From the NCBI GenBank assembly GCA_019135865.1, contig JAGVVD010000008.1, positions 62,001 through 126,000 on the forward strand: a DNA stretch of 64,000 bases, read 5' to 3'. Position 1 is the first letter of the stretch. The number at the start of each line of letters is the position of its first letter. Of the stretch, positions 1 to 64,000 are shown piece after piece. The stretch is from Elusimicrobiota bacterium. Lineage in GTDB: Bacteria; Elusimicrobiota; Elusimicrobia; Elusimicrobiales; UBA9959. The position numbers and the translations under genes are program-made. The notes under the pieces were generated by a model, which saw only the letters and a program-made list of their open reading frames with translations, had not been told where the DNA came from and ran no database searches.

Positions 1-675
1 GGCCGTGCCGGCGATGAAAAGGAAGAAGACCGTTCCCAGCAGCGCCTTGTGCCCCGGGCCCAGCGCGCCGAATACGCCGCCGGGCATGAAGTCCAGCGTG
101 CCGGCCGCGTCGTAGGTTATAAGTATGGCGGCCAGCATGAAGGTGACCGAGGTGCCGAGCAGATAGGAAAGATATATCCGTCCTCCCTCTATCGCCTCTT
201 TGGTCTGCTTGTGGGCCACCAGCGGGAAAGTGGCCAGCGTTATCAGTTCGTAGAAGAGGAACGCCGTCAGGAGATTGGCCGAGAAGGCCAGTCCCGCCGC
301 CGCCGAGAGGGTGAAGGCGAAGAAGGCGAAGAAACGCGTCTGTCTTTCTTCCCCGACCTTGCGCACGTAGCCGGCGGAATATATGGAAGTCAGTATCCAG
401 AGGAAGGAGGCCATCACGGCGAAGACCATGCCCAGCGCGTCGGCTTTCAGTTTTAGTTCCAGGCCGGGGAGGATCTCCAGAGCGGGCGTGGCGAGGGAAA
501 CGCCGGAGAGCACCGCGGGCAGCATGGAGATGATGATCGCGAACTTGGCCGCGGCGCCGGCCAGCGTAAAGGACTCGCGCAGCAGCGGCCTGCGCCCCGA
601 CAACGAGACCAGCAGGCCCGCCGCCAGCGAGGCCAGCACGGCGAAGAGAGGTTTGAAGGACAATATCTCGTTCAT
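1..675 (-). CDS. Mrp/complex I-like proton-conducting antiporter subunit (3' end outside window)
   Basis: Membrane subunit of the NuoL/M/N-MrpA/D proton-pumping superfamily; only the first 225 residues lie in the window. The visible part has repeated hydrophobic helices and the membrane Glu of the family in the motif FLFYELITLATFPLV (around residues 133-147). It starts with ATG at 675 inside an ATGA overlap with the stop of the preceding MrpD-like gene, so the two are translationally coupled. A second D-type subunit after MrpD is known from Mrp/Mbh/Mbs modules that carry more than one antiporter-like protein. I cannot see the C-terminus, so I cannot tell a second MrpD from an MrpA N-terminal-type or NuoN-like subunit. 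Confidence 0.85.
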   Translation of the reverse strand, partial: MNEILSFKPLFAVLASLAAGLLVSLSGRRPLLRESFTLAGAAAKFAIIISMLPAVLSGVSLATPALEILPGLELKLKADALGMVFAVMASFLWILTSIYSAGYVRKVGEERQTRFFAFFAFTLSAAAGLAFSANLLTAFLFYELITLATFPLVAHKQTKEAIEGGRIYLSYLLGTSVTFMLAAILITYDAAGTLDFMPGGVFGALGPGHKALLGTVFFLFIAGTA

Positions 676-2177
676 CTTCCCAGCAGCTCCGCGGCGGCCC
701 TGGCCGCCCCGACGGCGGGAGTATGGGCCGCCAGGCCGAGCAGCGTGCCCAGCGCGGCCAGCGCCAGCGCCGGCGCCAGCGCCCACCGGGGAGCGCCGCC
801 TTCGGCGTTCTTATGGCCGGATTGAGGCGGCGCGCCGAAATAAGCGGGCTCTATTACCCGCCAGAAATAGATGCCGGTCAGCAGCGAGCCGCCGAGTATC
901 ACCGGCACCACCGCCCAGTAACCCGCCTCCACGGCGCCGAGGCCTATATGCCACTTGCTGACGAAGCCGAGCGTGGGCGGTATGCCCGTCATCGAAAGCG
1001 CAGCGGCGGTGAAGGCGGCCATCGTCAGCGGCATCCGCCGCCCAGCGCCGCGCAGGTCCGCGACCTTCTCGGCCCCGGTCGACATCAGCATCAGCCCGGC
1101 GCACATGAACAGGCAGGCCTTCATCAGCGCGTGGTTGATCATGTGCAGCAGGCTGCCGGTCAGCGAATGCTGCGAGGCGACGGCGGCTCCCAGGATGATA
1201 TAGCCTATCTGGCTGACGCTGGAATAGGCCAGCATGCGCTTGATGTCCTTCTGGGCTATGGCCATCGCGGCGCCGTAGATTATCGCGGCCGAGGAGAGCA
1301 CTATCAGTATCGCCTTCATCGGCACCACGGAGGCGTTGAACTCCGGCTTGAAGACGGTGAAGATGACCCGTATCATCGCGTAGATGCCCACCTTGGTGCC
1401 TGTGGCGGCCATCAGCGCGCTGACCGGCGACGGCGCGTAGGTATAGGCGTCGGGCAGCCAGATATGCAGCGGGAACAGCGCCGTCTTGATGCTGAAGCCC
1501 ACTATCAGGAAGGCGAAGGCGGTCAGGACGGTCTTCGTGTGGTAGATATGGGGCAGGCGCTCGCGCAGGTCGGCTATGTTCAGCGTGCCCGAGGCCATGT
1601 AGAGGTAGCCGATGCCCAGCAGTATGAAAGTGGCCGCTATGGTGCCGAGGATGAGGTAGTTGAAGCCGGCGACCAGCGCGTCGCGTCTGCGGCCCGAGGC
1701 GACCAGCGCGTAGCCGGCCAGCGAGGCTATCTCGATGAAGACGTAGAGGTTGAAGATGTCGCCGGTGATGACCATGCCGGAGAGGCCCGAGACGAAGAGC
1801 AGCGAGGCGGACTGGTAGTAGGGGAGTTTCTCCGCCGTTATCTCCCCGCTGGCGGCGGCTCCCGAATATACCGAGGCCGCGAAAGCTACGAAGGCCACCA
1901 GCAGCAGCATGACGGCGGCGAGCGGGTCCACGGCGTACTCTATCCCCCACGGCGGGGCCCAGCCGCCGAAACGGTAGCTCACGCGGCCGAGGCGGAAGAC
2001 TTCCCAGGCCAGCGCGGAGGCCAGCGCCAGCGCGGCGGCGTTGGCCAGCAGCGAGACCGCGGCGCCCCGGCGCCGCAGGGGGGCGGGGGAGAACGGTATT
2101 ATCACCGCGGCCAGCAGCGGGACTATGACGAGCAGGGCCGGGATATGTTCCCGCAGCGCGGCGAGGAAGTCCGTCAC
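672..2177 (-). CDS. mrpD: Na+/H+ antiporter subunit D (MrpD/MnhD family)
   Basis: Proton-conducting membrane subunit of an Mrp-type cation/H+ antiporter, 501 residues, the usual length for MrpD. The superfamily core is clear: HIWLPDAYTYAPSPVSALMA followed by a conserved Lys in GTKVGIYAMIR, and DIKRMLAYSSVSQIGYI. These carry the charged residues of the half-channels in NuoL/M/N relatives. About 14 hydrophobic helices are visible. The start overlaps the stop of mrpC by 4 bases and the stop overlaps the next antiporter subunit by 4 bases, so it is an internal gene of a tightly coupled operon. The assignment to MrpD rather than NuoM rests mainly on the neighbours (E, F, G, B, C). Confidence 0.92.
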   Translation of the reverse strand: MTDFLAALREHIPALLVIVPLLAAVIIPFSPAPLRRRGAAVSLLANAAALALASALAWEVFRLGRVSYRFGGWAPPWGIEYAVDPLAAVMLLLVAFVAFAASVYSGAAASGEITAEKLPYYQSASLLFVSGLSGMVITGDIFNLYVFIEIASLAGYALVASGRRRDALVAGFNYLILGTIAATFILLGIGYLYMASGTLNIADLRERLPHIYHTKTVLTAFAFLIVGFSIKTALFPLHIWLPDAYTYAPSPVSALMAATGTKVGIYAMIRVIFTVFKPEFNASVVPMKAILIVLSSAAIIYGAAMAIAQKDIKRMLAYSSVSQIGYIILGAAVASQHSLTGSLLHMINHALMKACLFMCAGLMLMSTGAEKVADLRGAGRRMPLTMAAFTAAALSMTGIPPTLGFVSKWHIGLGAVEAGYWAVVPVILGGSLLTGIYFWRVIEPAYFGAPPQSGHKNAEGGAPRWALAPALALAALGTLLGLAAHTPAVGAARAAAELLGR

Positions 2178-2536
2178 AGGTTCTCCCTCCTGCTTTTCAG
2201 GATCTTGTCTTCCTCTATGCTGCCGTATTCCTTGTAAATGCGGGTTATCATGGCCAGCGCGACGGCGGTGGTGCTGACCGACACGACTATGGCCGTCAGT
2301 ATCAGCACATGCGGCAGGGGATTATCGTAGAGGACGGCCTTGTCCCAGAGTATGGGCGCGGTGCCGCCGCGCACCTTGGAGATGGAGATGTAGAACAGGA
2401 ACACGGCCGTCTGGAAGATGTTGACGCCGATGATCTTCTTGACCAGGTTGCCCTTGGCGATGATGGCGTAGAAACCGATCATCATCAGGCTGATGTAGAT
2501 CCAGTAATTGTACTTGCCGGCGATGGTCTCAATCAT
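2174..2536 (-). CDS. mrpC: Na+/H+ antiporter subunit C (MrpC/NuoK-like)
   Basis: Small three-helix subunit (120 residues) homologous to NuoK/MrpC, which forms part of the ion path beside the D subunit. Visible features are three hydrophobic segments (about residues 11-30, 35-52 and 76-98) and the motif KKIIGVNIFQTAVFLFYIS, typical of MrpC (IGxxLxxxAVNLF-like). It also has the polar insert before helix 3 (GTAPILW...NPLPHVLILTAIVV), where PLPHALVLTAIVI is the family hallmark. Start and stop overlap mrpB and mrpD respectively. Confidence 0.92.
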   Translation of the reverse strand: MIETIAGKYNYWIYISLMMIGFYAIIAKGNLVKKIIGVNIFQTAVFLFYISISKVRGGTAPILWDKAVLYDNPLPHVLILTAIVVSVSTTAVALAMITRIYKEYGSIEEDKILKSRRENL

Positions 2537-2963
2537 CGCGGCTCCCGGCCGTCTTCATGAAGAGCAGCAGCATCGCCCCGGCCACGGCCAGGCCCACGCC
2601 TATCTCTATGCCGTATATGCCCAGGTGATAGGCCGTCTTCGGGTCGGCGAAAGGCAGGGCCGGGTATTCCAGGAAAGCCCCGCCGCGCAGCATGCAGAGC
2701 AGGCCTATGCCGCCGTAGACCAGCACGCCGGAGGCGGCCAGCAGGCCGGCGATGTTGTCCAGGCGGCGCTCCTCTTCCCTGTCCAGGCCGAAGACTATCG
2801 CGCGGAGTATCAGGCTGGCGGCGAATATCGCCCCGCCCTGAAAGCCGCCGCCCGGGCCCAGGTCGCCGTGGGCTATAAGGTACAGCGCGTATATCTGCAT
2901 GAAAGGTATCAGCAGGGCGCTGACCGTGGCCGCGACGGGGTTGTCGGCCGGGCGGCGGTTCAT
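2529..2963 (-). CDS. mrpB: Na+/H+ antiporter subunit B (MnhB domain)
   Basis: MrpB/MbhF-type membrane subunit, 144 residues from the chosen ATG at 2963. That ATG overlaps the TGA of the upstream gene (ATGA), which is why I prefer it to the in-frame start 36 bases upstream. Family signatures are the N-terminal helix ending in YLIAHGDLGPGGGFQGGAIFAA; the GHxxPGGGFxGG loop is diagnostic of MnhB. Four hydrophobic helices follow. The protein sits beside the A-type C-terminal subunit encoded just upstream, as in the split Mbh/Mrp arrangement. Confidence 0.92.
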   Translation of the reverse strand: MNRRPADNPVAATVSALLIPFMQIYALYLIAHGDLGPGGGFQGGAIFAASLILRAIVFGLDREEERRLDNIAGLLAASGVLVYGGIGLLCMLRGGAFLEYPALPFADPKTAYHLGIYGIEIGVGLAVAGAMLLLFMKTAGSRDD

Positions 2964-3529
2964 TTGCGCACGCCCCTGCCGAGTATCAGCGAGGCGCATA
3001 CCGCCGCCGCGAAGATAACGGTGGTCTCGCCGAAGGTGTCGTAGCCGCGGTAGCCCGCCAGTATGGCGGTGACGAAGTTCACAAGGCCAGTCTCGGGCAC
3101 CGAGCCGGAGATGTAGCGCGCCGCCACGTGTGCGTTGGCCGGCGCCGACGGGTCGCTGAAATCGGGCATGTCCAGCGTGCCGTAGACCAGCACGGCGCCG
3201 GTGAACAGCACGGTCAGCAGCGGCAGCGCGCGGCGAAGCGCGGACGCCGCGGGAAAGCCGCCGGGCGCGGCCCCGTCGGCGGCCGGCACGGGCTCCTCTT
3301 CGGCGCTTACCGTGCGGCCCAGCGCGGCTATCAGCAGCACCGTGACTATGCCGGCGCCGACGGCGGCCTCGGTCAGCGCCACGTCGACGGCGTTGAGCAG
3401 CGTCCAGGTCAGCGTCATGACCAGGCTGTAGGCGCAGAGCAGTATGACGGAGGAGAGCAGGTCGCGCGCGCGCACCACCGCCGCCGCGCAGACCACCAGT
3501 ATCAGGAGAAAGGAGAACTTAAGGAGCAT
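2960..3529 (-). CDS. MrpA C-terminal-like subunit (DUF4040/MbhD fused to MbhE-like)
   Basis: A 189-residue membrane protein matching the part that is C-terminal in MrpA, or that is encoded as separate MbhD and MbhE subunits in membrane-bound hydrogenases. Residues about 1-75 form the DUF4040/MbhD three-helix unit (DLLSSVILLCAYSLVMTLTW, then DVALTEAAVGAGIVTVLLI with the conserved Glu). A polar linker follows, then a helix (about 101-118). The C-terminal part contains NFVTAILAGYRGYDTFGETT, the MbhE/MrpA motif with RxxDTxGE. It starts 11 bases inside the mrpG end. Split from an A-type N-terminal subunit, it suggests the operon follows the Mbh/Mbs order. Confidence 0.85.
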   Translation of the reverse strand: MLLKFSFLLILVVCAAAVVRARDLLSSVILLCAYSLVMTLTWTLLNAVDVALTEAAVGAGIVTVLLIAALGRTVSAEEEPVPAADGAAPGGFPAASALRRALPLLTVLFTGAVLVYGTLDMPDFSDPSAPANAHVAARYISGSVPETGLVNFVTAILAGYRGYDTFGETTVIFAAAVCASLILGRGVRK

Positions 3530-3851
3530 CCTTCCCCTTTTCCTTCTTCCAGTGGCCCAGGCCGGCGATGTAGGCGGACTTGGCCAGCGCGTGCGTGGCC
3601 GTCGGCGAGGCGATCAGCATGAAGACGAGTATGATGAGCAGCTTCAGGCTGACCAGGGTGAAGCCTTCCCGGACCATTAGCCCCGTCAGCACGAAGGTGA
3701 TGCCCAGCGTGTCGGCTTTGCCGGCGGGGTGTATGCGCGAATAGAAATCCGGGAAGCGCAGGATGCCGACGGAGGCGGAGAGCATGGCCAGGCAGCCCAG
3801 GACGAGCAGAACGGCCGACACGGCGGTCCTTACAAGTCCGGGTTCCGTCAT
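3519..3851 (-). CDS. mrpG: Na+/H+ antiporter subunit G
   Basis: MrpG/MnhG family, 110 residues with three hydrophobic helices. The motif GILRFPDFYSRIHPAGKADTLG is the signature of the family (RFPDxYxRxHAxxKxxTLG). The C-terminus is Lys-rich (WKKEKGK). The ATG overlaps the mrpF stop by 4 bases. In Mrp complexes, E, F and G form a peripheral membrane module needed for assembly; that role is from family knowledge. Confidence 0.93.
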   Translation of the reverse strand: MTEPGLVRTAVSAVLLVLGCLAMLSASVGILRFPDFYSRIHPAGKADTLGITFVLTGLMVREGFTLVSLKLLIILVFMLIASPTATHALAKSAYIAGLGHWKKEKGKDAP

Positions 3852-4105
3852 ATCCTCAGGTCCCCGCGCTCCCTGTACCGCAGGAAGGCTATGGTGGCGA
3901 TGAAATTTATCAGGGCGTAGACTATGGCGATGTCGAGGAAATGGGGTCTTTCGTAGACGAAGCCGATCAGGGCCAGCAGCGCGACCGTCTTGGTGCCCAT
4001 CACGTTGACCGCCAGTATGCGGTCGTAGATGCTGGGACCGGTCAGCGCCCGGCTCAGCGTCACGGCCGCGGCGGTCAGGACGGCGAGGGCGGCGGCTTCA
4101 AACAT
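3848..4105 (-). CDS. mrpF: Na+/H+ antiporter subunit F
   Basis: MrpF/MnhF family, 85 residues. Three hydrophobic helices are present with the family motif LTGPSIYDRILAVNVMGTKTV (GPxxxDRVxAxxxxxxxxV), which includes the Asp-Arg pair conserved in MrpF. The helix DIAIVYALINFIATIAF matches the conserved D-x-AxxxALxxFxxxxAxxxY segment. It overlaps mrpE by 8 bases at its start and mrpG by 4 bases at its end. Confidence 0.93.
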   Translation of the reverse strand: MFEAAALAVLTAAAVTLSRALTGPSIYDRILAVNVMGTKTVALLALIGFVYERPHFLDIAIVYALINFIATIAFLRYRERGDLRI

Positions 4106-4565
4106 CCGGGGTTCCCTCGACCCGCATGACCCGGCGCTGCATTTCGCCCGCCAGCAGAGCGTCGGCCGCTTCCGCGGAGACGGAGTGTATCACCAGCTCC
4201 TCCGGCCCCGCGTCCAGCGTAACGGTGCCCGGGGTGAGGGTTATGGAGTTGGCCAGCAGCGCGGTGCCCAGCGGCGTCCGGCACGGGTTCTTTATCTTCA
4301 TGACGCGGGGATCTATCGGCCGCGACGGGTGCAGTACCCGGTAGGCCACGTCGAGGCCGGAGAGGACTATCTGCCAGAAAAGCCAGGGGAGATAGGCGGC
4401 CAGCCGCAGCAGGAAGACCGGCCCGGGCAGCGCCCTTCCGCCGCGCCCCAGGGCGGCGACGAACAGGGCCGCGGCGGCCCCGGAGCCGAGCAGCAGGCCG
4501 GTGAACTGGCCCGAGAGGGCGAGCCAGAAAAGGAACAGTACGGCGGCGGTGTAGAGGAATCGCAT
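4098..4565 (-). CDS. mrpE: Na+/H+ antiporter subunit E
   Basis: MrpE/MnhE family, 155 residues from the ATG at 4565; an in-frame TTG at 4574 is an alternative, and no clear Shine-Dalgarno decides between them. It has two N-terminal hydrophobic segments, then the cytoplasmic domain with the family features: RTPLGTALLANSITLTPGTV (the conserved LANSITLTPGT) and a C-terminal part with DAGPEELVIHSVS. It is the first gene of the minus-strand antiporter operon. The upstream 72 bases separate it from the divergent lipase gene and hold a plausible promoter. Confidence 0.92.
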   Translation of the reverse strand: MRFLYTAAVLFLFWLALSGQFTGLLLGSGAAAALFVAALGRGGRALPGPVFLLRLAAYLPWLFWQIVLSGLDVAYRVLHPSRPIDPRVMKIKNPCRTPLGTALLANSITLTPGTVTLDAGPEELVIHSVSAEAADALLAGEMQRRVMRVEGTPDV

Positions 4566-4583
4566 TATCGGCAATTGTGCTAC

Positions 4584-4613
4584 AATTTACGTTCGAGCGG
4601 ATATTCTATTCAA
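4584..4613 (-). promoter_or_regulatory. Putative sigma-70-type promoter for the mrp operon
   Basis: Read on the minus strand there is TTGAAT (4613-4608), an 18-base spacer and TAAATT (4589-4584), placed about 20 bases upstream of the mrpE ATG. The short divergent gap also holds TACAAT (4581-4586) in the plus direction, which could serve the lipase gene. Called by eye only. Confidence 0.45.
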
Positions 4614-4637
4614 TTTACCGGCGGGTGTAAAAAGATA

Positions 4638-5567
4638 ATGCTGAAACTCAGGAAGCCGGTGGGCCTTTTTCTGTGCGGCGGCGGGGCGCTGGGCGCCTGG
4701 CAGTCCGGCGCGCTGTCGCGCCTGGCCGAGGCCGGGCTGGAGGCCGACGCGGTGGCCGGGTTCAGCGTCGGCGCGCTCAACGGCGCGGCCTACTGCTTCG
4801 GCCGCACCGACGAGCTGGAGGACATCTGGGCCGGCCTGCGGCCCGAGACCATCCTCAAGGTCAGGCCCGCCTACAGGAACATGCCGCTCGACCTGCATTC
4901 GGGCCTCTATGCCGGCCCGCTGGCCCGCGCCGGCCAGAAGATCCAGGACCAGCTGGCCAGGTTCAGCCTTTTCTCCGCCGAACCGCTCTACGCGCTGGTG
5001 GAATCCTGGCTCGGCGGCCGCGAACTGCCTTTCGCCCGGCGCGCCGTTTTCTACGTGATCAGCCACTGCGTCGAACGCAGGCTCCCGCAGATCTTCCGCT
5101 TCAACGGCCGGGCCGGCGGCGCCAGGATCTCCTTCAACGACGCCCTTATCTCCAGCTGCGCCATCCCCTCGGTGTTCCCGCCGGTCACCTGGTTCGACGA
5201 GGGCAGGAAATACCACCTCGTGGACGGAGGCGTCATCGGCCACGCCACGATAAATCTCAACGTCCTGGAGGGCTGCCGCACAGTCATCATGCTCAGCAAT
5301 TCCCGCGAGGCGGAGATCGGTTTCCGCGGCCGCGGCTGGATGAGCTTCTTCGAGAACAAGGCCAGGCGCATGCTGGCCGTGCATTCGCAGAAGATCCACG
5401 AGTCCCGCGTGCTCATAAAGTCGGCGCCCGAGGTGCACCTGCTCAAGCCGCAGGAGGACCTGGGGATGGGCATACTGGAACTGGACGGCGCCAAATGCCG
5501 CCGGGCCTTCGAGATAGGCGAGAAGGCGGCGATGGACTTCATCGCCGGAGCGGGGTCCCGGGGATGA
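4638..5567 (+). CDS. Patatin-like phospholipase family protein
   Basis: Serine acyl hydrolase of the patatin/RssA type, 309 residues. The oxyanion-hole glycine motif is CGGGALGAW (residues 13-21), the nucleophile elbow is GFSVG (Ser43) and the catalytic Asp lies in the DGG motif at Asp196. These give the Ser-Asp dyad of the family. No signal peptide is visible, so the protein is probably cytoplasmic or peripheral. The start ATG at 4638 follows a weak purine-rich stretch; longer in-frame extension upstream would run into the divergent mrp promoter region. The substrate is unknown. The stop overlaps the next gene (ATGA), coupling it to a TauE/SafE permease, an association I cannot explain. Confidence 0.88.
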   Translation: MLKLRKPVGLFLCGGGALGAWQSGALSRLAEAGLEADAVAGFSVGALNGAAYCFGRTDELEDIWAGLRPETILKVRPAYRNMPLDLHSGLYAGPLARAGQKIQDQLARFSLFSAEPLYALVESWLGGRELPFARRAVFYVISHCVERRLPQIFRFNGRAGGARISFNDALISSCAIPSVFPPVTWFDEGRKYHLVDGGVIGHATINLNVLEGCRTVIMLSNSREAEIGFRGRGWMSFFENKARRMLAVHSQKIHESRVLIKSAPEVHLLKPQEDLGMGILELDGAKCRRAFEIGEKAAMDFIAGAGSRG

Positions 5568-6406
5568 TCGAACTCCATTCCGTCCAGGGCTCGCTGCTGC
5601 TCGGCGGTTTCGGCGTTTTCGTGGGCGTGCTGGGGTCGGCGCTGGGCATAGGCGGCGGCGTCTTCACCGTGCCGCTGCTCACGCTGGCCTTCGGCCTGCC
5701 TATCCACCAGGCCATAGGGGTCTCCCTCGTCGCCATAGCGGCCGCCTCCAGCGCGGTGGCCTCGGTCAACGTGGAGCGCGGCCTGACCAACCTCCGCCTG
5801 GGCATAGTCTTCGAAACGACGATGGCGCTGGGCTCGCTGTTCTCGGCTCTCATCGCCAGCCGGCTGCCCGGCGGCATATTGCGGACGGCCTTCGCCCTGG
5901 CGCTGCTGCCGATCTCTTTTTCCATGTTCCTCAGGGGACGCAGCGCCCTGCGCGCCGGGCCGCCGCCGGACCTGCTGCCGGAGGGACCCGCCTCCTCTTT
6001 CGACTCCGGGTTCTTCGACCATTCCACCGGCGGCCGCAGGAGCTATTCCGTGAAGAACGTCCTGCCGGCGTCCTTCCTTTCCTTTTTCGGCGGCGGGCTG
6101 AGCGGCCTGCTGGGGCTGGGCGGCGGCGTGGTGCAGGTCCCGGTGATGACCATGCTCTGCGGCGTGCCGATGAAGGCCGCGGCCGCCACGAGCAATTTCA
6201 TGATAGGGGTCTCGGCCGCGGCCAGCGCTTTCATCTATTACCGCAAGGGCCACATCCCCGTCGAGGCCTGCGGCGTCATGGTGGTGGGCGTGCTGGTCGG
6301 CTCCTTCGCGGGCATGACCCTGCTCTACAAGGCCCGGTCCGAGAGGCTGCAGATGGTGTTCGCCGCCGCGATGCTGATAATAGCGTTGAAGATGCTGCTA
6401 TGGTGA
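5564..6406 (+). CDS. TauE/SafE family sulfite/anion exporter
   Basis: Membrane permease of the TauE/SafE (DUF81) family, 280 residues, starting at the ATG that overlaps the lipase stop. Two homologous halves are visible, each with the glycine-rich family motif: GSALGIGGGVFTVPLL near the N-terminus and SGLLGLGGGVVQVPVMTML in the second half. An alanine-rich helix with a conserved Ser follows each. A polar loop of about 50 residues separates the halves. The family moves sulfite, sulfoacetate or other small organosulfur anions; the substrate here cannot be read from sequence. The next gene encodes a DUF1634 protein, the usual partner of such permeases. Confidence 0.88.
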   Translation: MIELHSVQGSLLLGGFGVFVGVLGSALGIGGGVFTVPLLTLAFGLPIHQAIGVSLVAIAAASSAVASVNVERGLTNLRLGIVFETTMALGSLFSALIASRLPGGILRTAFALALLPISFSMFLRGRSALRAGPPPDLLPEGPASSFDSGFFDHSTGGRRSYSVKNVLPASFLSFFGGGLSGLLGLGGGVVQVPVMTMLCGVPMKAAAATSNFMIGVSAAASAFIYYRKGHIPVEACGVMVVGVLVGSFAGMTLLYKARSERLQMVFAAAMLIIALKMLLW

Positions 6407-6681
6407 AAGAGAGCTATTACGAGAAGGACCTGGCGAAGCTGATACAGCGCGTGCTGCAGGCGGGCGTGCTGCTCAGCGCCCTGTTCTTCCTGCTGGGCGC
6501 CGCCTGGAGCGGCGCCCCGGCCGGGGAGAGGTTCTCGCGCGCCGGCGTCCTGGTCCTGCTGGCGACGCCGGCCGCCAGGGTCGCCGCCCTGCTCTACGGC
6601 TACGCGCGGAGCCGGCAGTATCTTTTCGCCCTCTCCGCGTTCATAGTGCTGGCTCTGCTGGGGGCGGCCGCGCTGGTCTGA
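6400..6681 (+). CDS. DUF1634 family small membrane protein
   Basis: A 93-residue protein with three hydrophobic segments (about residues 20-37, 46-66 and 72-93). DUF1634 proteins typically follow TauE/SafE permeases, and here the gene overlaps the permease stop by 7 bases. It starts with a short charged cytoplasmic segment (MVKESYYEKDLAKLIQ) typical of the family. The role is unknown; it is presumably an accessory subunit of the exporter. Confidence 0.78.
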   Translation: MVKESYYEKDLAKLIQRVLQAGVLLSALFFLLGAAWSGAPAGERFSRAGVLVLLATPAARVAALLYGYARSRQYLFALSAFIVLALLGAAALV

Positions 6682-6704
6682 ACTCCGCCGCCGGAGGAAC
6701 TGAA

Positions 6705-7910
6705 ATGAAACTTCCCGTTCCGCTCGTCTTATTCCTTCTGCTGCCCGCCGCGGCCTCCGCGGCCGAGCAGGGCAACGGCGGCGCGGGAACGGAGGAGATA
6801 TTCACCCTAGGGCCGGAGATCGACGAGGCCTACGACAGGGGGATAGCCCTGATGTACCGCCTGGAATTCGACGCCTCGGAAGAGGTGTTCCGGGGCGTGA
6901 TAGATGCGTCCAGTTCGAACCCGGCCGGCTATTTCGCCATGACGGCGCTCTACTGGTGGCGCGCGGCGCAGAATTTCGACGTGCGGTCCAGCTCCACGGA
7001 TTACGAGGCGGAATTCCTGAGGCACGCCGACGAGACCGTCAGGGTCTCCGAGCTGATGCTGAAGTCCGGGGGACGCAGGGACCACGCCCTTTTCTTCATG
7101 GGCAGCGCGCACGGCCTCAAGGGGCGCTGGTACGCCCTGCAGCGCAGTTGGTGGAAGTCCTATCTCAGCGGGAACAAGGGCCGGAAACTGCTGAAGAAAT
7201 GCGTCGGGCTCAATCCCGCCCTCTACGACGCCTATCTCGGCCTGGGCATCTTCGACTATTACGCCGACACGCTGCCCGGCGTGCTGGGCGTCGCGGCGCT
7301 GCTCTTCGTGCGCGGCGACCGGGAGAGGGGGATGGAGCAGGTCCGGCTCGCCATGGAGAAGGGGCGCTTCTTCCCGACCGAGGCCCGTATCTTCCTCATA
7401 GACATACTGACGCGCCACGAGAAGGACCTCGAGGCGGCCGTGGCCGAATCCCGGCTGCTGCGGGCGAGCGATCCGGATAATTCTTTCTTCTGGCTGGGAG
7501 AGATCCTCACGCTGATACACGCCCGCGAATGGGACCGGGCCTTCGACGAAAGCATGAAGTTCCTTACCGCGAACATCGGGACGAAACATCCCTGGCTCTC
7601 CCAGCAGCTCTCGCTGGTCTACCTGCAGGCCGGCGACGCCAAACTGGCGCTCAACAAGCCCGCCGAGGCAGCGGCCTGGTTCACGCAGGGCATAGAGAAC
7701 ACCGCCTACCCCGCCAAGGGCTGGGTCACCTACTGCCATCTGCGGCGCGGGCAGGCTTTCGATCTCATGGGGAGGCGCGAGGACGCCCTGAAGGATTACC
7801 GCGCCGCGCTCGCGCGCGATAATTTCTGGGATTCGCGGCTCTACGCCTCCCGCGCGATAAAAAAGGCCCCGGATTTTCCCGAAGTTTACCGCCAGATAAC
7901 TGAAGAATAG
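6705..7910 (+). CDS. Exported tetratricopeptide repeat protein
   Basis: A 401-residue protein with a clear Sec signal peptide (charged start, hydrophobic core, cleavage near AASA-AE at about residue 20). The rest is helical, with TPR-like pairs: an early repeat around GIALMYRLEFDASEEVFRGVI, a conserved block LNPALYDAYLGLGIFDYYADTLPG, and C-terminal repeats around AAAWFTQGIENTAYPAKGWVTY and DALKDYRAAL. The YLGLGxxxYxxxxLPG block occurs in a family of bacterial periplasmic TPR proteins of unknown role. SD-like GGAGG precedes the ATG (gccggaggaactgaaatg). It lies between the DUF1634 gene and a nucleotidyltransferase and may be co-transcribed with both. Confidence 0.7.
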   Translation: MKLPVPLVLFLLLPAAASAAEQGNGGAGTEEIFTLGPEIDEAYDRGIALMYRLEFDASEEVFRGVIDASSSNPAGYFAMTALYWWRAAQNFDVRSSSTDYEAEFLRHADETVRVSELMLKSGGRRDHALFFMGSAHGLKGRWYALQRSWWKSYLSGNKGRKLLKKCVGLNPALYDAYLGLGIFDYYADTLPGVLGVAALLFVRGDRERGMEQVRLAMEKGRFFPTEARIFLIDILTRHEKDLEAAVAESRLLRASDPDNSFFWLGEILTLIHAREWDRAFDESMKFLTANIGTKHPWLSQQLSLVYLQAGDAKLALNKPAEAAAWFTQGIENTAYPAKGWVTYCHLRRGQAFDLMGRREDALKDYRAALARDNFWDSRLYASRAIKKAPDFPEVYRQITEE

Positions 7911-7920
7911 GGAGGTTCTC

Positions 7921-8907
7921 ATGGAAAAGAGCGGATTCACCGCCGTGATCCCGGTCGCCGGGGCCGGCACCAGGCTGCGCCCCCACACCTACACCTATCC
8001 CAAGGTGCTCCTGACCGTCGGGGACAAGCCGATAATAGGCCATATCCTCGACGATGTCGCGGCCGCCGGCATAAAGAAGGTCTGCATGGTCACCGGTTAC
8101 CTGGGCGACAAGATAAAGACCTACGTTTCCTCGGCGTACCCCGGCCTGCGGGTGGAGTATGTCGACCAGCCCGAGCCCAAGGGCCTGGGGCACGCCATCT
8201 GGCTGACCCGCAACAGGGTCGCGGGCCCGGTCCTGGTGATGCTGGGCGACACCATCCTCTCGGCCGACCTTTCCAAGTTCCTCGGCGGCCGCGAGGACTG
8301 CATCGCGGTCAAGGAAGTCGCCGATCCGCGCCGCTTCGGCGTGGTCGAGGTGAAGAACGGCTATATCTCGGCCATGGTGGAGAAGCCGGAGAAGCCGCGC
8401 ACCAACCTGGCCATCGTCGGGATCTATTCCTTCCGCAATTCCGCTCAGCTCTACGGCAGCCTGCAGCGGCTGGTCGATTCGGGTTCCACGACGAAGGGGG
8501 AGATACAGTTCACCGACGCGATGGCCATGATGGTCAGGAGCGGCCACCGGATAAAGCCGGTGCGCATAGAGGGCTGGTACGATTGCGGCAAGCCGGAGAC
8601 GCTGCTGGAGACGAACCGCTATATCCTGGACCGGGGCCGCTTCCGGTCAAGGGTCCCGGGCTGTCTGGTGATACCGCCGGTATATGTGGCGCCCGGGGCG
8701 AAGGTGTCGGGCTCGATAATCGGCCCGCACGTGTCCATAGGCGCCGGCTGCCGCATAGAGCGGTGCATAATCTCCGATTCGATAATCAACGAGGGGGCCC
8801 AGGTCTCGGATATCAACCTGACCGGCTCGCTCATAGGCCCGAGCGCACTGGCGGCCGGCCGCCGGGACAAACTGAACGTGGGCGAGAATTCGGAGGTCAG
8901 TTTCTAG
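7921..8907 (+). CDS. Sugar-1-phosphate nucleotidyltransferase with left-handed beta-helix tail
   Basis: NTP_transferase family enzyme, 328 residues. The N-terminal signature AGAGTRLRPHTYTYPKVLL (GxGTRLxPxTxxxPK) binds the nucleotide, GDTIL is the metal-binding Asp segment, and FGVVEVKNGYI plus EKPEKPRTNLAIVGIYSF are typical of RmlA-like glucose-1-phosphate thymidylyltransferases. Residues after about 240 carry hexapeptide-type repeats (VPGCLVIPPVYVAPGAKVSG...IGPHVSIGAGC), as in archaeal-type enzymes of this group. It probably makes an NDP-sugar for cell-surface glycans; the base and sugar cannot be fixed. SD GGAGG lies just before the ATG. Its end faces the deacetylase gene 6 bases away. Confidence 0.82.
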   Translation: MEKSGFTAVIPVAGAGTRLRPHTYTYPKVLLTVGDKPIIGHILDDVAAAGIKKVCMVTGYLGDKIKTYVSSAYPGLRVEYVDQPEPKGLGHAIWLTRNRVAGPVLVMLGDTILSADLSKFLGGREDCIAVKEVADPRRFGVVEVKNGYISAMVEKPEKPRTNLAIVGIYSFRNSAQLYGSLQRLVDSGSTTKGEIQFTDAMAMMVRSGHRIKPVRIEGWYDCGKPETLLETNRYILDRGRFRSRVPGCLVIPPVYVAPGAKVSGSIIGPHVSIGAGCRIERCIISDSIINEGAQVSDINLTGSLIGPSALAAGRRDKLNVGENSEVSF

Positions 8908-8913
8908 GGCCCG

Positions 8914-9708
8914 TCAGAACCTCGACTTGCCGCGGGTGACGTTCAGGACGAAGTCCAGCATATTGTCGTCGCCGCGCACGAGTATCCGTTTCAGTCTGAA
9001 AAGATCGTCCCCGGGCCGCGGTTTGCCCTGCTTCACGCTGACGGCGCAGGTATAGCCGGCCTTCTTCACCAGGTCCCTTATCCCGTCGTCGAAGGCGCCG
9101 CCGCCGTAAGGGTAGGCGAAGGAGGTCACGGGCGCGCCCAGGACCTCCTCGAGGCGCGCCTTGCTGCCCGCGAGTTCCTCCCGGGCCTCCCCGCCGGCGA
9201 TCCTGGCCAGGTTCCTGTGCCGCATCGTATGGGAGCCGATCTCCACGCCTTTGGCCGCCAGCGACCGCAGCTCTTCGGCCGAGAGCATTTCCGTCCCGGC
9301 TTCCCCTCCTCCCCGCCAGAAATTCTCTCCCCCGACGGCTTCGGAGACCATGAAGACGACGCAGGGAAAGCCGAACCCGGCCAGTACCGGCAGGGCTTCC
9401 GTCAGGTTGTTCCGGTAGCCGTCGTCGAAAGTTATCACTGCCGACCTTTCCGGCGGCTCCTGCCCCCGCCCGTATACCGCGGCCAGGTCGCGCAGGGTCA
9501 TGACCGCGTAACCCCGCTTCTTCAGCCAGTCCATCTGCCGCCTGAAATCGGCCGTCCTGACCCAGAGTTTGGACAGCCGGTCCCCCGGCGGCGGGTCGCC
9601 GACCTTATGGTACATGAGTATCGCCGGACCGCGCGATACCGGCCGCCACCAGTTCCACCTGGCGGAGAAAGCGGCCGCCGCGAGCAGGACCAGGACGGCC
9701 GCCGTCAC
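8914..9708 (-). CDS. Polysaccharide deacetylase family protein
   Basis: NodB-homology carbohydrate esterase (CE4-like), 264 residues, with an N-terminal hydrophobic anchor (residues 2-14) placing it in the envelope. The catalytic motifs are visible: ITFDDGYRNN (motif 1, base and metal Asp), EIGSHTMRHRNL (motif 2, metal His pair) and SFAYPYGGG (motif 3). It starts with GTG inside a GTGA overlap with the glycosyltransferase stop. Together with that gene it may modify lipopolysaccharide core or another surface glycan; the substrate is not predictable. Confidence 0.88.
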   Translation of the reverse strand: MTAAVLVLLAAAAFSARWNWWRPVSRGPAILMYHKVGDPPPGDRLSKLWVRTADFRRQMDWLKKRGYAVMTLRDLAAVYGRGQEPPERSAVITFDDGYRNNLTEALPVLAGFGFPCVVFMVSEAVGGENFWRGGGEAGTEMLSAEELRSLAAKGVEIGSHTMRHRNLARIAGGEAREELAGSKARLEEVLGAPVTSFAYPYGGGAFDDGIRDLVKKAGYTCAVSVKQGKPRPGDDLFRLKRILVRGDDNMLDFVLNVTRGKSRF

Positions 9709-10475
9709 GGGCGCGCCTTCCCGCCCGGCGCGCGCCGCCGCAGGTCCCAGAGCTTGAGGTACTTGACGGCCGTGTAGAAGGAGGCCAGGAACGCCGCGAG
9801 GAAGCCGTGCCAGCCGTCCAGGAAGCCGAGCCGCAGCACGTAGCGCGAGAGGAACTCGAAAGGGAAGCGCAGGACGTGCCAGGGCCTGAACCGTTCGCCT
9901 TTCTCCAGTTTCTGCGCCGCGATCAGAGAGGTGTACTTGTTGAACTTGTCGAAATACTCTTCGAGGCCGGAATAGGTGTGATGGTCTATGTGTCCGCGCA
10001 GGAGCCCGACCGCGCCGTCCACCGCCAGGCGTTCGTGGACCAGGCGGACGCTGTAGCCGGCGCGGTCGCGTCGGAAGAGGCGCAGATGCTTCTCGGAGGC
10101 TCCCCGGCCGAAGCGGAGGCGCTTTCCCAGGAAATGGACCCGGAACGGGATCTCGAAGCCGGCTTTGTCCCCGGGGGCCCGCAGCACGGCTTCTATCTCT
10201 TTCCCGAGTTCCGGGCTGACCACCTCGTCCGCGTCCACGTTGAGGACCCAGGTCCTCGTGGCGTTATCCAGGGCGAACTGCTTCTGTCCCCCGTAGGTAT
10301 CGAACCTGCGCTTGAGCACCCTGGCGCCGTGCCGTTCGGCTATGGCGGCCGTGGCGTCCGTGGAGAAATCGTCCACCAGGACTATCTCCCCGGCCAGGCC
10401 GAGCAGGCCCTGCAGGCAGGCGGGCAGGTCGGCCTCCTCGTTTCTGGCGATGATTGTTACGCTGAGTTCTTCCAC
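9705..10475 (-). CDS. WaaE/KdtX-like family 2 glycosyltransferase
   Basis: GT-A fold glycosyltransferase, 256 residues. The N-terminal LSVTIIARNEEADLPACL, VLVDDFSTDATAA and LNVDADEVV (the DxD-like motif) define the GT2 fold. The later FRRDRAGYSVRLVHERL and the conserved HHTYSGLEEYFDKFNKYTSLIA block are typical of the WaaE/KdtX branch that adds a hexose to the lipopolysaccharide inner core. C-terminal hydrophobic/basic segments suggest membrane association. The start is GTG at 10475 after GGAGCCGGAAG. A strong hairpin lies 16-35 bases upstream in the leader. Confidence 0.85.
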   Translation of the reverse strand: MEELSVTIIARNEEADLPACLQGLLGLAGEIVLVDDFSTDATAAIAERHGARVLKRRFDTYGGQKQFALDNATRTWVLNVDADEVVSPELGKEIEAVLRAPGDKAGFEIPFRVHFLGKRLRFGRGASEKHLRLFRRDRAGYSVRLVHERLAVDGAVGLLRGHIDHHTYSGLEEYFDKFNKYTSLIAAQKLEKGERFRPWHVLRFPFEFLSRYVLRLGFLDGWHGFLAAFLASFYTAVKYLKLWDLRRRAPGGKARP

Positions 10476-10490
10476 TTCCGGCTCCGTGTT

Positions 10491-10510
10491 CCCCGCGTAC
10501 GGACGCGGGG
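10491..10510 (-). other. Hairpin in the leader of the glycosyltransferase gene
   Basis: Two 8-base arms (CCCCGCGT and ACGCGGGG on the minus strand) enclose a 4-base loop. The hairpin ends 16 bases before the GTG start and covers the space where a promoter or leader is expected. There is no T-tract, so it is more likely a leader structure or part of a Rho-type/structured boundary than an intrinsic terminator. Confidence 0.5.
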
Positions 10511-10552
10511 CTTAGAATGTACAAAACGGCCTTTCCGCGGCCGGGACCGGTT

Positions 10553-11470
10553 TCAGTCCGCGGCCGAGGCCGAGAAAGGGAGCAGCCTCGTCCCGGCCGG
10601 CAGTCTGACTCCCGGCGCGGCGTATATCGCGCCGCGCCCCGGGGCTTTCAGCTCTCCCGGCGCGGAGAGCACCCTGAGAAGTCTCCCGGCTCCCGGCGCC
10701 CTGGGACCGGCCGGCCCCCCGTGTACGACGCGGAAGCCGCCGGCTTCCCTGCGGCATTCGCCGTCGAGGGCGACATAGCTGAACTTGCCGCTGAAGACGA
10801 TAGGGCGGGAGAGAAAAGTTTTTCTGAACGCTGCCGTAGCCGGCATATAGCGTTCCAGCACCTCGTATATCTTCCGGCCTTTTTCCATGCTCTCGGGGCA
10901 CCGGTACGAACACGGATGCCAGGGGATGATCGTCTCCCGGTCCGCCCCGCTGTTGAGTTCCGAGAAGCGGACGAAACTGCGGTGGTCGGAACGGAGGCCC
11001 AGCCGGGAGTAATAATTGGGGACATTGTTCATCCAGAAGGGAAAGAGCGCTCCCTTCGGCGAGGAATCGAGGATGTGGAAGATCAGGTCCTTGATGCGGA
11101 GGAGGCGGTCCTTCTTCCTCTTCCAGCCCAGGTAGGCCCTTACGCAGCATTCCGGGTAGCCGAGGGCTTCGCCCCATTCCCGCGACATGATATCCGAGTA
11201 CGCTTTGCCGGCCCTGCGCAGGTCCGCCGGGCGCGGGCCTATGAGCAGGTCGCTGATCCTGGCCCCGGAAATATCGCGCCTCTCCTCCAGGACCAGTTTT
11301 TTCAGTTTCAGCCCCGCGCATAATTCGTCCAGCCGGCGCATGTCCTCCGCGCTCCCGGCGCTGGTATAGACCACGCTCTTCACCCCGGCGACGAGGGCGG
11401 CGAGGTCGTTGAACTGCAGTCCCAGGCAGCGCGGCCTGGAAAGATCGTCGGAAAGATACCGCGATATCAT
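10553..11470 (-). CDS. DUF483-like protein of unknown function
   Basis: A 305-residue soluble protein. Two blocks stand out: EALGYPECCVRAYL (about residues 100-113) and IIPWHPCSYRCPESMEKGRKI (about 187-207). They resemble the conserved GYPxCCVxxF and HxPCSxxCxxS segments that I recall from DUF483 proteins, with paired Cys residues that could bind metal. The C-terminal 60 residues are Pro/Gly/Arg-rich and look poorly conserved. It starts in an ATGA overlap with the aminotransferase stop, so it is translated in the same operon. The function is unknown. The family call is from memory of motifs and needs a profile search. Confidence 0.55.
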   Translation of the reverse strand: MISRYLSDDLSRPRCLGLQFNDLAALVAGVKSVVYTSAGSAEDMRRLDELCAGLKLKKLVLEERRDISGARISDLLIGPRPADLRRAGKAYSDIMSREWGEALGYPECCVRAYLGWKRKKDRLLRIKDLIFHILDSSPKGALFPFWMNNVPNYYSRLGLRSDHRSFVRFSELNSGADRETIIPWHPCSYRCPESMEKGRKIYEVLERYMPATAAFRKTFLSRPIVFSGKFSYVALDGECRREAGGFRVVHGGPAGPRAPGAGRLLRVLSAPGELKAPGRGAIYAAPGVRLPAGTRLLPFSASAAD

Positions 11471-12657
11471 CGTTTTGACCGTAGCTCCTTCCCGGGCCAG
11501 CGCAGTTCCCGTACGCGGCGCAGGGCTTCGTAGAGGAGGGGCTCGGGTTCGGTCAGCGAGAAACGCACGTACCCCTCGCCGCAGCTGCCGAAGCCGGAGC
11601 CCGGCGCGGCCAGCACCGCGGCCTTTTCCAGCATAAGGCGGACCGAATCGAGGGAGCTCATGTCCGCCGGCGGCCGGGCCCAGACGAAGCAGCTGCCGCC
11701 GGGCCTCCTGAACCGCCAGCCCGCCTTTTCCAGGCCCGAGCAGAACCTCTCCGCCCTGGCCGCGAACCTGGCGCGCACCGGAGGCGTTATGCGCTCATGA
11801 TGGTCCAGGCCCCAGGCCGCCGCGTTCTGCACGGCGTTGAAGGGGCCCGAGTCTATGTTCTCCTTGAGGGCGTTGAGCGCCCGCACCAGTTCGCCGTTGC
11901 CGACGACCCAGCCTATGCGCCAGCCGGCCATGCAGTAGGTCTTGGAGACGGAGTAGAACTCCACGGCCACGTCGCGCGCGCCGGGGACCTGCAGTATGCT
12001 GGGGGCGGGCTCGCCGAAATAGACGTCGCAGTAGGCCGCGTCCTGGGCTATGATCACCGAGTTCTTTTTCGCCCAGCGGACCAGGTCCCTGTAAAAATCC
12101 AGGGTGGCTCCCGCGCCGGTGGGGTTGTTCGGGTAGTTGAGGAAGAAGAGCTTCGCCCTCGACGCGACGCCGCCGGGGATCTTCCCCAGGTCCGGCAGGA
12201 AGCCGTTCTTCTCCTCCAGCGGCACGTCGTGCACGCGGCCGCCGGCCAGGACCACGCCGGTGCGGTAGGTCGGGTAGGTGGGGTCCGGTATCAGGCAGAG
12301 ATCGCCCGGGTCCAGGACGGCCAGCGGCAGATGGGCTATGCCCTCCTTGGAACCGATAAGTATCGACACCTCGTCCGAAGGATGGAAGGAGAGACCGTGG
12401 CGGCGCTTATGCCAGGCGGCCACGGCCTTGCGCAGGGTTTCATTGCCCTTGGTATTGGGGTAGCGGTGGTTGGCGGCCTTCTTCACCTCGGCGGCGGCCC
12501 TGGCCACGATCCCGCGGTCGGTGGGGATGTCCGGATCGCCGACGGCCAGGCTGATTATGTCCCTGCCCTTGGCCCGTTCCGCGGCGGCCTGGCGGTAGAG
12601 TTCCTCGAAAAGGAACGGCCTGAACTGCCTGAAATTCCGGCTGAACTTTATTTTCAT
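11467..12657 (-). CDS. Class I/II aminotransferase, DapL-like (LL-diaminopimelate aminotransferase family)
   Basis: PLP-dependent fold-type I aminotransferase, 396 residues. The PLP lysine is in SVSKTYCMAGWRIGW, the substrate-carboxylate Arg in the C-terminal YVRFSL, and the classic FFLNYPNNPTGAGATLDFY and DAAYCDVYF segments are present. The N-terminal LAVGDPDIPT with HRYPNTKGNETLRKAVAAW fits the DapL/AspC-alpha group. A DapL role would convert tetrahydrodipicolinate to LL-diaminopimelate for lysine and peptidoglycan, but other amino-donor roles are equally possible. The ATG lies 9 bases from a large inverted-repeat element, so its promoter is in or beyond that element. Confidence 0.8.
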   Translation of the reverse strand: MKIKFSRNFRQFRPFLFEELYRQAAAERAKGRDIISLAVGDPDIPTDRGIVARAAAEVKKAANHRYPNTKGNETLRKAVAAWHKRRHGLSFHPSDEVSILIGSKEGIAHLPLAVLDPGDLCLIPDPTYPTYRTGVVLAGGRVHDVPLEEKNGFLPDLGKIPGGVASRAKLFFLNYPNNPTGAGATLDFYRDLVRWAKKNSVIIAQDAAYCDVYFGEPAPSILQVPGARDVAVEFYSVSKTYCMAGWRIGWVVGNGELVRALNALKENIDSGPFNAVQNAAAWGLDHHERITPPVRARFAARAERFCSGLEKAGWRFRRPGGSCFVWARPPADMSSLDSVRLMLEKAAVLAAPGSGFGSCGEGYVRFSLTEPEPLLYEALRRVRELRWPGKELRSKR

Positions 12658-12665
12658 AGTGTTTA

Positions 12666-12781
12666 GGGGACGTTGTTGACTTGTTGAGTTGTTGACTTAT
12701 TCAAGTCGCTCCGTATCCCCGTGGTCGTACGGTCCTTCTCTGCGATAAAACGCAACAACTCAACAAGTCAACAACGTCCCC
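12666..12781. repeat. Intergenic element with 29-bp perfect inverted arms (REPIN/MITE-like)
   Basis: The arms at 12666-12694 and 12753-12781 are exact reverse complements over 29 bases and enclose 58 bases. Each arm begins with GGGGACGTTGTTGAC and contains the 9-mer GTTGTTGAC twice (12672-12680 and 12688-12696). A nested small hairpin GACTT-ATTC-AAGTC lies just inside the left arm. The element is AT-richer than its surroundings and fills the gap between the CDF gene end and the aminotransferase start. The GGGGACGTTGTT core recurs once at 19634-19645. The shape fits a REPIN or small non-autonomous element; no transposase gene is in the window. Confidence 0.8.
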
Positions 12782-12791
12782 GGTCCCGGTC

Positions 12792-13763
12792 TTAACAACA
12801 GGTGTCGCAGGAGGAATCCTTGCGCAGTTCGCTCTCCACCTGGAACACGGAATGCCTTATGCCGAATTTTTCCGACGCCAGGCAGGAGGCCTCTTTGAGG
12901 GCGGGCTGCTGCCTGGCCGGGTCCCTGACTATCAGGTGCGCGGTCAGGGCGTTGAAGCCGGACGAGAGGCTCCAGGCGTGCAGCTCGTGCACGCCGTCGA
13001 CGCCCTCTATCCCCAGGAGCGCCTGTTCCACCGCGTCCATCGACAGGCCCCGCGGCGCGCCTTCCATGAGTATGTGGAAAGCCTCCATGAGCAGGCGCGT
13101 GGAGCTGAAGAGGATGAGCGCGATTATGAGCAGGGAGACGATGGTATCGGCGGTGTACCAGCCGGTGAAATAGATGACCGCGCCGGCGACGATGGCGGCG
13201 ACGGAGCCGGCCAGGTCGCTGAGCACGTGCAGGAAGGCGCCGCGTATATTGATGTTCTCGGCGCTGTGGCGGTGGAGTATCCAGGCGCAGGCCAGGTTGG
13301 CCAGCAGGCCGGCGGCGGCTATCGCCAGCATCGGGACCGAGAGGACGGGGACGGGGTCGTGGAAGCGTTCCCAGACCTCGCGCAGCATGAAGCCGCAGAG
13401 CAGCCATAGCAGGAGGGCGTTGCCCAGCGCGGCGACCACTTCGGCGCGGCGGTAGCCGTAGGTGCGCTTCGAATCGGGCTTCAGGGCGGCCAGCCGCGAG
13501 GCGATGAAGCTCATGCCCAGCGCCGCGGCGTCGGTCAGCATGTGCATGGCGTCGCTGAGCAGCGCCATGCTGCCGGTCAGGAGCCCGCCGACGGCTTCCA
13601 GGACCATGAAGCCCGAGGTTATGAAAAAAGCCCAGGTTATCGCAGTCCGGTGGGCGCCGGCGGCGTGACGATGGGAGCGCCCGGCGCTGCCGTGGTCGTG
13701 CCCGTGGCCGCCGCCATGGTCGTGGCCGCAGGAATGGCCGGCGTGATCGTGGTGATGCCCCAT
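12792..13763 (-). CDS. Cation diffusion facilitator (CzcD/ZnT-type metal exporter)
   Basis: CDF transporter, 323 residues, exporting Zn2+/Co2+/Cd2+-type ions by proton exchange. The N-terminus is a His-rich tail (about 15 His in the first 37 residues). Six hydrophobic helices follow, with the metal-site signature SMALLSDAMHMLTDAAAL in helix 2 and HVLSDLAGS in helix 5 (HxxxD), then a C-terminal cytoplasmic domain (ALLGIEGVDGVHELHAWSL). Unusually, it ends in a Cys-rich tail SSCDTCC, another possible metal-sensing site. It begins 4 bases after the dctM stop and is the last gene of the TRAP operon. Confidence 0.92.
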   Translation of the reverse strand: MGHHHDHAGHSCGHDHGGGHGHDHGSAGRSHRHAAGAHRTAITWAFFITSGFMVLEAVGGLLTGSMALLSDAMHMLTDAAALGMSFIASRLAALKPDSKRTYGYRRAEVVAALGNALLLWLLCGFMLREVWERFHDPVPVLSVPMLAIAAAGLLANLACAWILHRHSAENINIRGAFLHVLSDLAGSVAAIVAGAVIYFTGWYTADTIVSLLIIALILFSSTRLLMEAFHILMEGAPRGLSMDAVEQALLGIEGVDGVHELHAWSLSSGFNALTAHLIVRDPARQQPALKEASCLASEKFGIRHSVFQVESELRKDSSCDTCC

Positions 13764-13767
13764 GTCC

Positions 13768-15027
13768 CTAGTGTATCCCTGTCATGCTCAGTCCCGGGAA
13801 ATAAGTGACCAGGGCCAGTACGGCCAGCAGGAGCAGCAGGAAAGGCACTACCGCCCCGTAGAGTTCCGGCAGTTTCCGGTTGAAGCGGGAACTCGAGAGG
13901 AAAAGGTTGAGCCCCAGCGGCGGCAGCATATAGCCTATCTCGAGGTTCAGGATGAAGATCACGCCGAGGTGCACCGGGTCCACGCCGTACTGCAGCGCCA
14001 CCGGCACTATGATGGGCACGACGATGATTATCGCCGAGAAGATCTCTATCATGTTGATGACGAGCAGGAAAACGTTGAGCAGCACCAGGAAGAGGAACTT
14101 GCTCTGGACGAAAGAGTGCATCCAGGCGAAGATGGCGTCGGGGATCTGCGCGTCGATGAGGTAGTTGGTCAGGCCGAGGGCGGTGCCGAGCACTATGAAT
14201 ATGGACCCGACCAGGATCATGCTCTTGACCGCTATCTTGGTGATGTCGCGCCTCAGGCAGAGGTCCTTGTAGACGAAGACCTCCACCATCACGACGTAGA
14301 AGGACATGATGGAGGCCGCCTCGCCGGCCGTGAACACGCCCTTGTAGATGCCGCCGATTATCAGGAAGGGCAGCGGTATCTCCCAGGCCGCCGCGCGCGC
14401 TGCCGCGAGGATCTTGCCCGGCTCGAAGGTCAGCTTCTGCACGCCCGAGCGGCGGGCCACGAAATACGCGTATACCGACAGGACCAGCAGGAGGAAAAGC
14501 CCGGGCGGCAGGGCGGCCTTGAAAAGCAGGTCCAGGTTGAGCTTGCCGACTATGGCGTAGAGGATTATCGGCAGGCTGGGGGGAAAGAGCAGGCCGAGGC
14601 TGCCTGTGGTGGTAAGCAGGCCCAGGGTGAACTTCTCGGGATACCCCTGCTTCCTGAGCATCGGGTAGAGAAGCCCTCCCAGCGCTATTATCGTGACGCC
14701 GGAGGCTCCCGTGAAGGCGGTGAAGACGGCCGTCGCGAAGAGCGCCACTATGGCCAGGCCGCCGGGCAGGAAGCCGAACAGCGCTTCGGCCAGGGCCAGC
14801 AGTCTGCGCGGCGCGCCGCTCTCGGCCAGCACATAGCCCGCGAAGGTGAAAAGCGGGATGGCGATGAGGGCGGGCAGCGAGGCGAGCCTGAGCATCTCGA
14901 CGATGACGGCGGAGGAATCCACGCCTTCCGCGCCGAAGAGGTATATCGCTCCCCCGCCGATGAGCGTGAAGACCGGCGCGCCCAGGAAGGCGAGCAGGAG
15001 TATGCCCAGGGCGATCAGTATCCCCAT
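13768..15027 (-). CDS. dctM: TRAP transporter large permease subunit
   Basis: DctM-type 12-helix permease of a tripartite ATP-independent periplasmic transporter, 419 residues from the ATG that shares its A with the dctQ stop (TGATG). Family marks include IALPLF-type ALIAIPLFTFAGYVL, TAFTGASGVTIIALGGLLYPML, TTGSLGLLFPPSLPIILYA (the PPS motif) and VVPIIVPVALQYGVDPVHLGVIF. It drives Na+- or H+-coupled uptake with DctQ. The TatT protein in the operon points to the TPAT subclass, whose ligands are unknown here. Confidence 0.95.
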   Translation of the reverse strand: MGILIALGILLLAFLGAPVFTLIGGGAIYLFGAEGVDSSAVIVEMLRLASLPALIAIPLFTFAGYVLAESGAPRRLLALAEALFGFLPGGLAIVALFATAVFTAFTGASGVTIIALGGLLYPMLRKQGYPEKFTLGLLTTTGSLGLLFPPSLPIILYAIVGKLNLDLLFKAALPPGLFLLLVLSVYAYFVARRSGVQKLTFEPGKILAAARAAAWEIPLPFLIIGGIYKGVFTAGEAASIMSFYVVMVEVFVYKDLCLRRDITKIAVKSMILVGSIFIVLGTALGLTNYLIDAQIPDAIFAWMHSFVQSKFLFLVLLNVFLLVINMIEIFSAIIIVVPIIVPVALQYGVDPVHLGVIFILNLEIGYMLPPLGLNLFLSSSRFNRKLPELYGAVVPFLLLLLAVLALVTYFPGLSMTGIH

Positions 15028-15530
15028 CAGAACCGGAACTCCTCTCCGGGATCCACCGCCCGGAACAGGTTCATGACGGTGTGGAAGATGATCAGGATGA
15101 AGACGGCGGGGATTATCATGTGGGCCCAGCCGGACGGCACGGCGAGATGACCGACGTAGAAGGAAGTGGAGGCCGAGGCGAAATCGTCCCTCACGAACTT
15201 GAAGGCCGCCCAGAACAGCAGGCCCGAGACCGCCACGGTGAAGGCGCCGGCGAAGATGGCCAGGCCGCGGCGGGCTTTCTCCGGCGCGAACTTGACCAGG
15301 GCCTCCAGCGCGAACTGGCGGGAATAGCGGGAGGCCAGGGCGGCGCCGAGGAGGCCGGACCAGAGCACCATGTGCCGCAATACCGGGTCCAGCCAGACGA
15401 TACCGGAATGAAAGAAGACCCTCAGCAGCACCTGCAGGAACGAGAGGGAGATCATCAGCGCGACGAAGAGGATGATAAGGGCCTTTTCGCCCTTGACGGT
15501 CCATTCCTCGAAGCGGAACAGGGAACGCAT
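15027..15530 (-). CDS. dctQ: TRAP transporter small permease subunit
   Basis: DctQ-type four-helix subunit, 167 residues from the ATG at 15530 (an upstream in-frame start would add 12 residues that overlap the intergenic hairpin side). The motif VLLRVFFHSGIVWLDPVLRHMVLWSGLLGAA contains the family's WxxExxRxxxxW-like segment, here with Asp for Glu. The C-terminal helix VPSGWAHMIIPAVFILII is also typical. The stop overlaps the dctM start by one base. Confidence 0.92.
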   Translation of the reverse strand: MRSLFRFEEWTVKGEKALIILFVALMISLSFLQVLLRVFFHSGIVWLDPVLRHMVLWSGLLGAALASRYSRQFALEALVKFAPEKARRGLAIFAGAFTVAVSGLLFWAAFKFVRDDFASASTSFYVGHLAVPSGWAHMIIPAVFILIIFHTVMNLFRAVDPGEEFRF

Positions 15531-15550
15531 GATGTTATTATCCAATAATG

Positions 15551-15596
15551 GCGCCGGCCCCCGCAACCCCCGGAAAGGGGCGGCGGGGGCCGGCGC
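15551..15596. other. Long intercistronic hairpin between dctP and dctQ
   Basis: Arms of 14 bases (15551-15564 and 15583-15596) are exact reverse complements, with a second inner CCCC/GGGG pairing around GGAAA. It lies in the 74-base gap after dctP on the transcribed (minus) strand and has no T-run. Such structures often stabilise the upstream mRNA and lower read-through, which would favour more binding protein than permease. Confidence 0.75.
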
Positions 15597-15604
15597 GGGG
15601 CGTT

Positions 15605-16615
15605 CTACTTGGATTTTTTTGGCTGTCGGAAGTCGGCCAGGGTTTTCTCTATCCGGTCCAGCATTTCCTGGGGATAGAGCTTGCCGGCGAGGGCGTTCCT
15701 GGCGGCCTTCCCGGCCTTTTCAAATTCTCCCACGATGCTTTTGCCCTCCGGGTCGGTGAACTTTATCCCGGCCTTTTTCAGCAGGGCCGCGGACTTGGCG
15801 TTATCGGACCTGCTTATCCTGGTGAGCTCCCTGAAATAACTGTCCCCGGCTTTCAGCAGCGCGGCCTGGTCCTCTTTCGACAGCGAGGCGAAGACCTTTT
15901 TGGAAAGCAGGACGGCGCCGGAGGCATTGGTCAGCGGCAGCGACAGCGCGTACTTCATCCTGGTGTGCCATTGCATGGCCAGCACGGCCAGGGGGGAGCC
16001 GTAGATGCCGTCTATCATGCCGGTCTGCAGCGAGGTCATCACGTCGGTGATGGAGAGCGGGATGGGCTTGATCCCGAGCGCGGTGAAAGCGGCTTCGGCC
16101 GTAGGGTCGCCTTCCCACATCCACATCTTCACCGCCTTCAGGTCCTCCGGCTTTTTCACCGGGGAATTGGAGAGTATTATAACGTCGCCGACCTCGGCCC
16201 AGCCCAGAAGGACATAGCCGGCTTCGTCGAACATCCCGCGGAACTCGGCGTCCAGCGCGCCGTAGACATAGTCTATCTCGGGCGCGTTCTTGAACAGGAA
16301 GGGCGTGTCCAGTATGCGCGCGGCGGGGGCTATCTCCCCGATGCCGACGCCGGTGAAGCCGCCGGCGTGCAGCTGGCCGATGCGGATCTTGCGCACCACG
16401 TCCTTCTCGTCGCCCTGTACGCCGCCCGGGTACATGCGGAACTTTACGCGGCCGGCGGTCTTTTCGGAGACCTCGCCGGCGAACTTCTTCATCACGTTCA
16501 TCCAGGCCGAGCCTTCCGGGGCCAGCGTGGCGAACTTGATCACCGTCTGCGCGCCGGCCGGGGCGGCCAGCAGCAGCGCGGCGCAGACCGCGGGCAGTAT
16601 CCTAGAAAAGTTCAT
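15605..16615 (-). CDS. dctP: TRAP transporter substrate-binding protein (DctP family)
   Basis: Periplasmic binding protein, 336 residues, with a Sec signal peptide (cleavage near PAGAQT at about residue 22). DctP features are IKFATLAPEGSAWMNVMKKFAGEV, RIGQLHAGGFTGVG and VKMWMWEGDPTAEAAFTALGIKPIPLS, then TDVMTSLQTGMIDGIYGSP. The conserved Arg of canonical DctP that contacts carboxylates lies in KMWMWEGDP-type context, where LRxxxxxP is usual, so a non-canonical ligand is plausible. SD GGAGG is 6 bases before the ATG. It overlaps the end of tatT by 14 bases. Confidence 0.92.
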   Translation of the reverse strand: MNFSRILPAVCAALLLAAPAGAQTVIKFATLAPEGSAWMNVMKKFAGEVSEKTAGRVKFRMYPGGVQGDEKDVVRKIRIGQLHAGGFTGVGIGEIAPAARILDTPFLFKNAPEIDYVYGALDAEFRGMFDEAGYVLLGWAEVGDVIILSNSPVKKPEDLKAVKMWMWEGDPTAEAAFTALGIKPIPLSITDVMTSLQTGMIDGIYGSPLAVLAMQWHTRMKYALSLPLTNASGAVLLSKKVFASLSKEDQAALLKAGDSYFRELTRISRSDNAKSAALLKKAGIKFTDPEGKSIVGEFEKAGKAARNALAGKLYPQEMLDRIEKTLADFRQPKKSK

Positions 16616-17408
16616 CTTTTTCCTCCAGCAGGGCTTTGGCCTTTATCCTGGCGACCTCGTTGGCGAGCCGCGTCTCGTCGTCCTTGAGCTCGGCGGACAG
16701 CACGGCCTCAAGCGTCGCGGTGAAAAATTCCTCGTCGAGAGCGGCCGGAGCGTACATCCGGGCGGCCATGTAACGGTTGAGCAGGAAATCCGCGCCGGCG
16801 CCCGAGGCCGCGGCGTCGAAATAGGACCGGGCCTTGTCCGGGTCGCCGCCCAGCATCCGCGGGCGTATGGAATAATAGGCGCCCATGATGCTGTGCGCGC
16901 CGTTATAGTAGTAGGAAGGGGCCAGTTCCAGCAGCCGCAGCGCCGCGGGTTCTATCGACGGTATCTCGGCTATGGCCTCGGGCTTGTCGCGGTTTATGTT
17001 GATATAGGAGGCCTTGCAGAAGGTATGCCAGAACAGGGCCGGCACGTCTTTCTTGCGCGCGTCGGCCGGGCCGCGGCCGTCCAGCGCTCTTTCCGCGTAA
17101 GCCTGTCCTTTCAGGTAGAAGCCGGAGGCGCGTTCCGGCTCGCCGTCCTCGAGGAACATGAAGGCGTAGCCGCAGAAGCCCTGGGCCGCGTTGACCAGCA
17201 GGCCCTTGTTCTTCGGGTCGTTGGCGATGAGTATCTCCATCAGTTGCAGATTGCCGGGGAGGGCCTGGCGGGCGTACTGCGGGTCGGACTGGGAGAAGAC
17301 CGACGAGATGCCCTCGTCTATGACGCCGCCGGTCACGCGGGCGGCGGTGCGGTTGAGCGAACAGCCCGTCAGCAGGGGGAAGGCGGCGGCCAGCATCAGT
17401 TTTTTCAC
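16602..17408 (-). CDS. tatT: TRAP-associated TPR lipoprotein (TatT family)
   Basis: A 268-residue lipoprotein: start MKKLMLAAAFPLLTGCSLN with a lipobox ending at Cys16. It has helical TPR-like repeats and the sequence LLVNAAQGFCGYAFMFLEDGEPERASGFYLKGQAYA, which resembles the TatT proteins first described in Treponema pallidum (Tp0956). TatT associates with the periplasmic TRAP protein (TatP) and is thought to help deliver hydrophobic ligands. The position directly before dctP supports this. It begins with GTG in a GTGA overlap with the malQ stop. Confidence 0.85.
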   Translation of the reverse strand: MKKLMLAAAFPLLTGCSLNRTAARVTGGVIDEGISSVFSQSDPQYARQALPGNLQLMEILIANDPKNKGLLVNAAQGFCGYAFMFLEDGEPERASGFYLKGQAYAERALDGRGPADARKKDVPALFWHTFCKASYININRDKPEAIAEIPSIEPAALRLLELAPSYYYNGAHSIMGAYYSIRPRMLGGDPDKARSYFDAAASGAGADFLLNRYMAARMYAPAALDEEFFTATLEAVLSAELKDDETRLANEVARIKAKALLEEKDELF

Positions 17409-18958
17409 CGGGCCTCCCTTATCCAGCGGGCCAGCTTTTCCAGCACGGCGGCGTGCTTCTGGACGAATTTCTCCAGCGGCACGGGTGAGCGGAAAGACCA
17501 GTTATGCGGCCCCAGCGTATTGGGCGTGTTTATCCGGTCCTTCGTCCCGAAAATATCCGGGAAGGTCAGCAGCACCACCCGGGAGCCGGAGTTTATGACC
17601 TTCTCGGTTATCCTGTCGAGGGCCTTCGCGAAGGCCGGCGGGCGGCTTTCGCCGGCGACCATCTCCCAGAACTTCTTCTTCTCGGCGTAGGCGACGCTCG
17701 TCCACCACTCGGCCAGCGTCTCCGTGTCGTGGGTGGAGGTGGTGGCCAGCGAGACGTGCGGGTATCCGTCCGGGTCGATATAGGTCCCGTCCTCTTTCGT
17801 CTCCCAGCGCATGACCTTATAGCCGGGTACGCCCTGTTCGGCCAGCACCTTGCGCACGAAGGGGGGGATGAGGCCGAGGTCCTCGCCGATCGGCAGCATC
17901 GGCGACGAGGCGACCAGGGCCCTGAGGAAGCGGCGGCCCCTGTCCTCCTGGTTCTCCTCGCCCTCCACATCGAAATGGGGCTTGAGCTTCTTGTCCTCGG
18001 GCACTATCCAGGTGCGGAAGAAGCCGACCATGTGGTCTATGCGGTAGATATCGTAGAGGTCCTCGGAGCTCTTGAGCTTGAGGCGCCACCACTCGAAATT
18101 GTTCTTCTCCGTCTCCTCCCAGCGATAGGCCGGCAGGCCCCATTTTTGGCCTTCGGGCGTGAAGGCGTCGGGCGGGGCGCCTATCGAGTTGGCGATGTCG
18201 AACTCGTTCTGGCGCGACCAGACGTCGGCGGCCTCCTGGTTGACCATGAAGGGCAGGTCGCCGAAAAGCTTTATGCCCAGCTCGCCCGCGCGCCAGCGCA
18301 TCGGCGCCCACTGGCGGCGGATGAGCCACTGCAGGTACTTGAAATAATTTATTTCGAGCGCGTTCTCCGCGCGCGCTTTGTCCAGCGCCTCGGTGCGCCT
18401 CTCGCCCAGCGCCTGGTCCCAGTGCGTCCAGGAGATCCAGCGGTTGACGTCCTTGAGCCGTCTGAACAGGGCGTAGTCCTCCAGCCAGTAGGCGTTCCTC
18501 TCGCAGAAGCCGGCGAAGTCGCGGCCCTCTTTCGTGCCTTTCTTTATGTGGTTGCGGTCGAAGGCGGAGTAGATCTTCCAGAGCGCCTCGTGCTTGAGGC
18601 CGCGTATGTCGTCGTAAAGGATGGCCTTCGCGGAGCGTACATGATGCAGACGGTCCTTGAAGTCCTTCGAAGCCAGGAACTCCAGCGCTTCCGGGGCTTC
18701 TTTAAGCTCTTCCACGGCCTCCGGGTCGATATAGACCGGGTCTATGGCGAAGGCGCTCAGCGCCGTGTAGGGACAGTTGACGCCGGGCGGCATCTCGTTT
18801 ATCGGGAGTATCTGGAGGATGTCGAGCTCGGCGGCTTTGAGCACTTCCAGCCAGCCGTGCATCGAGGTGATATCGCCTATCCCCCAGTCGCGCTCCGAGC
18901 GCATCGAGAAGATGGGCAGCAGTATGCCGACATGTTTGCGTTTGAGTATCTTGTGCAT
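17405..18958 (-). CDS. malQ: 4-alpha-glucanotransferase (amylomaltase)
   Basis: GH77 enzyme of 517 residues that transfers alpha-1,4-glucan segments in maltodextrin and glycogen metabolism. Conserved segments are GDLPFMVNQEAADVWSRQ, GQKWGLPAYRW, DIYRIDHMVGFFRTW (nucleophile Asp), LPIGEDLGLIPPFV (acid/base Glu) and ATTSTHDTETLAEWW (transition-state Asp). It lies 34 bases after ridA and overlaps tatT by 4 bases. Being in a TRAP operon is unusual; glgC and a GH57 protein elsewhere in the window fit a glycogen pathway. Confidence 0.96.
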   Translation of the reverse strand: MHKILKRKHVGILLPIFSMRSERDWGIGDITSMHGWLEVLKAAELDILQILPINEMPPGVNCPYTALSAFAIDPVYIDPEAVEELKEAPEALEFLASKDFKDRLHHVRSAKAILYDDIRGLKHEALWKIYSAFDRNHIKKGTKEGRDFAGFCERNAYWLEDYALFRRLKDVNRWISWTHWDQALGERRTEALDKARAENALEINYFKYLQWLIRRQWAPMRWRAGELGIKLFGDLPFMVNQEAADVWSRQNEFDIANSIGAPPDAFTPEGQKWGLPAYRWEETEKNNFEWWRLKLKSSEDLYDIYRIDHMVGFFRTWIVPEDKKLKPHFDVEGEENQEDRGRRFLRALVASSPMLPIGEDLGLIPPFVRKVLAEQGVPGYKVMRWETKEDGTYIDPDGYPHVSLATTSTHDTETLAEWWTSVAYAEKKKFWEMVAGESRPPAFAKALDRITEKVINSGSRVVLLTFPDIFGTKDRINTPNTLGPHNWSFRSPVPLEKFVQKHAAVLEKLARWIREAR

Positions 18959-18992
18959 TTTAAGCCCTGCGTTCCGGTCCTTTTCGCTCGTG

Positions 18993-19370
18993 CTATTTTT
19001 CGGCTATAGCTTCTATCTCCACCAGCGCGCCCTTGGGCAGCGCCTTGACCTCGACGGTGGCCCGGGCCGGGGGCTGCTTCTGGAAGAACCTGGCGTACAC
19101 TTCGTTCATGGCCTGGAACTGGCCGAGGTCGGTCATGTATACCGTGGTCTTGACGACATTGTCCAGCGGCAGGCCCTTGGCGGCCATGATGCCCAGGATG
19201 TTCTTGAGCACCGCCTCGGTCTGGGCCTTCACGTCCGGAGGGGCCATCTGGCCGGTACCGGCGTCCACCGGCAGCTGGCCGGATATGAAGATGAGGTTCC
19301 CGGCTTCCACGGCCTGGGAATACGGTCCTATGGCGGCCGGCGCCTTGTCGGTGACGATGATCTCTTTCAT
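18993..19370 (-). CDS. ridA: RidA family reactive intermediate deaminase
   Basis: YjgF/YER057c/UK114 family, 125 residues. It has the full signature: KAPAAIGPYSQAVEAGNLIFISGQLPVD, NVVKTTVYMTDL and PPARATVEVKALPKGALVEIEAIA with the catalytic Arg (ARATV) and Glu. RidA hydrolyses enamine/imine intermediates released by PLP enzymes. SD GGAGG lies 4-8 bases before the ATG. It sits 13 bases downstream of the DUF6485 gene. Confidence 0.96.
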   Translation of the reverse strand: MKEIIVTDKAPAAIGPYSQAVEAGNLIFISGQLPVDAGTGQMAPPDVKAQTEAVLKNILGIMAAKGLPLDNVVKTTVYMTDLGQFQAMNEVYARFFQKQPPARATVEVKALPKGALVEIEAIAEK

Positions 19371-19383
19371 TTCTCCCTCCTGG

Positions 19384-19578
19384 TCAGCCTTTTTTGTCCC
19401 GTATGAAAGCCGCTATGGAGCGGTCATAGGTCCTTTCGCCGGCGGCGGTGAAGAAGCAGCCCGGCAATTCGCCCGCGGCGCGGTGATACGCCACGCATTC
19501 GCAACAGAGCCCTTTGCGCGGGCAGGGGTCGTAAGTGCAGGAACAGGCTGCCGAATTCTTGTCCTTCTGGCACTCCAT
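19384..19578 (-). CDS. DUF6485-like small cysteine-rich protein
   Basis: A 64-residue protein with eight Cys: [20 protein letters not shown], then [21 protein letters not shown]. The pattern CxCTYxxCxRKGxCCxCVxYHxxxxELPGCFF is characteristic of a small conserved bacterial family annotated as DUF6485. A metal-binding knuckle is likely. A strong SD (GGACGGAGG) precedes the ATG. It is the first gene of the operon that leads into ridA-malQ-TRAP-CDF. Confidence 0.8.
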
Positions 19579-19633
19579 GGCGTCCTCCGTCCCCAGTTGT
19601 CCCTTATCTTAAGGATATATATTACAAAAAGAG

Positions 19634-19645
19634 GGGGACGTTGTT
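19634..19645 (+). repeat. Second copy of the GGGGACGTTGTT core
   Basis: This 12-base sequence matches the outer end of the inverted arms at 12666/12770. It lies in the divergent gap between the DUF6485 gene and the Mur ligase gene. I see no inverted partner nearby, so it would be a half element or a relic; chance is not excluded. Confidence 0.4.
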
Positions 19646-19690
19646 TAGGCCGCTTGCCCGCGGACGGGTTATTGTGTTTAATTGACTGCC

Positions 19691-21058
19691 ATGGAGAAAG
19701 GTGTTTTCCATTTCACCGGCGTAGGCGGCTTCGGCATGAGCGCGCTGGCGCAGACGCGGGCCATGGCCGGCCTTCCGGCTACCGGCTCCGACAGGGACTT
19801 CGACGCAGGGCGGAACCGGGAGACCAGGGCGGCCCTGGAGAAGCTGGGGATAAGGATATTCCCGCAGGACGGCTCCGGCGTGAAGGGCGCGGCGAAGGTA
19901 GTGGCTTCCACCGCCGTCGAGAGCTCTACCCCGGACCTGGCCCGGGCGGCGGAACTGGGCGTGCCGGTCATCCACCGCTCCGAGCTGCTGGCGGAGCATG
20001 TCAATTCCTCGCGCGCGGTCGCGGTGGCCGGGACCAGCGGCAAGTCCACCGTCGCGGCGATGATCTTCGAGATACTGACCCATGCCGGGCTCTCGCCGTC
20101 GATAATAACAGGCGGGGCCCTGCTCTCGCTCAAGGAGAAAGGGCTGCTGGGCAACGCTTTCGCCGGTCCCTCCGGCCCGCTGGTGATAGAGGCCGACGAG
20201 TCCGACGGCACCGTCGCGCGCTACAGGCCGGCGCTCGGCGTCCTGCTCAACATAACACGCGACCACAAGGAAGTGGCGGAACTGCGCGGTATATTCTCCG
20301 CCTTCGCCGCCAATTGCGGAGAGTTCCTGGCCTGCGCCGACGACCCCGAGGCGGCGGCCATAAGGCCGGCTGCCGGCTTTTTCGGCAGATCGGCGGGGGA
20401 TCCCGTCTTTTCGGACCCGGTACCGGGCCTCTTCGAGTCCCGCTTCCGCCTGGGCGGCGTGGAATTCTCCGTGCCGGCGCCCGGCGATTATAATATCGAC
20501 AATGCCGTGGCCGCGGCCGCCGCCTGCTCAAGGCTGGGAGTGGACCTGAAGACCTGCGCCTCGGCGCTGGCCCGGTTCAAAGGCGTGGCGCGCCGTTTCA
20601 ATGTCATGGGCCGCGCCGGCGGCGTGACCGTAATAGACGATTTCGCCCATAATCCCGCCAAGATCGCCGCCGTGCTCTCTGCGCTCCGGCTGAGGAAGGG
20701 GGGGCGCGTCCTGGCCCTCTTCCAGCCCCACGGCTTCACCCCGGCGCGCCTGATGCGCCGCGAACTCCCCGGCGTCCTTTCCGCCTCTCTGTCGCCGGGC
20801 GACGAGATCTTTTTCCCGGACATATACTACGCCGGGGGGACGGTCGCCAGGGATATTTCGTCGGCCGACCTGGCCGCCGACGCGGCGGCCGCCGGCCTGA
20901 AAGCCCGCCATCTGCCGGACCGCGGGCGCATCGCGGCGGAAGTCGCCGCGGCCGCCCGCCCGGGCGATATCGTCATCGTGATGGGCGCGCGCGACCCGGG
21001 ACTGCCGGCCCTGGCGCGCGACATACTGGCCGAAGTTTCGGGCCGGGCGGGGGGCTGA
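19691..21058 (+). CDS. MurC-like Mur ligase (UDP-N-acetylmuramate--amino acid ligase family)
   Basis: Three-domain ATP-dependent Mur ligase, 455 residues. The Rossmann start FHFTGVGGFGMSALAQ is MurC-like, the ATP loop is AGTSGKSTVAA, the carbamate/Mg segment EADESDGT and the adenine region NITRDHKE. The C-terminal domain has VTVIDDFAHNPAKI and ALFQPHGFTPARLM. Standard MurC has GTHGKTT and DDYGHHPTE, so this is a divergent member. It is not in a division/cell-wall cluster, so it may be a second MurC, a recycling ligase, or the only MurC relocated. The ATG at 19691 is preferred; a TTG lies 9 bases upstream. Confidence 0.75.
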   Translation: MEKGVFHFTGVGGFGMSALAQTRAMAGLPATGSDRDFDAGRNRETRAALEKLGIRIFPQDGSGVKGAAKVVASTAVESSTPDLARAAELGVPVIHRSELLAEHVNSSRAVAVAGTSGKSTVAAMIFEILTHAGLSPSIITGGALLSLKEKGLLGNAFAGPSGPLVIEADESDGTVARYRPALGVLLNITRDHKEVAELRGIFSAFAANCGEFLACADDPEAAAIRPAAGFFGRSAGDPVFSDPVPGLFESRFRLGGVEFSVPAPGDYNIDNAVAAAAACSRLGVDLKTCASALARFKGVARRFNVMGRAGGVTVIDDFAHNPAKIAAVLSALRLRKGGRVLALFQPHGFTPARLMRRELPGVLSASLSPGDEIFFPDIYYAGGTVARDISSADLAADAAAAGLKARHLPDRGRIAAEVAAAARPGDIVIVMGARDPGLPALARDILAEVSGRAGG

Positions 21059-21156
21059 AATGCTCACGGAGAGGGAATTCCCGCGCTGCGCCCGCCAGAT
21101 AGTGCCGCCCTGCGCCGGCTGTCCGACCGCCCGGTCTGCGGCGTCGGGGCAAATGG

Positions 21157-21162
21157 TAAAAT
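21157..21162 (+). promoter_or_regulatory. Putative -10 element for the flavodiiron protein gene
   Basis: TAAAAT in the context GGTAAAATATAG lies 76 bases before the ATG, in an AT-richer dip of the 179-base gap after the Mur ligase gene. The -35 position (about 21134) is poor. SD AAGGAG lies 5 bases before the start codon of the gene. Confidence 0.4.
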
Positions 21163-21237
21163 ATAGGGAAGAATTACCGGAAGGGGATATACTTCACATT
21201 TTCCCGCCGGTCTCGGGCGGATGACAAGGAGACACCT

Positions 21238-22416
21238 ATGAAGCCTTTTAAGCTCACCGACAACGTGGAATACATGTGCGTCAATCATTTCAACCGCAGG
21301 TTCTTCGACGCCCTCATCCCGCTGCCGCAGGGCACCAGTTACAATTCCTATCTCGTGCGCGGCGCGGAAAAGACCGCCGTCATAGACGCGGCCGACCCGG
21401 AGAAGATGGGCGTACTGCTGGACTATCTTAAAGAGGAAAAGAAAATAGACTATATCATAGCCCAGCACGCCGAGCAGGACCACAGCGGCGGCATAACCGC
21501 CCTGCTCCGGAAATACCCGGACGCCATGGTGGTGACCAACCCGAAATGCAAAGAACTGCTGATGACGCATCTGCATGTGCCGGCCGAAAAGTTCATAGAG
21601 GTGAAGGACGGGGAGGAGCTGGACCTGGGCGGCGGCCGGAAGCTCAAGTTCATCTATACGCCCTGGGTGCATTGGCCGGAGACCATGTGCACCTGGCTGG
21701 AGTCGGACGGCGTGCTGTTCACCTGCGATCTCTTCGGCTCGCACCTGGCGACCGCCAACCCGTTCTCCGACCCGGAGGACGTCTATGAGCCGATGAAGCG
21801 CTATTACGCCGAGATCATGATGCCCTTCCGCCAGCAGGTGAAGGCGGACCTGGAGAAGATAGCCGGCCTGCCGGCCGGCTTCATCTGCCCCAGCCACGGG
21901 CCGGTGCACAAGGGACAGATGCCCGGCAAGGTCAGGGAGTATTACACGGACTGGGCCGTTTCGGCTCCCAGGAACAAGGTCGTGCTGGCCTATATCTCCA
22001 TGCACGGCAGCACCCTGGTCCTGGTCAACAGGCTTTACAGCCGCCTGCAGGAACTGGGCGTGCACGTGGAGAAGCTCAACCTGGAGGATGCGGACACCGG
22101 GCGGCTCGCCATGTCGCTGGTCGACGCCGCCACCATAGTGGTGGGTACGCCGATGGTCCTGGCCGGCGCCCATCCCAAGGCGATATACGCGGCCTACCTC
22201 GTCAACGCTCTCAGGCCCAAGGCCAAGTGGATAGGCGTGCTGGGTTCTTTCGGCTGGGGGGGCAAACTGGTGGAGTCGCTGGCCGCGGCTCTCGGCCCGT
22301 TCAAGGCCGAGGTGCTGCCGCCGGTGCTGGTCAAAGGGCTGCCGCTGGAGGACGACCTGAAAAAGGTCGACGCCCTGGCGGAAGAAATAGCCAAAAAGCA
22401 CGCCTTGCCGGCCTGA
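21238..22416 (+). CDS. Flavodiiron protein (FprA/rubredoxin:oxygen oxidoreductase-type)
   Basis: A-type flavoprotein of 392 residues that reduces O2 to water and/or NO to N2O. The N-terminal metallo-beta-lactamase-like domain carries the diiron ligands: QHAEQDHSGG (HxExDH), WVHWPETM, FTCDLFGSH (bridging Asp) and PSHGPV. The C-terminal flavodoxin domain has the FMN loop YISMHGSTLVLV (S/T-rich P-loop), VVGTPMVLAGAHP and LGSFGWGGK. No rubredoxin or reductase is fused, so an electron donor must be encoded elsewhere. This suggests an anaerobe or microaerophile that detoxifies O2 or NO. Confidence 0.95.
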   Translation: MKPFKLTDNVEYMCVNHFNRRFFDALIPLPQGTSYNSYLVRGAEKTAVIDAADPEKMGVLLDYLKEEKKIDYIIAQHAEQDHSGGITALLRKYPDAMVVTNPKCKELLMTHLHVPAEKFIEVKDGEELDLGGGRKLKFIYTPWVHWPETMCTWLESDGVLFTCDLFGSHLATANPFSDPEDVYEPMKRYYAEIMMPFRQQVKADLEKIAGLPAGFICPSHGPVHKGQMPGKVREYYTDWAVSAPRNKVVLAYISMHGSTLVLVNRLYSRLQELGVHVEKLNLEDADTGRLAMSLVDAATIVVGTPMVLAGAHPKAIYAAYLVNALRPKAKWIGVLGSFGWGGKLVESLAAALGPFKAEVLPPVLVKGLPLEDDLKKVDALAEEIAKKHALPA

Positions 22417-22424
22417 CCGGGCCC

Positions 22425-22453
22425 TTGAAAAAGGCGCGGCTCTCTGCTAGACT
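22425..22453 (+). promoter_or_regulatory. Sigma-70-type promoter before the low-complexity gene cluster
   Basis: TTGAAA (22425-22430), a 17-base spacer and TAGACT (22448-22453) stand 67 bases before the ATG at 22520. The -35 matches the consensus in five of six positions. It starts right after the flavodiiron gene stop. Confidence 0.6.
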
Positions 22454-22519
22454 TTTGATGGCAGCTTTCCGCGCACCGGTCGGTTGTTGCGGGAGGCGGG
22501 TTTTGTTTGGGGATATTCT

Positions 22520-23674
22520 ATGGCTGACTCGGCCGACAGGGGCAAAAGATCCCTGATAGTGATGGTGCTGGCCTTCCTGATAACGGGCGGCGGCGTTTTC
22601 GTTTTCCTTATTTTCCAGAGCCTGGAAGATATGCAGGACGTCAAGTTCCGCAGTTTCGGCTCGGGCATGACCGGCCGCGTCACGCTGCCAATACTTAAAT
22701 ATTTTAATTTCGTAGATAAAGAGACTCCTGAAGGAGCGGCCAGGGCCGAGTTGGCCCTCAAGCTCGAAGAGGTGCTTAAAGCCGAGCATGACGATACGCC
22801 GGTCGCGGACGGCGCGGGCAAGGCCTCGGCCGCCGTTTCAAACCCTCCCCGCAGGGACTCTTTCGGGCAGCGACCTTCCGGCAGGATCAGGTCCTCCCTG
22901 TCCGGGGTCGGTGCTCTCGGCGGCTCGGGGGGCAGCAAGTCGTTCTCTTCTTTTTCCGGCGCCGGCGGATCCGGGGGCCTGAAGCTTTCCGGAAAAGCCG
23001 GCTCCGGCGGGCTTTCCTCCAAGTCCGGCAAGACCATAGACGCTCTGGCGTCAGCAGGCAGGCATCTCACGTCCGCTGCGAATACCGGTTCAGCTCGTAA
23101 CGCCAAGTCTAGGTGGGACCAGGCTTTCGGTCTGAAACATGCGGGGGAGGGAGGCACGGGACAGGTCTCCTCCTACAACAAGGCCGCTGTGGAACTGGAC
23201 GAGATAGAGACCGGCGAGGTTGGCAGCCTCAAGCTGGGAAACCCTACGACCTTGGACGTCCCCGAAGTGGGCAAGCCCAAGGCCGTGGAGACGCCGGAGA
23301 GCGTCGCGGACAAGGCCAAGGAGGCCATGAAGAAAAATATGGCCGACCAGATAGCGAAGTCCTTGCTGAGCGGCCTGGGGGGCGGGGGCGAGTCTAACAA
23401 GCCCTCGCAGAACCCCCAGCAGCCTAAGGAAATGCCCGACGATATGCATGGATGGATAGACAATCAGCTGGCATTGGGCGCGGGGGACTTGGAGGGATAC
23501 GCGGACACGGATTACGATTACAAACAGATCACCTGTTCCGTGAACTGCCCGCCCGGTCTTGACGGTAAGCCGGTCTGGCAGGTCTCTTTCAACGGCCAGG
23601 GGGATAATTCGGGGCTTCTTAACAACTGTCTTGTCTACCCTTCTGGCGGCAGTTATACCTCATCCTGTTTCTAG
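22520..23674 (+). CDS. Unknown membrane-anchored Gly/Ser-rich protein (cluster gene 1)
   Basis: No family recognised. The 384-residue protein has a short basic N-terminus and one transmembrane helix at residues 11-32. An acidic/helical stretch (65-92) follows, then a Gly/Ser-rich low-complexity region (105-170), WDQAFG (199-204), DEIETGE (227-233) and VPEV (247-250). A final soluble part has four Cys (339, 343, 370, 383), possibly disulfide-bonded outside the cytoplasm. The QAFG, EIETGE and VPEV motifs recur in the same order in the next genes. The ATG at 22520 is chosen because a GGGGATATT stretch precedes it and the next residues form the basic-plus-TM start shared by the cluster. Confidence 0.75.
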   Translation: MADSADRGKRSLIVMVLAFLITGGGVFVFLIFQSLEDMQDVKFRSFGSGMTGRVTLPILKYFNFVDKETPEGAARAELALKLEEVLKAEHDDTPVADGAGKASAAVSNPPRRDSFGQRPSGRIRSSLSGVGALGGSGGSKSFSSFSGAGGSGGLKLSGKAGSGGLSSKSGKTIDALASAGRHLTSAANTGSARNAKSRWDQAFGLKHAGEGGTGQVSSYNKAAVELDEIETGEVGSLKLGNPTTLDVPEVGKPKAVETPESVADKAKEAMKKNMADQIAKSLLSGLGGGGESNKPSQNPQQPKEMPDDMHGWIDNQLALGAGDLEGYADTDYDYKQITCSVNCPPGLDGKPVWQVSFNGQGDNSGLLNNCLVYPSGGSYTSSCF

Positions 23675-23681
23675 CCTCCCC

Positions 23682-23710
23682 TTGACAAGTCAACTTTTGC
23701 CTGCTATAAC
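23682..23710 (+). promoter_or_regulatory. Near-consensus sigma-70-type promoter inside the cluster
   Basis: A perfect -35 TTGACA (23682-23687), a 17-base spacer and TATAAC (23705-23710, five of six). It starts 8 bases after the stop of cluster gene 1 and would give a leader of about 85 bases to the ATG at 23803. This is the best promoter match in the window. Confidence 0.75.
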
Positions 23711-23802
23711 ATAGAGGAAATAGGACTTTGCCCTGAACATCGCGGAAGGTGTGTCAAGGGAAAGTTTATGTTGTTTTGATTGTCCGGGGAAAGCGGGGCC
23801 TT

Positions 23803-24780
23803 ATGATGAAAATAAATTCCGGAAAAAAATCCAAGAACGCCCAGTACGCCGTGGGGGGCGTAATAGCGGTGGTCGTGATATTCTTCTGGACGTCGCTGCC
23901 GCTCATGCAGAAATCCCCCTTCGATACTTCCGTCCCCACCGGCAATCCTTTCAAGTCGAGGTCCGTGGACCTTAACGCCCTGGAGATCCCCTCCGAGGCT
24001 TCCGCCCCCGGCTACGCTCTCAGCGGGGCCATGACGGATAATCCGGCCACCGCGGGCGACCTGGCGGAGTCTTCGCTCTTCAGTTCCGGTATGGGTGAGC
24101 TCTCCGACGGGGAGGCCGCCGCGTCCGCCTCGGCCGACGGCGCGGCTGTTTCCGCCTCCGCTTCCGCCGGTGTCTCGGTACCTTCCGCGGCTCCGGGGAA
24201 TTCCCCCAGGCCCAAGATGAGCGCCCCCGGTTCCCTTTCCGGCGGCAACGGTAATTCCATGACCGCCGGAGGCGTGCATAACAAGTTCTTCGGCGGGAGC
24301 AACGCCAAGGCCGACATCGCTCCTTCCAAACTGCCGGAAGTGAAGAAGTCCGCCCTTTCCGATAAGAAGGCCACCGGGCTGATGGCTTCCCTGGCCGCCG
24401 CGGAAAAGAAAAGCGCCGCTTCGGCCGGCATGAAAGTCGACGAATCCAGGGGCGGAGCGTCCGGCGCTTTCCACGGCGCGACGGCGGCTTCCAAGACGCA
24501 TCTCGACGAAGAACTTGAACATGATTCGGCTGTGGCCGGCCTGGAACTCGGCAAGGTCGATTCCGACCTCAAGAGGAACGATCCCGCCATAAACAACAAG
24601 AAGTTCAAGCCGCCGGAAGTGCCGGAACCCACGCTGGCCGAGAAGAACGACGAGATGTATAAACAAATGATAATGCAGATGCTCATTTCGCAGGTACTGG
24701 GGCCCATGTTCGGAGCGCTTATGCAGGGGGCCATGGGCATAGACTCGGGTTCGTCTGGCAATAAGACCATTGGCGGATAG
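23803..24780 (+). CDS. Unknown membrane-anchored Ala/Ser-rich protein (cluster gene 2)
   Basis: A 325-residue protein of no known family. Lys-rich N-terminus, transmembrane helix at 15-31, then an extended Ala/Ser/Gly region containing PRPKM (135-139) and LSGG (145-148). A Lys/Ala helical region (175-212) follows, then GAFHG (221-225), LKRNDP (256-261) and PPEVPEP (270-276). A final helix is rich in Met (YKQMIMQMLISQVLGPMFGA, 286-305). The block LKxNDP...PPxVPEP...YxxMxM aligns with cluster gene 3 almost position by position. The ATG at 23803 is followed by another ATG at 23806; GGGGAAAGCGGGG lies just upstream. Confidence 0.75.
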   Translation: MMKINSGKKSKNAQYAVGGVIAVVVIFFWTSLPLMQKSPFDTSVPTGNPFKSRSVDLNALEIPSEASAPGYALSGAMTDNPATAGDLAESSLFSSGMGELSDGEAAASASADGAAVSASASAGVSVPSAAPGNSPRPKMSAPGSLSGGNGNSMTAGGVHNKFFGGSNAKADIAPSKLPEVKKSALSDKKATGLMASLAAAEKKSAASAGMKVDESRGGASGAFHGATAASKTHLDEELEHDSAVAGLELGKVDSDLKRNDPAINNKKFKPPEVPEPTLAEKNDEMYKQMIMQMLISQVLGPMFGALMQGAMGIDSGSSGNKTIGG

Positions 24781-24822
24781 TGGCTCAGGGATACGGACAG
24801 TTACAGTTCCTTCGGAGGATTT

Positions 24823-26244
24823 ATGAACAACAAAGAAGAAAACAGGAAAGAAGGTCTGCTCGGAGTTGTGGCCCGCCTTTTCGGCGGCGGCTCCAGGGCT
24901 TCCGGAGCCGCCTCCTCGCTGGGTTCGGCCGCCGGTTCGGCGGCAGGGACCTCCGCCGGTCTCGGCGGACTTTTCGCCAGCAAGGCCGGCGTGCTCGGCA
25001 TGGTGCTCGGCGGCGCCACGATAGCCGCCGGGGTCGGGGTCGTCTACAACTTCATGGGCGCCTCCTCCAAGCCGGTCTATTCCCCTTCCCTCTTCCAGAA
25101 CGCCTACCAGGAAGAGCAGGCCGCTGCGGCCAGCATGGAGCGCCAGCGCGTGAACAGCCAGGCCGCCGCGGAACCGTCCACGCTGGACATGTTCAGGGAC
25201 CAGGCTAAGAAGGACGGGCTGGGATTCGGGGACGAAGAGGCTTCGGGGTCCTCCGGGTCGGGCGAAGAGGCGGGGGTATCGGAAGGAGCCAGCGCCTCGG
25301 CCGAAGTGGGAGCCCCGGATTACGGGGCGGGCGCCGGGCCTGCGGCCGGAGCCGGCAAGGGCAAACTGGCCGCTTCGCTGGGTTTCGGCCAGAAGAGCGC
25401 CGGCGGCAGCGGCACCTCCATACCAAAGATGCAGACCTCGGGCGGACTTTCCGGCGGCATCGGACAGAGTTTCGCCCCGGTCTACAGGCCGCCGGCCGGC
25501 CAGGCTTCGGGGATGAGGAAATCCATGTCCGCCCGTGTTTCCAATTCTCCCAAGTACACGGTGCCTAATTTCAATAAAAAAGGCGCTTTCGGCCAGGCCA
25601 AGTACGCGGGCAAGATGGGAGGCAAAGCCGCCTATTCCGCTTCCGACGCCGGGGCCAAGACCGCGGCTACGGAGGCTTTCGCGGGCGAGACCGCGGGGAG
25701 CGGCGACGTGGCCGGCGTGCCCGAGACCGGTGCGGGTCTGGGTGGGGCCGGGGTTTCCGCCGGGGATTCGCTCAAGGCCAACGACCCCAACCTCAACATG
25801 AACGAGAGCGAGCCTCCGCCCGTGCCGGAGCCGGAGAACGTCTCTCCCTGGGAGAAGTATACCGATATGGCGATGAAGGCCATGCTGGCCTCCATCGTCC
25901 TCATCCTTCTGACGAAGATACTGGGCAAGTGGCCCATGCTGTACTACGCGGCCGTCTGTACCGCCATAGCGGCCATGGGCGCGGCGGCCATGGTGATCTA
26001 CGCCGGTATCAAGCTGATGACCACTTTCGGCCAGAAATGGATGGGCGGTATGTATATAGTGGTCGGCATCATGCTGATGATACAGGCATGGGAGGCCTTG
26101 TGCGGTCTTGAGAAAGGCAAGGTCGGCGCGGACGGCAAACTGATGAAGGGTGCCGACGGCAAGGTCATAACTACCAAGCCCATGGGCAACATGAGCATCA
26201 CCGGCGGCAAGGGCATAGGTTCGCTGCTTGGATTCGGCGGCTAA
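24823..26244 (+). CDS. Unknown Gly/Ala/Ser-rich membrane protein with C-terminal helix bundle (cluster gene 3)
   Basis: A 473-residue protein without a recognised family. N-terminal basic/amphipathic segment and Gly/Ala-rich stretch, transmembrane helix at about 57-77, STLDMF (119-124), acidic Gly/Ser region, PKMQT...LSGG (201-212), KKGAF (252-256), EAFAG (284-288), LKANDP (317-322), PPPVPEP (331-337) and VSPW (340-343). Three more hydrophobic segments follow (353-366, 372-396, 406-425), then a soluble tail with a short GADGK repeat (435-439, 443-447). SD GGAGG precedes the ATG by 7 bases. It appears homologous in layout to cluster gene 4. Confidence 0.78.
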   Translation: MNNKEENRKEGLLGVVARLFGGGSRASGAASSLGSAAGSAAGTSAGLGGLFASKAGVLGMVLGGATIAAGVGVVYNFMGASSKPVYSPSLFQNAYQEEQAAAASMERQRVNSQAAAEPSTLDMFRDQAKKDGLGFGDEEASGSSGSGEEAGVSEGASASAEVGAPDYGAGAGPAAGAGKGKLAASLGFGQKSAGGSGTSIPKMQTSGGLSGGIGQSFAPVYRPPAGQASGMRKSMSARVSNSPKYTVPNFNKKGAFGQAKYAGKMGGKAAYSASDAGAKTAATEAFAGETAGSGDVAGVPETGAGLGGAGVSAGDSLKANDPNLNMNESEPPPVPEPENVSPWEKYTDMAMKAMLASIVLILLTKILGKWPMLYYAAVCTAIAAMGAAAMVIYAGIKLMTTFGQKWMGGMYIVVGIMLMIQAWEALCGLEKGKVGADGKLMKGADGKVITTKPMGNMSITGGKGIGSLLGFGG

Positions 26245-26274
26245 CGCTAGGGAAGGACCTTTCAGGGAGGCTTT

Positions 26275-27741
26275 ATGGAAGACAAGGATCTGCCGGAGAT
26301 CGGCTTTAAAGAGAAGAAGGAGCGCAAAGGCTTCCTTCCCTGGCTCAGGGGCCGCATGGGCTTCGGTTCCCGCGGCCCGATGGGCTCGGTAGGCGCAGGC
26401 CCGGCGGCCGGCGGAGCGGGGCGCGCACTCGGCGCCGCCCGGCTCGGAGCCGGCGCCAAGTTCGGCGCGGCCGGAGGCATACTGGCGGCGAAGGGCACCA
26501 TAGCTACCGTGGCCGTGATAGCGGCCGCGATAGGCACCACGCTGTACATGAACAACCGGCAGGCGCTTTCACCGGTCTCCTCCGCCTTCAATTCGGACCG
26601 GGGAGCGCAGTCCGCCGAATATGTCCCCGCCATATTGCGGCGGCAGGCTTCGCCCGGTTCCTCGCTCGACATGTTCGCCGACAGGAACAAGGGCGTCATA
26701 GACTTCGACGGCGAGGCCGCGAAGGCGGCCAAGGCCGAAGCCGAAGCCGCGGCTGCTTCCGCCGACGCGGCGGCCGAAGCGCCGGAGGGCGGCGAGCCGG
26801 CGGCCGAGGGGTCAGAGATGGGCGATCCCGGGGCTTTGCTGGGCAAGCTGCAGGGCGCCAGCGCCACCGGGCTTTCCACCGGCCTTAGCGGCGGGAGTTC
26901 CGGCAAGACCTTCGGCTTCCCGAACAAGGTCGGCCAGGGCTCTTTCGGTCCTAAGGTGGGCTTCAGCAACATGGGCGCCGGCAAGTTCGCGCCGATGCAG
27001 AGCCCCAAGAAAGGCAAACTTACCGCGATGAACGCCTCCAAGCAGGCCATACGCGGCGGCAAGGGCGCGGCGGCGGCCAAGAAATCGGGAGCCGGCGCCT
27101 GGAACCAGGCCAAGGGCGTGCGCGATGTGCAGAAGACTTACGGCGCCACTAATGTCGATACGATGCGTTCCACACAGGACCAGGCCTGGGAAGGGACCAC
27201 CGGCGAGGGCGGCGTGGACGGCGGCGCCGGTATAGGCGCGGGCGACGGAGGCGCGGGCATAGTCACTTCCCCTTCGCTGGATAATACGACCAGCGGCGGC
27301 GGGTCCGGCGACTATGACACGCCCGGGGAATATACCCCCGTCGATCCCGGCAGTTTCGACGTGAGCCCCTGGGCCAGCGACGCCTCGCAGGCCATGATGT
27401 TCCTGCTGCTCTCGGCGGTGCTCTCCATAGCCGGAGCCTACCTTATCAGCATAGCGCAGGGACCTCTGGCGTTCCTGAAAATAATCGGCTATATACTGTG
27501 CATCGCGGCCCTGTTGCTTGCCGTGATGGCGATGCTGAAGGGCTTCGCGATCATGTTCAGCCACGGGCAGATGCTGCTCGGGACGATATATGTCATAGGC
27601 GGCGGCGTCGGAATATTGGGAGCTATAACCGCCATGCAGGGCAATCCCGGCGAGGCTATGAGCCAGAACGTCCTGTGGATGGCCGGCATAGCCGGCATAC
27701 TGGGCCTGCTGGGCTCGATGATGGGGTCGCCGGGAGCCTGA
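26275..27741 (+). CDS. Unknown Gly/Ala/Ser-rich membrane protein with C-terminal helix bundle (cluster gene 4)
   Basis: A 488-residue protein sharing the plan of cluster gene 3. Charged start, Gly/Ala-rich basic stretch, transmembrane helix at 70-92, SSLDMF (129-134), an Ala/Glu helix (147-170), LSGG (204-207), a Lys-rich segment (243-270), DQAWEG (302-307), a Gly/Asp-rich spacer and DVSPW (362-366). Four hydrophobic segments follow (373-394, 397-421, 432-453, 465-484). The helix pair ending in FSHGQMLLGTIYVIGGG parallels FGQKWMGGMYIVVG of gene 3. SD GGGAGG precedes the ATG. No enzyme motif is visible. Confidence 0.78.
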   Translation: MEDKDLPEIGFKEKKERKGFLPWLRGRMGFGSRGPMGSVGAGPAAGGAGRALGAARLGAGAKFGAAGGILAAKGTIATVAVIAAAIGTTLYMNNRQALSPVSSAFNSDRGAQSAEYVPAILRRQASPGSSLDMFADRNKGVIDFDGEAAKAAKAEAEAAAASADAAAEAPEGGEPAAEGSEMGDPGALLGKLQGASATGLSTGLSGGSSGKTFGFPNKVGQGSFGPKVGFSNMGAGKFAPMQSPKKGKLTAMNASKQAIRGGKGAAAAKKSGAGAWNQAKGVRDVQKTYGATNVDTMRSTQDQAWEGTTGEGGVDGGAGIGAGDGGAGIVTSPSLDNTTSGGGSGDYDTPGEYTPVDPGSFDVSPWASDASQAMMFLLLSAVLSIAGAYLISIAQGPLAFLKIIGYILCIAALLLAVMAMLKGFAIMFSHGQMLLGTIYVIGGGVGILGAITAMQGNPGEAMSQNVLWMAGIAGILGLLGSMMGSPGA

Positions 27742-27750
27742 TGAGCGGCG

Positions 27751-27783
27751 GGACGGGGGCGCGCGGCCGCGCGCCCTCCGTCC
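27751..27783. other. Strong intercistronic hairpin between cluster genes 4 and 5
   Basis: A 20-base perfect palindrome (27757-27776) of G/C only, extended by a further 6-base pairing (27751-27756 with 27778-27783) across one bulged T. It begins 10 bases after the stop of gene 4. No T-run follows, so it is more likely an mRNA stability or attenuation element than a complete terminator. Confidence 0.7.
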
Positions 27784-27808
27784 GGAAGCTGGTCTTAGGG
27801 GATAATAT

Positions 27809-29401
27809 ATGGGCAGCAAATTCATACAGCGCCACAAGCGCAAGTCCCTGATCGCCGCCCTGCTCCTTCTTTTCAGGAGCAGGGTACGGTACGTGATATT
27901 GTTCCTCGTGGTGGCCGGCGTTTCAGCTCCCTTCGTGGTGAGCCAGGACATGCTTTACCGCCTGGTCATGCTGCCGCCGGTCAATTATGTCCTGAAAGCC
28001 GCCGGGCTGCAGGGGTTCATCGCCACCATAAATCCCGCCTATTCCAACGAGATATTCCAGGCGGCGATGGAGCGCGCGATGTTCGAGAGCGATCAGGATT
28101 CGGTCTGGAACAGTTTCCTCCGCGGCATGTCCCCGATGGGCGGAACAGGCGGGCCGTCCTCCCTGGCGATGCTCCGGGCCGAATACCTGGCCCGCGCCGC
28201 CGAAGAGGAACGGCAGAAGGCCCGTTCGGCCAAGGGGCGCGCCGACCAGGTCAAGGGCGCCGTCAGCGACGAGGAGAAAGCGCGCGGAGGCGGGGCCGAC
28301 GCGGTGGATTTCGAGAGTTACCTCGCCTCCTACTCCGGGGGCGACGAGGGCGGCGGGTTCGGTTATATGGACCAGGGCGGCGGCTCCGACGGCGCCGCTT
28401 ACCCGTTCATGAACCGCACGCTGCTGGGGCCGGGCGGCGGTCCCGCCGGTCGCGATACCGGGGTCTATACCGGGGCGATGAGCAAGGCCGCGAGCGGCGT
28501 GCCCGTGCCGGGCAATCCCAAGGCCGTGAAGGGCAAGAACATGGGCCGCGTTTCCGGCTTCTCCTGGCGCAACGCCGGCTACGACAGGGGCGCCGCGAAG
28601 AAGGCCGGTTCCCGCATCAACAGGCAGGGCGCCATCTTCCGCCTTTCCGAGACCTTCGCGATGACGGGCGCGGCTTACAGGAACCCCTCGGCCTCTTCGG
28701 AGTACCAGGCTTCCTACACCGGGTCCACTTACGACGGCAATTCGGTGGACAACGAGGAGATACAGACCGGCGAAGCTCCGCCGCCGGTGCCCGATAACGC
28801 CTGGGTGGCCAATACCCTCGGCGGGGCTTCTGAACTCAGCGACATGGCCGAACACTGCTCCCAGGTCTCCGGCGAGCAGAGCGCGATAATATCCGAGAAC
28901 ACGAAGAAGATTGACGATATCTCCAAAACCCTGGGCAAGCCGCCCAAATGCTGCAAGCACGGCGCGGTGGACCGCTGGAACGACAAGATCATGCGTATAA
29001 GGGCGCTCTGCCTGGACAACAACACCAGGCAGGGTATAATCTCGCAGGCCTGTCAGAACCCGTCCAACACGGACCAGGTCAATTGCAACCAGTACAACAA
29101 GATGAAGATCAAGAAGTGCAGCAAACTTAAGTGCTTCCTCTCCATCATACTGGCCATAATACTGATGGTCATCGGCTTCGCGTTCGGCGGGATCCTCGGC
29201 GCGGCGCTTATGATCGCGGGCGCCCTGATGATGCTTTCCCAGCTCATGCCCAGCCTGGCCGGCCTGCTTGCCGGCCTGCTAGGCGGTGTAGGCCTCGCCT
29301 CGTTCTTCGTGGGAGAGGAGGAGTCCCAGGAGGCCATGAAGACGGCCCTTGAGACCAATGCCGCCTCCGACGACGAGACGGGGGAGAAAGAGGAAGAGTG
29401 A
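27809..29401 (+). CDS. Unknown membrane protein with Cys-rich domain and C-terminal helices (cluster gene 5)
   Basis: A 530-residue protein, no family recognised. Very basic start (KFIQRHKRK), hydrophobic helix at about 27-44, a helical section (75-150) ending in a charged coil, Gly-rich spacer, basic region (238-278), YQASYTG (299-305), EEIQTGE (316-322) and PPPVP (324-328). A Cys-rich part with eight Cys (350-442) comes next, including KCCKHG (380-385) and KCSKLKC (436-442). Hydrophobic segments at 443-475 and 482-500 follow, and an acidic tail (EEESQEAM...GEKEEE). The EIQTGE and PPPVP motifs match gene 1 and genes 2-3. GGGGATAAT lies before the ATG. Confidence 0.75.
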   Translation: MGSKFIQRHKRKSLIAALLLLFRSRVRYVILFLVVAGVSAPFVVSQDMLYRLVMLPPVNYVLKAAGLQGFIATINPAYSNEIFQAAMERAMFESDQDSVWNSFLRGMSPMGGTGGPSSLAMLRAEYLARAAEEERQKARSAKGRADQVKGAVSDEEKARGGGADAVDFESYLASYSGGDEGGGFGYMDQGGGSDGAAYPFMNRTLLGPGGGPAGRDTGVYTGAMSKAASGVPVPGNPKAVKGKNMGRVSGFSWRNAGYDRGAAKKAGSRINRQGAIFRLSETFAMTGAAYRNPSASSEYQASYTGSTYDGNSVDNEEIQTGEAPPPVPDNAWVANTLGGASELSDMAEHCSQVSGEQSAIISENTKKIDDISKTLGKPPKCCKHGAVDRWNDKIMRIRALCLDNNTRQGIISQACQNPSNTDQVNCNQYNKMKIKKCSKLKCFLSIILAIILMVIGFAFGGILGAALMIAGALMMLSQLMPSLAGLLAGLLGGVGLASFFVGEEESQEAMKTALETNAASDDETGEKEEE

Positions 29402-29734
29402 TTTCTGTCGGCGGCGGATATCGCGGATAGTAATGAACGACGGTTCGTTTCAGCCCGGCCCTTGCGGAGGCCGGCGACGGGGGCGCTGCGGAACCCTCCT
29501 TTAAGGAGGGAGCGTCCCGGGCGCCGCCCCGTAGTAAAGCAGGCGGTCGGGCTTTCGGTTTGCCCCGGTCCCGCGCCAAGGGCCATAAGGCCCAGCCCGG
29601 GATGGGCCGGATGACACTTGGAGGCCGGAGGATTATTAGGTAGAGTATGATAAGCAGTGTCGGCTGGCCTCGGGCCATGCGTGTCCTGCGGGATGTTTTT
29701 ATATGTTGCAAGGCGCCGGTTTTCTGGAGGATAT
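29402..29734. other. 333-base non-coding gap with predicted RNA structure before cluster gene 6
   Basis: No supportable ORF on either strand. It holds a two-part hairpin (outer stem 29481-29487/29511-29517 with one G-U, inner stem CCCTCCTT/AAGGAGGG at 29494-29510). Two adjacent smaller hairpins follow, at 29580-29593 (GGGCC-ATAA-GGCCC) and 29595-29607. GACACT (near 29613) can pair with AGTGTC (near 29655). SD CTGGAGG lies just before the ATG of the next gene. I recognise no known riboswitch core. Confidence 0.5.
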
Positions 29735-32700
29735 ATGAACTTCCATAATGATAAAGAGGAACGCAAACCCGTTCCGCCCGTGCTGGGCAGGCAGGCCCCC
29801 GGATTCCGCAAATCCAGCGTTTTCGGCAAGACGCCGGCCTTCTCCCGCGCCGCCGGCGGCATTATGGAGAGGCTGAAAGGGCTCTCGCGCCGCGACCTCG
29901 GCCTTGTCGCGCTCGGGATCAGCGCCCTCGTGATGGCGCCTGTGGCGGAGTTCATGATGTCCCGCCCGCCGATGGACAACTCGCTCACCGCCGGCTTCGG
30001 CACGCGCGACGCTTCCGCGGCCGCTTCGCTCTACGAACCCGGCATACACGGGCTCAGCCAGGGGTCGCCCGACGGCAGCGGCGAGGTCATAGTGCCGCTG
30101 AGCGCCCGCGACCCTTTGTCGCTGATACTGGGCGCCTCCAAGCCCGCGCCCCCGTCCATGCCCTCTTCACTGCCGCCCTCCGGCGGCTTCCGCGACGCAG
30201 TAAGGGACTCCGGCCGGGAGGCTTTCGCCGCGGCCGTCAAGTCCGCCGGCGCTCCCACGGTGATCCCCAAGATGCAGACGGCCCTGCGCGGCATGAGCTC
30301 TTTCTTCGGCGGCGGCGAAAGCTCCCGCACCTCCGGCGCTCTTTCCGGCGGGCAGATAAGCGCCAGCGCCAAGAAGGCTTCCGGCAAGGCGGCTTCGCGT
30401 TCCATGGTCGGTCCGATAGCCGCGGCCGGCTATAAGGGCGTGGCGCTGACCCCCAACAGTTCGTCCAAAGGCGCTTTCGAGAAACTGCGCTCCGCGGCCG
30501 ACAAGGCGGCGGGCAATTTCACCGACAATAGCGCCGCCCGCGGCCTGGACAAGGCCGCCGCCGACTCCGTCAATATCGGTTCGGGCGACGGCGGCATAGG
30601 CAGCGGCATGGAAGGGGACAAGACCAAGGGGCATTCCAACAGCAGCATCCGCGACCAGAAATCTAATTCCGGGGAGTCGCTGCAGGCCCAGCTCAACAGG
30701 AAGCGCGCGGAAAGACAGCTCGAATGGGACCTTTACAAGCAGTTCGGGATCAAGCAGGACCTGACCAAGGCCATGGTCTCCGCCTTCGGAGAGGTGCTGG
30801 GCGATTTCGTCAAGAGCACCACCAAGGGCCTGCTGGGCATGAACAGCAGCGGTCCGTCCCCCAAGGCCTGCTACAAATGCAACGAATACACCGATGCCGG
30901 AGTTTGCACCAGGTGGACCATGATCCGGCCGGCCACCACGGACGAGAAGGCCATCGACGCCTGGATAGCCAAAGGCATCTGCGACGATATCAGGACTCCG
31001 TCCAGCGGTAGCTCGGGCACGGCCGCCGCTCCGCCGGCCACGGGGAACGCCTCCGATCTTTCGGGTCCCGTTCCCCCGGCGGATATATCGTCCAATTCCT
31101 CCGGCATATACGCCGGCTCGGGCCAGGGGAACAATAAGGGGCTCGACGGTATGCTGACCGCCCTCGCCAAAAGCGTCAAAGAAGGCAAGAGAGAGGAATC
31201 CTCCAGGAAATTCGTCGAATGGACCCGCGGTATCGCCGAACGGTCCGTCTTCGCGGCCGCCGAGTACAGCAAAGCCGGCGCTACCCTGCTGGGGATGAAA
31301 CCCACCCTGGACGGCAAGATAAGCGAATACGGCAAGGCTATCGACGCCGCCAGCCAGAAAATGATCAAGGCGGAGGCCGATCTTAAGGTCTTCTCCGGCA
31401 AAGTCAACGCGCTCGATATCGGCAAGCGGAAAGACTTGGGCGGCGGAGCGCTGGCCGACGCGGACGAGACGACGGCCGCCATCTCCGAGGTCAAGGCCGA
31501 GATAGAGACCGCGGACAGGAAAGTGAAGAACATCAAACTCCGCGTGCTCAAACATAAGCAGATCAAGGACTTCTACGCGGCCGAGGCCGCAAAGGTCGAA
31601 GCTTCGGCTAATATCATCACCAACGGGGTCCGTGATATACAGTCCGAGGTCTCCCCGCTTTTCTCCCGGCTGGACCAGCTGAAGAACAAAGGCGAGATCG
31701 ACCGCGACGAACAGGCGGAAGTGGTAGATGCCTTCAAGACGCAGACCAAGGTCGATCCCATGTATCGGCCGGTAGAGACCGCGGTCCGTTCCGCCTCGCT
31801 CGACGGCGGCGTGACGACGGCTGCGGCCGGCTTCCGGCTGTACGCCGCCGCCTCCATCCCCTCCGACCTGCGGGACGCGCCGGACGCCGGCGGCTCCCAA
31901 TACCCGGCCGCAGAGGATTCACCGGTCGGTATGCTGATGTCGTACCGCGGGGCGGACCTGGCCAAGTTGTGGTCGGAAAAAGTGGACGACTCGGCGGCCA
32001 AGACCACGGAGCGCGGGGCCTGGGACGCGGTCAGCCCGTATCTCAAATACGGTACCATCATAGAGTCCCAGTCCGACGGACTCTCCGCCGGACCGGAACT
32101 TCCCGCCGACGTCATCTCCGTGGAACTGCGCGCCAGGAACATCCTCTGGGACATCAACAATGTCAGCGGCCAGGTCACGATAGAGGCGGCCAACGCCGAG
32201 CCTAAGATAGCCGATTGGACCAAGAAACTGCAGGGCTTCGGCCTTCTGCAGGAAACCCCCGCCTCCGGGCCCTCGGATATAAATTCTCCCGCCCGGCCGA
32301 ACCCGGTGGACGGTGACAAGCCGGACGGACCGGCGGGGCCCGGTCAGCGTCCGGTTTCCGGCGGCAGCGGCGTCTCGAACGCCGCGGTGACCAAGGCCGA
32401 CGGCATACTCTCGGGCTACGAACAGGCCACGATCGGCGCCAGGAGCAAGTTCAACGTCCTCAACAGCGCGGCCAGCCAGCGGAACTGCACCAGCACCTCG
32501 TGCAAGGAGAACCTGAGCAAGGCCAAGACGTCCGTCGGTAAGATGGAGTCCCTTGTCCAGGAGGTCAGGGACCTGCGCCAGGGGGCCGGACGCGACGGTC
32601 TGAAGGCGGAGGATATCTCCAGGATAGAGGGACAGCTGGTCGAGAAAGAGAAGCAGCTCTTGGATGCCAGGAGCACCTTCGATACTTCGGCCGGTATAGT

Positions 32701-33235
32701 GGAGCGGCTGGAAGGCATACCGAGTTCCGGTTCTTCCGGCGCGCAGCCGCCCATCGTCATAAACAACAATGTCAACGCCGACGCCAGCGCCAACGCCAAT
32801 GCCGCCGCCAAAGCCGAAGCCGACGCGGCCGTGGGCTCCGATAATCCTTCTGATTCCGGCAAAAAGCCGCTGCCGGCCCCGATGCAGACCCTGTACTTCA
32901 ACATGCCCGACAACCGCAGCATGCAGCTGGACCGCGCTTCCCACGGCAATCAGGGCGGAACGGAGAAGGCCGTCTACGAAGGCTGGCATCGCGAGGAAGG
33001 CCGGAACTTCGGCGTACTCGCCAAGGACGCCAAAACCTACAGGGTCACCTGCACCCGCGGCGCCGACGGCTCTTTCACGGTGAGCAATACCGAAAGCCGG
33101 GTGGTAGCTTTCCCCGCGGGCGAGGACCGGGGCATTCTGGCCACTGTCGGCCTTAAGCGTCTCCTGAGAATGGAGAACATAAGCATAGGGAGTTTCAAGA
33201 CCACCGGCGAATTCAACGGACAGCCCTGCCATTGA
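29735..33235 (+). CDS. Large unknown membrane-anchored, partly coiled-coil protein (cluster gene 6)
   Basis: The 1166-residue protein is the largest of the cluster and of no known family. It has a basic N-terminus, one transmembrane helix at 54-74, Gly/Ser region, PKMQT (178-182) and LSGG (203-206), KGAF (245-248), then a Cys module CYKC...VCTRW (379-393; Cys379, 382, 391, 416). Long charged helical stretches (about 500-690) are probably coiled coil. Further soluble segments and an Asn/Ala-rich linker (INNNVNADASANANAAA) precede a C-terminal domain of about 150 residues. The start ATG at 29735 has SD CTGGAGG. It ends 16 bases before an intrinsic terminator, so it closes the unit. Confidence 0.78.
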   Translation: MNFHNDKEERKPVPPVLGRQAPGFRKSSVFGKTPAFSRAAGGIMERLKGLSRRDLGLVALGISALVMAPVAEFMMSRPPMDNSLTAGFGTRDASAAASLYEPGIHGLSQGSPDGSGEVIVPLSARDPLSLILGASKPAPPSMPSSLPPSGGFRDAVRDSGREAFAAAVKSAGAPTVIPKMQTALRGMSSFFGGGESSRTSGALSGGQISASAKKASGKAASRSMVGPIAAAGYKGVALTPNSSSKGAFEKLRSAADKAAGNFTDNSAARGLDKAAADSVNIGSGDGGIGSGMEGDKTKGHSNSSIRDQKSNSGESLQAQLNRKRAERQLEWDLYKQFGIKQDLTKAMVSAFGEVLGDFVKSTTKGLLGMNSSGPSPKACYKCNEYTDAGVCTRWTMIRPATTDEKAIDAWIAKGICDDIRTPSSGSSGTAAAPPATGNASDLSGPVPPADISSNSSGIYAGSGQGNNKGLDGMLTALAKSVKEGKREESSRKFVEWTRGIAERSVFAAAEYSKAGATLLGMKPTLDGKISEYGKAIDAASQKMIKAEADLKVFSGKVNALDIGKRKDLGGGALADADETTAAISEVKAEIETADRKVKNIKLRVLKHKQIKDFYAAEAAKVEASANIITNGVRDIQSEVSPLFSRLDQLKNKGEIDRDEQAEVVDAFKTQTKVDPMYRPVETAVRSASLDGGVTTAAAGFRLYAAASIPSDLRDAPDAGGSQYPAAEDSPVGMLMSYRGADLAKLWSEKVDDSAAKTTERGAWDAVSPYLKYGTIIESQSDGLSAGPELPADVISVELRARNILWDINNVSGQVTIEAANAEPKIADWTKKLQGFGLLQETPASGPSDINSPARPNPVDGDKPDGPAGPGQRPVSGGSGVSNAAVTKADGILSGYEQATIGARSKFNVLNSAASQRNCTSTSCKENLSKAKTSVGKMESLVQEVRDLRQGAGRDGLKAEDISRIEGQLVEKEKQLLDARSTFDTSAGIVERLEGIPSSGSSGAQPPIVINNNVNADASANANAAAKAEADAAVGSDNPSDSGKKPLPAPMQTLYFNMPDNRSMQLDRASHGNQGGTEKAVYEGWHREEGRNFGVLAKDAKTYRVTCTRGADGSFTVSNTESRVVAFPAGEDRGILATVGLKRLLRMENISIGSFKTTGEFNGQPCH

Positions 33236-33251
33236 GAGGCTTCCGTCAGTA

Positions 33252-33286
33252 AACGCCGCCGGTCTACAGCCGGCGGCGTTTTTTTT
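33252..33286 (+). terminator. Intrinsic terminator of the low-complexity cluster
   Basis: Stem CGCCGCCGG/CCGGCGGCG with loop TCTACAG, followed by eight T residues. It lies 16 bases after the stop of cluster gene 6 and separates it from the deoxyhypusine-synthase-like gene. Confidence 0.95.
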
Positions 33287-33290
33287 GCCT

Positions 33291-33320
33291 TTGTGGCCCG
33301 GCCCCGCAAATTCATATAAT
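33291..33320 (+). promoter_or_regulatory. Promoter of the deoxyhypusine-synthase-like gene
   Basis: TTGTGG (33291-33296), an 18-base spacer and a perfect TATAAT (33315-33320), right after the terminator and 53 bases before the ATG. Confidence 0.65.
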
Positions 33321-33373
33321 ATGGGTACGGGCCGCGAAGCCCACCCAAAGCGATAGCAGGAGAACCCCTTAAA

Positions 33374-34420
33374 ATGCCAAAGCTCAAGAAGTCCGACTTC
33401 CTCAAAGAGACCGTTCAGCACATCGATATCAAGAAACACAATGTCGTCCCGCTGGTGGACGCCATGCGCGAGATGGCCTTCTCGGCCCGCGACCTGGCGC
33501 GCGCCGCCGACATCTACCAGATGATGCTCGAGGACAAGAACTCGTCCATCATACTCTGCCTCGCCGGCTCGCTGTTCTCCGCCGGCCTCAAGAAGGTCGT
33601 TTACGACATGGTGAAGAACAACATGGTGGACGCCATCGTCTCCACCGGCGCCATCATCGTGGACCAGGACTTCTTCGAGGGCCTGGGCTTCAAACATTAC
33701 AAGGGCACGCCGTACGGCATCGACGACAACGACCTGCGCGACCTGCACATCGACCGCATCTACGATACCTTCATCGACGAGGACGAACTGCGCGTCTGCG
33801 ACGACACCACCCGCAAGATCGCGGACTCCCTGGAGCCGCGCCCCTATTCCTCGCGCGAGTTCATCGAGGAGATGGGCCGCTACCTTTCAAAGCACGGCAA
33901 GAACAAGGAGAGCGTGGTGCTGGCCGCCTACGAGAAGCGCGTGCCGATCTTCGTGCCCGCCTTCTCCGACTGTTCCGCCGGCTTCGGCATGGTGGAGCAT
34001 CAGTGGAAGAATCCCGGCCGCCACATGTCGATGGATTCGGCCAAGGATTTCCTGGAACTGACCAGGATAAAGATCGAGGCGGGCGAGACCGGCATCTACA
34101 TGATCGGCGGCGGCGTCCCCAAGAACTTCACGCAGGACACGGTGGTAGCGGCCGACATACTGGGCGAAGAGGCCCCTATGCACAAGTACGCCGTGCAGGT
34201 GACCGTGGCCGATTCGCGCGACGGCGCGCTGTCGGGCTCCACGCTCAAGGAGGCCTCCTCCTGGGGCAAGGTCGAGACCACGTTCGAACAGATGGTTTAC
34301 GCCGAGGCGACCATAGCCATGCCGATTATCAGCGGCTACGGCTACCACAAGGGCGCCTGGAAGAACCGCAAGGCCCGCTGCTTCTCGGACTTCCTCAACA
34401 AGCAGCTGGTGAAAGCTTAA
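33374..34420 (+). CDS. Deoxyhypusine synthase family protein (possibly homospermidine synthase-like)
   Basis: NAD-dependent enzyme of the deoxyhypusine synthase family, 348 residues. Family segments include CLAGSLFSAGLKKVV, DAIVSTGAIIVDQDFFEGLG, FSDCSAGFGM, TGIYMIGGGVPKNFTQDT and EASSWGKVE with the catalytic Lys (Lys299). In archaea and eukaryotes this enzyme modifies eIF5A; bacteria lack eIF5A, and several bacterial members make homospermidine from spermidine or putrescine. That role is a family-based inference here. Not tightly linked to polyamine genes; the next gene is an outer-membrane protein. Confidence 0.92.
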   Translation: MPKLKKSDFLKETVQHIDIKKHNVVPLVDAMREMAFSARDLARAADIYQMMLEDKNSSIILCLAGSLFSAGLKKVVYDMVKNNMVDAIVSTGAIIVDQDFFEGLGFKHYKGTPYGIDDNDLRDLHIDRIYDTFIDEDELRVCDDTTRKIADSLEPRPYSSREFIEEMGRYLSKHGKNKESVVLAAYEKRVPIFVPAFSDCSAGFGMVEHQWKNPGRHMSMDSAKDFLELTRIKIEAGETGIYMIGGGVPKNFTQDTVVAADILGEEAPMHKYAVQVTVADSRDGALSGSTLKEASSWGKVETTFEQMVYAEATIAMPIISGYGYHKGAWKNRKARCFSDFLNKQLVKA

Positions 34421-34434
34421 AAGGCAGTACGGTA

Positions 34435-34456
34435 CCGGCCCCCGCGCGGGGGCCGG
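34435..34456. terminator. Perfect 22-bp palindrome after the deoxyhypusine-synthase-like gene
   Basis: The sequence from 34435 to 34456 is its own reverse complement over 22 G/C bases and starts 15 bases after the stop codon. No T-run follows. It may act as a transcript end stabiliser or weak terminator between this gene and the outer-membrane protein gene. Confidence 0.5.
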
Positions 34457-34482
34457 GCCTATCTAAACGCAGGGGGAAAACG

Positions 34483-35364
34483 ATGAAAAAGACTCTCTTT
34501 ACTCTGATGGCGGTGCTGATGTCCGTCTCCGCGGCCTCGGCCTGGTTCGACGGCGGAGTGGGCCAGACCACCGGCCCCGACGGCTATAAGAAGACCGACG
34601 CCAACCTCACCTTCGGCTCGGACGGCATATGGTTCCGCGGCGCCCTGATGCGCCAGGACGCCGACGCTTTCAGCAAGGCGCTGAACACTTATTCCCTGCG
34701 CGTGGGCAGGGAAGCCGAGTTCTATACCCTCGCCGGCGAGGCCGGCATGACGCCGTCCACGGAATATATGACCGGACAGGATTATTCCAGCACCTTCTTC
34801 GGCGGCGATATCACCTTCTCGCTGACGCCCTCGGCCGGCGGCAAGGGCCGCCTCGCCGGCCCCAACGCCAAGGTCGCCTCGGGCGGCGGCGACGGCATCG
34901 CCCGCGTGGACGTCGGCGGCGGCATAAAGCATACCATGCATAAGACCGAGGCCGCCGCTCTCGAGACGAAGACCGCGCAGACCGAATACTCGCTCTTCGC
35001 CGGCGCCTCGGTGCTGATGGCCCGCGTGGGCGCCTCGTGGACCGGCTACAAATACGGCGACGACGACACCACCCCGGTGGTCGGCTCCATAAACGGGCAG
35101 GCCCTTTCCCTTTTCCACGCGACCAACGCCCTGCCCGATGCCAGCGTCAACTTCCGCCTGGACCTGCCCGGCTACCCGCTGGTCACGCCTTTCCTGTCCT
35201 ACACGACCACCAAGTACAAGGCCGCGATAAAGGACACCGACGCTTATACCATAGGCGCCTATATCGACCTCAACATGGTCGGCGCCAACGTGATGTACCA
35301 GGTCTACGACGACGGCAACGACAAGGACAGCTATGTCATGCTGACCGCCGGCATCAACTTCTGA
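34483..35364 (+). CDS. Putative outer-membrane beta-barrel protein
   Basis: A 293-residue exported protein: signal peptide MKKTLFTLMAVLMSVSAASA followed by WFDGG. The mature part shows alternating hydrophobic/polar strands with aromatic ends (for example SDGIWFRGALM, YSLFAGASVLMARVGASWTGY, VTPFLSYTTTKY, YTIGAYIDLNMVGANVMYQVY) and a C-terminal strand ending in Phe (YVMLTAGINF). That is the usual outer-membrane insertion signal. The porin-like role is inferred. A SD-like AGGGGG lies 6 bases upstream of the ATG. No paralogue is in the window. Confidence 0.75.
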   Translation: MKKTLFTLMAVLMSVSAASAWFDGGVGQTTGPDGYKKTDANLTFGSDGIWFRGALMRQDADAFSKALNTYSLRVGREAEFYTLAGEAGMTPSTEYMTGQDYSSTFFGGDITFSLTPSAGGKGRLAGPNAKVASGGGDGIARVDVGGGIKHTMHKTEAAALETKTAQTEYSLFAGASVLMARVGASWTGYKYGDDDTTPVVGSINGQALSLFHATNALPDASVNFRLDLPGYPLVTPFLSYTTTKYKAAIKDTDAYTIGAYIDLNMVGANVMYQVYDDGNDKDSYVMLTAGINF

Positions 35365-35369
35365 AGTTA

Positions 35370-35490
35370 TAAGGAGACAGGGGGGTGACGGCGGATCCGC
35401 TGAGAAAAACCCTTCGGAGCCGCGAGCTTGCATAAGCGCGAGCGGCGAGAACGGGAAGGGCGAGCACGGTGTGCGAGACCCTGGTTTTTC
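35370..35490 (+). repeat. Intergenic repeat, copy 1 (before dnaX)
   Basis: Shares with the inverted copy at 37875-38049 the blocks TAAGGAGAC, CTGAGAAAAACC (35400-35411), a CGAGCTT segment and the 18-mer starting GCGAGCACGG at 35460-35477. Its ends GAAAAACC (35404-35411) and GGTTTTTC (35483-35490) are complementary, so the element can fold on itself. It fills the gap between the outer-membrane protein gene and dnaX. Confidence 0.75.
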
Positions 35491-35530
35491 GAAGCGGGCC
35501 GCCGGCAGGCCCCCGGTAGTTTTACCGCTT

Positions 35531-37252
35531 ATGTACCAGAACCTCGCCGTCAAATACCGCCCCAAGGACCTCGACGAAGTCCTCGGCCAGGCCCCGGTCA
35601 AGACCACCATCGAGAACGCCGTCAGGCTGGGCCGCATAGCCCACGCCTACCTGCTCTTCGGTCCCCGCGGCTGCGGCAAAACGACGATAGCCCGCATCCT
35701 GGCCAAGACCCTCAACTGTCACTCGCCGAAGGACGGTAAGCCCTGCAACAAGTGCGCCTCGTGCCTTGAAATAGCCGAGAGCAAGTCGCTCGACGTGCTG
35801 GAGATAGACGCCGCTTCCCACACGCAGGTGGACAAGGTGCGCGAGGTCATCATCGAGAACGTCGGTTTCGCCCCCTCGCGCGACAAGTACAAGATCTACA
35901 TCCTCGACGAGGTCCACATGCTCTCCAACAGCGCCTTCAACGCGCTGCTCAAGACCATAGAGGAACCGCCGGCCCACGTCGTCTTCATCATGGCCACCAC
36001 CGAGCAGTCCAAGGTGCCGGTGACCATCGTCTCGCGCTGCCAGGGCTTCCGCTTCCGCCCCATACCGGAGGAGGAGATAATAAAACGCCTGACCCATGTC
36101 GCGTCCAAAGAGAAGCTGAAGGCCGAGCCCGAGGCGCTGCGCCTGATAGCCCGCGCCTCCGGGGGCGCCATGCGCGACGCGCTGACCATACTCGACCGCG
36201 GCGCCTCTTTCTCGGGCGGGGCGGTGACGGCGGGCTCGGTAAGCGAGCTGCTGGGCCACGCCCGGGAAGACCTGATCGTTTCGCTGGCCAAGGCCGTCCT
36301 GAACCGGGACGCCGCCGCGCTGCACGCCGCTTTCGGGAAGCTCAACGGCGAAGGCTACGACCCGCTGGTGGCGCTGCGCGACCTGCGCAACCTCTTCTCC
36401 GAGGCTTTCTTCTCGGCGCAGGGGTTCGCTCCCTCGGCCTCTCCGGCCGCGAAGGAACTCGCCGCCGCGGGAGCCTCGCCCGCCGCCCTGGCCAAACTTT
36501 CCCGCAAGCTGAACCCGGTGCTCGAGGAGATCCGCTTCTCCGACATGCAGGCCGTCTCGGCCGAGATCGCGCTGTTCACCCTGATAGAGGTCCCCCTGGA
36601 CCTGGAGAACCTGGTGCGCAGGCTCGAGGCCGCCGAAGGCGGCGCCCCGGCCGAAGCCGCGCCGCCGCGCCCGCAGGAAAAAAAAAGCCCTGAAATAGTC
36701 CCGCCCGTCCCTCAGGCTCCAGCCGTCCGCTCTGCGCCCACGCCGCCGCGGCGGGAGCCCGCCGCCGGACCGGTCCCCGCCGCTCCGTCCTGCTCCGCGG
36801 ACCACGCCGCGGCCTGGAAGACGCTGCTGGGCCAGCTCTCGCGCAATAAGCCGCTGCTCTACAATATAATGCTTTCCGTCCGCGTGAGCTTCGGTTCCGA
36901 CGGGCTCTGGAAGGTCTCCTCCGACAATAAGTACAACGTCGACACGGTGGAGCGCAACAAGGCCGACCTGGAGGCCAGGCTGGAGTCCATCTGCGGCTCC
37001 AAAGTCGTCATCAGGACGGAGAAGACCTCCGCCCCGCCTCCCCGCGTGGAAGAGCTCTCCAACGACGCTCCCGGAGCGGAGGAAGGGCCGGAAGGGGACG
37101 AGTCCGCGGCGCGGTCCGCGGCCGCCCGCCCGCCGTCCGGCACGCAATGGGTCGACCTCGAGCCCGGCGACGCCGTCGAATCCGACCCGGAGATAAAGAA
37201 ACTGGCCAAGGTCTTCCACGGCAAGATAACCAGCATCAAAAAACTCAAATGA
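35531..37252 (+). CDS. dnaX: DNA polymerase III subunit gamma/tau
   Basis: Clamp-loader ATPase, 573 residues from the ATG at 35531 (MYQNLAVKYRPKDLDEVLGQ matches the conserved family start). Walker A is GPRGCGKTT (44-52), the zinc module uses Cys63, 72, 75 and 78, followed by EIDAASHTQVDKVRE, the Walker B region YILDEVHMLSNSAFNALLKTIEEPP and sensor 1 ATTEQSKVP. The C-terminal third after a Pro/Ala-rich linker (about 370-425) is the tau-type extension. No Shine-Dalgarno is obvious. The stop overlaps recR by 4 bases. Confidence 0.96.
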   Translation: MYQNLAVKYRPKDLDEVLGQAPVKTTIENAVRLGRIAHAYLLFGPRGCGKTTIARILAKTLNCHSPKDGKPCNKCASCLEIAESKSLDVLEIDAASHTQVDKVREVIIENVGFAPSRDKYKIYILDEVHMLSNSAFNALLKTIEEPPAHVVFIMATTEQSKVPVTIVSRCQGFRFRPIPEEEIIKRLTHVASKEKLKAEPEALRLIARASGGAMRDALTILDRGASFSGGAVTAGSVSELLGHAREDLIVSLAKAVLNRDAAALHAAFGKLNGEGYDPLVALRDLRNLFSEAFFSAQGFAPSASPAAKELAAAGASPAALAKLSRKLNPVLEEIRFSDMQAVSAEIALFTLIEVPLDLENLVRRLEAAEGGAPAEAAPPRPQEKKSPEIVPPVPQAPAVRSAPTPPRREPAAGPVPAAPSCSADHAAAWKTLLGQLSRNKPLLYNIMLSVRVSFGSDGLWKVSSDNKYNVDTVERNKADLEARLESICGSKVVIRTEKTSAPPPRVEELSNDAPGAEEGPEGDESAARSAAARPPSGTQWVDLEPGDAVESDPEIKKLAKVFHGKITSIKKLK

Positions 37253-37842
37253 GAACCCTCGACAGGGTCATAGCGGCGTTCCGCCGTTTCCCGGGCGTCG
37301 GCCCCAAGCAGGCCGAGCGCTTCGCCATGTTCCTGCTGCGTTCCAGCGAGCCGGAGACCGAGGAACTGCTGCAGGCCGTCAAGGCCCTCAGGACCTCCGT
37401 CTCGCAGTGCGGCGTCTGCTGCGATTACTCCGATTCCCCCGTCTGCGCCGTCTGTTCCGATCCGAACCGGGACGCTTCGGTCATATGCGTCGTGCAGCAG
37501 CCGCAGGACGCCGCGGCCATAGAGAGATCGGGGGCTTTCAAGGGCCTCTACCATGTCCTGCACGGGGCCATATCGCCGATGGAGGGCCTGGGCGCCGGCT
37601 CCATACGCCTCAAGGAACTGCTGGAAAGGCTGGAAGCGTCAAAGGGGGGGGTCAGGGAACTGATACTCGCCATGGACCCGGACACGGAGGGCGAGGCTAC
37701 CGCGATCTATATAAGCGGCCTCGTCAAGGAACTGGTCCCTAAGATAACCCGCATAGCCTACGGGGTGCCCCTGGGGGGGGACCTCGACTATATGGACGAG
37801 GTCACGCTCGGCCACGCCCTCAAGGGCCGCACTAAGATTTAG
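37249..37842 (+). CDS. recR: Recombination mediator RecR
   Basis: RecR of 197 residues, the normal length, acting with RecF/RecO to load RecA at gaps. It has the helix-hairpin-helix start FRRFPGVGPKQAERFAMFLL, the zinc finger CGVCCDYSDSPVCAVC and the Toprim domain (ICVVQQPQDAAAIERSG, LAMDPDTEGEATAIYI, ARGVPxG-like IAYGVPLGGDLDYMDEVTLGHAL). Two runs of eight G (37644-37651, 37773-37780) encode Gly-Gly. The usual ybaB gene is not between dnaX and recR. Confidence 0.97.
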   Translation: MRTLDRVIAAFRRFPGVGPKQAERFAMFLLRSSEPETEELLQAVKALRTSVSQCGVCCDYSDSPVCAVCSDPNRDASVICVVQQPQDAAAIERSGAFKGLYHVLHGAISPMEGLGAGSIRLKELLERLEASKGGVRELILAMDPDTEGEATAIYISGLVKELVPKITRIAYGVPLGGDLDYMDEVTLGHALKGRTKI

Positions 37843-37874
37843 GAAAACTATTCGGGCCACCGCTGCCTCACCAC

Positions 37875-38049
37875 GAAAAAACGCCGCTCGCACACCGTGC
37901 TCGCGCTCCGACCTCGGCCCTCGCGCTCGTATGCGCCTTCGCATCCTCGAGATGTGATTCCACCGGCCAGCTCCGGCGCATACTCCGTAAGCTCGGGCCT
38001 TCGGACGGTTTTTCTCAGGTGAGACAGCGATGTCCCGTCGGTCTCCTTA
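37875..38049 (-). repeat. Intergenic repeat, copy 2, inverted (after recR)
   Basis: Reverse-strand copy of the element at 35370-35490: the shared 18-mer is at 37887-37904, CTGAGAAAAACC at 38007-38018 (minus) and TAAGGAGAC at 38041-38049 (minus). It is about 55 bases longer because of an inserted middle part. The ends can pair (GAAAAAAC near 37875 with GTTTTTC near 38014). It occupies the recR-comEC gap. Confidence 0.75.
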
Positions 38050-38056
38050 ACTCTTT

Positions 38057-39895
38057 ATGCGATTCTCCTATTACAGGAGGCCGCTTTTCATCGTCCTGGC
38101 GCTCTTGATGGCGATGATCTGGCTGCAGCGGCGCTTTTCCGGGCCCCCGACGGTTTCGGCCTGCTTCGGCGGCGGCTACCGGAGTTCGGTCAGGGGGCAT
38201 GTGTCCGGCTTCCCCGCCGCGTCCGGCGCCGGGTCCTCCTTCGCCTTCAAAGCTTCGTCCAGCGAACCGCCGGGCTGCGAAGGAACTCTTTTCGTGCGGT
38301 TGAAGGGGGACGTTCCGCGACCGGGCGAAACGCTGGAGCTCGAGGGTTTCGGCGCCGAACCGCGGGGAGCCCGGCTGCCCGGCGGGCTGGACTGGGCTTC
38401 TTTCCTGCGCGACCGCGGTTTCAGGGGAGAGTTCAGTGCGGAGAAGGCCGTCCGCCTGGCCGCGCCCGGGCCGCTGCGCCGTTCCGCGGCCGCCCTGCGC
38501 GGGAAGGCCCTGCGCTCCTTCTCGTCGGCGCTGGAGCCCAGGAGGGCCGCGGTCATGGCGGGGGTGGTGCTGGGAGAGAAGAAGAGCATAAGCGCCGGGG
38601 ACAGGCGGGCCTTCCAGGACTCGGGCGCCATGCACCTGCTGGTCGCTTCCGGCTCGAACGTCGGCTTCGTGACCCTGCTGGTCTATGCCGCCTGCTCGCT
38701 GGCCGGCCTGGGCCGCAGGTACTCGGCGCCGCTGGCCCTGGCCGCCGCCGGCGTATATGTCGTCGCCGCCGGTTCGGATACGCCGCTGCTGCGGGCCTAC
38801 CTGATGTTCGGGGCGGGACTGGCCGGTTACGCCGCCGGGCGGGACTCGGGCGCCTTCCAGGGGCTCGTCCTCTCCGCCCTGGCTTTGCTGCTGGCCCGTC
38901 CCTGTTCGCTTTTCGACGCGAGTTTCCAGATGTCGTTCCTCGCGGCTTACAGCGTGACCGCCGGCACCGGCGCCTGGCGGCCGGTGCTCGCGCGGCTGGG
39001 GCGTCCGGCGCGCTGGGCGCTGGGACTTTTCCTGGTCAGTTTCTTCGCCCAGGCCGTGCTGGCGCCGGCGCTGGCCCTGTATTTCCACAGGCTTTCGCTG
39101 ATCTCGCCGGTTTCCAACCTGCTCCTGGTGCCGCTCTCGGGGGCGCTGATCTTCTCCGGTTTCGCCCTCGCCGCCTTCGAAGGCCTGCCGCTGCTGGGCT
39201 GGCTTTCGGCCTCGGCGGCGGACCTGCTCTCCGGTCTTTTTCTCCGGCTGGTCGAACTTTTCGCGCGGCTGGACCTCTCCGCCGTGCCGGTGAGGGAACT
39301 TTCTCCCCTGCAGACCGCCGGCTGGGTTTCGGTCTGCTTCGTCCTGCTGCACCTGCCTCTTTTCCGGCGTCCCGCCGTTCCCGCCGGGCTCGGCGCGGCC
39401 GGCCTGCTGGCGGCCGCCGCGGGGCTGCTGCTGCCCGCCCGTTCCGGCGCGGTATCTTTTTCGCTCGGCGGTTCGGGGGCCTCCATACTCAGCGCCGACG
39501 GCCGCTCCGCGGTCCTTGTCTCCTGCGGTTTCAGCGAAGAGGAACTCGCTGGGGCTTCGCTGGCTTCGGGCTTCCCCCTGCCCGACGCCGCGCTGCTTAC
39601 CTGCGGAGAAGTCCCGCGCGCCGGGGCGGCAGGGGGGGCCGGGGGAGCGGAGGGGCCGCCCGCGGTCTACCTGCCGCTCTGGTCCGCGCCGGCGGCGATG
39701 AGCGCCGCGGGGGACGGGGCCGGCCCGGTCTGGCCGGGAGAGACCCTGCGCGCGGGAACTTTCGAGGTGAGGGTGCTCTGGACGCCCGGCGGAGAGGGTT
39801 ACGCCGAACCGTCGCAGCGGACGGGTTACCTCTTCTCGGACGGGCGGTCCTCTTTCCGCGTAGGACCGGACGGAATCCTCGAGGGGGAAAAATAG
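38057..39895 (+). CDS. comEC: ComEC/Rec2 family DNA uptake channel
   Basis: Inner-membrane channel that passes single-stranded DNA in natural transformation, 612 residues. After two N-terminal helices comes the DUF4131-like domain (LPGGLDWASFLRDRGFRG), then the Competence domain: AVMAGVVLGEKKSISAGDRRAFQDSGAMHLLVASGSNVG, DTPLLRAYLM, DASFQMSFLAAYSV and FHRLSLISPVSNLLLVPLSG. The C-terminal region that in long ComEC is a metallo-beta-lactamase-like domain is here about 130 residues without an HxHxDH motif, so it is degenerate or different. It heads a comEC-nadK-recN-gltX run. No good SD is seen. Confidence 0.9.
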   Translation: MRFSYYRRPLFIVLALLMAMIWLQRRFSGPPTVSACFGGGYRSSVRGHVSGFPAASGAGSSFAFKASSSEPPGCEGTLFVRLKGDVPRPGETLELEGFGAEPRGARLPGGLDWASFLRDRGFRGEFSAEKAVRLAAPGPLRRSAAALRGKALRSFSSALEPRRAAVMAGVVLGEKKSISAGDRRAFQDSGAMHLLVASGSNVGFVTLLVYAACSLAGLGRRYSAPLALAAAGVYVVAAGSDTPLLRAYLMFGAGLAGYAAGRDSGAFQGLVLSALALLLARPCSLFDASFQMSFLAAYSVTAGTGAWRPVLARLGRPARWALGLFLVSFFAQAVLAPALALYFHRLSLISPVSNLLLVPLSGALIFSGFALAAFEGLPLLGWLSASAADLLSGLFLRLVELFARLDLSAVPVRELSPLQTAGWVSVCFVLLHLPLFRRPAVPAGLGAAGLLAAAAGLLLPARSGAVSFSLGGSGASILSADGRSAVLVSCGFSEEELAGASLASGFPLPDAALLTCGEVPRAGAAGGAGGAEGPPAVYLPLWSAPAAMSAAGDGAGPVWPGETLRAGTFEVRVLWTPGGEGYAEPSQRTGYLFSDGRSSFRVGPDGILEGEK

Positions 39896-39917
39896 TATCA
39901 TATCCTCCGGGGAACCG

Positions 39918-40757
39918 ATGAAAAAGATAAAAAGCGTGTTGTTCTTCTACAATTCCAAGAGCAGGAAGACCGCGGAGTTCGCCTCCCGCGCCGCGAAGGC
40001 GCTGTCGGCCCGCGGCGTCAGGATCCTGTCGGTCTGCGTGAACGAGCCCTGCCCGCTGCCGCCTTCCGCCGACGCGGCCGTGAGCGTGGGGGGGGACGGC
40101 ACGGCCCTCTTCGCCGCCAGGCATATCGCGGACAAAGGCGTGCCGCTGCTGGCCATAAACGCGGGCGGCCTGGGTTTCCTCAGCGGCCTGGAGCCGCGCG
40201 ATTTCAGGTCCGGCCTGGAGACCTTCCTTGCCGGCCGTTTCGAGGTGAAGAAGCGCAGCCTGCTCAGCGCGGAGGTGCGCCGCGGCGGCCGCCGGGTCTT
40301 CGGGCCGCAGCCCGCCCTCAACGACTGCGTCCTGCGGGCCTCCGAGGCGCGCGCTTTCACGCTTTCGGTCTCCTGCGGCCGGGAGTTCGTCTCCGAATAT
40401 TTCGGCGACGGTATGATAATCTCGACCCCCACCGGCTCCACCGCCTACAGCCTGGCCGCCATGGGCCCCATCGCGCACCCCAGCCTGGACGTCTTCATCA
40501 TCAACCCGATCTGCCCCCACACGCTGACCCACAGGCCCATCGTCGTGCCGGCCGCCAAGCAGGTGACGCTGAGGGCGGGAGGGGTGCGCGCCCCCCTGAG
40601 CGTGGACCTCTGCCTGGACGGCCAGGAGAGCTTTCATCTCGACGAGGGGGACGCCGTGATCGTCTCCAGGCACCGCCGGCCGCTGAAACTCCTGCTGCCG
40701 CCGGGTTTTTCCTGGTTCGAAGTGCTCCGGCGCAAGCTCAGCTGGGGCGAACGCTAG
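39918..40757 (+). CDS. nadK: NAD kinase
   Basis: ATP-NAD kinase of 279 residues, making NADP+ from NAD+. The GGDGT motif (58-62), NAGGLGFLSGLEP (the GxLGFL segment), ISTPTGSTAYSLAAMGPIAHP (catalytic and substrate loop) and ITPICPHTL-like INPICPHTLTHRPIVVP are all present. GGDGT is encoded over a run of eight G (40088-40095). It lies 22 bases after comEC and 11 before recN, a gene order (nadK-recN) common in bacteria. Confidence 0.97.
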   Translation: MKKIKSVLFFYNSKSRKTAEFASRAAKALSARGVRILSVCVNEPCPLPPSADAAVSVGGDGTALFAARHIADKGVPLLAINAGGLGFLSGLEPRDFRSGLETFLAGRFEVKKRSLLSAEVRRGGRRVFGPQPALNDCVLRASEARAFTLSVSCGREFVSEYFGDGMIISTPTGSTAYSLAAMGPIAHPSLDVFIINPICPHTLTHRPIVVPAAKQVTLRAGGVRAPLSVDLCLDGQESFHLDEGDAVIVSRHRRPLKLLLPPGFSWFEVLRRKLSWGER

Positions 40758-40768
40758 TCCCTGTTCCC

Positions 40769-42391
40769 ATGCTGGAAAAGCTGAAAATACGCAACTTCGC
40801 GCTGATAGACTCGCTGGAACTTGAGTTCCGGCCGGGCCTCAATGTCCTGACCGGCGAGACCGGCGCCGGCAAGTCCATACTGGTCTCCGCCCTGGGCTTC
40901 CTGCTGGGACAGCGCTCCAGCTCCGAGCTGGTACGCTCGGGCGCCAGGCTGCTGGAAGCGGAGGGGACCTTCTCCTCGGCCGGCAAAAAAACCGTCTTCA
41001 AACGGGAGCTCGATCTCAAGGGCCGCACCCGGGCTTTCCTTGACGGCCGGCAGGTCCCCGTTTCGGCCCTGGCCGAAGCCGGCGCGGGGCTCGTCGATTT
41101 CCACGGCCAGCACGATCATCAGAGCCTGCTGCGGCCGGATGAGCAGCGCGCCCTGCTGGACCGTTCCGGCCGGCTGGAGAAGGCCGCCGCCGCCGTCGCC
41201 AGGGCCTGGGAGGCCATGTCCGACGCCGAGGCCAGGCTGGGCGCGGCCAGGATGAGCGAGGACGAGCGAGAGCGCTTTCTCGACCTGGCGCGCTACCAGC
41301 TCGCCGAGATCGAGTCCGCGGCGATAAAGGAAGGCGAGGAGGAGGAGCTGCAGTCCCTCTACCCGAGGCTCAAGAACTCCGACAAGATAGCCCGCCTGTC
41401 AGGCGAAGCTTACGACGCTCTTTTCTCGGACGAAGGTTCCGCCGTGGAACTGGTCTCAAAGGCGGCCGCCAGGCTGGCCGACCTCGCCGACCTGGACCCC
41501 GCGCTGGCCTCGCTTTCGGACACGCTCTCTTCCGCGCTCATCTCGCTGGAGGACGCCTCCTCCGAGCTGCGCTCGTACCGCGACTCCGCCGGAGCCGACC
41601 CCGCCAGGCTGGAGGAGGTCATATCCAGACTGGAAAAGATCTCCGGGGTGAAAAAGAAATACGGGCCGGGGCTCCCGGACATCGAAGCGAAAGCGGCGGA
41701 ACTGCGGGCGAGGATAGACAGCCTGGAGAACGCCGGCGCGAACGAGGCCGCCCTGTCGGCGGCGCTGGAGAAAGCTCGTTCCCTCTTTTCGGACCTGGCC
41801 TCGGAACTCCACTCCGGCCGCCTGGCCGCGGCCAAAAAACTTTCCAAAGCCGTGGAGGGGGAACTGGGCGGGCTCGGTTTCGCCCAGGTCCGCTTCTCCG
41901 TTTCCGTCGAGGCCGACGAATCGTCGCCGGCCCGCAGCGGCATAGACTCCGTGGAATTCCTTTTCTGCCCCAATCCCGGGGAACCGCCGCGCCCGCTGCG
42001 CGCCACCGCCTCGGGCGGGGAGCTCTCGCGCGTGATGCTGGGCCTCAAAACGGTGCTGGCCGGCGCCGACAGGGTCCCGGTAATGGTCTTCGACGAGGTG
42101 GACACCGGCGTCGGGGCCGTCGTAGGACGGCTGGTCGGGGAAAAGCTCTCCCGGCTCGCCGGGGAGAAGCAGGTCTTCTGCGTGACCCATCTGCCGCAGG
42201 TCGCGGCCTTCGGCGGAGCGCATTTCTTCGTTGAAAAGACGGTCAGGGGAGGGACTTCCTCCGTCGCCGTGCGCCTGCTCGACGCGCCCGCCCGCGAGGC
42301 CGAGATCGCCCGTATGCTGGGAGGCAAAAAGCGCTCCACCGACCTGGGTCTCAAGCACGCCCGCGAACTGCTCGCCGAGTCGGCGAAATAG
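40769..42391 (+). CDS. recN: DNA repair protein RecN
   Basis: SMC-like ATPase of 540 residues for double-strand-break repair. Walker A is GETGAGKS (29-36), preceded by NFALIDSLELEF. DFHGQHDHQSLLRP is the RecN hallmark, followed by two coiled-coil arms, the ABC signature TASGGELSRVMLGLK and Walker B VMVFDEVDTGVGAVVG. The D-loop/H-region CVTHLPQVAAFGGAHFFVEK is also typical. It is translated from an ATG 11 bases after nadK. Confidence 0.97.
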   Translation: MLEKLKIRNFALIDSLELEFRPGLNVLTGETGAGKSILVSALGFLLGQRSSSELVRSGARLLEAEGTFSSAGKKTVFKRELDLKGRTRAFLDGRQVPVSALAEAGAGLVDFHGQHDHQSLLRPDEQRALLDRSGRLEKAAAAVARAWEAMSDAEARLGAARMSEDERERFLDLARYQLAEIESAAIKEGEEEELQSLYPRLKNSDKIARLSGEAYDALFSDEGSAVELVSKAAARLADLADLDPALASLSDTLSSALISLEDASSELRSYRDSAGADPARLEEVISRLEKISGVKKKYGPGLPDIEAKAAELRARIDSLENAGANEAALSAALEKARSLFSDLASELHSGRLAAAKKLSKAVEGELGGLGFAQVRFSVSVEADESSPARSGIDSVEFLFCPNPGEPPRPLRATASGGELSRVMLGLKTVLAGADRVPVMVFDEVDTGVGAVVGRLVGEKLSRLAGEKQVFCVTHLPQVAAFGGAHFFVEKTVRGGTSSVAVRLLDAPAREAEIARMLGGKKRSTDLGLKHARELLAESAK

Positions 42392-42401
42392 GAGAGACCT
42401 C

Positions 42402-43877
42402 ATGCAAGTAAGGACCAGATTCGCCCCCAGTCCGACGGGTTACATGCACATAGGCAACCTGCGCACGGCGCTCTACGCCTGGCTGCACGCCCGCCGGAAC
42501 GGCGGCAGGTTCATACTGCGCATAGAGGATACCGACCAGGCGCGCCTCGTCGAGGACAGCGTCAGGGTCATTTACGAGAGTCTGCGCGTGACCGGCCTGG
42601 ACCACGACGAGGGCCCGGACAAGGGCGGCCCCGCCGGCCCTTATGTCCAGAGCGAGCGGCGCCACATCTACAGGGAGTACGCGGAGAAGCTGCTGGCCTC
42701 CGGGCACGCCTACCGCTGCTTCTGCGGCAAGACGGAGAAGCAGGAGGAGCCCCCGCAAAGCGAGGACAAGCCCCGGGAAGGCGGGGAGGAGCAGTCCGCC
42801 CCGATACTCGGCTACGACGGCCGCTGCTCGCGTCTGGCCGAGGCGGAAATAAAGGCCAACCTGGACAAGGGCCTGCCCTTCGTCGTGCGTCAGCGCATAG
42901 ACAAGGAAGGCTCCACCTCTTTCAGGGACTTCATCTACGGCGACATCACCGTCGACAACAAGCAGCTCGACGACCAGATCCTGCTCAAGCGCGACGGCTT
43001 CCCGACCTACAATTTCGCCAACGTGGTGGACGACCACCTGATGGGCATCACGCACGTCATGCGCGGCTGCGAATATCTCTCCTCCACGCCGAAGTACGTC
43101 CTGCTCTACAAGGCCTTCGGCTGGGACTATCCCGAGCATATACACCTGCCGCACATACTGGGGCCGAGCGGCAGGAAACTGTCCAAGCGCGAGGGCAGCG
43201 TGGCGCTGTCGGACTTCCTGGACAAGGGTTATCTCCCGGAGGCGATACTCAATTACATAGCGCTGCTGGGCTGGAACCCCGGCACCGAGCAGGAATATTT
43301 CACCATCCCCGACCTGATAAAGACCTTCGACGTCGCGCGCATAGGCAAGGCGCCGGCCACCTTCGACGAGGTCAAGCTGGCCTGGCTCAACGGCCAGCAC
43401 ATAAAGGCCCTCCCTGCGGAGAAAGCCCATGGGCTTTTCGCCAGGTTCTACCCGCCGGAACTCTCGGGCGTGGACCTGAACAGGCTCAGCTCCCACATAC
43501 AGGGGAAGGTCGAAAAGCCCTGCGATATCCCCGCCATGGTCTCTTTCCTCGCCGGGCTCGAAGGAACTTACTCCCCGGAGCTCTTCGTCAACAAGAAGAA
43601 CAAGACGACGCGCGAGGGCTGTCTCGCCGCGCTCGGCGACCTGAAGGGCGTCCTCTCCGCCCTGCCGGCCTGGGATCACCCTTCCATACTGGCCGCGCTG
43701 ACCGCCTACGGGGGGGAGAAAGGTCTCAAGACCGGGGCCGTCATGTGGCCCCTGCGCATAGCCCTCTCGGGCCGGGCCGTTACCCCGACCGGGGCGGTGG
43801 AAATAGCCGAACTGCTCGGCAGGGAAGAGGTCCTGCGCCGGCTGGACCTGGGCATGGACAAATTGCGGTCCGCCTGA
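42402..43877 (+). CDS. gltX: Glutamate--tRNA ligase
   Basis: Class I GluRS of 491 residues. HIGH box is APSPTGYMHIGNLRTALYAW, KMSKS is GRKLSKREGSV, and the Glu/ATP motif FILRIEDTDQAR is present. The zinc-binding Cys set CFC...YDGRC is kept (CxC-xn-YxxxC), but the intervening loop is longer and acidic (EKQEEPPQSEDKPREGGEEQ). SD GGAGAG lies before the ATG at 42402. Whether it is discriminating (GluRS only) or also charges tRNA-Gln cannot be told here. Confidence 0.96.
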   Translation: MQVRTRFAPSPTGYMHIGNLRTALYAWLHARRNGGRFILRIEDTDQARLVEDSVRVIYESLRVTGLDHDEGPDKGGPAGPYVQSERRHIYREYAEKLLASGHAYRCFCGKTEKQEEPPQSEDKPREGGEEQSAPILGYDGRCSRLAEAEIKANLDKGLPFVVRQRIDKEGSTSFRDFIYGDITVDNKQLDDQILLKRDGFPTYNFANVVDDHLMGITHVMRGCEYLSSTPKYVLLYKAFGWDYPEHIHLPHILGPSGRKLSKREGSVALSDFLDKGYLPEAILNYIALLGWNPGTEQEYFTIPDLIKTFDVARIGKAPATFDEVKLAWLNGQHIKALPAEKAHGLFARFYPPELSGVDLNRLSSHIQGKVEKPCDIPAMVSFLAGLEGTYSPELFVNKKNKTTREGCLAALGDLKGVLSALPAWDHPSILAALTAYGGEKGLKTGAVMWPLRIALSGRAVTPTGAVEIAELLGREEVLRRLDLGMDKLRSA

Positions 43878-43914
43878 GTTTCCCCGCCCGTAACAAATCC
43901 GCCACATCTTTGTC

Positions 43915-43943
43915 TTAAATCCTTAATTCGAGGCGTGTAGAAT
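43915..43943 (+). promoter_or_regulatory. Weak candidate promoter before the GYF-like membrane protein gene
   Basis: TTAAAT (43915-43920), 17 bases, TAGAAT (43938-43943), in the AT-rich 101-base gap after gltX, 36 bases before the ATG. Confidence 0.35.
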
Positions 43944-43978
43944 TATTCCATGAAGCGCGGGAGGTCCCGCGCCGCGCT

Positions 43979-46273
43979 ATGAGATACTGGCTCTATTCCG
44001 AAGGCAATATCATCGGCCCTTACTCCCCGGAGGAGCTGCAGGGCCTGCCCGCTTTCGGGCAGGGCAGCCTCGTCTGCCCGGAGAACGCCGCCGGCGAGGC
44101 CGCCGACGACTGGAAACCGGCCGAGCAGGTCGCCGAGATCCTTGCCGCCATGAGCGTCGGGGTGGGGGGAGGCGCGGCCGCTCCCTGCTCCATGGAGAGC
44201 GGCTCCCTTTCCGGCGCGGAGCGGTACTTCGAGGATAAATTCCAGGACCTCACCTCCTATTCGAGCGCGCTCGAGGCCATCGAGAGCGTGCTCGGGGCCT
44301 GCCGGGAGGAGTCCGCGGCCCCCGTAATGAAACTGGAGGAGGAGGACAGGGCGCTGCTCGACAAGTTCGACGTGCGTCTTTCCAAGATACAGGAAGAACT
44401 GGAGGCCGCCCGCTGGGAGAAGAACCTGCTCCTGGAGAAGATGCGTCTCAAGGAGGACGAGGAGCGGAAGACCCGCGAACGGATGGCCGAACTGGAAACC
44501 AGGCTCAAGGACGCGCTGGAAGGCCGGTTCCCTTCCGTCCGCGGCCCGGCTACGGCCGGGGGCGCGCCCGCCGCCGCCCATGGACCGCGGGAAGCGGCTC
44601 CGCCGCCGGCTCCCGGACAGGAGCGCCCGGGGCAGGAGGAACTGCTCGAAGAGGCCCGCAAAGTAGAGGAATTTTCCAGGAAAGAACTTGCTCCCGCCCC
44701 GGAGGCGGAAGAAGAGCCCGGCGAGCGGAAGGACGGCGAGGGGACTTCCGTTCCCCCGAAGACCTTCAAGAGCATACGCTCCTCGGGTACGCTGAAGAGG
44801 GAGCAGCTTCTGGGCGAAACCGGGGAAGCCGAGTCGCCTTCGGGGGACAGCAGGCTTAAGAGTCTGGGCTATCCCAAACCCGGACGCATACTTGGGGACG
44901 AGGAGGAAGAGGAACTCTCCGGAACGCCGTCCGCCGCGCCGGAGGGAACGGTGGCCGCGCCCATCCCAGGTTCGGCGCTCGTCTATGATTTTACCGTAGT
45001 GACGCCCAGGCAGGAGCCGGCCGGAGAAAAGGTCAATTTCAGGATAGAGCCGATGGAAGCCCCGCCCGGATCCGCGCAGGCCGGGAGGCCGGCCCCCGCT
45101 CCTTCCCAGGCCCCGGTCCCCTCCCCGGCCGCCGCCGCCCAGCCGCCGGACGTCACTCCCGCGGAGCGGCCAGCTCCTTTCCCCGGTCCGGCGTCCGGTC
45201 CCGCGGCCGTACCCCCGGCGCAGGCTCCCGCTCCCGCCGCGCCGGCCGCGTCCGTTCCCCCGGCCGCCGTACCGCCGGTCCAGGCGGCGCCCGCTCCGGA
45301 ACCCGTCGTCTTCTCGCCGGGCGCGCCGGCCGTCGAGCTTAAAGCCGCCGAGCCCGCGAAGGAGGATCGCCCCGACGTCACCGTACGTCTGCCCGCCGGG
45401 GAGACGAAGGAGCCCGCCGCGGCGCCGGAAGTGCCCAAGGCGGCGCCGCGCAAAGGCCGCGGCAAGGCCGCGTTCCTGGCCGTCATGGTCGTGTTCGCCG
45501 CCATAGCGGCGGGAGGCGTCAGTTTCTTCTTCCTGGGCGACGGCATAAGTCTGGCCGATTTCTCGCTTATCGGCTCCCCTTCGAAGAAGACCGCGGAGGA
45601 GTCCGCCCAGCCGGAACCGGAGCCCGGTCCGGCCGCGGGAGAGGAGCCCGCGGCACCCCCGGAACCGCAGCCCTCCGGCGAAGAACCCCCCGCGCCTCCG
45701 GCCGGCGAGACGCCGCAGCCCTCCTCCGGCGAGAACAGCGTCAAGGCCGTGGAGATAGTCAAGAACCACCGCCTGCCCGGCGGCCGCGGGAACATCGCCG
45801 CCTGGTTCAGCAATTCCTTCCTTTCGAGTTCCGCCGTCGGCCTGAGCGAGGAATGGTCGGCCACCATACTGCACGGAGAGATATTCGTGGTGCAGTACCG
45901 GCTGCTGAGACCCAAGCAGGATCCCCTGGTCTATCAGTTCGAAGTGGACGTGGCCAAGGGTACCCTCGTACGCGGCATTAACAACGGGGCCATAGAACTG
46001 CTGGACTTCCCCTCCGGGGAGAAGGTTACCGCCGCCGCGGCTCCCGCGCCCAAGCCGGCCGCGAAACCCGCCGCTAGACCCGCCGCGAAGAAACGGACCG
46101 TCTCCAGGACGAGGAGCGCGGGGACCTCCGGAGAGATCCCGCTCCTGCCCCTTCCGGAGGACAGTTCTTCCAGGGTTTCCGACCCCGCGCCGAGCGGTTT
46201 CGAGAACGTCGACCTGAACGACGAGAAGGTCCGCTACATAGTCGCGCAGGAGTCCGACGAGGAACTTTTCTGA
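43979..46273 (+). CDS. GYF_2/DUF4339-like domain protein with single membrane helix
   Basis: A 764-residue protein. Residues 1-50 (MRYWLYSEGNIIGPYSPEEL, then WKPAEQV) look like the GYF_2 (DUF4339) fold with its W-Y...GPYS core. A charged coiled coil (about 120-180) and a very long Pro/Ala/Glu-rich disordered part follow. One membrane helix lies near 496-518 (FLAVMVVFAAIAAGGVSFFF). A periplasmic-side C-terminal domain has NIAAWFSNSFLSSSAVGLSEEW and VVQYRLLRPKQDPLVYQFEVD. The topology suggests a cytoplasmic adaptor tethered to an envelope sensor or structural domain. It lies directly before pilB, so a link to the pilus is possible but unproven. Confidence 0.7.
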   Translation: MRYWLYSEGNIIGPYSPEELQGLPAFGQGSLVCPENAAGEAADDWKPAEQVAEILAAMSVGVGGGAAAPCSMESGSLSGAERYFEDKFQDLTSYSSALEAIESVLGACREESAAPVMKLEEEDRALLDKFDVRLSKIQEELEAARWEKNLLLEKMRLKEDEERKTRERMAELETRLKDALEGRFPSVRGPATAGGAPAAAHGPREAAPPPAPGQERPGQEELLEEARKVEEFSRKELAPAPEAEEEPGERKDGEGTSVPPKTFKSIRSSGTLKREQLLGETGEAESPSGDSRLKSLGYPKPGRILGDEEEEELSGTPSAAPEGTVAAPIPGSALVYDFTVVTPRQEPAGEKVNFRIEPMEAPPGSAQAGRPAPAPSQAPVPSPAAAAQPPDVTPAERPAPFPGPASGPAAVPPAQAPAPAAPAASVPPAAVPPVQAAPAPEPVVFSPGAPAVELKAAEPAKEDRPDVTVRLPAGETKEPAAAPEVPKAAPRKGRGKAAFLAVMVVFAAIAAGGVSFFFLGDGISLADFSLIGSPSKKTAEESAQPEPEPGPAAGEEPAAPPEPQPSGEEPPAPPAGETPQPSSGENSVKAVEIVKNHRLPGGRGNIAAWFSNSFLSSSAVGLSEEWSATILHGEIFVVQYRLLRPKQDPLVYQFEVDVAKGTLVRGINNGAIELLDFPSGEKVTAAAAPAPKPAAKPAARPAAKKRTVSRTRSAGTSGEIPLLPLPEDSSSRVSDPAPSGFENVDLNDEKVRYIVAQESDEELF

Positions 46274-46295
46274 GCCTCTGAGCCCGGCGATGTCG

Positions 46296-46301
46296 TATAA
46301 T
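46296..46301 (+). promoter_or_regulatory. -10 element candidate before pilB
   Basis: A perfect TATAAT stands 52 bases before the pilB ATG in the short gap; the -35 region is poor. Confidence 0.4.
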
Positions 46302-46352
46302 TAAAGGCCGGCGCGGGCCCGTTCCCCGTTCTTCCGCCGGCCGCAGGATCTT

Positions 46353-48122
46353 ATGGCTGACAAGGGTTTCCCGATAAACGTCACGAAGCGTCTCGGCGAG
46401 ATGCTCGTCAGTTCGTCCCTGATAACGGCCGAGCAGCTCAACGAGGTGCTCGATTTCCAGCGCGCCAGCGGCGGCCGCCTGGGCCAGATCCTCATACACA
46501 AGAAGTACATCACCGAGCGCAAACTGCTGGAGTTCCTCAGCAAGCAGTTCGGCATAGAGTTCGTGGAACTGGGGGAGAAGGAGGTCCCCGAGGACCTCAT
46601 CAAGATAATCCCCGAGAACATCGCCCGCCGTCACACGCTCATCGCGGTGGAGAAGAAGGACAATGTCCTCAAGGTCGCGATGGAGGACCCTCTCAACATC
46701 GTGGTCCTGGACGACCTCAAGATGATGACGGGTTTCGAGATAAAGGCCGTGTTCGGCGCCGAGTCGGAGATAGCCTCCGCGATCGACAAGTATTACGGCA
46801 CCAAGACCTCCAAGGAGGCGCTCGACGAGATACTCAAGAAGACCGACGGCGGCCTGGCCGAGGTCTCGCTGGTGCCGGAGGACGCCAAGAAGGGCGGGGG
46901 GGATGACATCGCCTCGCTCGAGGACAAGGGCGAGGCCGCGCCCATAGTCCAGATGGTCAACCTGATCATCGCCTCGGCCATAAAGGCCCACGCGTCCGAC
47001 ATCCACATCGAGCCCACTTACAAGGAAACCCGGGTGCGCTTCCGCATCGACGGCGTTCTGCACGCCCAGCCGGCCCCCCCGAAGAAATTCCACAACGCCA
47101 TCATCAGCCGCCTCAAGATCATGGCCTCGCTCGACATCTCCGAACGCCGCCTGCCGCAGGACGGCCGCACCAAGCTCAAGATAGAGGACAAGGAGATCGA
47201 CCTGCGCGTCTCCATACTGCCCTGCGGCCCCGGCGAGAAGGTCGTCATGCGCATACTGGACTCCTCCGGCCTGAAGCTCAGGGTCGAGGACCTGGGCATG
47301 GAGCCGGAGAACCAGGCGATATTCCTCAAATGCATGCGCGCGCCGCACGGCGTGAACCTCATAACCGGCCCGACGGGCTCGGGCAAGTCCACCACGCTCT
47401 ATTCCGCCCTGGCCTCCCTCAACGGTCCCGACGTCAACATCGTGACCATCGAGGACCCTATCGAGTACCAGCTGGAGGGCATCAACCAGGTGGGCGTCAA
47501 CGCCGACGTGGGCCTGACCTTCGCTTCGGGCCTGCGCTCCTTCCTGCGCCAGGACCCGGATATCATCATGGTGGGCGAGATACGCGATTATGAGACGATG
47601 TCCATAGCCATCAACGCCGCCATGACCGGCCACCTGGTCTTCTCGACGCTGCACACCAACGACGCCCCCGGCGCCATAACCCGCATAGGGATGATGGGAG
47701 TGGAGCCGTTCCTCACTTCTTCCACGCTGCTGATGGTGGTGGCCCAGCGCCTGGTGCGCACGATCTGCAAGAACTGCAGGGAGAGCTACGAGGTGAAGCC
47801 GGAACTGCTCGCCGGCCTCAACGCCAGCAGGGCCATCATAGAGAACAACACCAAGAACGGGAAGATCTATCTCCACCGTGGCCGCGGCTGCGAGAAATGC
47901 GCCAATACCGGCTACAAGGGCCGCCTGGGCATACATGAGATACTCGAGGTCAACGACGCCGTACGCGGCCTCATCATCGAGAAGGCCCACGTTTCCGTGA
48001 TAAAGGAAGCCGCGCGCAAGAACGGCATGATAACCCTGCGCGAATCCGCCGTGCGCAAGCTCTTTACCGGGCACACCACGGTGGAGGAAGTGATAAGGGT
48101 CACCGCCTCGGACGTGGATTGA
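46353..48122 (+). CDS. pilB: Type IV pilus assembly ATPase PilB (GspE family)
   Basis: Extension motor ATPase, 589 residues. The N-terminus has two tandem MshEN-like motifs (residues 13-36 and 42-65, each starting RLGxxL), a known c-di-GMP-binding fold in MshE/PilB relatives. The NTPase core has ASDIHIEPT, Walker A GPTGSGKST (about 338-346), the Asp box EDPIEYQ, Walker B IIMVGEIRDYETM and the His box FSTLHTND. A zinc tetracysteine module CKNC...CEKC (about 471-516) completes PilB. It leads the pilB-pilT-pilC group. Confidence 0.96.
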   Translation: MADKGFPINVTKRLGEMLVSSSLITAEQLNEVLDFQRASGGRLGQILIHKKYITERKLLEFLSKQFGIEFVELGEKEVPEDLIKIIPENIARRHTLIAVEKKDNVLKVAMEDPLNIVVLDDLKMMTGFEIKAVFGAESEIASAIDKYYGTKTSKEALDEILKKTDGGLAEVSLVPEDAKKGGGDDIASLEDKGEAAPIVQMVNLIIASAIKAHASDIHIEPTYKETRVRFRIDGVLHAQPAPPKKFHNAIISRLKIMASLDISERRLPQDGRTKLKIEDKEIDLRVSILPCGPGEKVVMRILDSSGLKLRVEDLGMEPENQAIFLKCMRAPHGVNLITGPTGSGKSTTLYSALASLNGPDVNIVTIEDPIEYQLEGINQVGVNADVGLTFASGLRSFLRQDPDIIMVGEIRDYETMSIAINAAMTGHLVFSTLHTNDAPGAITRIGMMGVEPFLTSSTLLMVVAQRLVRTICKNCRESYEVKPELLAGLNASRAIIENNTKNGKIYLHRGRGCEKCANTGYKGRLGIHEILEVNDAVRGLIIEKAHVSVIKEAARKNGMITLRESAVRKLFTGHTTVEEVIRVTASDVD

Positions 48123-48136
48123 CCCCCTATTTTAAG

Positions 48137-48142
48137 TATAAT
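48137..48142 (+). promoter_or_regulatory. -10 element candidate before pilT
   Basis: A perfect TATAAT in TTTTAAGTATAATTAACGG stands 53 bases before the pilT ATG; no -35 is seen at normal spacing. Confidence 0.4.
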
Positions 48143-48194
48143 TAACGGAGCGGGCCGTCCCGCTCCCCAAACCGCGCCGTAACTGGAGAAACCT

Positions 48195-49271
48195 ATGGTA
48201 ACGATGAGCGAACTCTTTATAATGATGCACGAGAAGAACGCCTCGGACATCCACCTGACCGCCGGCGCGCCGCCGATGATGCGCATCGACGGCGAGCTCG
48301 TCGCCGCGCCGTTCGACAAGCTCACCCCCGAGATGAGCCAGACCCTGATCTTCTCCCTGATGACCGACGCGCAGCGCCAGCGCTTCGAGGCCACCAACGA
48401 ACTCGACTTCGCCTTCGGCATCAAGGGCATGGGCCGCCTCCGCATGAACGCCTACCGGCAGCGCGGCGTGGTCGGCGCGGCCATACGCTCCATCCCGAGC
48501 CGCTACAAGACCTTCGAGGAGCTCAACCTCCCGCCCGTGGTCTACGAGATCATGAAGATGACCAAGGGCCTCGTGCTGGTCACCGGCCCCACGGGCTCGG
48601 GCAAATCGACCACGCTGGCCTCGATGATCGACTACCTCAACGAGAACCGCAATTACCACATCATCACGGTCGAGGACCCGATAGAGTACGTCCACACGCA
48701 CAAGAAGAGCATCGTCAACCAGCGCGAGGTCGGCGCGGACACCGAATCCTTCGGCGCCGCCCTGCGCCACGTGCTGCGCCAGGACCCCAACGTCATACTC
48801 GTGGGCGAAATGCGCGACCTGGAGACGATCAGCGCCGCGCTGAACATCGCCGAGACCGGCCACCTCGTCTTCGCCACGCTGCACACCTCCGACGCGGCCC
48901 AGACCATCAACCGCATCATCGACGTCTTCCCGCCGCACCAGCAGGAGCAGATCCGCGTGCAGCTCTCGTTCGTGCTGCAGGCCGTCTTCGCGCAGCAGCT
49001 GCTGACCGCCGCTTCCGGCTCCGGCCGCACGCTGGCCTGCGAGGTGCTCATAGCCAACTCGGCCGTTAAGAACCTCATCCGCGAGCAGAAGATCGAGCAG
49101 ATCAGCACCGTCATACAGACCGGCGGCAAGCACGGCATGGTCACGATGAACCAGGCGCTGGTCGATCTTTACAAGAAGCAGAAGATCACCTACCAGGAAG
49201 CGGTCAACCGTTCCTCGGACCCCGAGGACCTCAAGAAGCTGCTGCAGAAGACGCTCTCGACGGCCGGCTGA
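48195..49271 (+). CDS. pilT: Type IV pilus retraction ATPase PilT
   Basis: Retraction motor of 358 residues. Start NASDIHLTAGAPPMMRIDGEL, Walker A GPTGSGKSTT (about 131-140), Asp box EDPIEYVH, Walker B VILVGEMRDLETIS, His box FATLHTSDA and the C-terminal NLIREQKIEQI, which corresponds to the PilT AIRNLIRE helix needed for retraction. It lies 22 bases before pilC. Together with PilB it implies dynamic pili for twitching or DNA uptake. Confidence 0.96.
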   Translation: MVTMSELFIMMHEKNASDIHLTAGAPPMMRIDGELVAAPFDKLTPEMSQTLIFSLMTDAQRQRFEATNELDFAFGIKGMGRLRMNAYRQRGVVGAAIRSIPSRYKTFEELNLPPVVYEIMKMTKGLVLVTGPTGSGKSTTLASMIDYLNENRNYHIITVEDPIEYVHTHKKSIVNQREVGADTESFGAALRHVLRQDPNVILVGEMRDLETISAALNIAETGHLVFATLHTSDAAQTINRIIDVFPPHQQEQIRVQLSFVLQAVFAQQLLTAASGSGRTLACEVLIANSAVKNLIREQKIEQISTVIQTGGKHGMVTMNQALVDLYKKQKITYQEAVNRSSDPEDLKKLLQKTLSTAG

Positions 49272-49292
49272 AGCTGAGGGGGAAGGCCCAGG

Positions 49293-50486
49293 ATGCAATT
49301 CGCCTATAAAGCCAAGGACGGAACGGGCAAGGTACTGGAAGGCACCGTCGAGGCTTCGGACCAGGCGGCCGCCGTTTCGCGCCTGAGGGGCCAGCGTCTT
49401 ACCGTCGTCGAGATAAGCGCCAAGGCCTCCGGGCCGAAGAAGATAAAGGGCAGGGTCACCTCCAAGGACATCGTGATGTTCTCGCGCCAGCTCTCCACGC
49501 TGGTCTCGGCGGGCGTCCCCATCGTGCAGGGCCTGAGCATCCTCGAGCAGCAGGCCGATAACCCGGCCTTCGGGCACGTACTGACCCAGTTGCGCGGGGA
49601 TATCGAGTCCGGCCTGTCCATCGCCGAGGGCATGCGCAAGCACCCGAAGGCGTTCACCGACCTCTATGTCGCCATGATAAAGGCGGGCGAGATCGGTGGC
49701 ATCCTCGACACGATACTCGAGCGCCTTTCCGCCTACCTCGAGAACTCCGAGGCCCTCAAGGCCAAGGTCAAGAGCGCCATGATGTACCCGGCGGTGGTCC
49801 TCAGCGCCGCGGCGCTGATCACGGTGTTCCTCATAGTCTTCGTCATCCCGATCTTCAAGGACATCTTCGGCGGCTTCGGCGCCGAGCTGCCCTTCCTGAC
49901 GCAGGTCATCATCGACATCTCCGACATGCTCCGCAAGTACATAATCCTGCTGCTGCTGCTCGGCGGCGGCGTTTTCTGGGGGCTCAAAAAGTGGGCCGCC
50001 ACCGAGAAAGGGCAGCGGAAGATAGACGATGTCGCGCTGAAACTGCCCATCTTCGGCATACTGCTCAAGAAGGTCGCGGTGGCCAAGTTCACCCGCACGC
50101 TGGGCACCCTCATAAAGTCAGGTGTTCCCATACTCCAGGGCCTCGAGACCGTGGCGCAGACGGCAGGCAACAAGGTCATCGAGGAGGCCATAAACCAGAG
50201 CCGCGATTCCATCAAGGAGGGCGGACGCATCTCGGACCCGCTCAGGAAGGCCGGCATCTTCCCGCCGATGGTCATACAGATGATCAGCGTCGGAGAGGAG
50301 ACCGGCGCGCTCGACAACATGCTGACCAAGATAGCCGATTTCTACGACCAGGAGGTGGATACGGCCGTGAAAGGCCTTACCTCCATGATCGAGCCGCTCA
50401 TCATGATAATCCTGGGCGTCGTCATCGGCACCATCGTCATAGCGATGATGATGCCGATGTTCGGCCTGGGCGAAATGGTCGGCTGA
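49293..50486 (+). CDS. pilC: Type IV pilus inner-membrane platform protein PilC (GspF family)
   Basis: Platform protein of 397 residues with two T2SSF domains. The first domain contains KDIVMFSRQLSTLVSAGVPIVQGL and IKAGEIGGILDTILERLSAYLE, then the hydrophobic helix VVLSAAALITVFLIVFVIPIF. The second domain contains VAKFTRTLGTLIKSGVPILQGLE and ISVGEETGALDNMLTKIADFY, and ends in the helix IMIILGVVIGTIVIAMMMPMF. SD GGGGGAAGG lies 8 bases before the ATG. The group ends with an intrinsic terminator. Pilins and the secretin are not in the window. Confidence 0.96.
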   Translation: MQFAYKAKDGTGKVLEGTVEASDQAAAVSRLRGQRLTVVEISAKASGPKKIKGRVTSKDIVMFSRQLSTLVSAGVPIVQGLSILEQQADNPAFGHVLTQLRGDIESGLSIAEGMRKHPKAFTDLYVAMIKAGEIGGILDTILERLSAYLENSEALKAKVKSAMMYPAVVLSAAALITVFLIVFVIPIFKDIFGGFGAELPFLTQVIIDISDMLRKYIILLLLLGGGVFWGLKKWAATEKGQRKIDDVALKLPIFGILLKKVAVAKFTRTLGTLIKSGVPILQGLETVAQTAGNKVIEEAINQSRDSIKEGGRISDPLRKAGIFPPMVIQMISVGEETGALDNMLTKIADFYDQEVDTAVKGLTSMIEPLIMIILGVVIGTIVIAMMMPMFGLGEMVG

Positions 50487-50505
50487 GCCCGATCCTTCCG
50501 AAAAA

Positions 50506-50534
50506 GAGCCCGGCTTCCGCCGGGCTTTTTTTTT
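50506..50534. terminator. Bidirectional intrinsic terminator between pilC and ogt
   Basis: Stem AGCCCGGC/GCCGGGCT with loop TTCC, followed by nine T on the plus strand and preceded by AAAAAG, so it can also end the convergent minus-strand ogt transcript, whose stop codon it touches. Confidence 0.93.
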
Positions 50535-50826
50535 ATCGCCTTTCTTTTTCCAGAAGGGCGGCCTTGGCCCGCGTGCCGCCGGGACCGGAGAAGCCGCCCG
50601 GGGACCCGTCGGAGCGTATCACGCGGTGGCAGGGCACCACCGGGGCGAAAGGGTTCTTCCCGAGCGCGTTGCCGACGGCCCTGACGGCGCCGGGGCGGCC
50701 TATCTTCTCCGCTATCCACTTGTAGCTCCGGGTCTCGCCGGGCGGTATAGACATGCAGGCTTTCCACACGGCCCGCTGGAAAGGCGTGTGGGCCCTCATT
50801 TTTTTCAGGACTTCCTTCCTGTTCAT
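50533..50826 (-). CDS. ogt: Methylated-DNA--protein-cysteine methyltransferase family (short form)
   Basis: A 97-residue DNA-binding/active-site domain of the Ogt/MGMT family with no N-terminal ribonuclease-H-like domain. The active-site motif PVVPCHRVI keeps the acceptor Cys, so it is a true transferase type rather than an ATL protein, where Cys is replaced. The helix-turn-helix RSYKWIAEKIGRPGAVRAVGNALGKNP with the Arg finger region is typical. It overlaps the uvrC stop by 4 bases, so it is coupled with nucleotide excision repair. The symbol is by family; the minimal size leaves the substrate open. Confidence 0.88.
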   Translation of the reverse strand: MNRKEVLKKMRAHTPFQRAVWKACMSIPPGETRSYKWIAEKIGRPGAVRAVGNALGKNPFAPVVPCHRVIRSDGSPGGFSGPGGTRAKAALLEKERR

Positions 50827-52193
50827 CGGTCCTCTCCGAGTTCTTCGCCGCCGCGCAGGCGGCGGTGGTAGGCGATGCCGAAGCGATGGGCCTCGTCGCG
50901 CAGGGCCTGCAGCAGGCGCAGCGCCGGGTCGTCCGGCGGCAGGCGCAGCGGCTCCGGCCTGCCGGGGACCATGATCTCCTCGAATTCCTTGGCCAGCGAG
51001 ACGACGGGGAGTCCCGCGCCGGCCGCCCGCGCGGCCGCCAGGGCCGCGGAAAGCTGGCCCCGGCCTCCGTCTATCAGGAGCAGGTCCGGCAACGGTTCCC
51101 CGGTCCTGCGCAGGGCCGCCAGGCGCCGGCCCACGATCTCGCCGATCATCGCGAAGTCGTCCGAGCCTCCCTCGGGCAGGACGGTCCGTATCCTGTAGCG
51201 CCGGTAATGCGCCTTATGGGGCTCCCCGTCGCGGAAGCAGACCGACGAGCCGACGGGCTGCCGGCCGAAGAGGCTCGAGGTGTCGAAGGCCTCTATGTGC
51301 AGCGGGGGGGAGGGGAGGCCGAGCAGTTCCATGAGGCGCGTCGAGCCGCGGCTCCTGTCGACGGTCCAGTCGATGGCCTCCGGTTCGAGCCTGCGCAGCA
51401 GCGTGCGCTCGGACATGTGGTCCAGGGCCGCGAGCATATCGCGGAAGAGGGCGGCGCCCTCGTAATCGCGGGCGCCGGCGCGTCGGGCCATCTCCCGCCG
51501 GAAATCCTTTTCCAGGGCGGAGAAGTCGCCCTCGAAGAAGCGCTTCACGCGCAGCGCCAGCGCGCGGTAGGCCCGGAAAGGGATCAGCCCGTCGCAGGGG
51601 GCGGTGCATTGCCCCGTGTGGTAATAAAGGCAGGCGTCTATGCGCCGCCTGTCCAGCGGCCGCTCCCTCGAGAAATCCCAGCGGCAGCGGCGCAGGTTTA
51701 TGAAGCCCGTCCGCCAGAGATGGGCCAGCAGTTTCTTGAGCGGCTCGGCCTTGGGATAGGGGCCGAAGACCAGGTCGCCCTTCGCGCCGGGCTTCCTGGT
51801 CATGAAGACCCGCGGGAAATCCTCGGACATCGTCAGGCGGACGCGCGCGTAGGACTTGGAGTCCTTCCACATCGCGTTGAAGAAAGGCTGCAGCCGGCCT
51901 ATGAGGTCCCGCTCCAGCAGCAGGGCGTCCTTCTCGCCGGCGCAGGGGATATAGTCGATGACGCGGATGAGCGGGACGAGGTTGGGTATCTTCCAGCCGC
52001 CCTTTTCGGCGGCGCCCTTCATGAAATACTGCGCGACGCGCCGCCGCAGGTCCTTGGCCTTGCCGACGTAGAGGACCGTGCCGGCCGCGTCCTTCATCAG
52101 GTAGACGCCGGGCGAGCGGGGCAGGGCGGCATAGCGCCCTGCACCTGATGAGCCGGAGGCTCCTTGCTCCGGCAGGGAGGTATGGTCCTTCAT
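50823..52193 (-). CDS. uvrC: Short UvrC-like excinuclease subunit (lacks C-terminal HhH)
   Basis: UvrC homologue of 456 residues against about 600 normally. The GIY-YIG nuclease is intact (GVYLM 29-33, LYVGK 41-45, catalytic Arg about 50), then the Cys-containing linker ACLYYHTGQCTAPCDG and the UvrB-binding UVR helices (GARDYEGAALFRDML). The RNase H-like second nuclease has IEAFDTSSL, LLIDGGRGQL and DEAHRFGIAYHRR. The protein ends there, so the tandem helix-hairpin-helix domain is absent. The start at 52193 overlaps the murJ stop (ATGA). Confidence 0.9.
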   Translation of the reverse strand: MKDHTSLPEQGASGSSGAGRYAALPRSPGVYLMKDAAGTVLYVGKAKDLRRRVAQYFMKGAAEKGGWKIPNLVPLIRVIDYIPCAGEKDALLLERDLIGRLQPFFNAMWKDSKSYARVRLTMSEDFPRVFMTRKPGAKGDLVFGPYPKAEPLKKLLAHLWRTGFINLRRCRWDFSRERPLDRRRIDACLYYHTGQCTAPCDGLIPFRAYRALALRVKRFFEGDFSALEKDFRREMARRAGARDYEGAALFRDMLAALDHMSERTLLRRLEPEAIDWTVDRSRGSTRLMELLGLPSPPLHIEAFDTSSLFGRQPVGSSVCFRDGEPHKAHYRRYRIRTVLPEGGSDDFAMIGEIVGRRLAALRRTGEPLPDLLLIDGGRGQLSAALAAARAAGAGLPVVSLAKEFEEIMVPGRPEPLRLPPDDPALRLLQALRDEAHRFGIAYHRRLRGGEELGEDR

Positions 52194-53758
52194 TCCCGCC
52201 CCCCGCGCGGCCCCAGCAGTTCGCGGGGGCCGCCCGCGCCGAGCGCGCGCAGCAGGAGGAAGTAAAGGCCGGCCCCCGCGGGCACCAGCGCCAGGACCGC
52301 CGCCGCGGGCGGCAGGCCGGACATGAGCCGCGCGCCGGCGGAGCAGGCCGCGCCCATCGCCGCGGCGGCGGCCAGCGTTCTGGCGATGAAAAGTCCGAGC
52401 CCCGGGGAGAAAGCGCCCGGGACCCTGCGCGCCAGCAGGACCGCGAAGACCGCTCCCGCCGCGAGGGAACTGGCGGAAGTGGCCAGCGTCAGCCCGGGAG
52501 CGCCGAGGGGCCCGGCCAGCAGCAGGCACAGTCCCGCGTTGAGGACCAGCTGCGCGCCGGCGACGGCCAGCGGGGTGGTCAGGTCCCCCAGGGCGTAGAA
52601 GACCGAGGACGCCAGTTTGTTGAGCGCGTAGCCGGCGAGCCCCGCGGAAAGGCAGGCCAGCACCGCGGCCGTCAGGGCGCTCATCTCGGGGGTGAACCTG
52701 CCGTGCTCGAAGAGCGCGCGGGTGACGGGCAGCGCCAGCGCGACGAGCCCCGCGGTGGAAGGGAAGATCACCAGCGCCGTCAGGCGGAAGGCCGAGTCCA
52801 GCGTGGAGCGGAACCGCGCCGGGTCGCTTCGCAGCAGTCCGCCGGAGAGCGACGGGAGGGTCACCGCGGCGGACGCCGCGGCGAAAAGGGAAACGGGGAA
52901 CTGGGTGAGCCTGGCGGCGTTATGTATCGCCGTTATCGAGCCGGGCTCCATGAAACTGGCGAAAAAGGCGTTGACCAGCAGGGCCAGCTGGTCCTGGGCG
53001 GCGGCCAGCAGCGCGGGGACCGCCAGTATCAGCAGTCTCAGGGCCGCGGGATCTCCCAGCGGGGAGGAGAAGCGCGGCCGGTATCCCGCCCGGACCGCCG
53101 CCGGCACCAGCAGGGCGCAATGCAGCAGCCCGGAAGCCGAGGCCGCTATGGCCAGGCCCGTCATTTTCTCTTCCATGCTGAATCCCTCGCCCAGCGGCGA
53201 AGCCGCCAGTCCCAGGTAGAGCAGCGATACTATCGAGAAGGACGCCGCCGCGGCCTGCGGCAGGAAGAAGCGTTTTTCGGTGTTCAGGGCGCCCTGCAGC
53301 AGCGCCGAGGCCGCCACCAGCACGACATGCGGCAGCAGTACGGCGGTAAGCAGGACGGTCGTTCTCAGCAGAACCGGGTCCGAGGCGAACCCCCTGGCGG
53401 TCAGCAGCACCAGTTCTTCCCTGAAAAAGAAGGCCAGCAGGCCGAGAGCCGAGGCGGCCGTTATGGCCAGGGTCCAGGCCGAGGCGAAGAACGCCGGCCC
53501 CCGCCCGGCCCCGCGCTCCGCGGCCAGGGCCGGTACGAAAGCCGCGTTGACGGACCCCTCGCCTACCGCGCGGCGGAAGATGTTGACCACTCTGAAAGCC
53601 GCGTAATAAGCGTCCGAGAGCCAGCCGGCGCCGAAAAAAGCCACCATGGCCGCGTCGCGGAGATAGCCGAAGACCTTGGAGACCAGCGAGCCGGAGGCGA
53701 ACCTCAGGACCTGCCCGCCGAAAGAGCGGGAGGCGCCGGCGGTTGATTCAGCGGTCAT
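52190..53758 (-). CDS. murJ: Lipid II flippase MurJ
   Basis: MOP-superfamily flippase of 522 residues with about 14 helices. The start SKVFGYLRDAAMVAFFGAGWLSDAYYAAFRVVNIFRR matches the conserved MurJ N-terminus (RxxGxxRDxxxAxxFGAGxxxDAFxxAxxxPNxxRR). GSVNAAFVPAL (GAxxxAFVPxF) and the central Arg/Asp segments also match. It flips lipid-linked peptidoglycan precursor across the inner membrane. It heads the murJ-uvrC-ogt unit. The gap to rpsT is only 23 bases, so its promoter must overlap rpsT coding sequence. Confidence 0.95.
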   Translation of the reverse strand: MTAESTAGASRSFGGQVLRFASGSLVSKVFGYLRDAAMVAFFGAGWLSDAYYAAFRVVNIFRRAVGEGSVNAAFVPALAAERGAGRGPAFFASAWTLAITAASALGLLAFFFREELVLLTARGFASDPVLLRTTVLLTAVLLPHVVLVAASALLQGALNTEKRFFLPQAAAASFSIVSLLYLGLAASPLGEGFSMEEKMTGLAIAASASGLLHCALLVPAAVRAGYRPRFSSPLGDPAALRLLILAVPALLAAAQDQLALLVNAFFASFMEPGSITAIHNAARLTQFPVSLFAAASAAVTLPSLSGGLLRSDPARFRSTLDSAFRLTALVIFPSTAGLVALALPVTRALFEHGRFTPEMSALTAAVLACLSAGLAGYALNKLASSVFYALGDLTTPLAVAGAQLVLNAGLCLLLAGPLGAPGLTLATSASSLAAGAVFAVLLARRVPGAFSPGLGLFIARTLAAAAAMGAACSAGARLMSGLPPAAAVLALVPAGAGLYFLLLRALGAGGPRELLGPRGGRE

Positions 53759-53772
53759 AAAAATAATAGACT
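53743..53772 (+). promoter_or_regulatory. Candidate rpsT promoter giving an almost leaderless mRNA
   Basis: TTGATT (53743-53748), 18 bases, TAGACT (53767-53772). The -35 lies in murJ coding sequence. Transcription would begin about 3 bases before the rpsT ATG (53782), which has no Shine-Dalgarno. Confidence 0.45.
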
Positions 53773-53781
53773 ATACGCCAT

Positions 53782-54072
53782 ATGGCTAAGTTAAAGACCG
53801 GCAGGCACACCAGTGCCATCAAAGCGTGGAGGCAGTCCGAGCGCCGCGCCGCCCGCAACAGGGGCGTTAAATCCAAGATCCACGACGTTTCCAGGGAGTT
53901 CAATGCCCTTACCGGCAAGAAGGACATTGAGGCCGCCCGGAAGCTTCTGCCCAAGGTGTATTCCCTTCTTGACAAAGCGGCCAAGAAAGGGACCATACAC
54001 TGGAAATCCGCGTCGCGCAAGAAGGCGAGGCTCGCCCAGCGCGTGCGCAAGATAGCGCAGAACCCGTCCTGA
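53782..54072 (+). CDS. rpsT: 30S ribosomal protein S20
   Basis: S20/bTHX-type small-subunit protein, 96 residues, highly basic. Family marks: KTGRHTSAIKAWRQSERRAARNRGVKSKI at the N-terminus (KRxRQSxKRRxRNxxxKSxxKT pattern), ARKLLPKVYSLLDKAAKKGTIHWKSASRKKARLAQRV at the C-terminus (LDKAAxKGxIHxNxAxRKKSRL). It is monocistronic, between divergent murJ and convergent holA. In many bacteria S20 is autoregulated; no leader is available for that here. Confidence 0.97.
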   Translation: MAKLKTGRHTSAIKAWRQSERRAARNRGVKSKIHDVSREFNALTGKKDIEAARKLLPKVYSLLDKAAKKGTIHWKSASRKKARLAQRVRKIAQNPS

Positions 54073-54090
54073 ACCTCGGACGCTCCGTCC

Positions 54091-54120
54091 GGCGCGCGCA
54101 GGGGAGACCCTCCGCGCGCC
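54091..54120. terminator. GC-rich hairpin between rpsT and holA
   Basis: Arms GGCGCGCG and CGCGCGCC with inner AGGG/CCCT pairing, 19 bases after the rpsT stop and 41 before the convergent holA stop. There is no T-run, so termination would be inefficient or Rho-aided. Confidence 0.45.
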
Positions 54121-54160
54121 GCGGTCATTTCCGCCGGCCGCGCCCGCAAAACGGGCCCGT

Positions 54161-55138
54161 TCATCTAAGGATCGAATAAAGCACGCCCCGCAGGACCAGC
54201 GCGGGGTCCCTGCCCGACGACGATTTCAGCAGCGTTTCCGCCTCCAGGCAGAGCCGCAGCGCTTCGGCCAGCTTCTCATCGCTGTAAAGGCGGGCCGCCG
54301 AGGCCATGGCCCGCATGTAGCCGCCGCCGCTCCACCCGCCGTACTGTCCCGTGCCCTGCTTCTTGAATCGCAGCAGCCTTTCAAGCGAGCCCGAGACCCT
54401 GTAAAGTATGCCCAGCGGCTCTTCGCCGTCGGCCAGCATCCTGTCGAGGATGCCGGCGGAGCCGGCGCGGTCGCGTTCCATCAGCGCGTTCGAGAGTTCG
54501 AAAGGGCCCAGCTCCCGGGAGAACCCGGCCGATTCCGCCACGTCCTCCTCCGTGATACGGCCCTTGCTGCCGTGGCGCAGCAGCGCCAGCTTCTCCGCCT
54601 CCTGGCGCAGGGCCAGCGAGTCGGTGCCGGCCAGTTCGACCATCATGGCCGCGGCTTCGCGCGAGACGGTCAGGCCGTCGCGCTGCAGCATGGCGGCGAA
54701 GAAGGAGGCGGCCTCGGCCGGGAAGAGCTGCTTGAAGGACGCGGCCGCGCCGGCCCTGGAGCAGGGGTCGTAGAGCGGGTCGGCCCTGTCCTGCTTCCTG
54801 TCGGAAATTATGACCAGCGAGGCGTCGGGATTGGGGGAAGAAAGGTACTCGAGTATGCCTTCCAGCTCCTCGGAGTTGGCCTTCTCGGCGCCGCGCAGCA
54901 CCACCAGCCGGCGGCTGGCGGCCATCGGCGGCGTCATGGCCTGCAGTATGGCCTGGCGGGAACCGCCCTTGCCGGCCGGGAACTCCGAGAAATTGAAGGC
55001 GTCGGGCTTGAGGCGCGAGAGCAGGAGCTCCATCGCCCTCTCCTTGAGGTACTTCTCCTCGCCGCAGAGGTAATAGACCGGGCGGAGGGAGCCGCTCTCC
55101 CATTCCGCTCTCAACTGTTCCTGCGTAAGCGAAGGCAT
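54161..55138 (-). CDS. holA: DNA polymerase III subunit delta
   Basis: HolA-like clamp-loader wrench, 325 residues. Start LRAEWESGSLRPVYYLCGEEKYLKERAMELLLSRL matches the HolA N-terminus (YLLxGxExxLxxE). The segment RRLVVLRGAEKANSEELEGILEYLSSPNPDASLVII and the C-terminal helical collar (ELSNALMERDRAGSAGILDRMLADGEEPLGILYRVSGSLERLLRFK) follow. It lies one base after the lptE stop and is the last gene of the long minus-strand run from the right edge; lptE-holA adjacency is common in bacteria. Confidence 0.93.
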   Translation of the reverse strand: MPSLTQEQLRAEWESGSLRPVYYLCGEEKYLKERAMELLLSRLKPDAFNFSEFPAGKGGSRQAILQAMTPPMAASRRLVVLRGAEKANSEELEGILEYLSSPNPDASLVIISDRKQDRADPLYDPCSRAGAAASFKQLFPAEAASFFAAMLQRDGLTVSREAAAMMVELAGTDSLALRQEAEKLALLRHGSKGRITEEDVAESAGFSRELGPFELSNALMERDRAGSAGILDRMLADGEEPLGILYRVSGSLERLLRFKKQGTGQYGGWSGGGYMRAMASAARLYSDEKLAEALRLCLEAETLLKSSSGRDPALVLRGVLYSILR

Positions 55139-55139
55139 A

Positions 55140-55715
55140 TCAGGGGGCTTTGGACGGCTCCGGTATGGCCCCGGGGACCTTCTTCTGCGAGGCGCTGCCC
55201 GCCGCGCCGAAACCCTCCACCGTGCGCTTCACTATGTCCTTGGCGAGGATCTCCCAGAGGTATTCGCGGGCGCTTTCCTCGGTGAGCCCGCCGGGCAGGG
55301 TGGGCCCGGAATACATCTTGGTCGCCTGCATCGCCGGTTCCTCCCAGAGATAGCGGTTGGCCTCGCGGTCGAGCAGGCGCACGTTCACCAGGACATTGAG
55401 CTTGTAGACGGTGGGCACCAGGTTCACGTCGTACTGTATCGGCGTGAGTATGTAATGGGTTATCTCCCCGACTATGACGCCCTCCGCTCCGCTCTCCTGC
55501 ACCACGCCGTACTCGCCGTTCTTGAGGAACTCGTCTATGGTCTTGAGCGTCAGTTTCTCCTCGAGGCCGAACTGCTGCGTCCTGTTGACGAAAGGCCGTA
55601 CCGCGATGCGCTTGATATGCTGCGGCAGCTTCTGCTCGGCCGGCCGGTAGACCACGTCGGGCCCTCCGGCGCAGGCCGAGAGCAGGAACGCGGACGCTAT
55701 AGCTAGTTTCTTCAT
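55140..55715 (-). CDS. lptE: LptE-like LPS-assembly lipoprotein
   Basis: A 191-residue lipoprotein: MKKLAIASAFLLSACAGG with lipobox Cys15. It continues with LPQHIKRIAVRPFVNRTQQFGLEEKLTLKTIDEFLKNGEYGVV, the typical LptE/LptE-like fold start (I.VP.F.N.T...GLE..LT..i..ef...), and IVGEITHYILTPIQYD. LptE plugs LptD to insert lipopolysaccharide in the outer membrane. Starting at 55715 keeps the signal peptide intact. The position between leuS and holA matches the usual LptE neighbourhood. Confidence 0.87.
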   Translation of the reverse strand: MKKLAIASAFLLSACAGGPDVVYRPAEQKLPQHIKRIAVRPFVNRTQQFGLEEKLTLKTIDEFLKNGEYGVVQESGAEGVIVGEITHYILTPIQYDVNLVPTVYKLNVLVNVRLLDREANRYLWEEPAMQATKMYSGPTLPGGLTEESAREYLWEILAKDIVKRTVEGFGAAGSASQKKVPGAIPEPSKAP

Positions 55716-55745
55716 ATTTCTCCCCTTGTATCCCCTGTCCACCCT

Positions 55746-58265
55746 TTATTTGACGACTATGCTCACCAGGCGGCCGGGCACGACTATGGTCTTTACGATG
55801 GTCTTGCCGGCCGTATGCGCCGCCGCGGCCTCGAGGGCCAGGCGTTTGAGCTCGTCCTGCGGCGTGGTCTCTTTCACGTGCAGCTTTTCGCGTATCTTGC
55901 CGTTTATCTGCACGGGTATCTCTATCGTTCGCGACGCTATGACCGACTTGTCGGCCTCAGGCCACGGCCGCTTCATCAGCGTGCCCTGCCCGCCCGAGAC
56001 TTCCCAGAGCTCGTCGGCGATATGCGGCGCGAACGGGTGCAGCAGCGTGATGAAGGTCTCGTAATCCTCGCGGGAGGTTTCCTCCTGCTCGGTCAGCCTG
56101 TTCAGGTAGACCATCAGCGCGGAGATGGCCGTGTTGAACTTGAGCGCCTCTATATCGGAGCCGACCTTCTCTATGGTCTGGTGGCGCAGTATCAGGTCCT
56201 GCTCCTCCGCCGGCTTGTCCGTCAGCGCGCCGGCGCGTTCCAGGCCCCAGGCATAGGCGCGTTTGAGGAAACGGTAAACTCCCTCTATGCCGCGCAGGTT
56301 CCAGGGCTTGGAGTCCTCCAGCGAGCCCATGAACATTTCGTAGAGGCGGAAGGCGTCGGCGCCGTAGCGTTCCACCACCTCGTCCGGGTTTATTACGTTC
56401 TTCTTGGACTTGGACATCTTCTCGACCATCGGTTTCAGCGTCTCGCCCTCCGGGGTTTTCGCTGTGCCGTCCTCGGCGATGTCGAGTTCCTTGTAGCCGC
56501 GGTAGACTCCTTTGCCGTCGCGGTAGGCGTAGGCCAGTATCATGCCGGGGTGAACCAGCTTTTTAAAAGGTTCGCTGGTGGAGACGTGGCCCAGGTCGAA
56601 CAGCACCTTGTGCCAGAACCGGGCGTAGAGCAGATGCAGCACGGCGTGTTCGGCCCCGCCGATGTAGAGATCCACCGGCATCCAGGCCTTCTCGAGCTCC
56701 TTGTCCACGAAAACTTTCTCGTTCTTCGGGTCTATGTAACGCAGGTAATACCAGCAGGAACCCGCCCACTGCGGCATGGTATTTGTCTCGCGCTTGGCGG
56801 GGCCGCCGCAGGACGGGCACTTGGTGTTTACCCAGCTGTCTATGGCCGCGAGGGGGGATTCCCCGGTGCCGGTGGGTTCGTATTTCTCCACCTCGGGCAG
56901 CAGCACGGGCAGCTCGCTCTCCGGCACCGGCACAATTCCGCACTTCGGGCAATGCACCAAAGGTATAGGCTCCCCCCAGTAGTGCTGGCGGGAGAAGACC
57001 CAGTCGCGCAGTTTGAAGTTGACCTTGGCCTTGCCTATCCCTTTTTCTTCCAGCCAGGCGATGATCTTTTTCTTGGCCTCGGGGGTCGGGAGCCCGGTGA
57101 TGACGCCGGAATTTATCGAGGTGCCGTCGCCGCAGAAGGCGCCCTCGCCCTTCCAGCCGGCCGGGGGCTGGAGGACTTCCACTATCTTCAGCCCGAACTT
57201 CACCGCGAACTCGTGGTCGCGGTCGTCGTGGGCGGGCACGGCCATGATGGCGCCGGTGCCGTAGGTAGTAAGAACATAGTCGGCCACCCAGACCGGGATC
57301 TTCTCGCCGTTGACCGGATTGACCGCGTAGGCGCCGGTGAACACTCCGGTCTTGTCCTTGGCCAGCTCGGTGCGCTCCAGGTCGCTCTTGTTGGCGGCGG
57401 CGGCGACATAGGCTTCCACGGCCGCCTTCTGCTCCGTAGTGGTCAGCCGGGCGACGAAGGGATGCTCTGGCGCGAGCACCATGTAGGTGGCGCCGTAGAG
57501 GGTGTCGGGGCGGGTGGTGAAGACTCGGATCTTCTCGCCTATGGAAGGGGCTTCGAAGTCCACCTCGGCGCCCTCGGAGCGGCCTATCCAGTTTTTCTGC
57601 ATCAGGCGGGTGGAATGAGGCCAGTTCGTGCCCGCCAGGTCGGCAAGCAGACGGTCGGCGTAGGCCGTGATCTTCAGCATCCACTGCCGGAGGTTCTTCT
57701 TCTCTATGGGGGTCTCGCAGCGGTCGCACTTGCCCTGGAAGACCTCTTCGTTGGCCAGGCCGGTCTTGCACCTGGGACACCAGTTTATCGGCATCGTGGC
57801 TTCGTAGGCCAGCCCCTTCTTGTAGAGTTGCAGGAAGATCCACTGCGTCCACCTGTAGTAGGCGGGATCCGTAGTATACATCTCGCGGTCCCAGTCGTAG
57901 GAAAAGCCGAGCGAATTTATCTGCCGTTTGAAATTGGTGCAGTTTTTTTCCGTGGTTATGCGCGGGTGCACGCCGGTGGAGATGGCGTAGTTCTCGGCGG
58001 GCAGGCCGAAGGCGTCCCAGCCCATCGGGTGCAGCACCTCGAAGCCCTTCATGCGCTTGTAGCGGCAGAGTATGTCGGTGGCCGTGTAGCCCTCGGGATG
58101 GCCGACATGCAGGCCGTCGCCCGACGGGTACGGGAACATGTCGAGGCAGTAGAACTTGGGCTTGCCGGGCAGGCGGGCGGTCTTGAAAGCGCCCGTCTCG
58201 CGCCACTTCTTCTGCTGGCGGGCGTCTATCTCCTGGAAGGTGCGGGCGTTCGTTTCGGTCTTCAC
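55746..58265 (-). CDS. leuS: Leucine--tRNA ligase
   Basis: Bacterial LeuRS of 839 residues. HIGH is [16 protein letters not shown] is [22 protein letters not shown], the editing domain contains [20 protein letters not shown] and the zinc-like Cys clusters CPRC...CDRC and CPSC are visible. The start is a GTG at 58265, chosen because GGAGG lies 8 bases upstream and the GTGA overlaps the stop of the upstream gene; the preceding in-frame codons belong to that gene's region. Confidence 0.97.
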
Positions 58266-58897
58266 TTTGATGCCTCCGTCGCGCCGGTCTTCACCCGGTC
58301 GAAAATTATCAGCAGCCCGTCGGGCTGCGGCTCTATCCTGTACCTGTCCGGGTCGGCCTCTTCCGGTACGGGCAGGAGCTTGTCGAACTTCCTGGCCCTG
58401 GCCGGCGGGCGGCCGGGGGGCTGGAGTTTTAGCGGGGCCTGGTAGGACATCTTTATGCGGCCCTTGTTGATGTCCAGGTTCAGGGAGCCTTTGGCCAGCT
58501 GGGGCGAGCGCAGGACCACGGTTATCGTATCCTGCCCGTGCTCTACGTAAGGCTTGAGAGGGCCTTCTTCCAGTCTTTCGGAGGCCCAGCGGCGGTAGGA
58601 ATCCCGGATCTGCGTTCCTTCGCCGGCGAAGGTCTCGCTTACGCGCTGCTCGAAGGTCCTGATGTCGTCGAAAGGCCTTTTGGAGCCGCGGAAAAAACCG
58701 TCGTCGAAGATCTGGTCGAAGTCCAGGGGCGAGATGCGTTTCCTGGACCGCATCCTGGACCTGACGGCGGACATCACGGCGTCCATGGCCGGCCGCGTTA
58801 CCGTGGCCGCCATCTCCTCGCAGGAGGGCTCCTCGGCCTTCTGGGCCCGCGCGGGAGAGCAAAGGAGGAGCGCCAGCAGCGGTATCAGCGCGTTCAT
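58262..58897 (-). CDS. Secreted protein with alpha-crystallin (Hsp20)-like C-terminal part
   Basis: A 211-residue protein with a Sec signal peptide ([19 protein letters not shown]). A helical charged middle follows (25-110). The last 80 residues resemble the small heat-shock alpha-crystallin fold: [20 protein letters not shown], then a Pro-rich loop and [20 protein letters not shown], then GLLIIF, matching FxRxFxLPxxVDxxxIxAxxxxGVLxI. No IxI tail is obvious. A periplasmic holdase-like role is an inference from this pattern. It is coupled to leuS by GTGA. Confidence 0.6.
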
Positions 58898-58929
58898 GGT
58901 ATTTATTTTACAAAATAAGGAGGAGGGGC

Positions 58930-59355
58930 TCAGAGAACGGCGGCCAGCCGCTCGGCCCGGCGGTGCATGGCGGCCCGGCGGGCGGCGGTGTCGTCGTCCA
59001 TGCCGGCCAGGTGCAGCGCCCCGTGCAGCGCGAGCAGCAGCAGTTCGCGTTGCAGCGGGTGGCCGAGCTCGCGGGCCTGCAGCCTGGCCTGGGGCAGGCA
59101 GACGAAGATGTCGCCGAAGGGAGTGCCGGGGGCGGGGCAGGGCGGGTAATTGAAGGCGATCACATCGGTCCGGTGCGACTTTCCGAGGAAGGCCTTGTTC
59201 AGGCGCACTATCTCGGGGCCGCCGACGAAGACCAGGTTCACCTCTCCCCGGGCGCGCGGCAGGGCCTTGCGGACGGCGCGGGCCAGCAGGGCGGACCGGC
59301 GCTTCACCGCCGGGCCGGGATCGGTCTTGAACACTACGTTCACCGAAAGCTTCAC
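58930..59355 (-). CDS. ybeY: rRNA maturation endoribonuclease YbeY-like, third zinc ligand replaced
   Basis: UPF0054 family metal-dependent RNase, 141 residues from the GTG at 59355 (GTGA overlap with phoH; AAGGAG 11 bases upstream). The fold marks are present: VNLVFVGGPEIVRLNKAFLGKSHRTDVIAF (LNxxxRxKDxxTDVLSF-like), GDIFVCLP and HGALHLAGMDD. The zinc motif is usually HGxLHLxGxDH; here His111 and His115 are kept, but the third ligand position (121) is Asp. Activity may be altered or metal use changed. The phoH-ybeY order is conserved in bacteria. Confidence 0.9.
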   Translation of the reverse strand: MKLSVNVVFKTDPGPAVKRRSALLARAVRKALPRARGEVNLVFVGGPEIVRLNKAFLGKSHRTDVIAFNYPPCPAPGTPFGDIFVCLPQARLQARELGHPLQRELLLLALHGALHLAGMDDDTAARRAAMHRRAERLAAVL

Positions 59356-60302
59356 GCGGAGGGGTGCTCCTTCTCCCACTTCTCGTAGGCGGCCAGTATG
59401 GAACGCACCAGCGGATGCCGGACCACGTCGCCCGCGTCGAAGTCGACGAACCTCGCTCCGCGCACGTCCTTGAGGATCTCGCGCGCCAGCACCAGGCCCG
59501 AGCGGCCCTTCTCCTTGAGGTCGATCTGGGTGATGTCGCCGGTGACGGCTATCTTGGAGGCCGTACCCATCCGGGTCAGGAACATCTTCATCTGCTCGGG
59601 CAGGGTGTTCTGCGCCTCGTCGAGGATTATGAAGGCCTTCTCGAGCGTGCGGCCGCGCATATAGGCCAGCGGCACGGTCTCGATGACCTCTTCCTGCCTC
59701 AGGTCGCGGAACTTCTCGGGTCCGAGCAGGGAATAGAAGGCGTCGTAGAGGGGCTTGAGATAGGGATGCACCTTTTCGGAGACGTCGCCGGGCAGGAAGC
59801 CCAGCTTTTCCCCGGCCTCGACGATGGGCCGGGTCAGTATGACGCGGTGCACCTTGCCGGAGCGCAGCAGGCGGAGCGCGCAGGCCGCGGCGAGATAGGT
59901 CTTGCCGGTGCCGGCGGGGCCCGTCGCCACCACCAGGTCGCTCTCCTCCATCGCGCGCACGTAGTCCGCCTGGTTGGCTCCGCGCGGGTAGACGGCCTCG
60001 CCGTCGGGTCCCACGAAGACGGCCCCGCCCGGCGCGCGTTTCTCCGAAGGGACTTTGAGGTCCTTCGGGGCTATGCGCGCCGCGGCGGAATCCTCCAGGA
60101 CGGCCTTCAGCCGGGCCAGCGCCTTGTCCGCGGCGGAAGTGGACCCTTTGATCGTAAGGGTCGCGCTTTCGCTCTCGGGATGATGATGGACGAAGATGCG
60201 GACCTTGAGCTCCTTCTCCAGCCGCCGCAGGCTTTCGTCGGACGGGCCCAGGAGGTCCATTATCTCGTCGAGGTTCTTAAGTCTTAGTTTTTTCGAGGTC
60301 AT
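59352..60302 (-). CDS. phoH: PhoH family protein (YbeZ-like)
   Basis: ATPase of 316 residues, cytoplasmic, functionally linked to YbeY in ribosome/RNA metabolism. An N-terminal KH-like domain (residues 30-75) precedes the PhoH domain: NQADYVRAM, Walker A GPAGTGKT (128-135), LTRPIVEAGEKLGFLPGDV, Walker B FIILDEAQNT and ITQIDL. Its stop overlaps the ybeY start, and its start lies 26 bases inside the end of the GH57 gene. Confidence 0.95.
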   Translation of the reverse strand: MTSKKLRLKNLDEIMDLLGPSDESLRRLEKELKVRIFVHHHPESESATLTIKGSTSAADKALARLKAVLEDSAAARIAPKDLKVPSEKRAPGGAVFVGPDGEAVYPRGANQADYVRAMEESDLVVATGPAGTGKTYLAAACALRLLRSGKVHRVILTRPIVEAGEKLGFLPGDVSEKVHPYLKPLYDAFYSLLGPEKFRDLRQEEVIETVPLAYMRGRTLEKAFIILDEAQNTLPEQMKMFLTRMGTASKIAVTGDITQIDLKEKGRSGLVLAREILKDVRGARFVDFDAGDVVRHPLVRSILAAYEKWEKEHPSA

Positions 60303-62541
60303 ACGGGTCGTCGAGGCCGGTCTCGCGCAGGAGGCCGCCGAGGGCCTCCCGGAAAGCGGGGGTCTCGGCGGGCAGGTTCTTTTCCTCCAGCCTTTCGGCC
60401 AGGACCCTGCGTAATCCGGGGAGGTGCGCCGTGAACGGGGCGTCCGAGAAAAGACGGGCCCACGGCCCCGCGAAGGCCAGGGCGGGGTCGGAACGCTCCA
60501 GCAGCAGCCGCAGATGCGCCACCGCCTGGCGGCAGGTCTCGTGCGCCCCCGGCGGCGGGGAGCCCAGGAGATCGGTAAGCCGGCGCAGCAGGGCCGGCAG
60601 GGAGGGGTCCTGCAGCCTGGCCGGAGAAAGGCGGCGCAGTTCCGAAAGCCAGCTCTTCTCGTCGGCCGAGGGCCTGCCGGCGGAGAGGCCGGCCGCGGCG
60701 GCCGTCCAGGCCGCCTCTCCCGAGAGAGCGCCCGCCCTCATTTCCAGCGCGAGCCGCGCGCGGGCCAGTTCGATGGTCCCCGCCGCGGAGGCGGCGGCGG
60801 AGAGGCCGGCCAGCGAGGCGGAAGCCGCTTCCGGGTCCGCGGCCGGGGCGGCGAGGGCGAACGCCTCCCCGTCCCGCGGCAGTACGGCGAGCACGGCGAA
60901 CTCCTCGTTGGCGAGAGTGTCCCGGTCCTCCACCCGGAGGCAGCAGCCCAGGAACGCGGCGCCCTCCTTCTCGAAACGCTCCTCGTAATTGACCAGCACG
61001 TGGAAACGGCCCTGGCGCGGCGCGGGTGGGAGCCCGGCCGCCAGGAACAGGGCCTTGGAACAGGCGGCCAGGACGGGCCCGCGCGGTTTGCGGAACTCCC
61101 CGAGGAAAGCGGCCCCGGTCCCCGTCTCGCCTTCCTCCAGGAGCCCGGCGAATCCTTCCGCCGCCGCTTCGCCGTCGGTACCGGCCAGGGAGCAGGCGGC
61201 CGCCGCCCAGGCCAGCGCGCCGCGCGCGGCGGGGGAATCAGGGCCGTCGAAATACCAGGCGTCGCTGTCCAGCGAGAGCAGGCGGGCCTGCTGCATGCGC
61301 AGGAGTTCCATGGCCTTTCTGGCTTCGGCGGGTTTCGGCTGCCGCCCGAAGGCGCGGGAGAGGAACCTGCGGGCCTCGTGCGGGTCCGCGCAGGCCAGCG
61401 CGGCGCCCGCCTCCTCGAGGACTTTCCACGGGTCGCCGAACAGGGCGGCTCCATCCCTTTCGTAGACGGAGGCGCAGCGCTCCTCCAGCAGGACCGCGGC
61501 GCGGCGCAGGGCGGGACGCCACTTGACCGGCCTTTCCGGACCGGAGGAGTCGCGGCAGGGGCATTCCCCGGACCAGCGTTCCAGGCCGTGAGGGCAGGAG
61601 GAGGAGGAAGGCGAAGCTATCGCGACTTCGTACGCGGGACGATTGTCCCGCAGGAAAGAGGCGTAATTGGAAAGTCCCCAGCGCGAGCTCCTGTTGACCG
61701 AGCGCAGGAAAGAGGCCAGCCTTCCGGCGGCGCCGGGATGACGGCGGGAATGGCGTTCCCAGTCCAGCGCCGCGGAAGCGAGCGCGGCGCCGCGGCCGTG
61801 CGGTATCTCGGCTTCGACGGCGGCCGAGAGCTCCGGCGCGGAGCAGGGCGAGGAGCGAAGGAGTTCGGAGATGCGGGGGCTGGAGAAGAAGACCGCCAGC
61901 GAGGCGCCGCCCGGGGCGTTCCATTCGTAGGGAACGCCGGTGTCGAGGCTGTTGGGATTGGCCGGCTCCCATTTCTGCAGTCCCCGCTTGCGGAAAGCCC
62001 GCGCCTGGGACGGGGCCAGGACGGTGAAAAGAACGCCGGCTTCGGCCAGGGCCGCCAGCGTGTCCTCGTCGGCGGCGTTCTCGGGCAGCCACATCCCGGC
62101 GGCCCTGCGTTTGAACCTGCGCTCGAAATAGTCCAGGCCCCAGCGCACGGCGGCGCGCCTGTCGCGCGGGGAAAGCAGCGGCAGCGCCGCGTGGGGCCAG
62201 GGATGCGCGAGCGCCGCGCCCTCGCCGGATTCCCTGACGGCGCGCCGGTCGGCCTCGGCCAGCGCGGCCGGCAGTTCGGGGAAGAACGCGTCGAGCCAGT
62301 CGAGCAGGCGGGGGGAGATGTCGAAGCTCGTGAGGCCGCAGAAGTCCGGCGGCCCCCCGGCCGGGGAGCCGCCGGAAGCGCGCGCCGCCGCGTAAAGGGG
62401 CAGAAGTTCCTCCGCGGCCAGCCGGTGGTCCGCGTCCCGCCAGGGCCGGGCCGAAGGCTCGGTCTTCCAGTCGCCGGTCCGGGGGTCGGCGGCGGCCTGG
62501 CCGCGGAAATGGGCGTGCAGGCAGAAGAATTTGTTCTTCAT
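60277..62541 (-). CDS. Glycoside hydrolase family 57 protein with DUF3536
   Basis: A 754-residue protein of the GH57/DUF3536 type, probable amylase-like glucan enzyme. N-terminal FCLHAHFRGQ carries the HxH metal/active-site start, GLTSFDISPRLLDWL follows, AAGMWLPENAADEDTL has the Glu region, and SCPHGLERWSGECPC is a hallmark of DUF3536 members. The C-terminal half is Ala/Arg-rich helical. It lies 34 bases after glgC, fitting glycogen turnover. The exact reaction is unknown for this subfamily. Confidence 0.85.
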   Translation of the reverse strand: MKNKFFCLHAHFRGQAAADPRTGDWKTEPSARPWRDADHRLAAEELLPLYAAARASGGSPAGGPPDFCGLTSFDISPRLLDWLDAFFPELPAALAEADRRAVRESGEGAALAHPWPHAALPLLSPRDRRAAVRWGLDYFERRFKRRAAGMWLPENAADEDTLAALAEAGVLFTVLAPSQARAFRKRGLQKWEPANPNSLDTGVPYEWNAPGGASLAVFFSSPRISELLRSSPCSAPELSAAVEAEIPHGRGAALASAALDWERHSRRHPGAAGRLASFLRSVNRSSRWGLSNYASFLRDNRPAYEVAIASPSSSSCPHGLERWSGECPCRDSSGPERPVKWRPALRRAAVLLEERCASVYERDGAALFGDPWKVLEEAGAALACADPHEARRFLSRAFGRQPKPAEARKAMELLRMQQARLLSLDSDAWYFDGPDSPAARGALAWAAAACSLAGTDGEAAAEGFAGLLEEGETGTGAAFLGEFRKPRGPVLAACSKALFLAAGLPPAPRQGRFHVLVNYEERFEKEGAAFLGCCLRVEDRDTLANEEFAVLAVLPRDGEAFALAAPAADPEAASASLAGLSAAASAAGTIELARARLALEMRAGALSGEAAWTAAAAGLSAGRPSADEKSWLSELRRLSPARLQDPSLPALLRRLTDLLGSPPPGAHETCRQAVAHLRLLLERSDPALAFAGPWARLFSDAPFTAHLPGLRRVLAERLEEKNLPAETPAFREALGGLLRETGLDDPYDLEKTKT

Positions 62542-62575
62542 CGGGCGCTCCCTTCCCCCCGGCGCCGCGCGCGGC

Positions 62576-63784
62576 TCACTCCCACTTGGAGATGCCGCGC
62601 GGTATGACCACGATGCCGTCGGGGTCGATGTAGTGGCGCTGGGAGTCCTTCTCCGCGTCGTAACCGATCACGCTCCTGGGCTCGATCGTGTTGAAGCGGT
62701 CCATGATGACCTTGCGCAGGCGCGAGCCGGCCTTTATCTCGCAGCCGTCCATGATGATGCAGTCCTCGAGCTGGCATTTCTCGTGTATGGTGACGTGGTT
62801 GGAGAGGATGCAGCGCTTGAGCGAGGACTGGTTGATGAAGCAGCCGTCGGAGATCATGCAGTCCTGCAGGTTCGACTCCAGGATCTTGGCGGGCGCCGAA
62901 TTGGTCTTGTCGTCCTGTATCGGCCACTGCGGGTTGTTGAGGTCGAGTTTCGGCCTGGCGCCGAGCAGGTCCATGTGCGCCTGCCAGAAAGCGTCGATGG
63001 TGCCCACGTCGCGCCAGTAGTTCTTCTCTTCGTACGGCCTGACCCCGGGCAGCACCTGGCTGTCGAAGTTGTAGGCGAAGACGCGGTAGCGCTTGTGGAT
63101 GCTGGGCAGGATGGTCTTGCCGAAGTCCAGGCCCTTGCTGTCGCCGGATTCCTCGTGCAGGATCTTGACCAGCGCGTCGTAGCTGAAGATATAGTTGCCC
63201 ATCGAGGCGAAGGCGTGGTTGGGGTCGCCCGGGATCGGCTTCGGGTTCTTGGGCTTCTCTTCGAAGCCCGTCACCTTGTTCCTGGAGTCCACGAGTATCG
63301 TGCCGAAGCGCGAGGCCTGCTTCAGCGGGACCGTCAGCGCCGAGATCGTGACGTCCGCGTTGTTCTTCACGTGGAAGTCTATCATCTTGCGTATGTCCAT
63401 GCGGTAGATATGGTCCGCGCCGAACACTGCGACGAGGTCCGGTTTGTAGTCGTTGACCAGGTTCATGTTCTGCTTGACGGCGTCGGCCGTGCCGCGGTAC
63501 CAGACCTCCCCGAGGCGCATCTGGGGGGGGACCACCGTGATGAAGTGGTCCTTGATCATGCCTCCCTGGTTCCAGGTATTGCGCAGGTACTCTATCAGCG
63601 ACTGCGACAGGTACTGCACGAGCACGTAGTTGGAATAGATGCCCGAGTTGATGAAGTTGGAGATCACGAAGTCGATGATGCGGTATTTGCCGCCGAACGG
63701 CACCGCCGGCTTGGAACGCTCCTTGGTGAGAGGGTAGAGCCGCTCGCCCTTGCCCCCGGCCATGATTATCCCCAGTGTTCTCAT
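62576..63784 (-). CDS. glgC: Glucose-1-phosphate adenylyltransferase
   Basis: ADP-glucose pyrophosphorylase of 402 residues, the committed step of glycogen synthesis. The N-terminal GGKGERLYPLTKERSKPAVPFGGKYRIIDFVISN is diagnostic, then YRGTADAVKQNMNLV, FGADHIYRMD, GFEEKPKNPKPIPG, ASMGNYIFS and YWRDVGTIDAFWQAHMDLL. The tail is a left-handed beta-helix (ISDGCFINQSSLKRCILSNHVTIHEKC). It is read with GH57 and phoH on the minus strand. SD AAGGAG lies near the ATG. Confidence 0.97.
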   Translation of the reverse strand: MRTLGIIMAGGKGERLYPLTKERSKPAVPFGGKYRIIDFVISNFINSGIYSNYVLVQYLSQSLIEYLRNTWNQGGMIKDHFITVVPPQMRLGEVWYRGTADAVKQNMNLVNDYKPDLVAVFGADHIYRMDIRKMIDFHVKNNADVTISALTVPLKQASRFGTILVDSRNKVTGFEEKPKNPKPIPGDPNHAFASMGNYIFSYDALVKILHEESGDSKGLDFGKTILPSIHKRYRVFAYNFDSQVLPGVRPYEEKNYWRDVGTIDAFWQAHMDLLGARPKLDLNNPQWPIQDDKTNSAPAKILESNLQDCMISDGCFINQSSLKRCILSNHVTIHEKCQLEDCIIMDGCEIKAGSRLRKVIMDRFNTIEPRSVIGYDAEKDSQRHYIDPDGIVVIPRGISKWE

Positions 63785-63829
63785 AACGACTCCTTGTGTC
63801 CCGACCGGTTTTCCCGTTCCCGGAGGGTC

Positions 63830-64000
63830 TCAGTTTATGGCGTCCAGTATGTCGCGCAGGTCCCTGCCCACGCAGAAGAAGACCGGCCTGTCCAGCGAGG
63901 TGTAGCGTTTGATGCGCTGCTCGCGCAGTTCCTTGGTCGCCGCCGCCAGGTCGGAGAGGGAGCGCGCCTCGCGCACCACCAGCATCTCCTGCTCGTCGAG
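63830..64000 (-). CDS. C-terminal end of an unknown protein (start outside window)
   Basis: Only 56 residues are visible, ending LDRPVFFCVGRDLRDILDAIN. A helical charged part (LSDLAAATKELREQRIKRYTSL) comes before. I do not recognise it. It is the first visible gene of the minus-strand run and stops 45 bases before glgC, so the two are probably co-transcribed. Confidence 0.6.
   Translation of the reverse strand, partial: LDEQEMLVVREARSLSDLAAATKELREQRIKRYTSLDRPVFFCVGRDLRDILDAIN

What the first reader, a model, noticed from the sequence alone, without database searches (positions are those of the whole stretch)
22425..33286. Six-gene cluster of unrecognised, low-complexity membrane-anchored proteins that look like one tandemly expanded family
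Genes at 22520, 23803, 24823, 26275, 27809 and 29735 are all in one direction, closed by a strong terminator, and none matches a family I know. They share a plan: basic start, one early transmembrane helix, Gly/Ala/Ser-rich extended region, then short motifs in constant order. PKM(Q)...LSGG occurs in genes 2, 3 and 6 (LSGG also in 4); an aromatic xAFxG motif is DQAFG, GAFHG, EAFAG, QAWEG, ASYTG in genes 1-5; PPxVPEP or a shorter form is in genes 1, 2, 3 and 5; VSPW in genes 3 and 4; EIETGE/EIQTGE in 1 and 5; [ST]LDMF in 3 and 4. Several end in helix bundles or Cys-rich modules. This is about 10 kb of DNA given to one structure, probably in the envelope. A secretion, adhesion or surface-fibre system is the inference; no ATPase or enzyme is inside the cluster.
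Basis: partly seen in the sequence, partly recalled or inferred. Interest (0 to 1): 0.85.

Follow-up and report, generated by a model that had tools for sequence, protein, structure and literature searches.

The report
Detached accessory genes of Tad pilus
Six neighbouring genes of unknown type form one family of membrane-anchored proteins that belongs to the machinery for a thin adhesive pilus (the Tad or Flp pilus) in the bacterial phylum Elusimicrobiota; they look like envelope parts that known versions of this machine lack.

Summary
In detail: six co-directional genes (22520-33235), no known family, one early TM helix, Gly/Ala/Ser-rich stretch, shared motifs, strong terminator. Profile comparison with reversed and shuffled controls shows that they are one expanded family. 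Gene order is conserved across the window's family; homologues occur in several other families of the same class. In gut Elusimicrobiota and two sister families the same genes follow directly after TadG-like and TadE-like genes of a Tad (type IVc) pilus locus, often with an FtsH-like protease gene. In the window's own genome the Tad locus is intact on another contig and ends in a paralogue of gene 1. The largest protein, g6, occurs in 153 of 166 genomes with the TadG-like protein and in 7 of 129 without it. So this is the detached distal part of a Tad pilus locus. Best mechanism (inferred): an inner-membrane-anchored, periplasm-spanning scaffold around the pilus path, in a Tad variant whose secretin lacks the usual periplasmic N-domain; g6 adds a fast-diverging C-terminal domain, perhaps exposed. 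Scaffold versus displayed subunit is not settled. Not described in the papers searched; kinship outside the phylum was barely tested.

The parts
22520..23674 (+). g1, 384 aa: early TM helix (aa 13-31), Gly/Ala/Ser-rich part, Cys-containing variable C-terminus; paralogue of g0 on contig C54
   Evidence: hhalign g0-g1 E 2.7e-14
23803..24780 (+). g2, 325 aa: early TM helix (aa 17-35), KxNDP and PPxVPEP motifs, hydrophobic C-terminal helix
24823..26244 (+). g3, 473 aa: early TM helix, conserved low-complexity part, C-terminal three-helix membrane bundle
   Evidence: found in 52 of 101 relatives
25846..26115 (+). C-terminal three-helix bundle of g3 (aa 342-431), the only confidently modelled part of g3
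   Evidence: pLDDT mostly 74-90
26275..27741 (+). g4, 488 aa: full-length homologue of g3, C-terminal bundle of about four TM-like segments
   Evidence: hhalign g3-g4 E 5e-42
27809..29401 (+). g5, 530 aa: early TM helix, Cys-containing region, three C-terminal TM-like segments
29402..29734 (+). 333-bp gap before g6 with an element conserved in the genus (GGATGACACTTGGAG at 29609-29623, then TTATTAGGTAGAGTATG): promoter-like
   Evidence: consensus resemblance only
29735..33235 (+). g6, 1166 aa: the core member
29735..30769 (+). g6 conserved anchor, aa 1-345: 76% identical within the genus, 53-59% between genera
30770..33232 (+). g6 variable, largely helical C part, aa 346-1166: 28% identical within the genus (23% to a second congener), 17-19% between genera
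33251..33281 (+). intrinsic terminator, 13-pair stem followed by a T run

Best explanation
The six genes are the detached distal part of a Tad (tight adherence, Flp, type IVc) pilus locus and make an accessory subcomplex of that pilus machine (supported by gene context, homology and co-occurrence). Each protein is held in the inner membrane by its first helix; its long Gly/Ala/Ser-rich part, which carries motifs conserved between genera, reaches into the periplasm; g3-g5 return to the membrane with a C-terminal helix bundle, while g1 and g6 (and g0 on contig C54) carry Cys-containing C-terminal parts (predicted from sequence). I think they form a scaffold or cage around the pilus path, linking the inner-membrane motor and platform to the outer-membrane secretin (inferred). 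A reason to need one: the secretin of this group is about 241 aa, with no room for the periplasmic N-domain that secretins usually have. g6, with a conserved anchor and a fast-diverging C part, is the core member, retained alone where the rest was not found, and probably meets variable partners (inferred).
For: Profile homology of the six. Order conserved in about 40 loci. In families f2, f7 and f8 the genes follow TadG-like, TadE-like and often an FtsH-like gene on the same strand; 26 genomes counted. Slot-by-slot homology of the gut family's genes to g0, g2, g3/g4, g5, g6. The window's genome holds a Tad locus on C54 (secretin, TadZ-TadA fusion, TadB, TadC, CpaB, Flp-like pilins, TadE) that ends in g0, a paralogue of g1. 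g6 and the TadG-like protein co-occur: 153 both, 7 and 13 alone, 122 neither. Short secretin in four genomes compared against P. aeruginosa RcpA with its N-domain at residues 28-112 (PMC10499894). No class III signal peptide or TadE domain in g1-g6.
Against: In the window's family the cluster is not next to the Tad locus. G067 and its close relatives have Tad and g6 but g2-g5 were not found, so most members are dispensable to Tad there. CpaB, the usual alignment protein, is present, so a further scaffold is not strictly needed. CpaB/RcpC occurs in 238 of 295 genomes of the phylum, many without detectable g6. Co-occurrence was not corrected for shared ancestry. No interaction or localisation was tested.
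Confidence: 0.55

Rival explanations
1. They belong to the Tad system but are exported or displayed parts (pilus-associated subunits or tip adhesins), not scaffold. g6 would be the adhesin, handed over from its membrane anchor to the pilus.
For: g6 joins a conserved anchor to a large C part that diverges fast even within the genus (76% against 28% identity), as exposed domains often do; the genes follow TadG-like and TadE-like genes, and minor pilins and a tip protein are part of known Tad machines (PMC13170226).
Against: No class III signal peptide, TadE or vWA domain in g1-g6; g3-g5 have several membrane helices, unsuited to a filament subunit; four or more members per genome is a lot for tip proteins.
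Confidence: 0.27
2. A surface fibre or secretion system of its own that merely sits near Tad genes in some lineages.
For: Detached from the Tad locus in the whole window's family and in G071; g6 has a promoter-like element of its own.
Against: Tight co-occurrence of g6 with the TadG-like protein after separation; g0 at the end of the Tad locus in the same genome; no ATPase, outer-membrane channel or peptidase inside the cluster.
Confidence: 0.09
3. Accessory proteins of the type IVa pilus / type II-like machinery whose ATPases and platform protein lie in the same window (46353-50486).
For: T2SSE and T2SSF genes 13 kb downstream; in G067 g6 lies about 6 kb from a run of type II/IV pilin-like genes (read from sequence).
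Against: In f2, f7 and f8 the neighbours are the Tad genes, not these; in the window's family the shared downstream neighbours are deoxyhypusine synthase, a 293-aa protein and dnaX.
Confidence: 0.04
4. Unrelated low-complexity membrane proteins that look alike by composition only.
For: All six are 32-43% Gly+Ala+Ser; several direct pairs (g1-g5, g4-g6, g5-g6) are no better than controls.
Against: Reversed and locally shuffled profiles keep composition yet score well below the linked pairs; alignments run colinear over long stretches; slot-by-slot matches between families.
Confidence: 0.03

Closest known systems
Tad / Flp (type IVc) pilus locus, e.g. Caulobacter cpa and Pseudomonas aeruginosa rcp-tad
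   Same: The window's genome has Flp-like pilins, TadE, CpaB/RcpC, secretin, TadZ, TadA, TadB and TadC in one locus; in sister families the g genes continue that locus
   Different: Six or more extra g-family proteins; TadZ and TadA fused in one ORF; secretin of about 241 aa without N-domain; FtsH-like protease gene; TadG-like protein matches no Pfam family
CpaB/RcpC and CpaI, alignment and bridge proteins of known Tad machines
   Same: Would do the same job if the scaffold idea is right: inner-membrane anchor (CpaB) and link to the secretin (CpaI), as modelled in PMC13170226
   Different: No sequence match to RcpC (PF16976) in g1-g6; CpaB is present separately; g proteins are low-complexity and several end in membrane bundles
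Tad minor pilins and tip protein (TadE, TadF, TadG; CpaJ, CpaK, CpaL)
   Same: Neighbouring genes; g6 combines a conserved membrane anchor with a large variable C part
   Different: No class III signal peptide, TadE domain or vWA domain found in g1-g6

Membership tests
Tad/Flp pilus system (in the window's genome) | TadA-type ATPase | tested here: met
   745-aa ORF on C54: T2SSE E 2.6e-64, TIGR03819 332 bits (below its 373-bit cut-off), fused to a MinD/CbiA-like TadZ part
Tad/Flp pilus system (in the window's genome) | TadB and TadC platform proteins | tested here: met
   two T2SSF proteins, E 2.6e-19 and 3.4e-16
Tad/Flp pilus system (in the window's genome) | CpaB/RcpC and secretin | tested here: met
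   TIGR03177 99 bits over cut-off 71; Secretin PF00263 E 1.5e-41
Tad/Flp pilus system (in the window's genome) | Flp pilin with class III signal peptide, TadE | tested here: met
   PF04021 E 2.4e-6 and 5.7e-4; TadE PF07811 E 2.9e-8
Tad/Flp pilus system (in the window's genome) | Prepilin peptidase | tested here: inconclusive
   One Peptidase_A24 gene over cut-off (C31) and one weak hit (C42), neither in the Tad locus; which of them serves Tad is unknown
Membership of g1-g6 in the Tad locus | Gene linkage to Tad genes | tested here: met
   26 genomes of other families; not linked in the window's own family, where g0 at the Tad locus is a paralogue of g1
Tad pilins / pseudopilins | Class III signal peptide or TadE domain in g1-g6 | tested here: not met
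   no Pfam hit of that kind at E up to 1
Tad alignment complex (CpaB/RcpC, CpaI) | RcpC domain in g1-g6 | tested here: not met
   no RcpC (PF16976) hit at E up to 1
Tad alignment complex (CpaB/RcpC, CpaI) | Physical contact with CpaB, the platform or the secretin | not testable with these tools
   Needs pull-down, crosslinking or cryo-ET

The most novel reading that the evidence does not exclude
A class of bacteria rebuilt the periplasmic half of the Tad pilus machine: the secretin lost its N-domain and a tandemly expanded family of low-complexity, inner-membrane-anchored proteins, looked after by an FtsH-like protease in the same locus, forms a new kind of trans-envelope conduit.
Probability: 0.3. 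Interest if true: 0.75.

Novelty: new variant of a known kind. Interest (0 to 1): 0.62.

Why it matters
About 10.7 kb of unannotated envelope genes, conserved across a large part of a poorly studied phylum, get a concrete system to belong to. Tad systems had been counted in Elusimicrobia (PMC6668835), but no paper found here describes these proteins, the FtsH-like partner, the short secretin or the TadZ-TadA fusion. A genome of the size of cultured Elusimicrobium minutum has the Tad locus and g6 while g2-g5 were not found, so the role of g6 could be tested in a laboratory strain, and Tad machines with and without g2-g5 can be compared.

Tried and rejected
Pfam and NCBIfam on the six proteins and on members of the g3/g4, g5 and g6 alignments: nothing usable. 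PDB sequence search with g3/g4 and g6 profiles: none for g3/g4, only generic helical and coiled-coil hits for g6. Fold search: the g3 bundle (aa 342-431) matches many unrelated helical bundles, and g6's helical parts match unrelated helical proteins, best Foldseek E-value 0.1, so no kinship is claimed. Rfam on 22000-34000: none. An early g1 alignment (A5) held a metallo-beta-lactamase (flavodiiron-type) neighbour by mistake; g1 was rebuilt without it and rescored. Genes of 397-454 aa between g4 and g5 in some relatives looked like extra members but read as radical-SAM/B12-type insertions. Other phyla could not be scanned with profiles: the one genome-contig scan used short peptide patterns and hit only Elusimicrobia.

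Full report
Observation. The six ORFs, their direction, the early hydrophobic helix, the Gly/Ala/Ser-rich composition, the listed motifs and the terminator at 33251-33281 are all in the sequence. No Pfam or NCBIfam model matches convincingly. The frames are under purifying selection against the nearest relative (NG86 dN/dS g1 0.16, g2 0.17, g3 0.14, g4 0.29, g5 0.31, g6 aa 1-345 0.24, all g6 0.49).

One family. From up to 39 sequences per gene (own gene caller) I built profiles and compared them with hhalign. g3 and g4 are near full-length homologues (E 5e-42); g2-g3 (6e-10), g1-g2 (1e-6), g4-g5 (4e-5) and g1-g3 (5e-5) are linked in colinear order; g1-g6 is weaker (1e-3, 39 bits, after removing two wrong rows from g1). 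Controls that keep composition (reversed profiles, columns shuffled within 30-residue blocks) gave at most about 17-31 bits, 68 for g3-g4. Not all pairs are linked directly (g5-g6, g4-g6 and g1-g5 are not), so the claim is a chain, weakest at g6.

Order. In about 40 fetched loci of the window's family, many cut by contig ends, the order g1-g6 on one strand is kept, with occasional duplication of g3 (G054, G008, G038) or a radical-SAM-type insertion between g4 and g5. A g3/g4 profile finds 79 of 295 genomes of the phylum, in several other families of the same class.

The link to Tad. In families f7 and f8 the g2...g6 genes stand directly behind a TadG-like gene, a TadE-like gene (Pfam TadE E 0.0016 in one, below its cut-off) and an FtsH-like gene with AAA and M41 domains. 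A profile of the TadG-like protein then found a copy in the window's own genome, on contig C54, and the TadE-like one beside it. Around them lies a Tad locus, C54:86080-107835: Flp-like pilins, TadE, CpaB, secretin, a TadZ-TadA fusion, TadB, TadC, sensor and response-regulator genes (read from sequence), TadG-like, TadE-like, then a 430-aa protein g0. 'TadG-like' is named for its position and N-terminus; it matches no Pfam family. g0 is a paralogue of g1 (E 2.7e-14, 111 bits against at most 32 in controls). Other members of the family have the same arrangement, usually with the FtsH-like gene between TadE-like and g0; it was not seen in the Tad loci of the window's genus.

Gut relatives. In family f2 (which includes G067, whose 1,643,562-bp single contig fits my memory of Elusimicrobium minutum; identity not proven) TadG-TadE are in many genomes followed by genes that match g0, g2, g3/g4, g5 and g6 slot by slot (E 1.5e-14, 5e-7, 2e-8/2e-7, 8e-7, 1.5e-10; controls 17-32 bits). 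In all, 26 genomes show g genes on the same strand within 15 kb of TadG/TadE. Some loci were fetched because of the g genes and some because of TadG, so 26 is a count of cases, not a frequency. In G071 the cluster is largely intact but detached; in G067, G062, G087, G224 and G269 g6 stands without its usual neighbours, away from the Tad locus, and a g3-type profile found nothing elsewhere except a weak hit in G062.

Co-occurrence. Over the same 295 genomes the TadG-like protein is in 166 and g6 (either of two profiles) in 160: 153 both, 7 only g6, 13 only TadG-like, 122 neither (one isolated hit, G149, in a 7393-aa frame was set aside). Several mismatches are incomplete drafts or distant families where the profiles are weak. 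The Fisher p value (7e-58) ignores shared ancestry. CpaB/RcpC itself is in 238 of 295, including other classes without detectable g6, so the g family is an addition to Tad in one part of the phylum, not a universal Tad part.

Mechanism. Supported by data: family, order, Tad context, co-occurrence. Predicted: one N-terminal anchor each; C-terminal membrane bundles in g3-g5 (AlphaFold confident only for g3 342-431); Cys-containing C parts in g1, g5 and g6. Inferred: periplasmic scaffold. The argument is that low-complexity stretches with motifs conserved between genera are likely packing surfaces, that the secretin here is about 241 aa, a signal peptide followed closely by secretin core (four genomes compared), and that P. 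aeruginosa RcpA has a separate N-domain at residues 28-112 that may form a periplasmic ring (PMC10499894). In Caulobacter, CpaB and CpaI bridge this space (PMC13170226). Against it, CpaB is present here as well. g6 stands out: anchor 1-345 is 76% identical within the genus and 53-59% between genera, the rest 28% and 17-19%; it is the member retained where others were not found. This fits a core anchor with a variable partner-binding or exposed domain and keeps the displayed-subunit rival alive.

Literature. Full-text searches found Tad systems counted in Elusimicrobia (PMC6668835) and nothing on these genes. Subscription journals are largely missing from the library, so absence there is weak evidence.

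Verdict. The precise role is open.

Noticed in passing
L170:4949-7186 (G000 contig C54:102949-105186): TadZ-like and TadA ATPase parts are fused in one 745-aa ORF; ORFs of similar length and start (739-774 aa) lie at this place in the other Tad loci read.
   Followed up: partly
L170:7226-7951 (G000 contig C54:105226-105951): Secretin of only 241 aa, a signal peptide followed closely by the secretin core, without room for an N-domain; 240-248 aa in three other genomes.
   Followed up: partly
L124:12263-13972, L113:13240-14931, L151:10958-12589: FtsH-like AAA+ M41 protease gene inside the Tad locus, very conserved (60-77% identity to the first of nine aligned); not seen in the Tad loci of the window's genus.
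   Followed up: partly
window 29609-29650: Element GGATGACACTTGGAG...TTATTAGGTAGAGTATG before g6, conserved within the genus and promoter-like; g6 may be transcribed separately.
   Followed up: partly
window 46353-50486: Three genes of type IVa pilus or type II-like kind (MshEN+T2SSE, T2SSE, T2SSF), separate from the Tad system.
   Followed up: partly
window 33374-34420: Deoxyhypusine-synthase family gene (PF01916, E 6e-95), a mainly archaeal and eukaryotic enzyme family, next to the cluster in many relatives.
   Followed up: no
L111:9605-12718, L112:9215-12392, L116:9852-11444: In family f8 genomes one or two g3/g4-type genes stand at further loci away from the Tad locus.
   Followed up: no
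L042:11597-12790, L045:11671-13029, L050:11305-12669: A radical-SAM/B12-binding-type gene inserted between g4 and g5 in some relatives (read from sequence, not scanned against a library).
   Followed up: no
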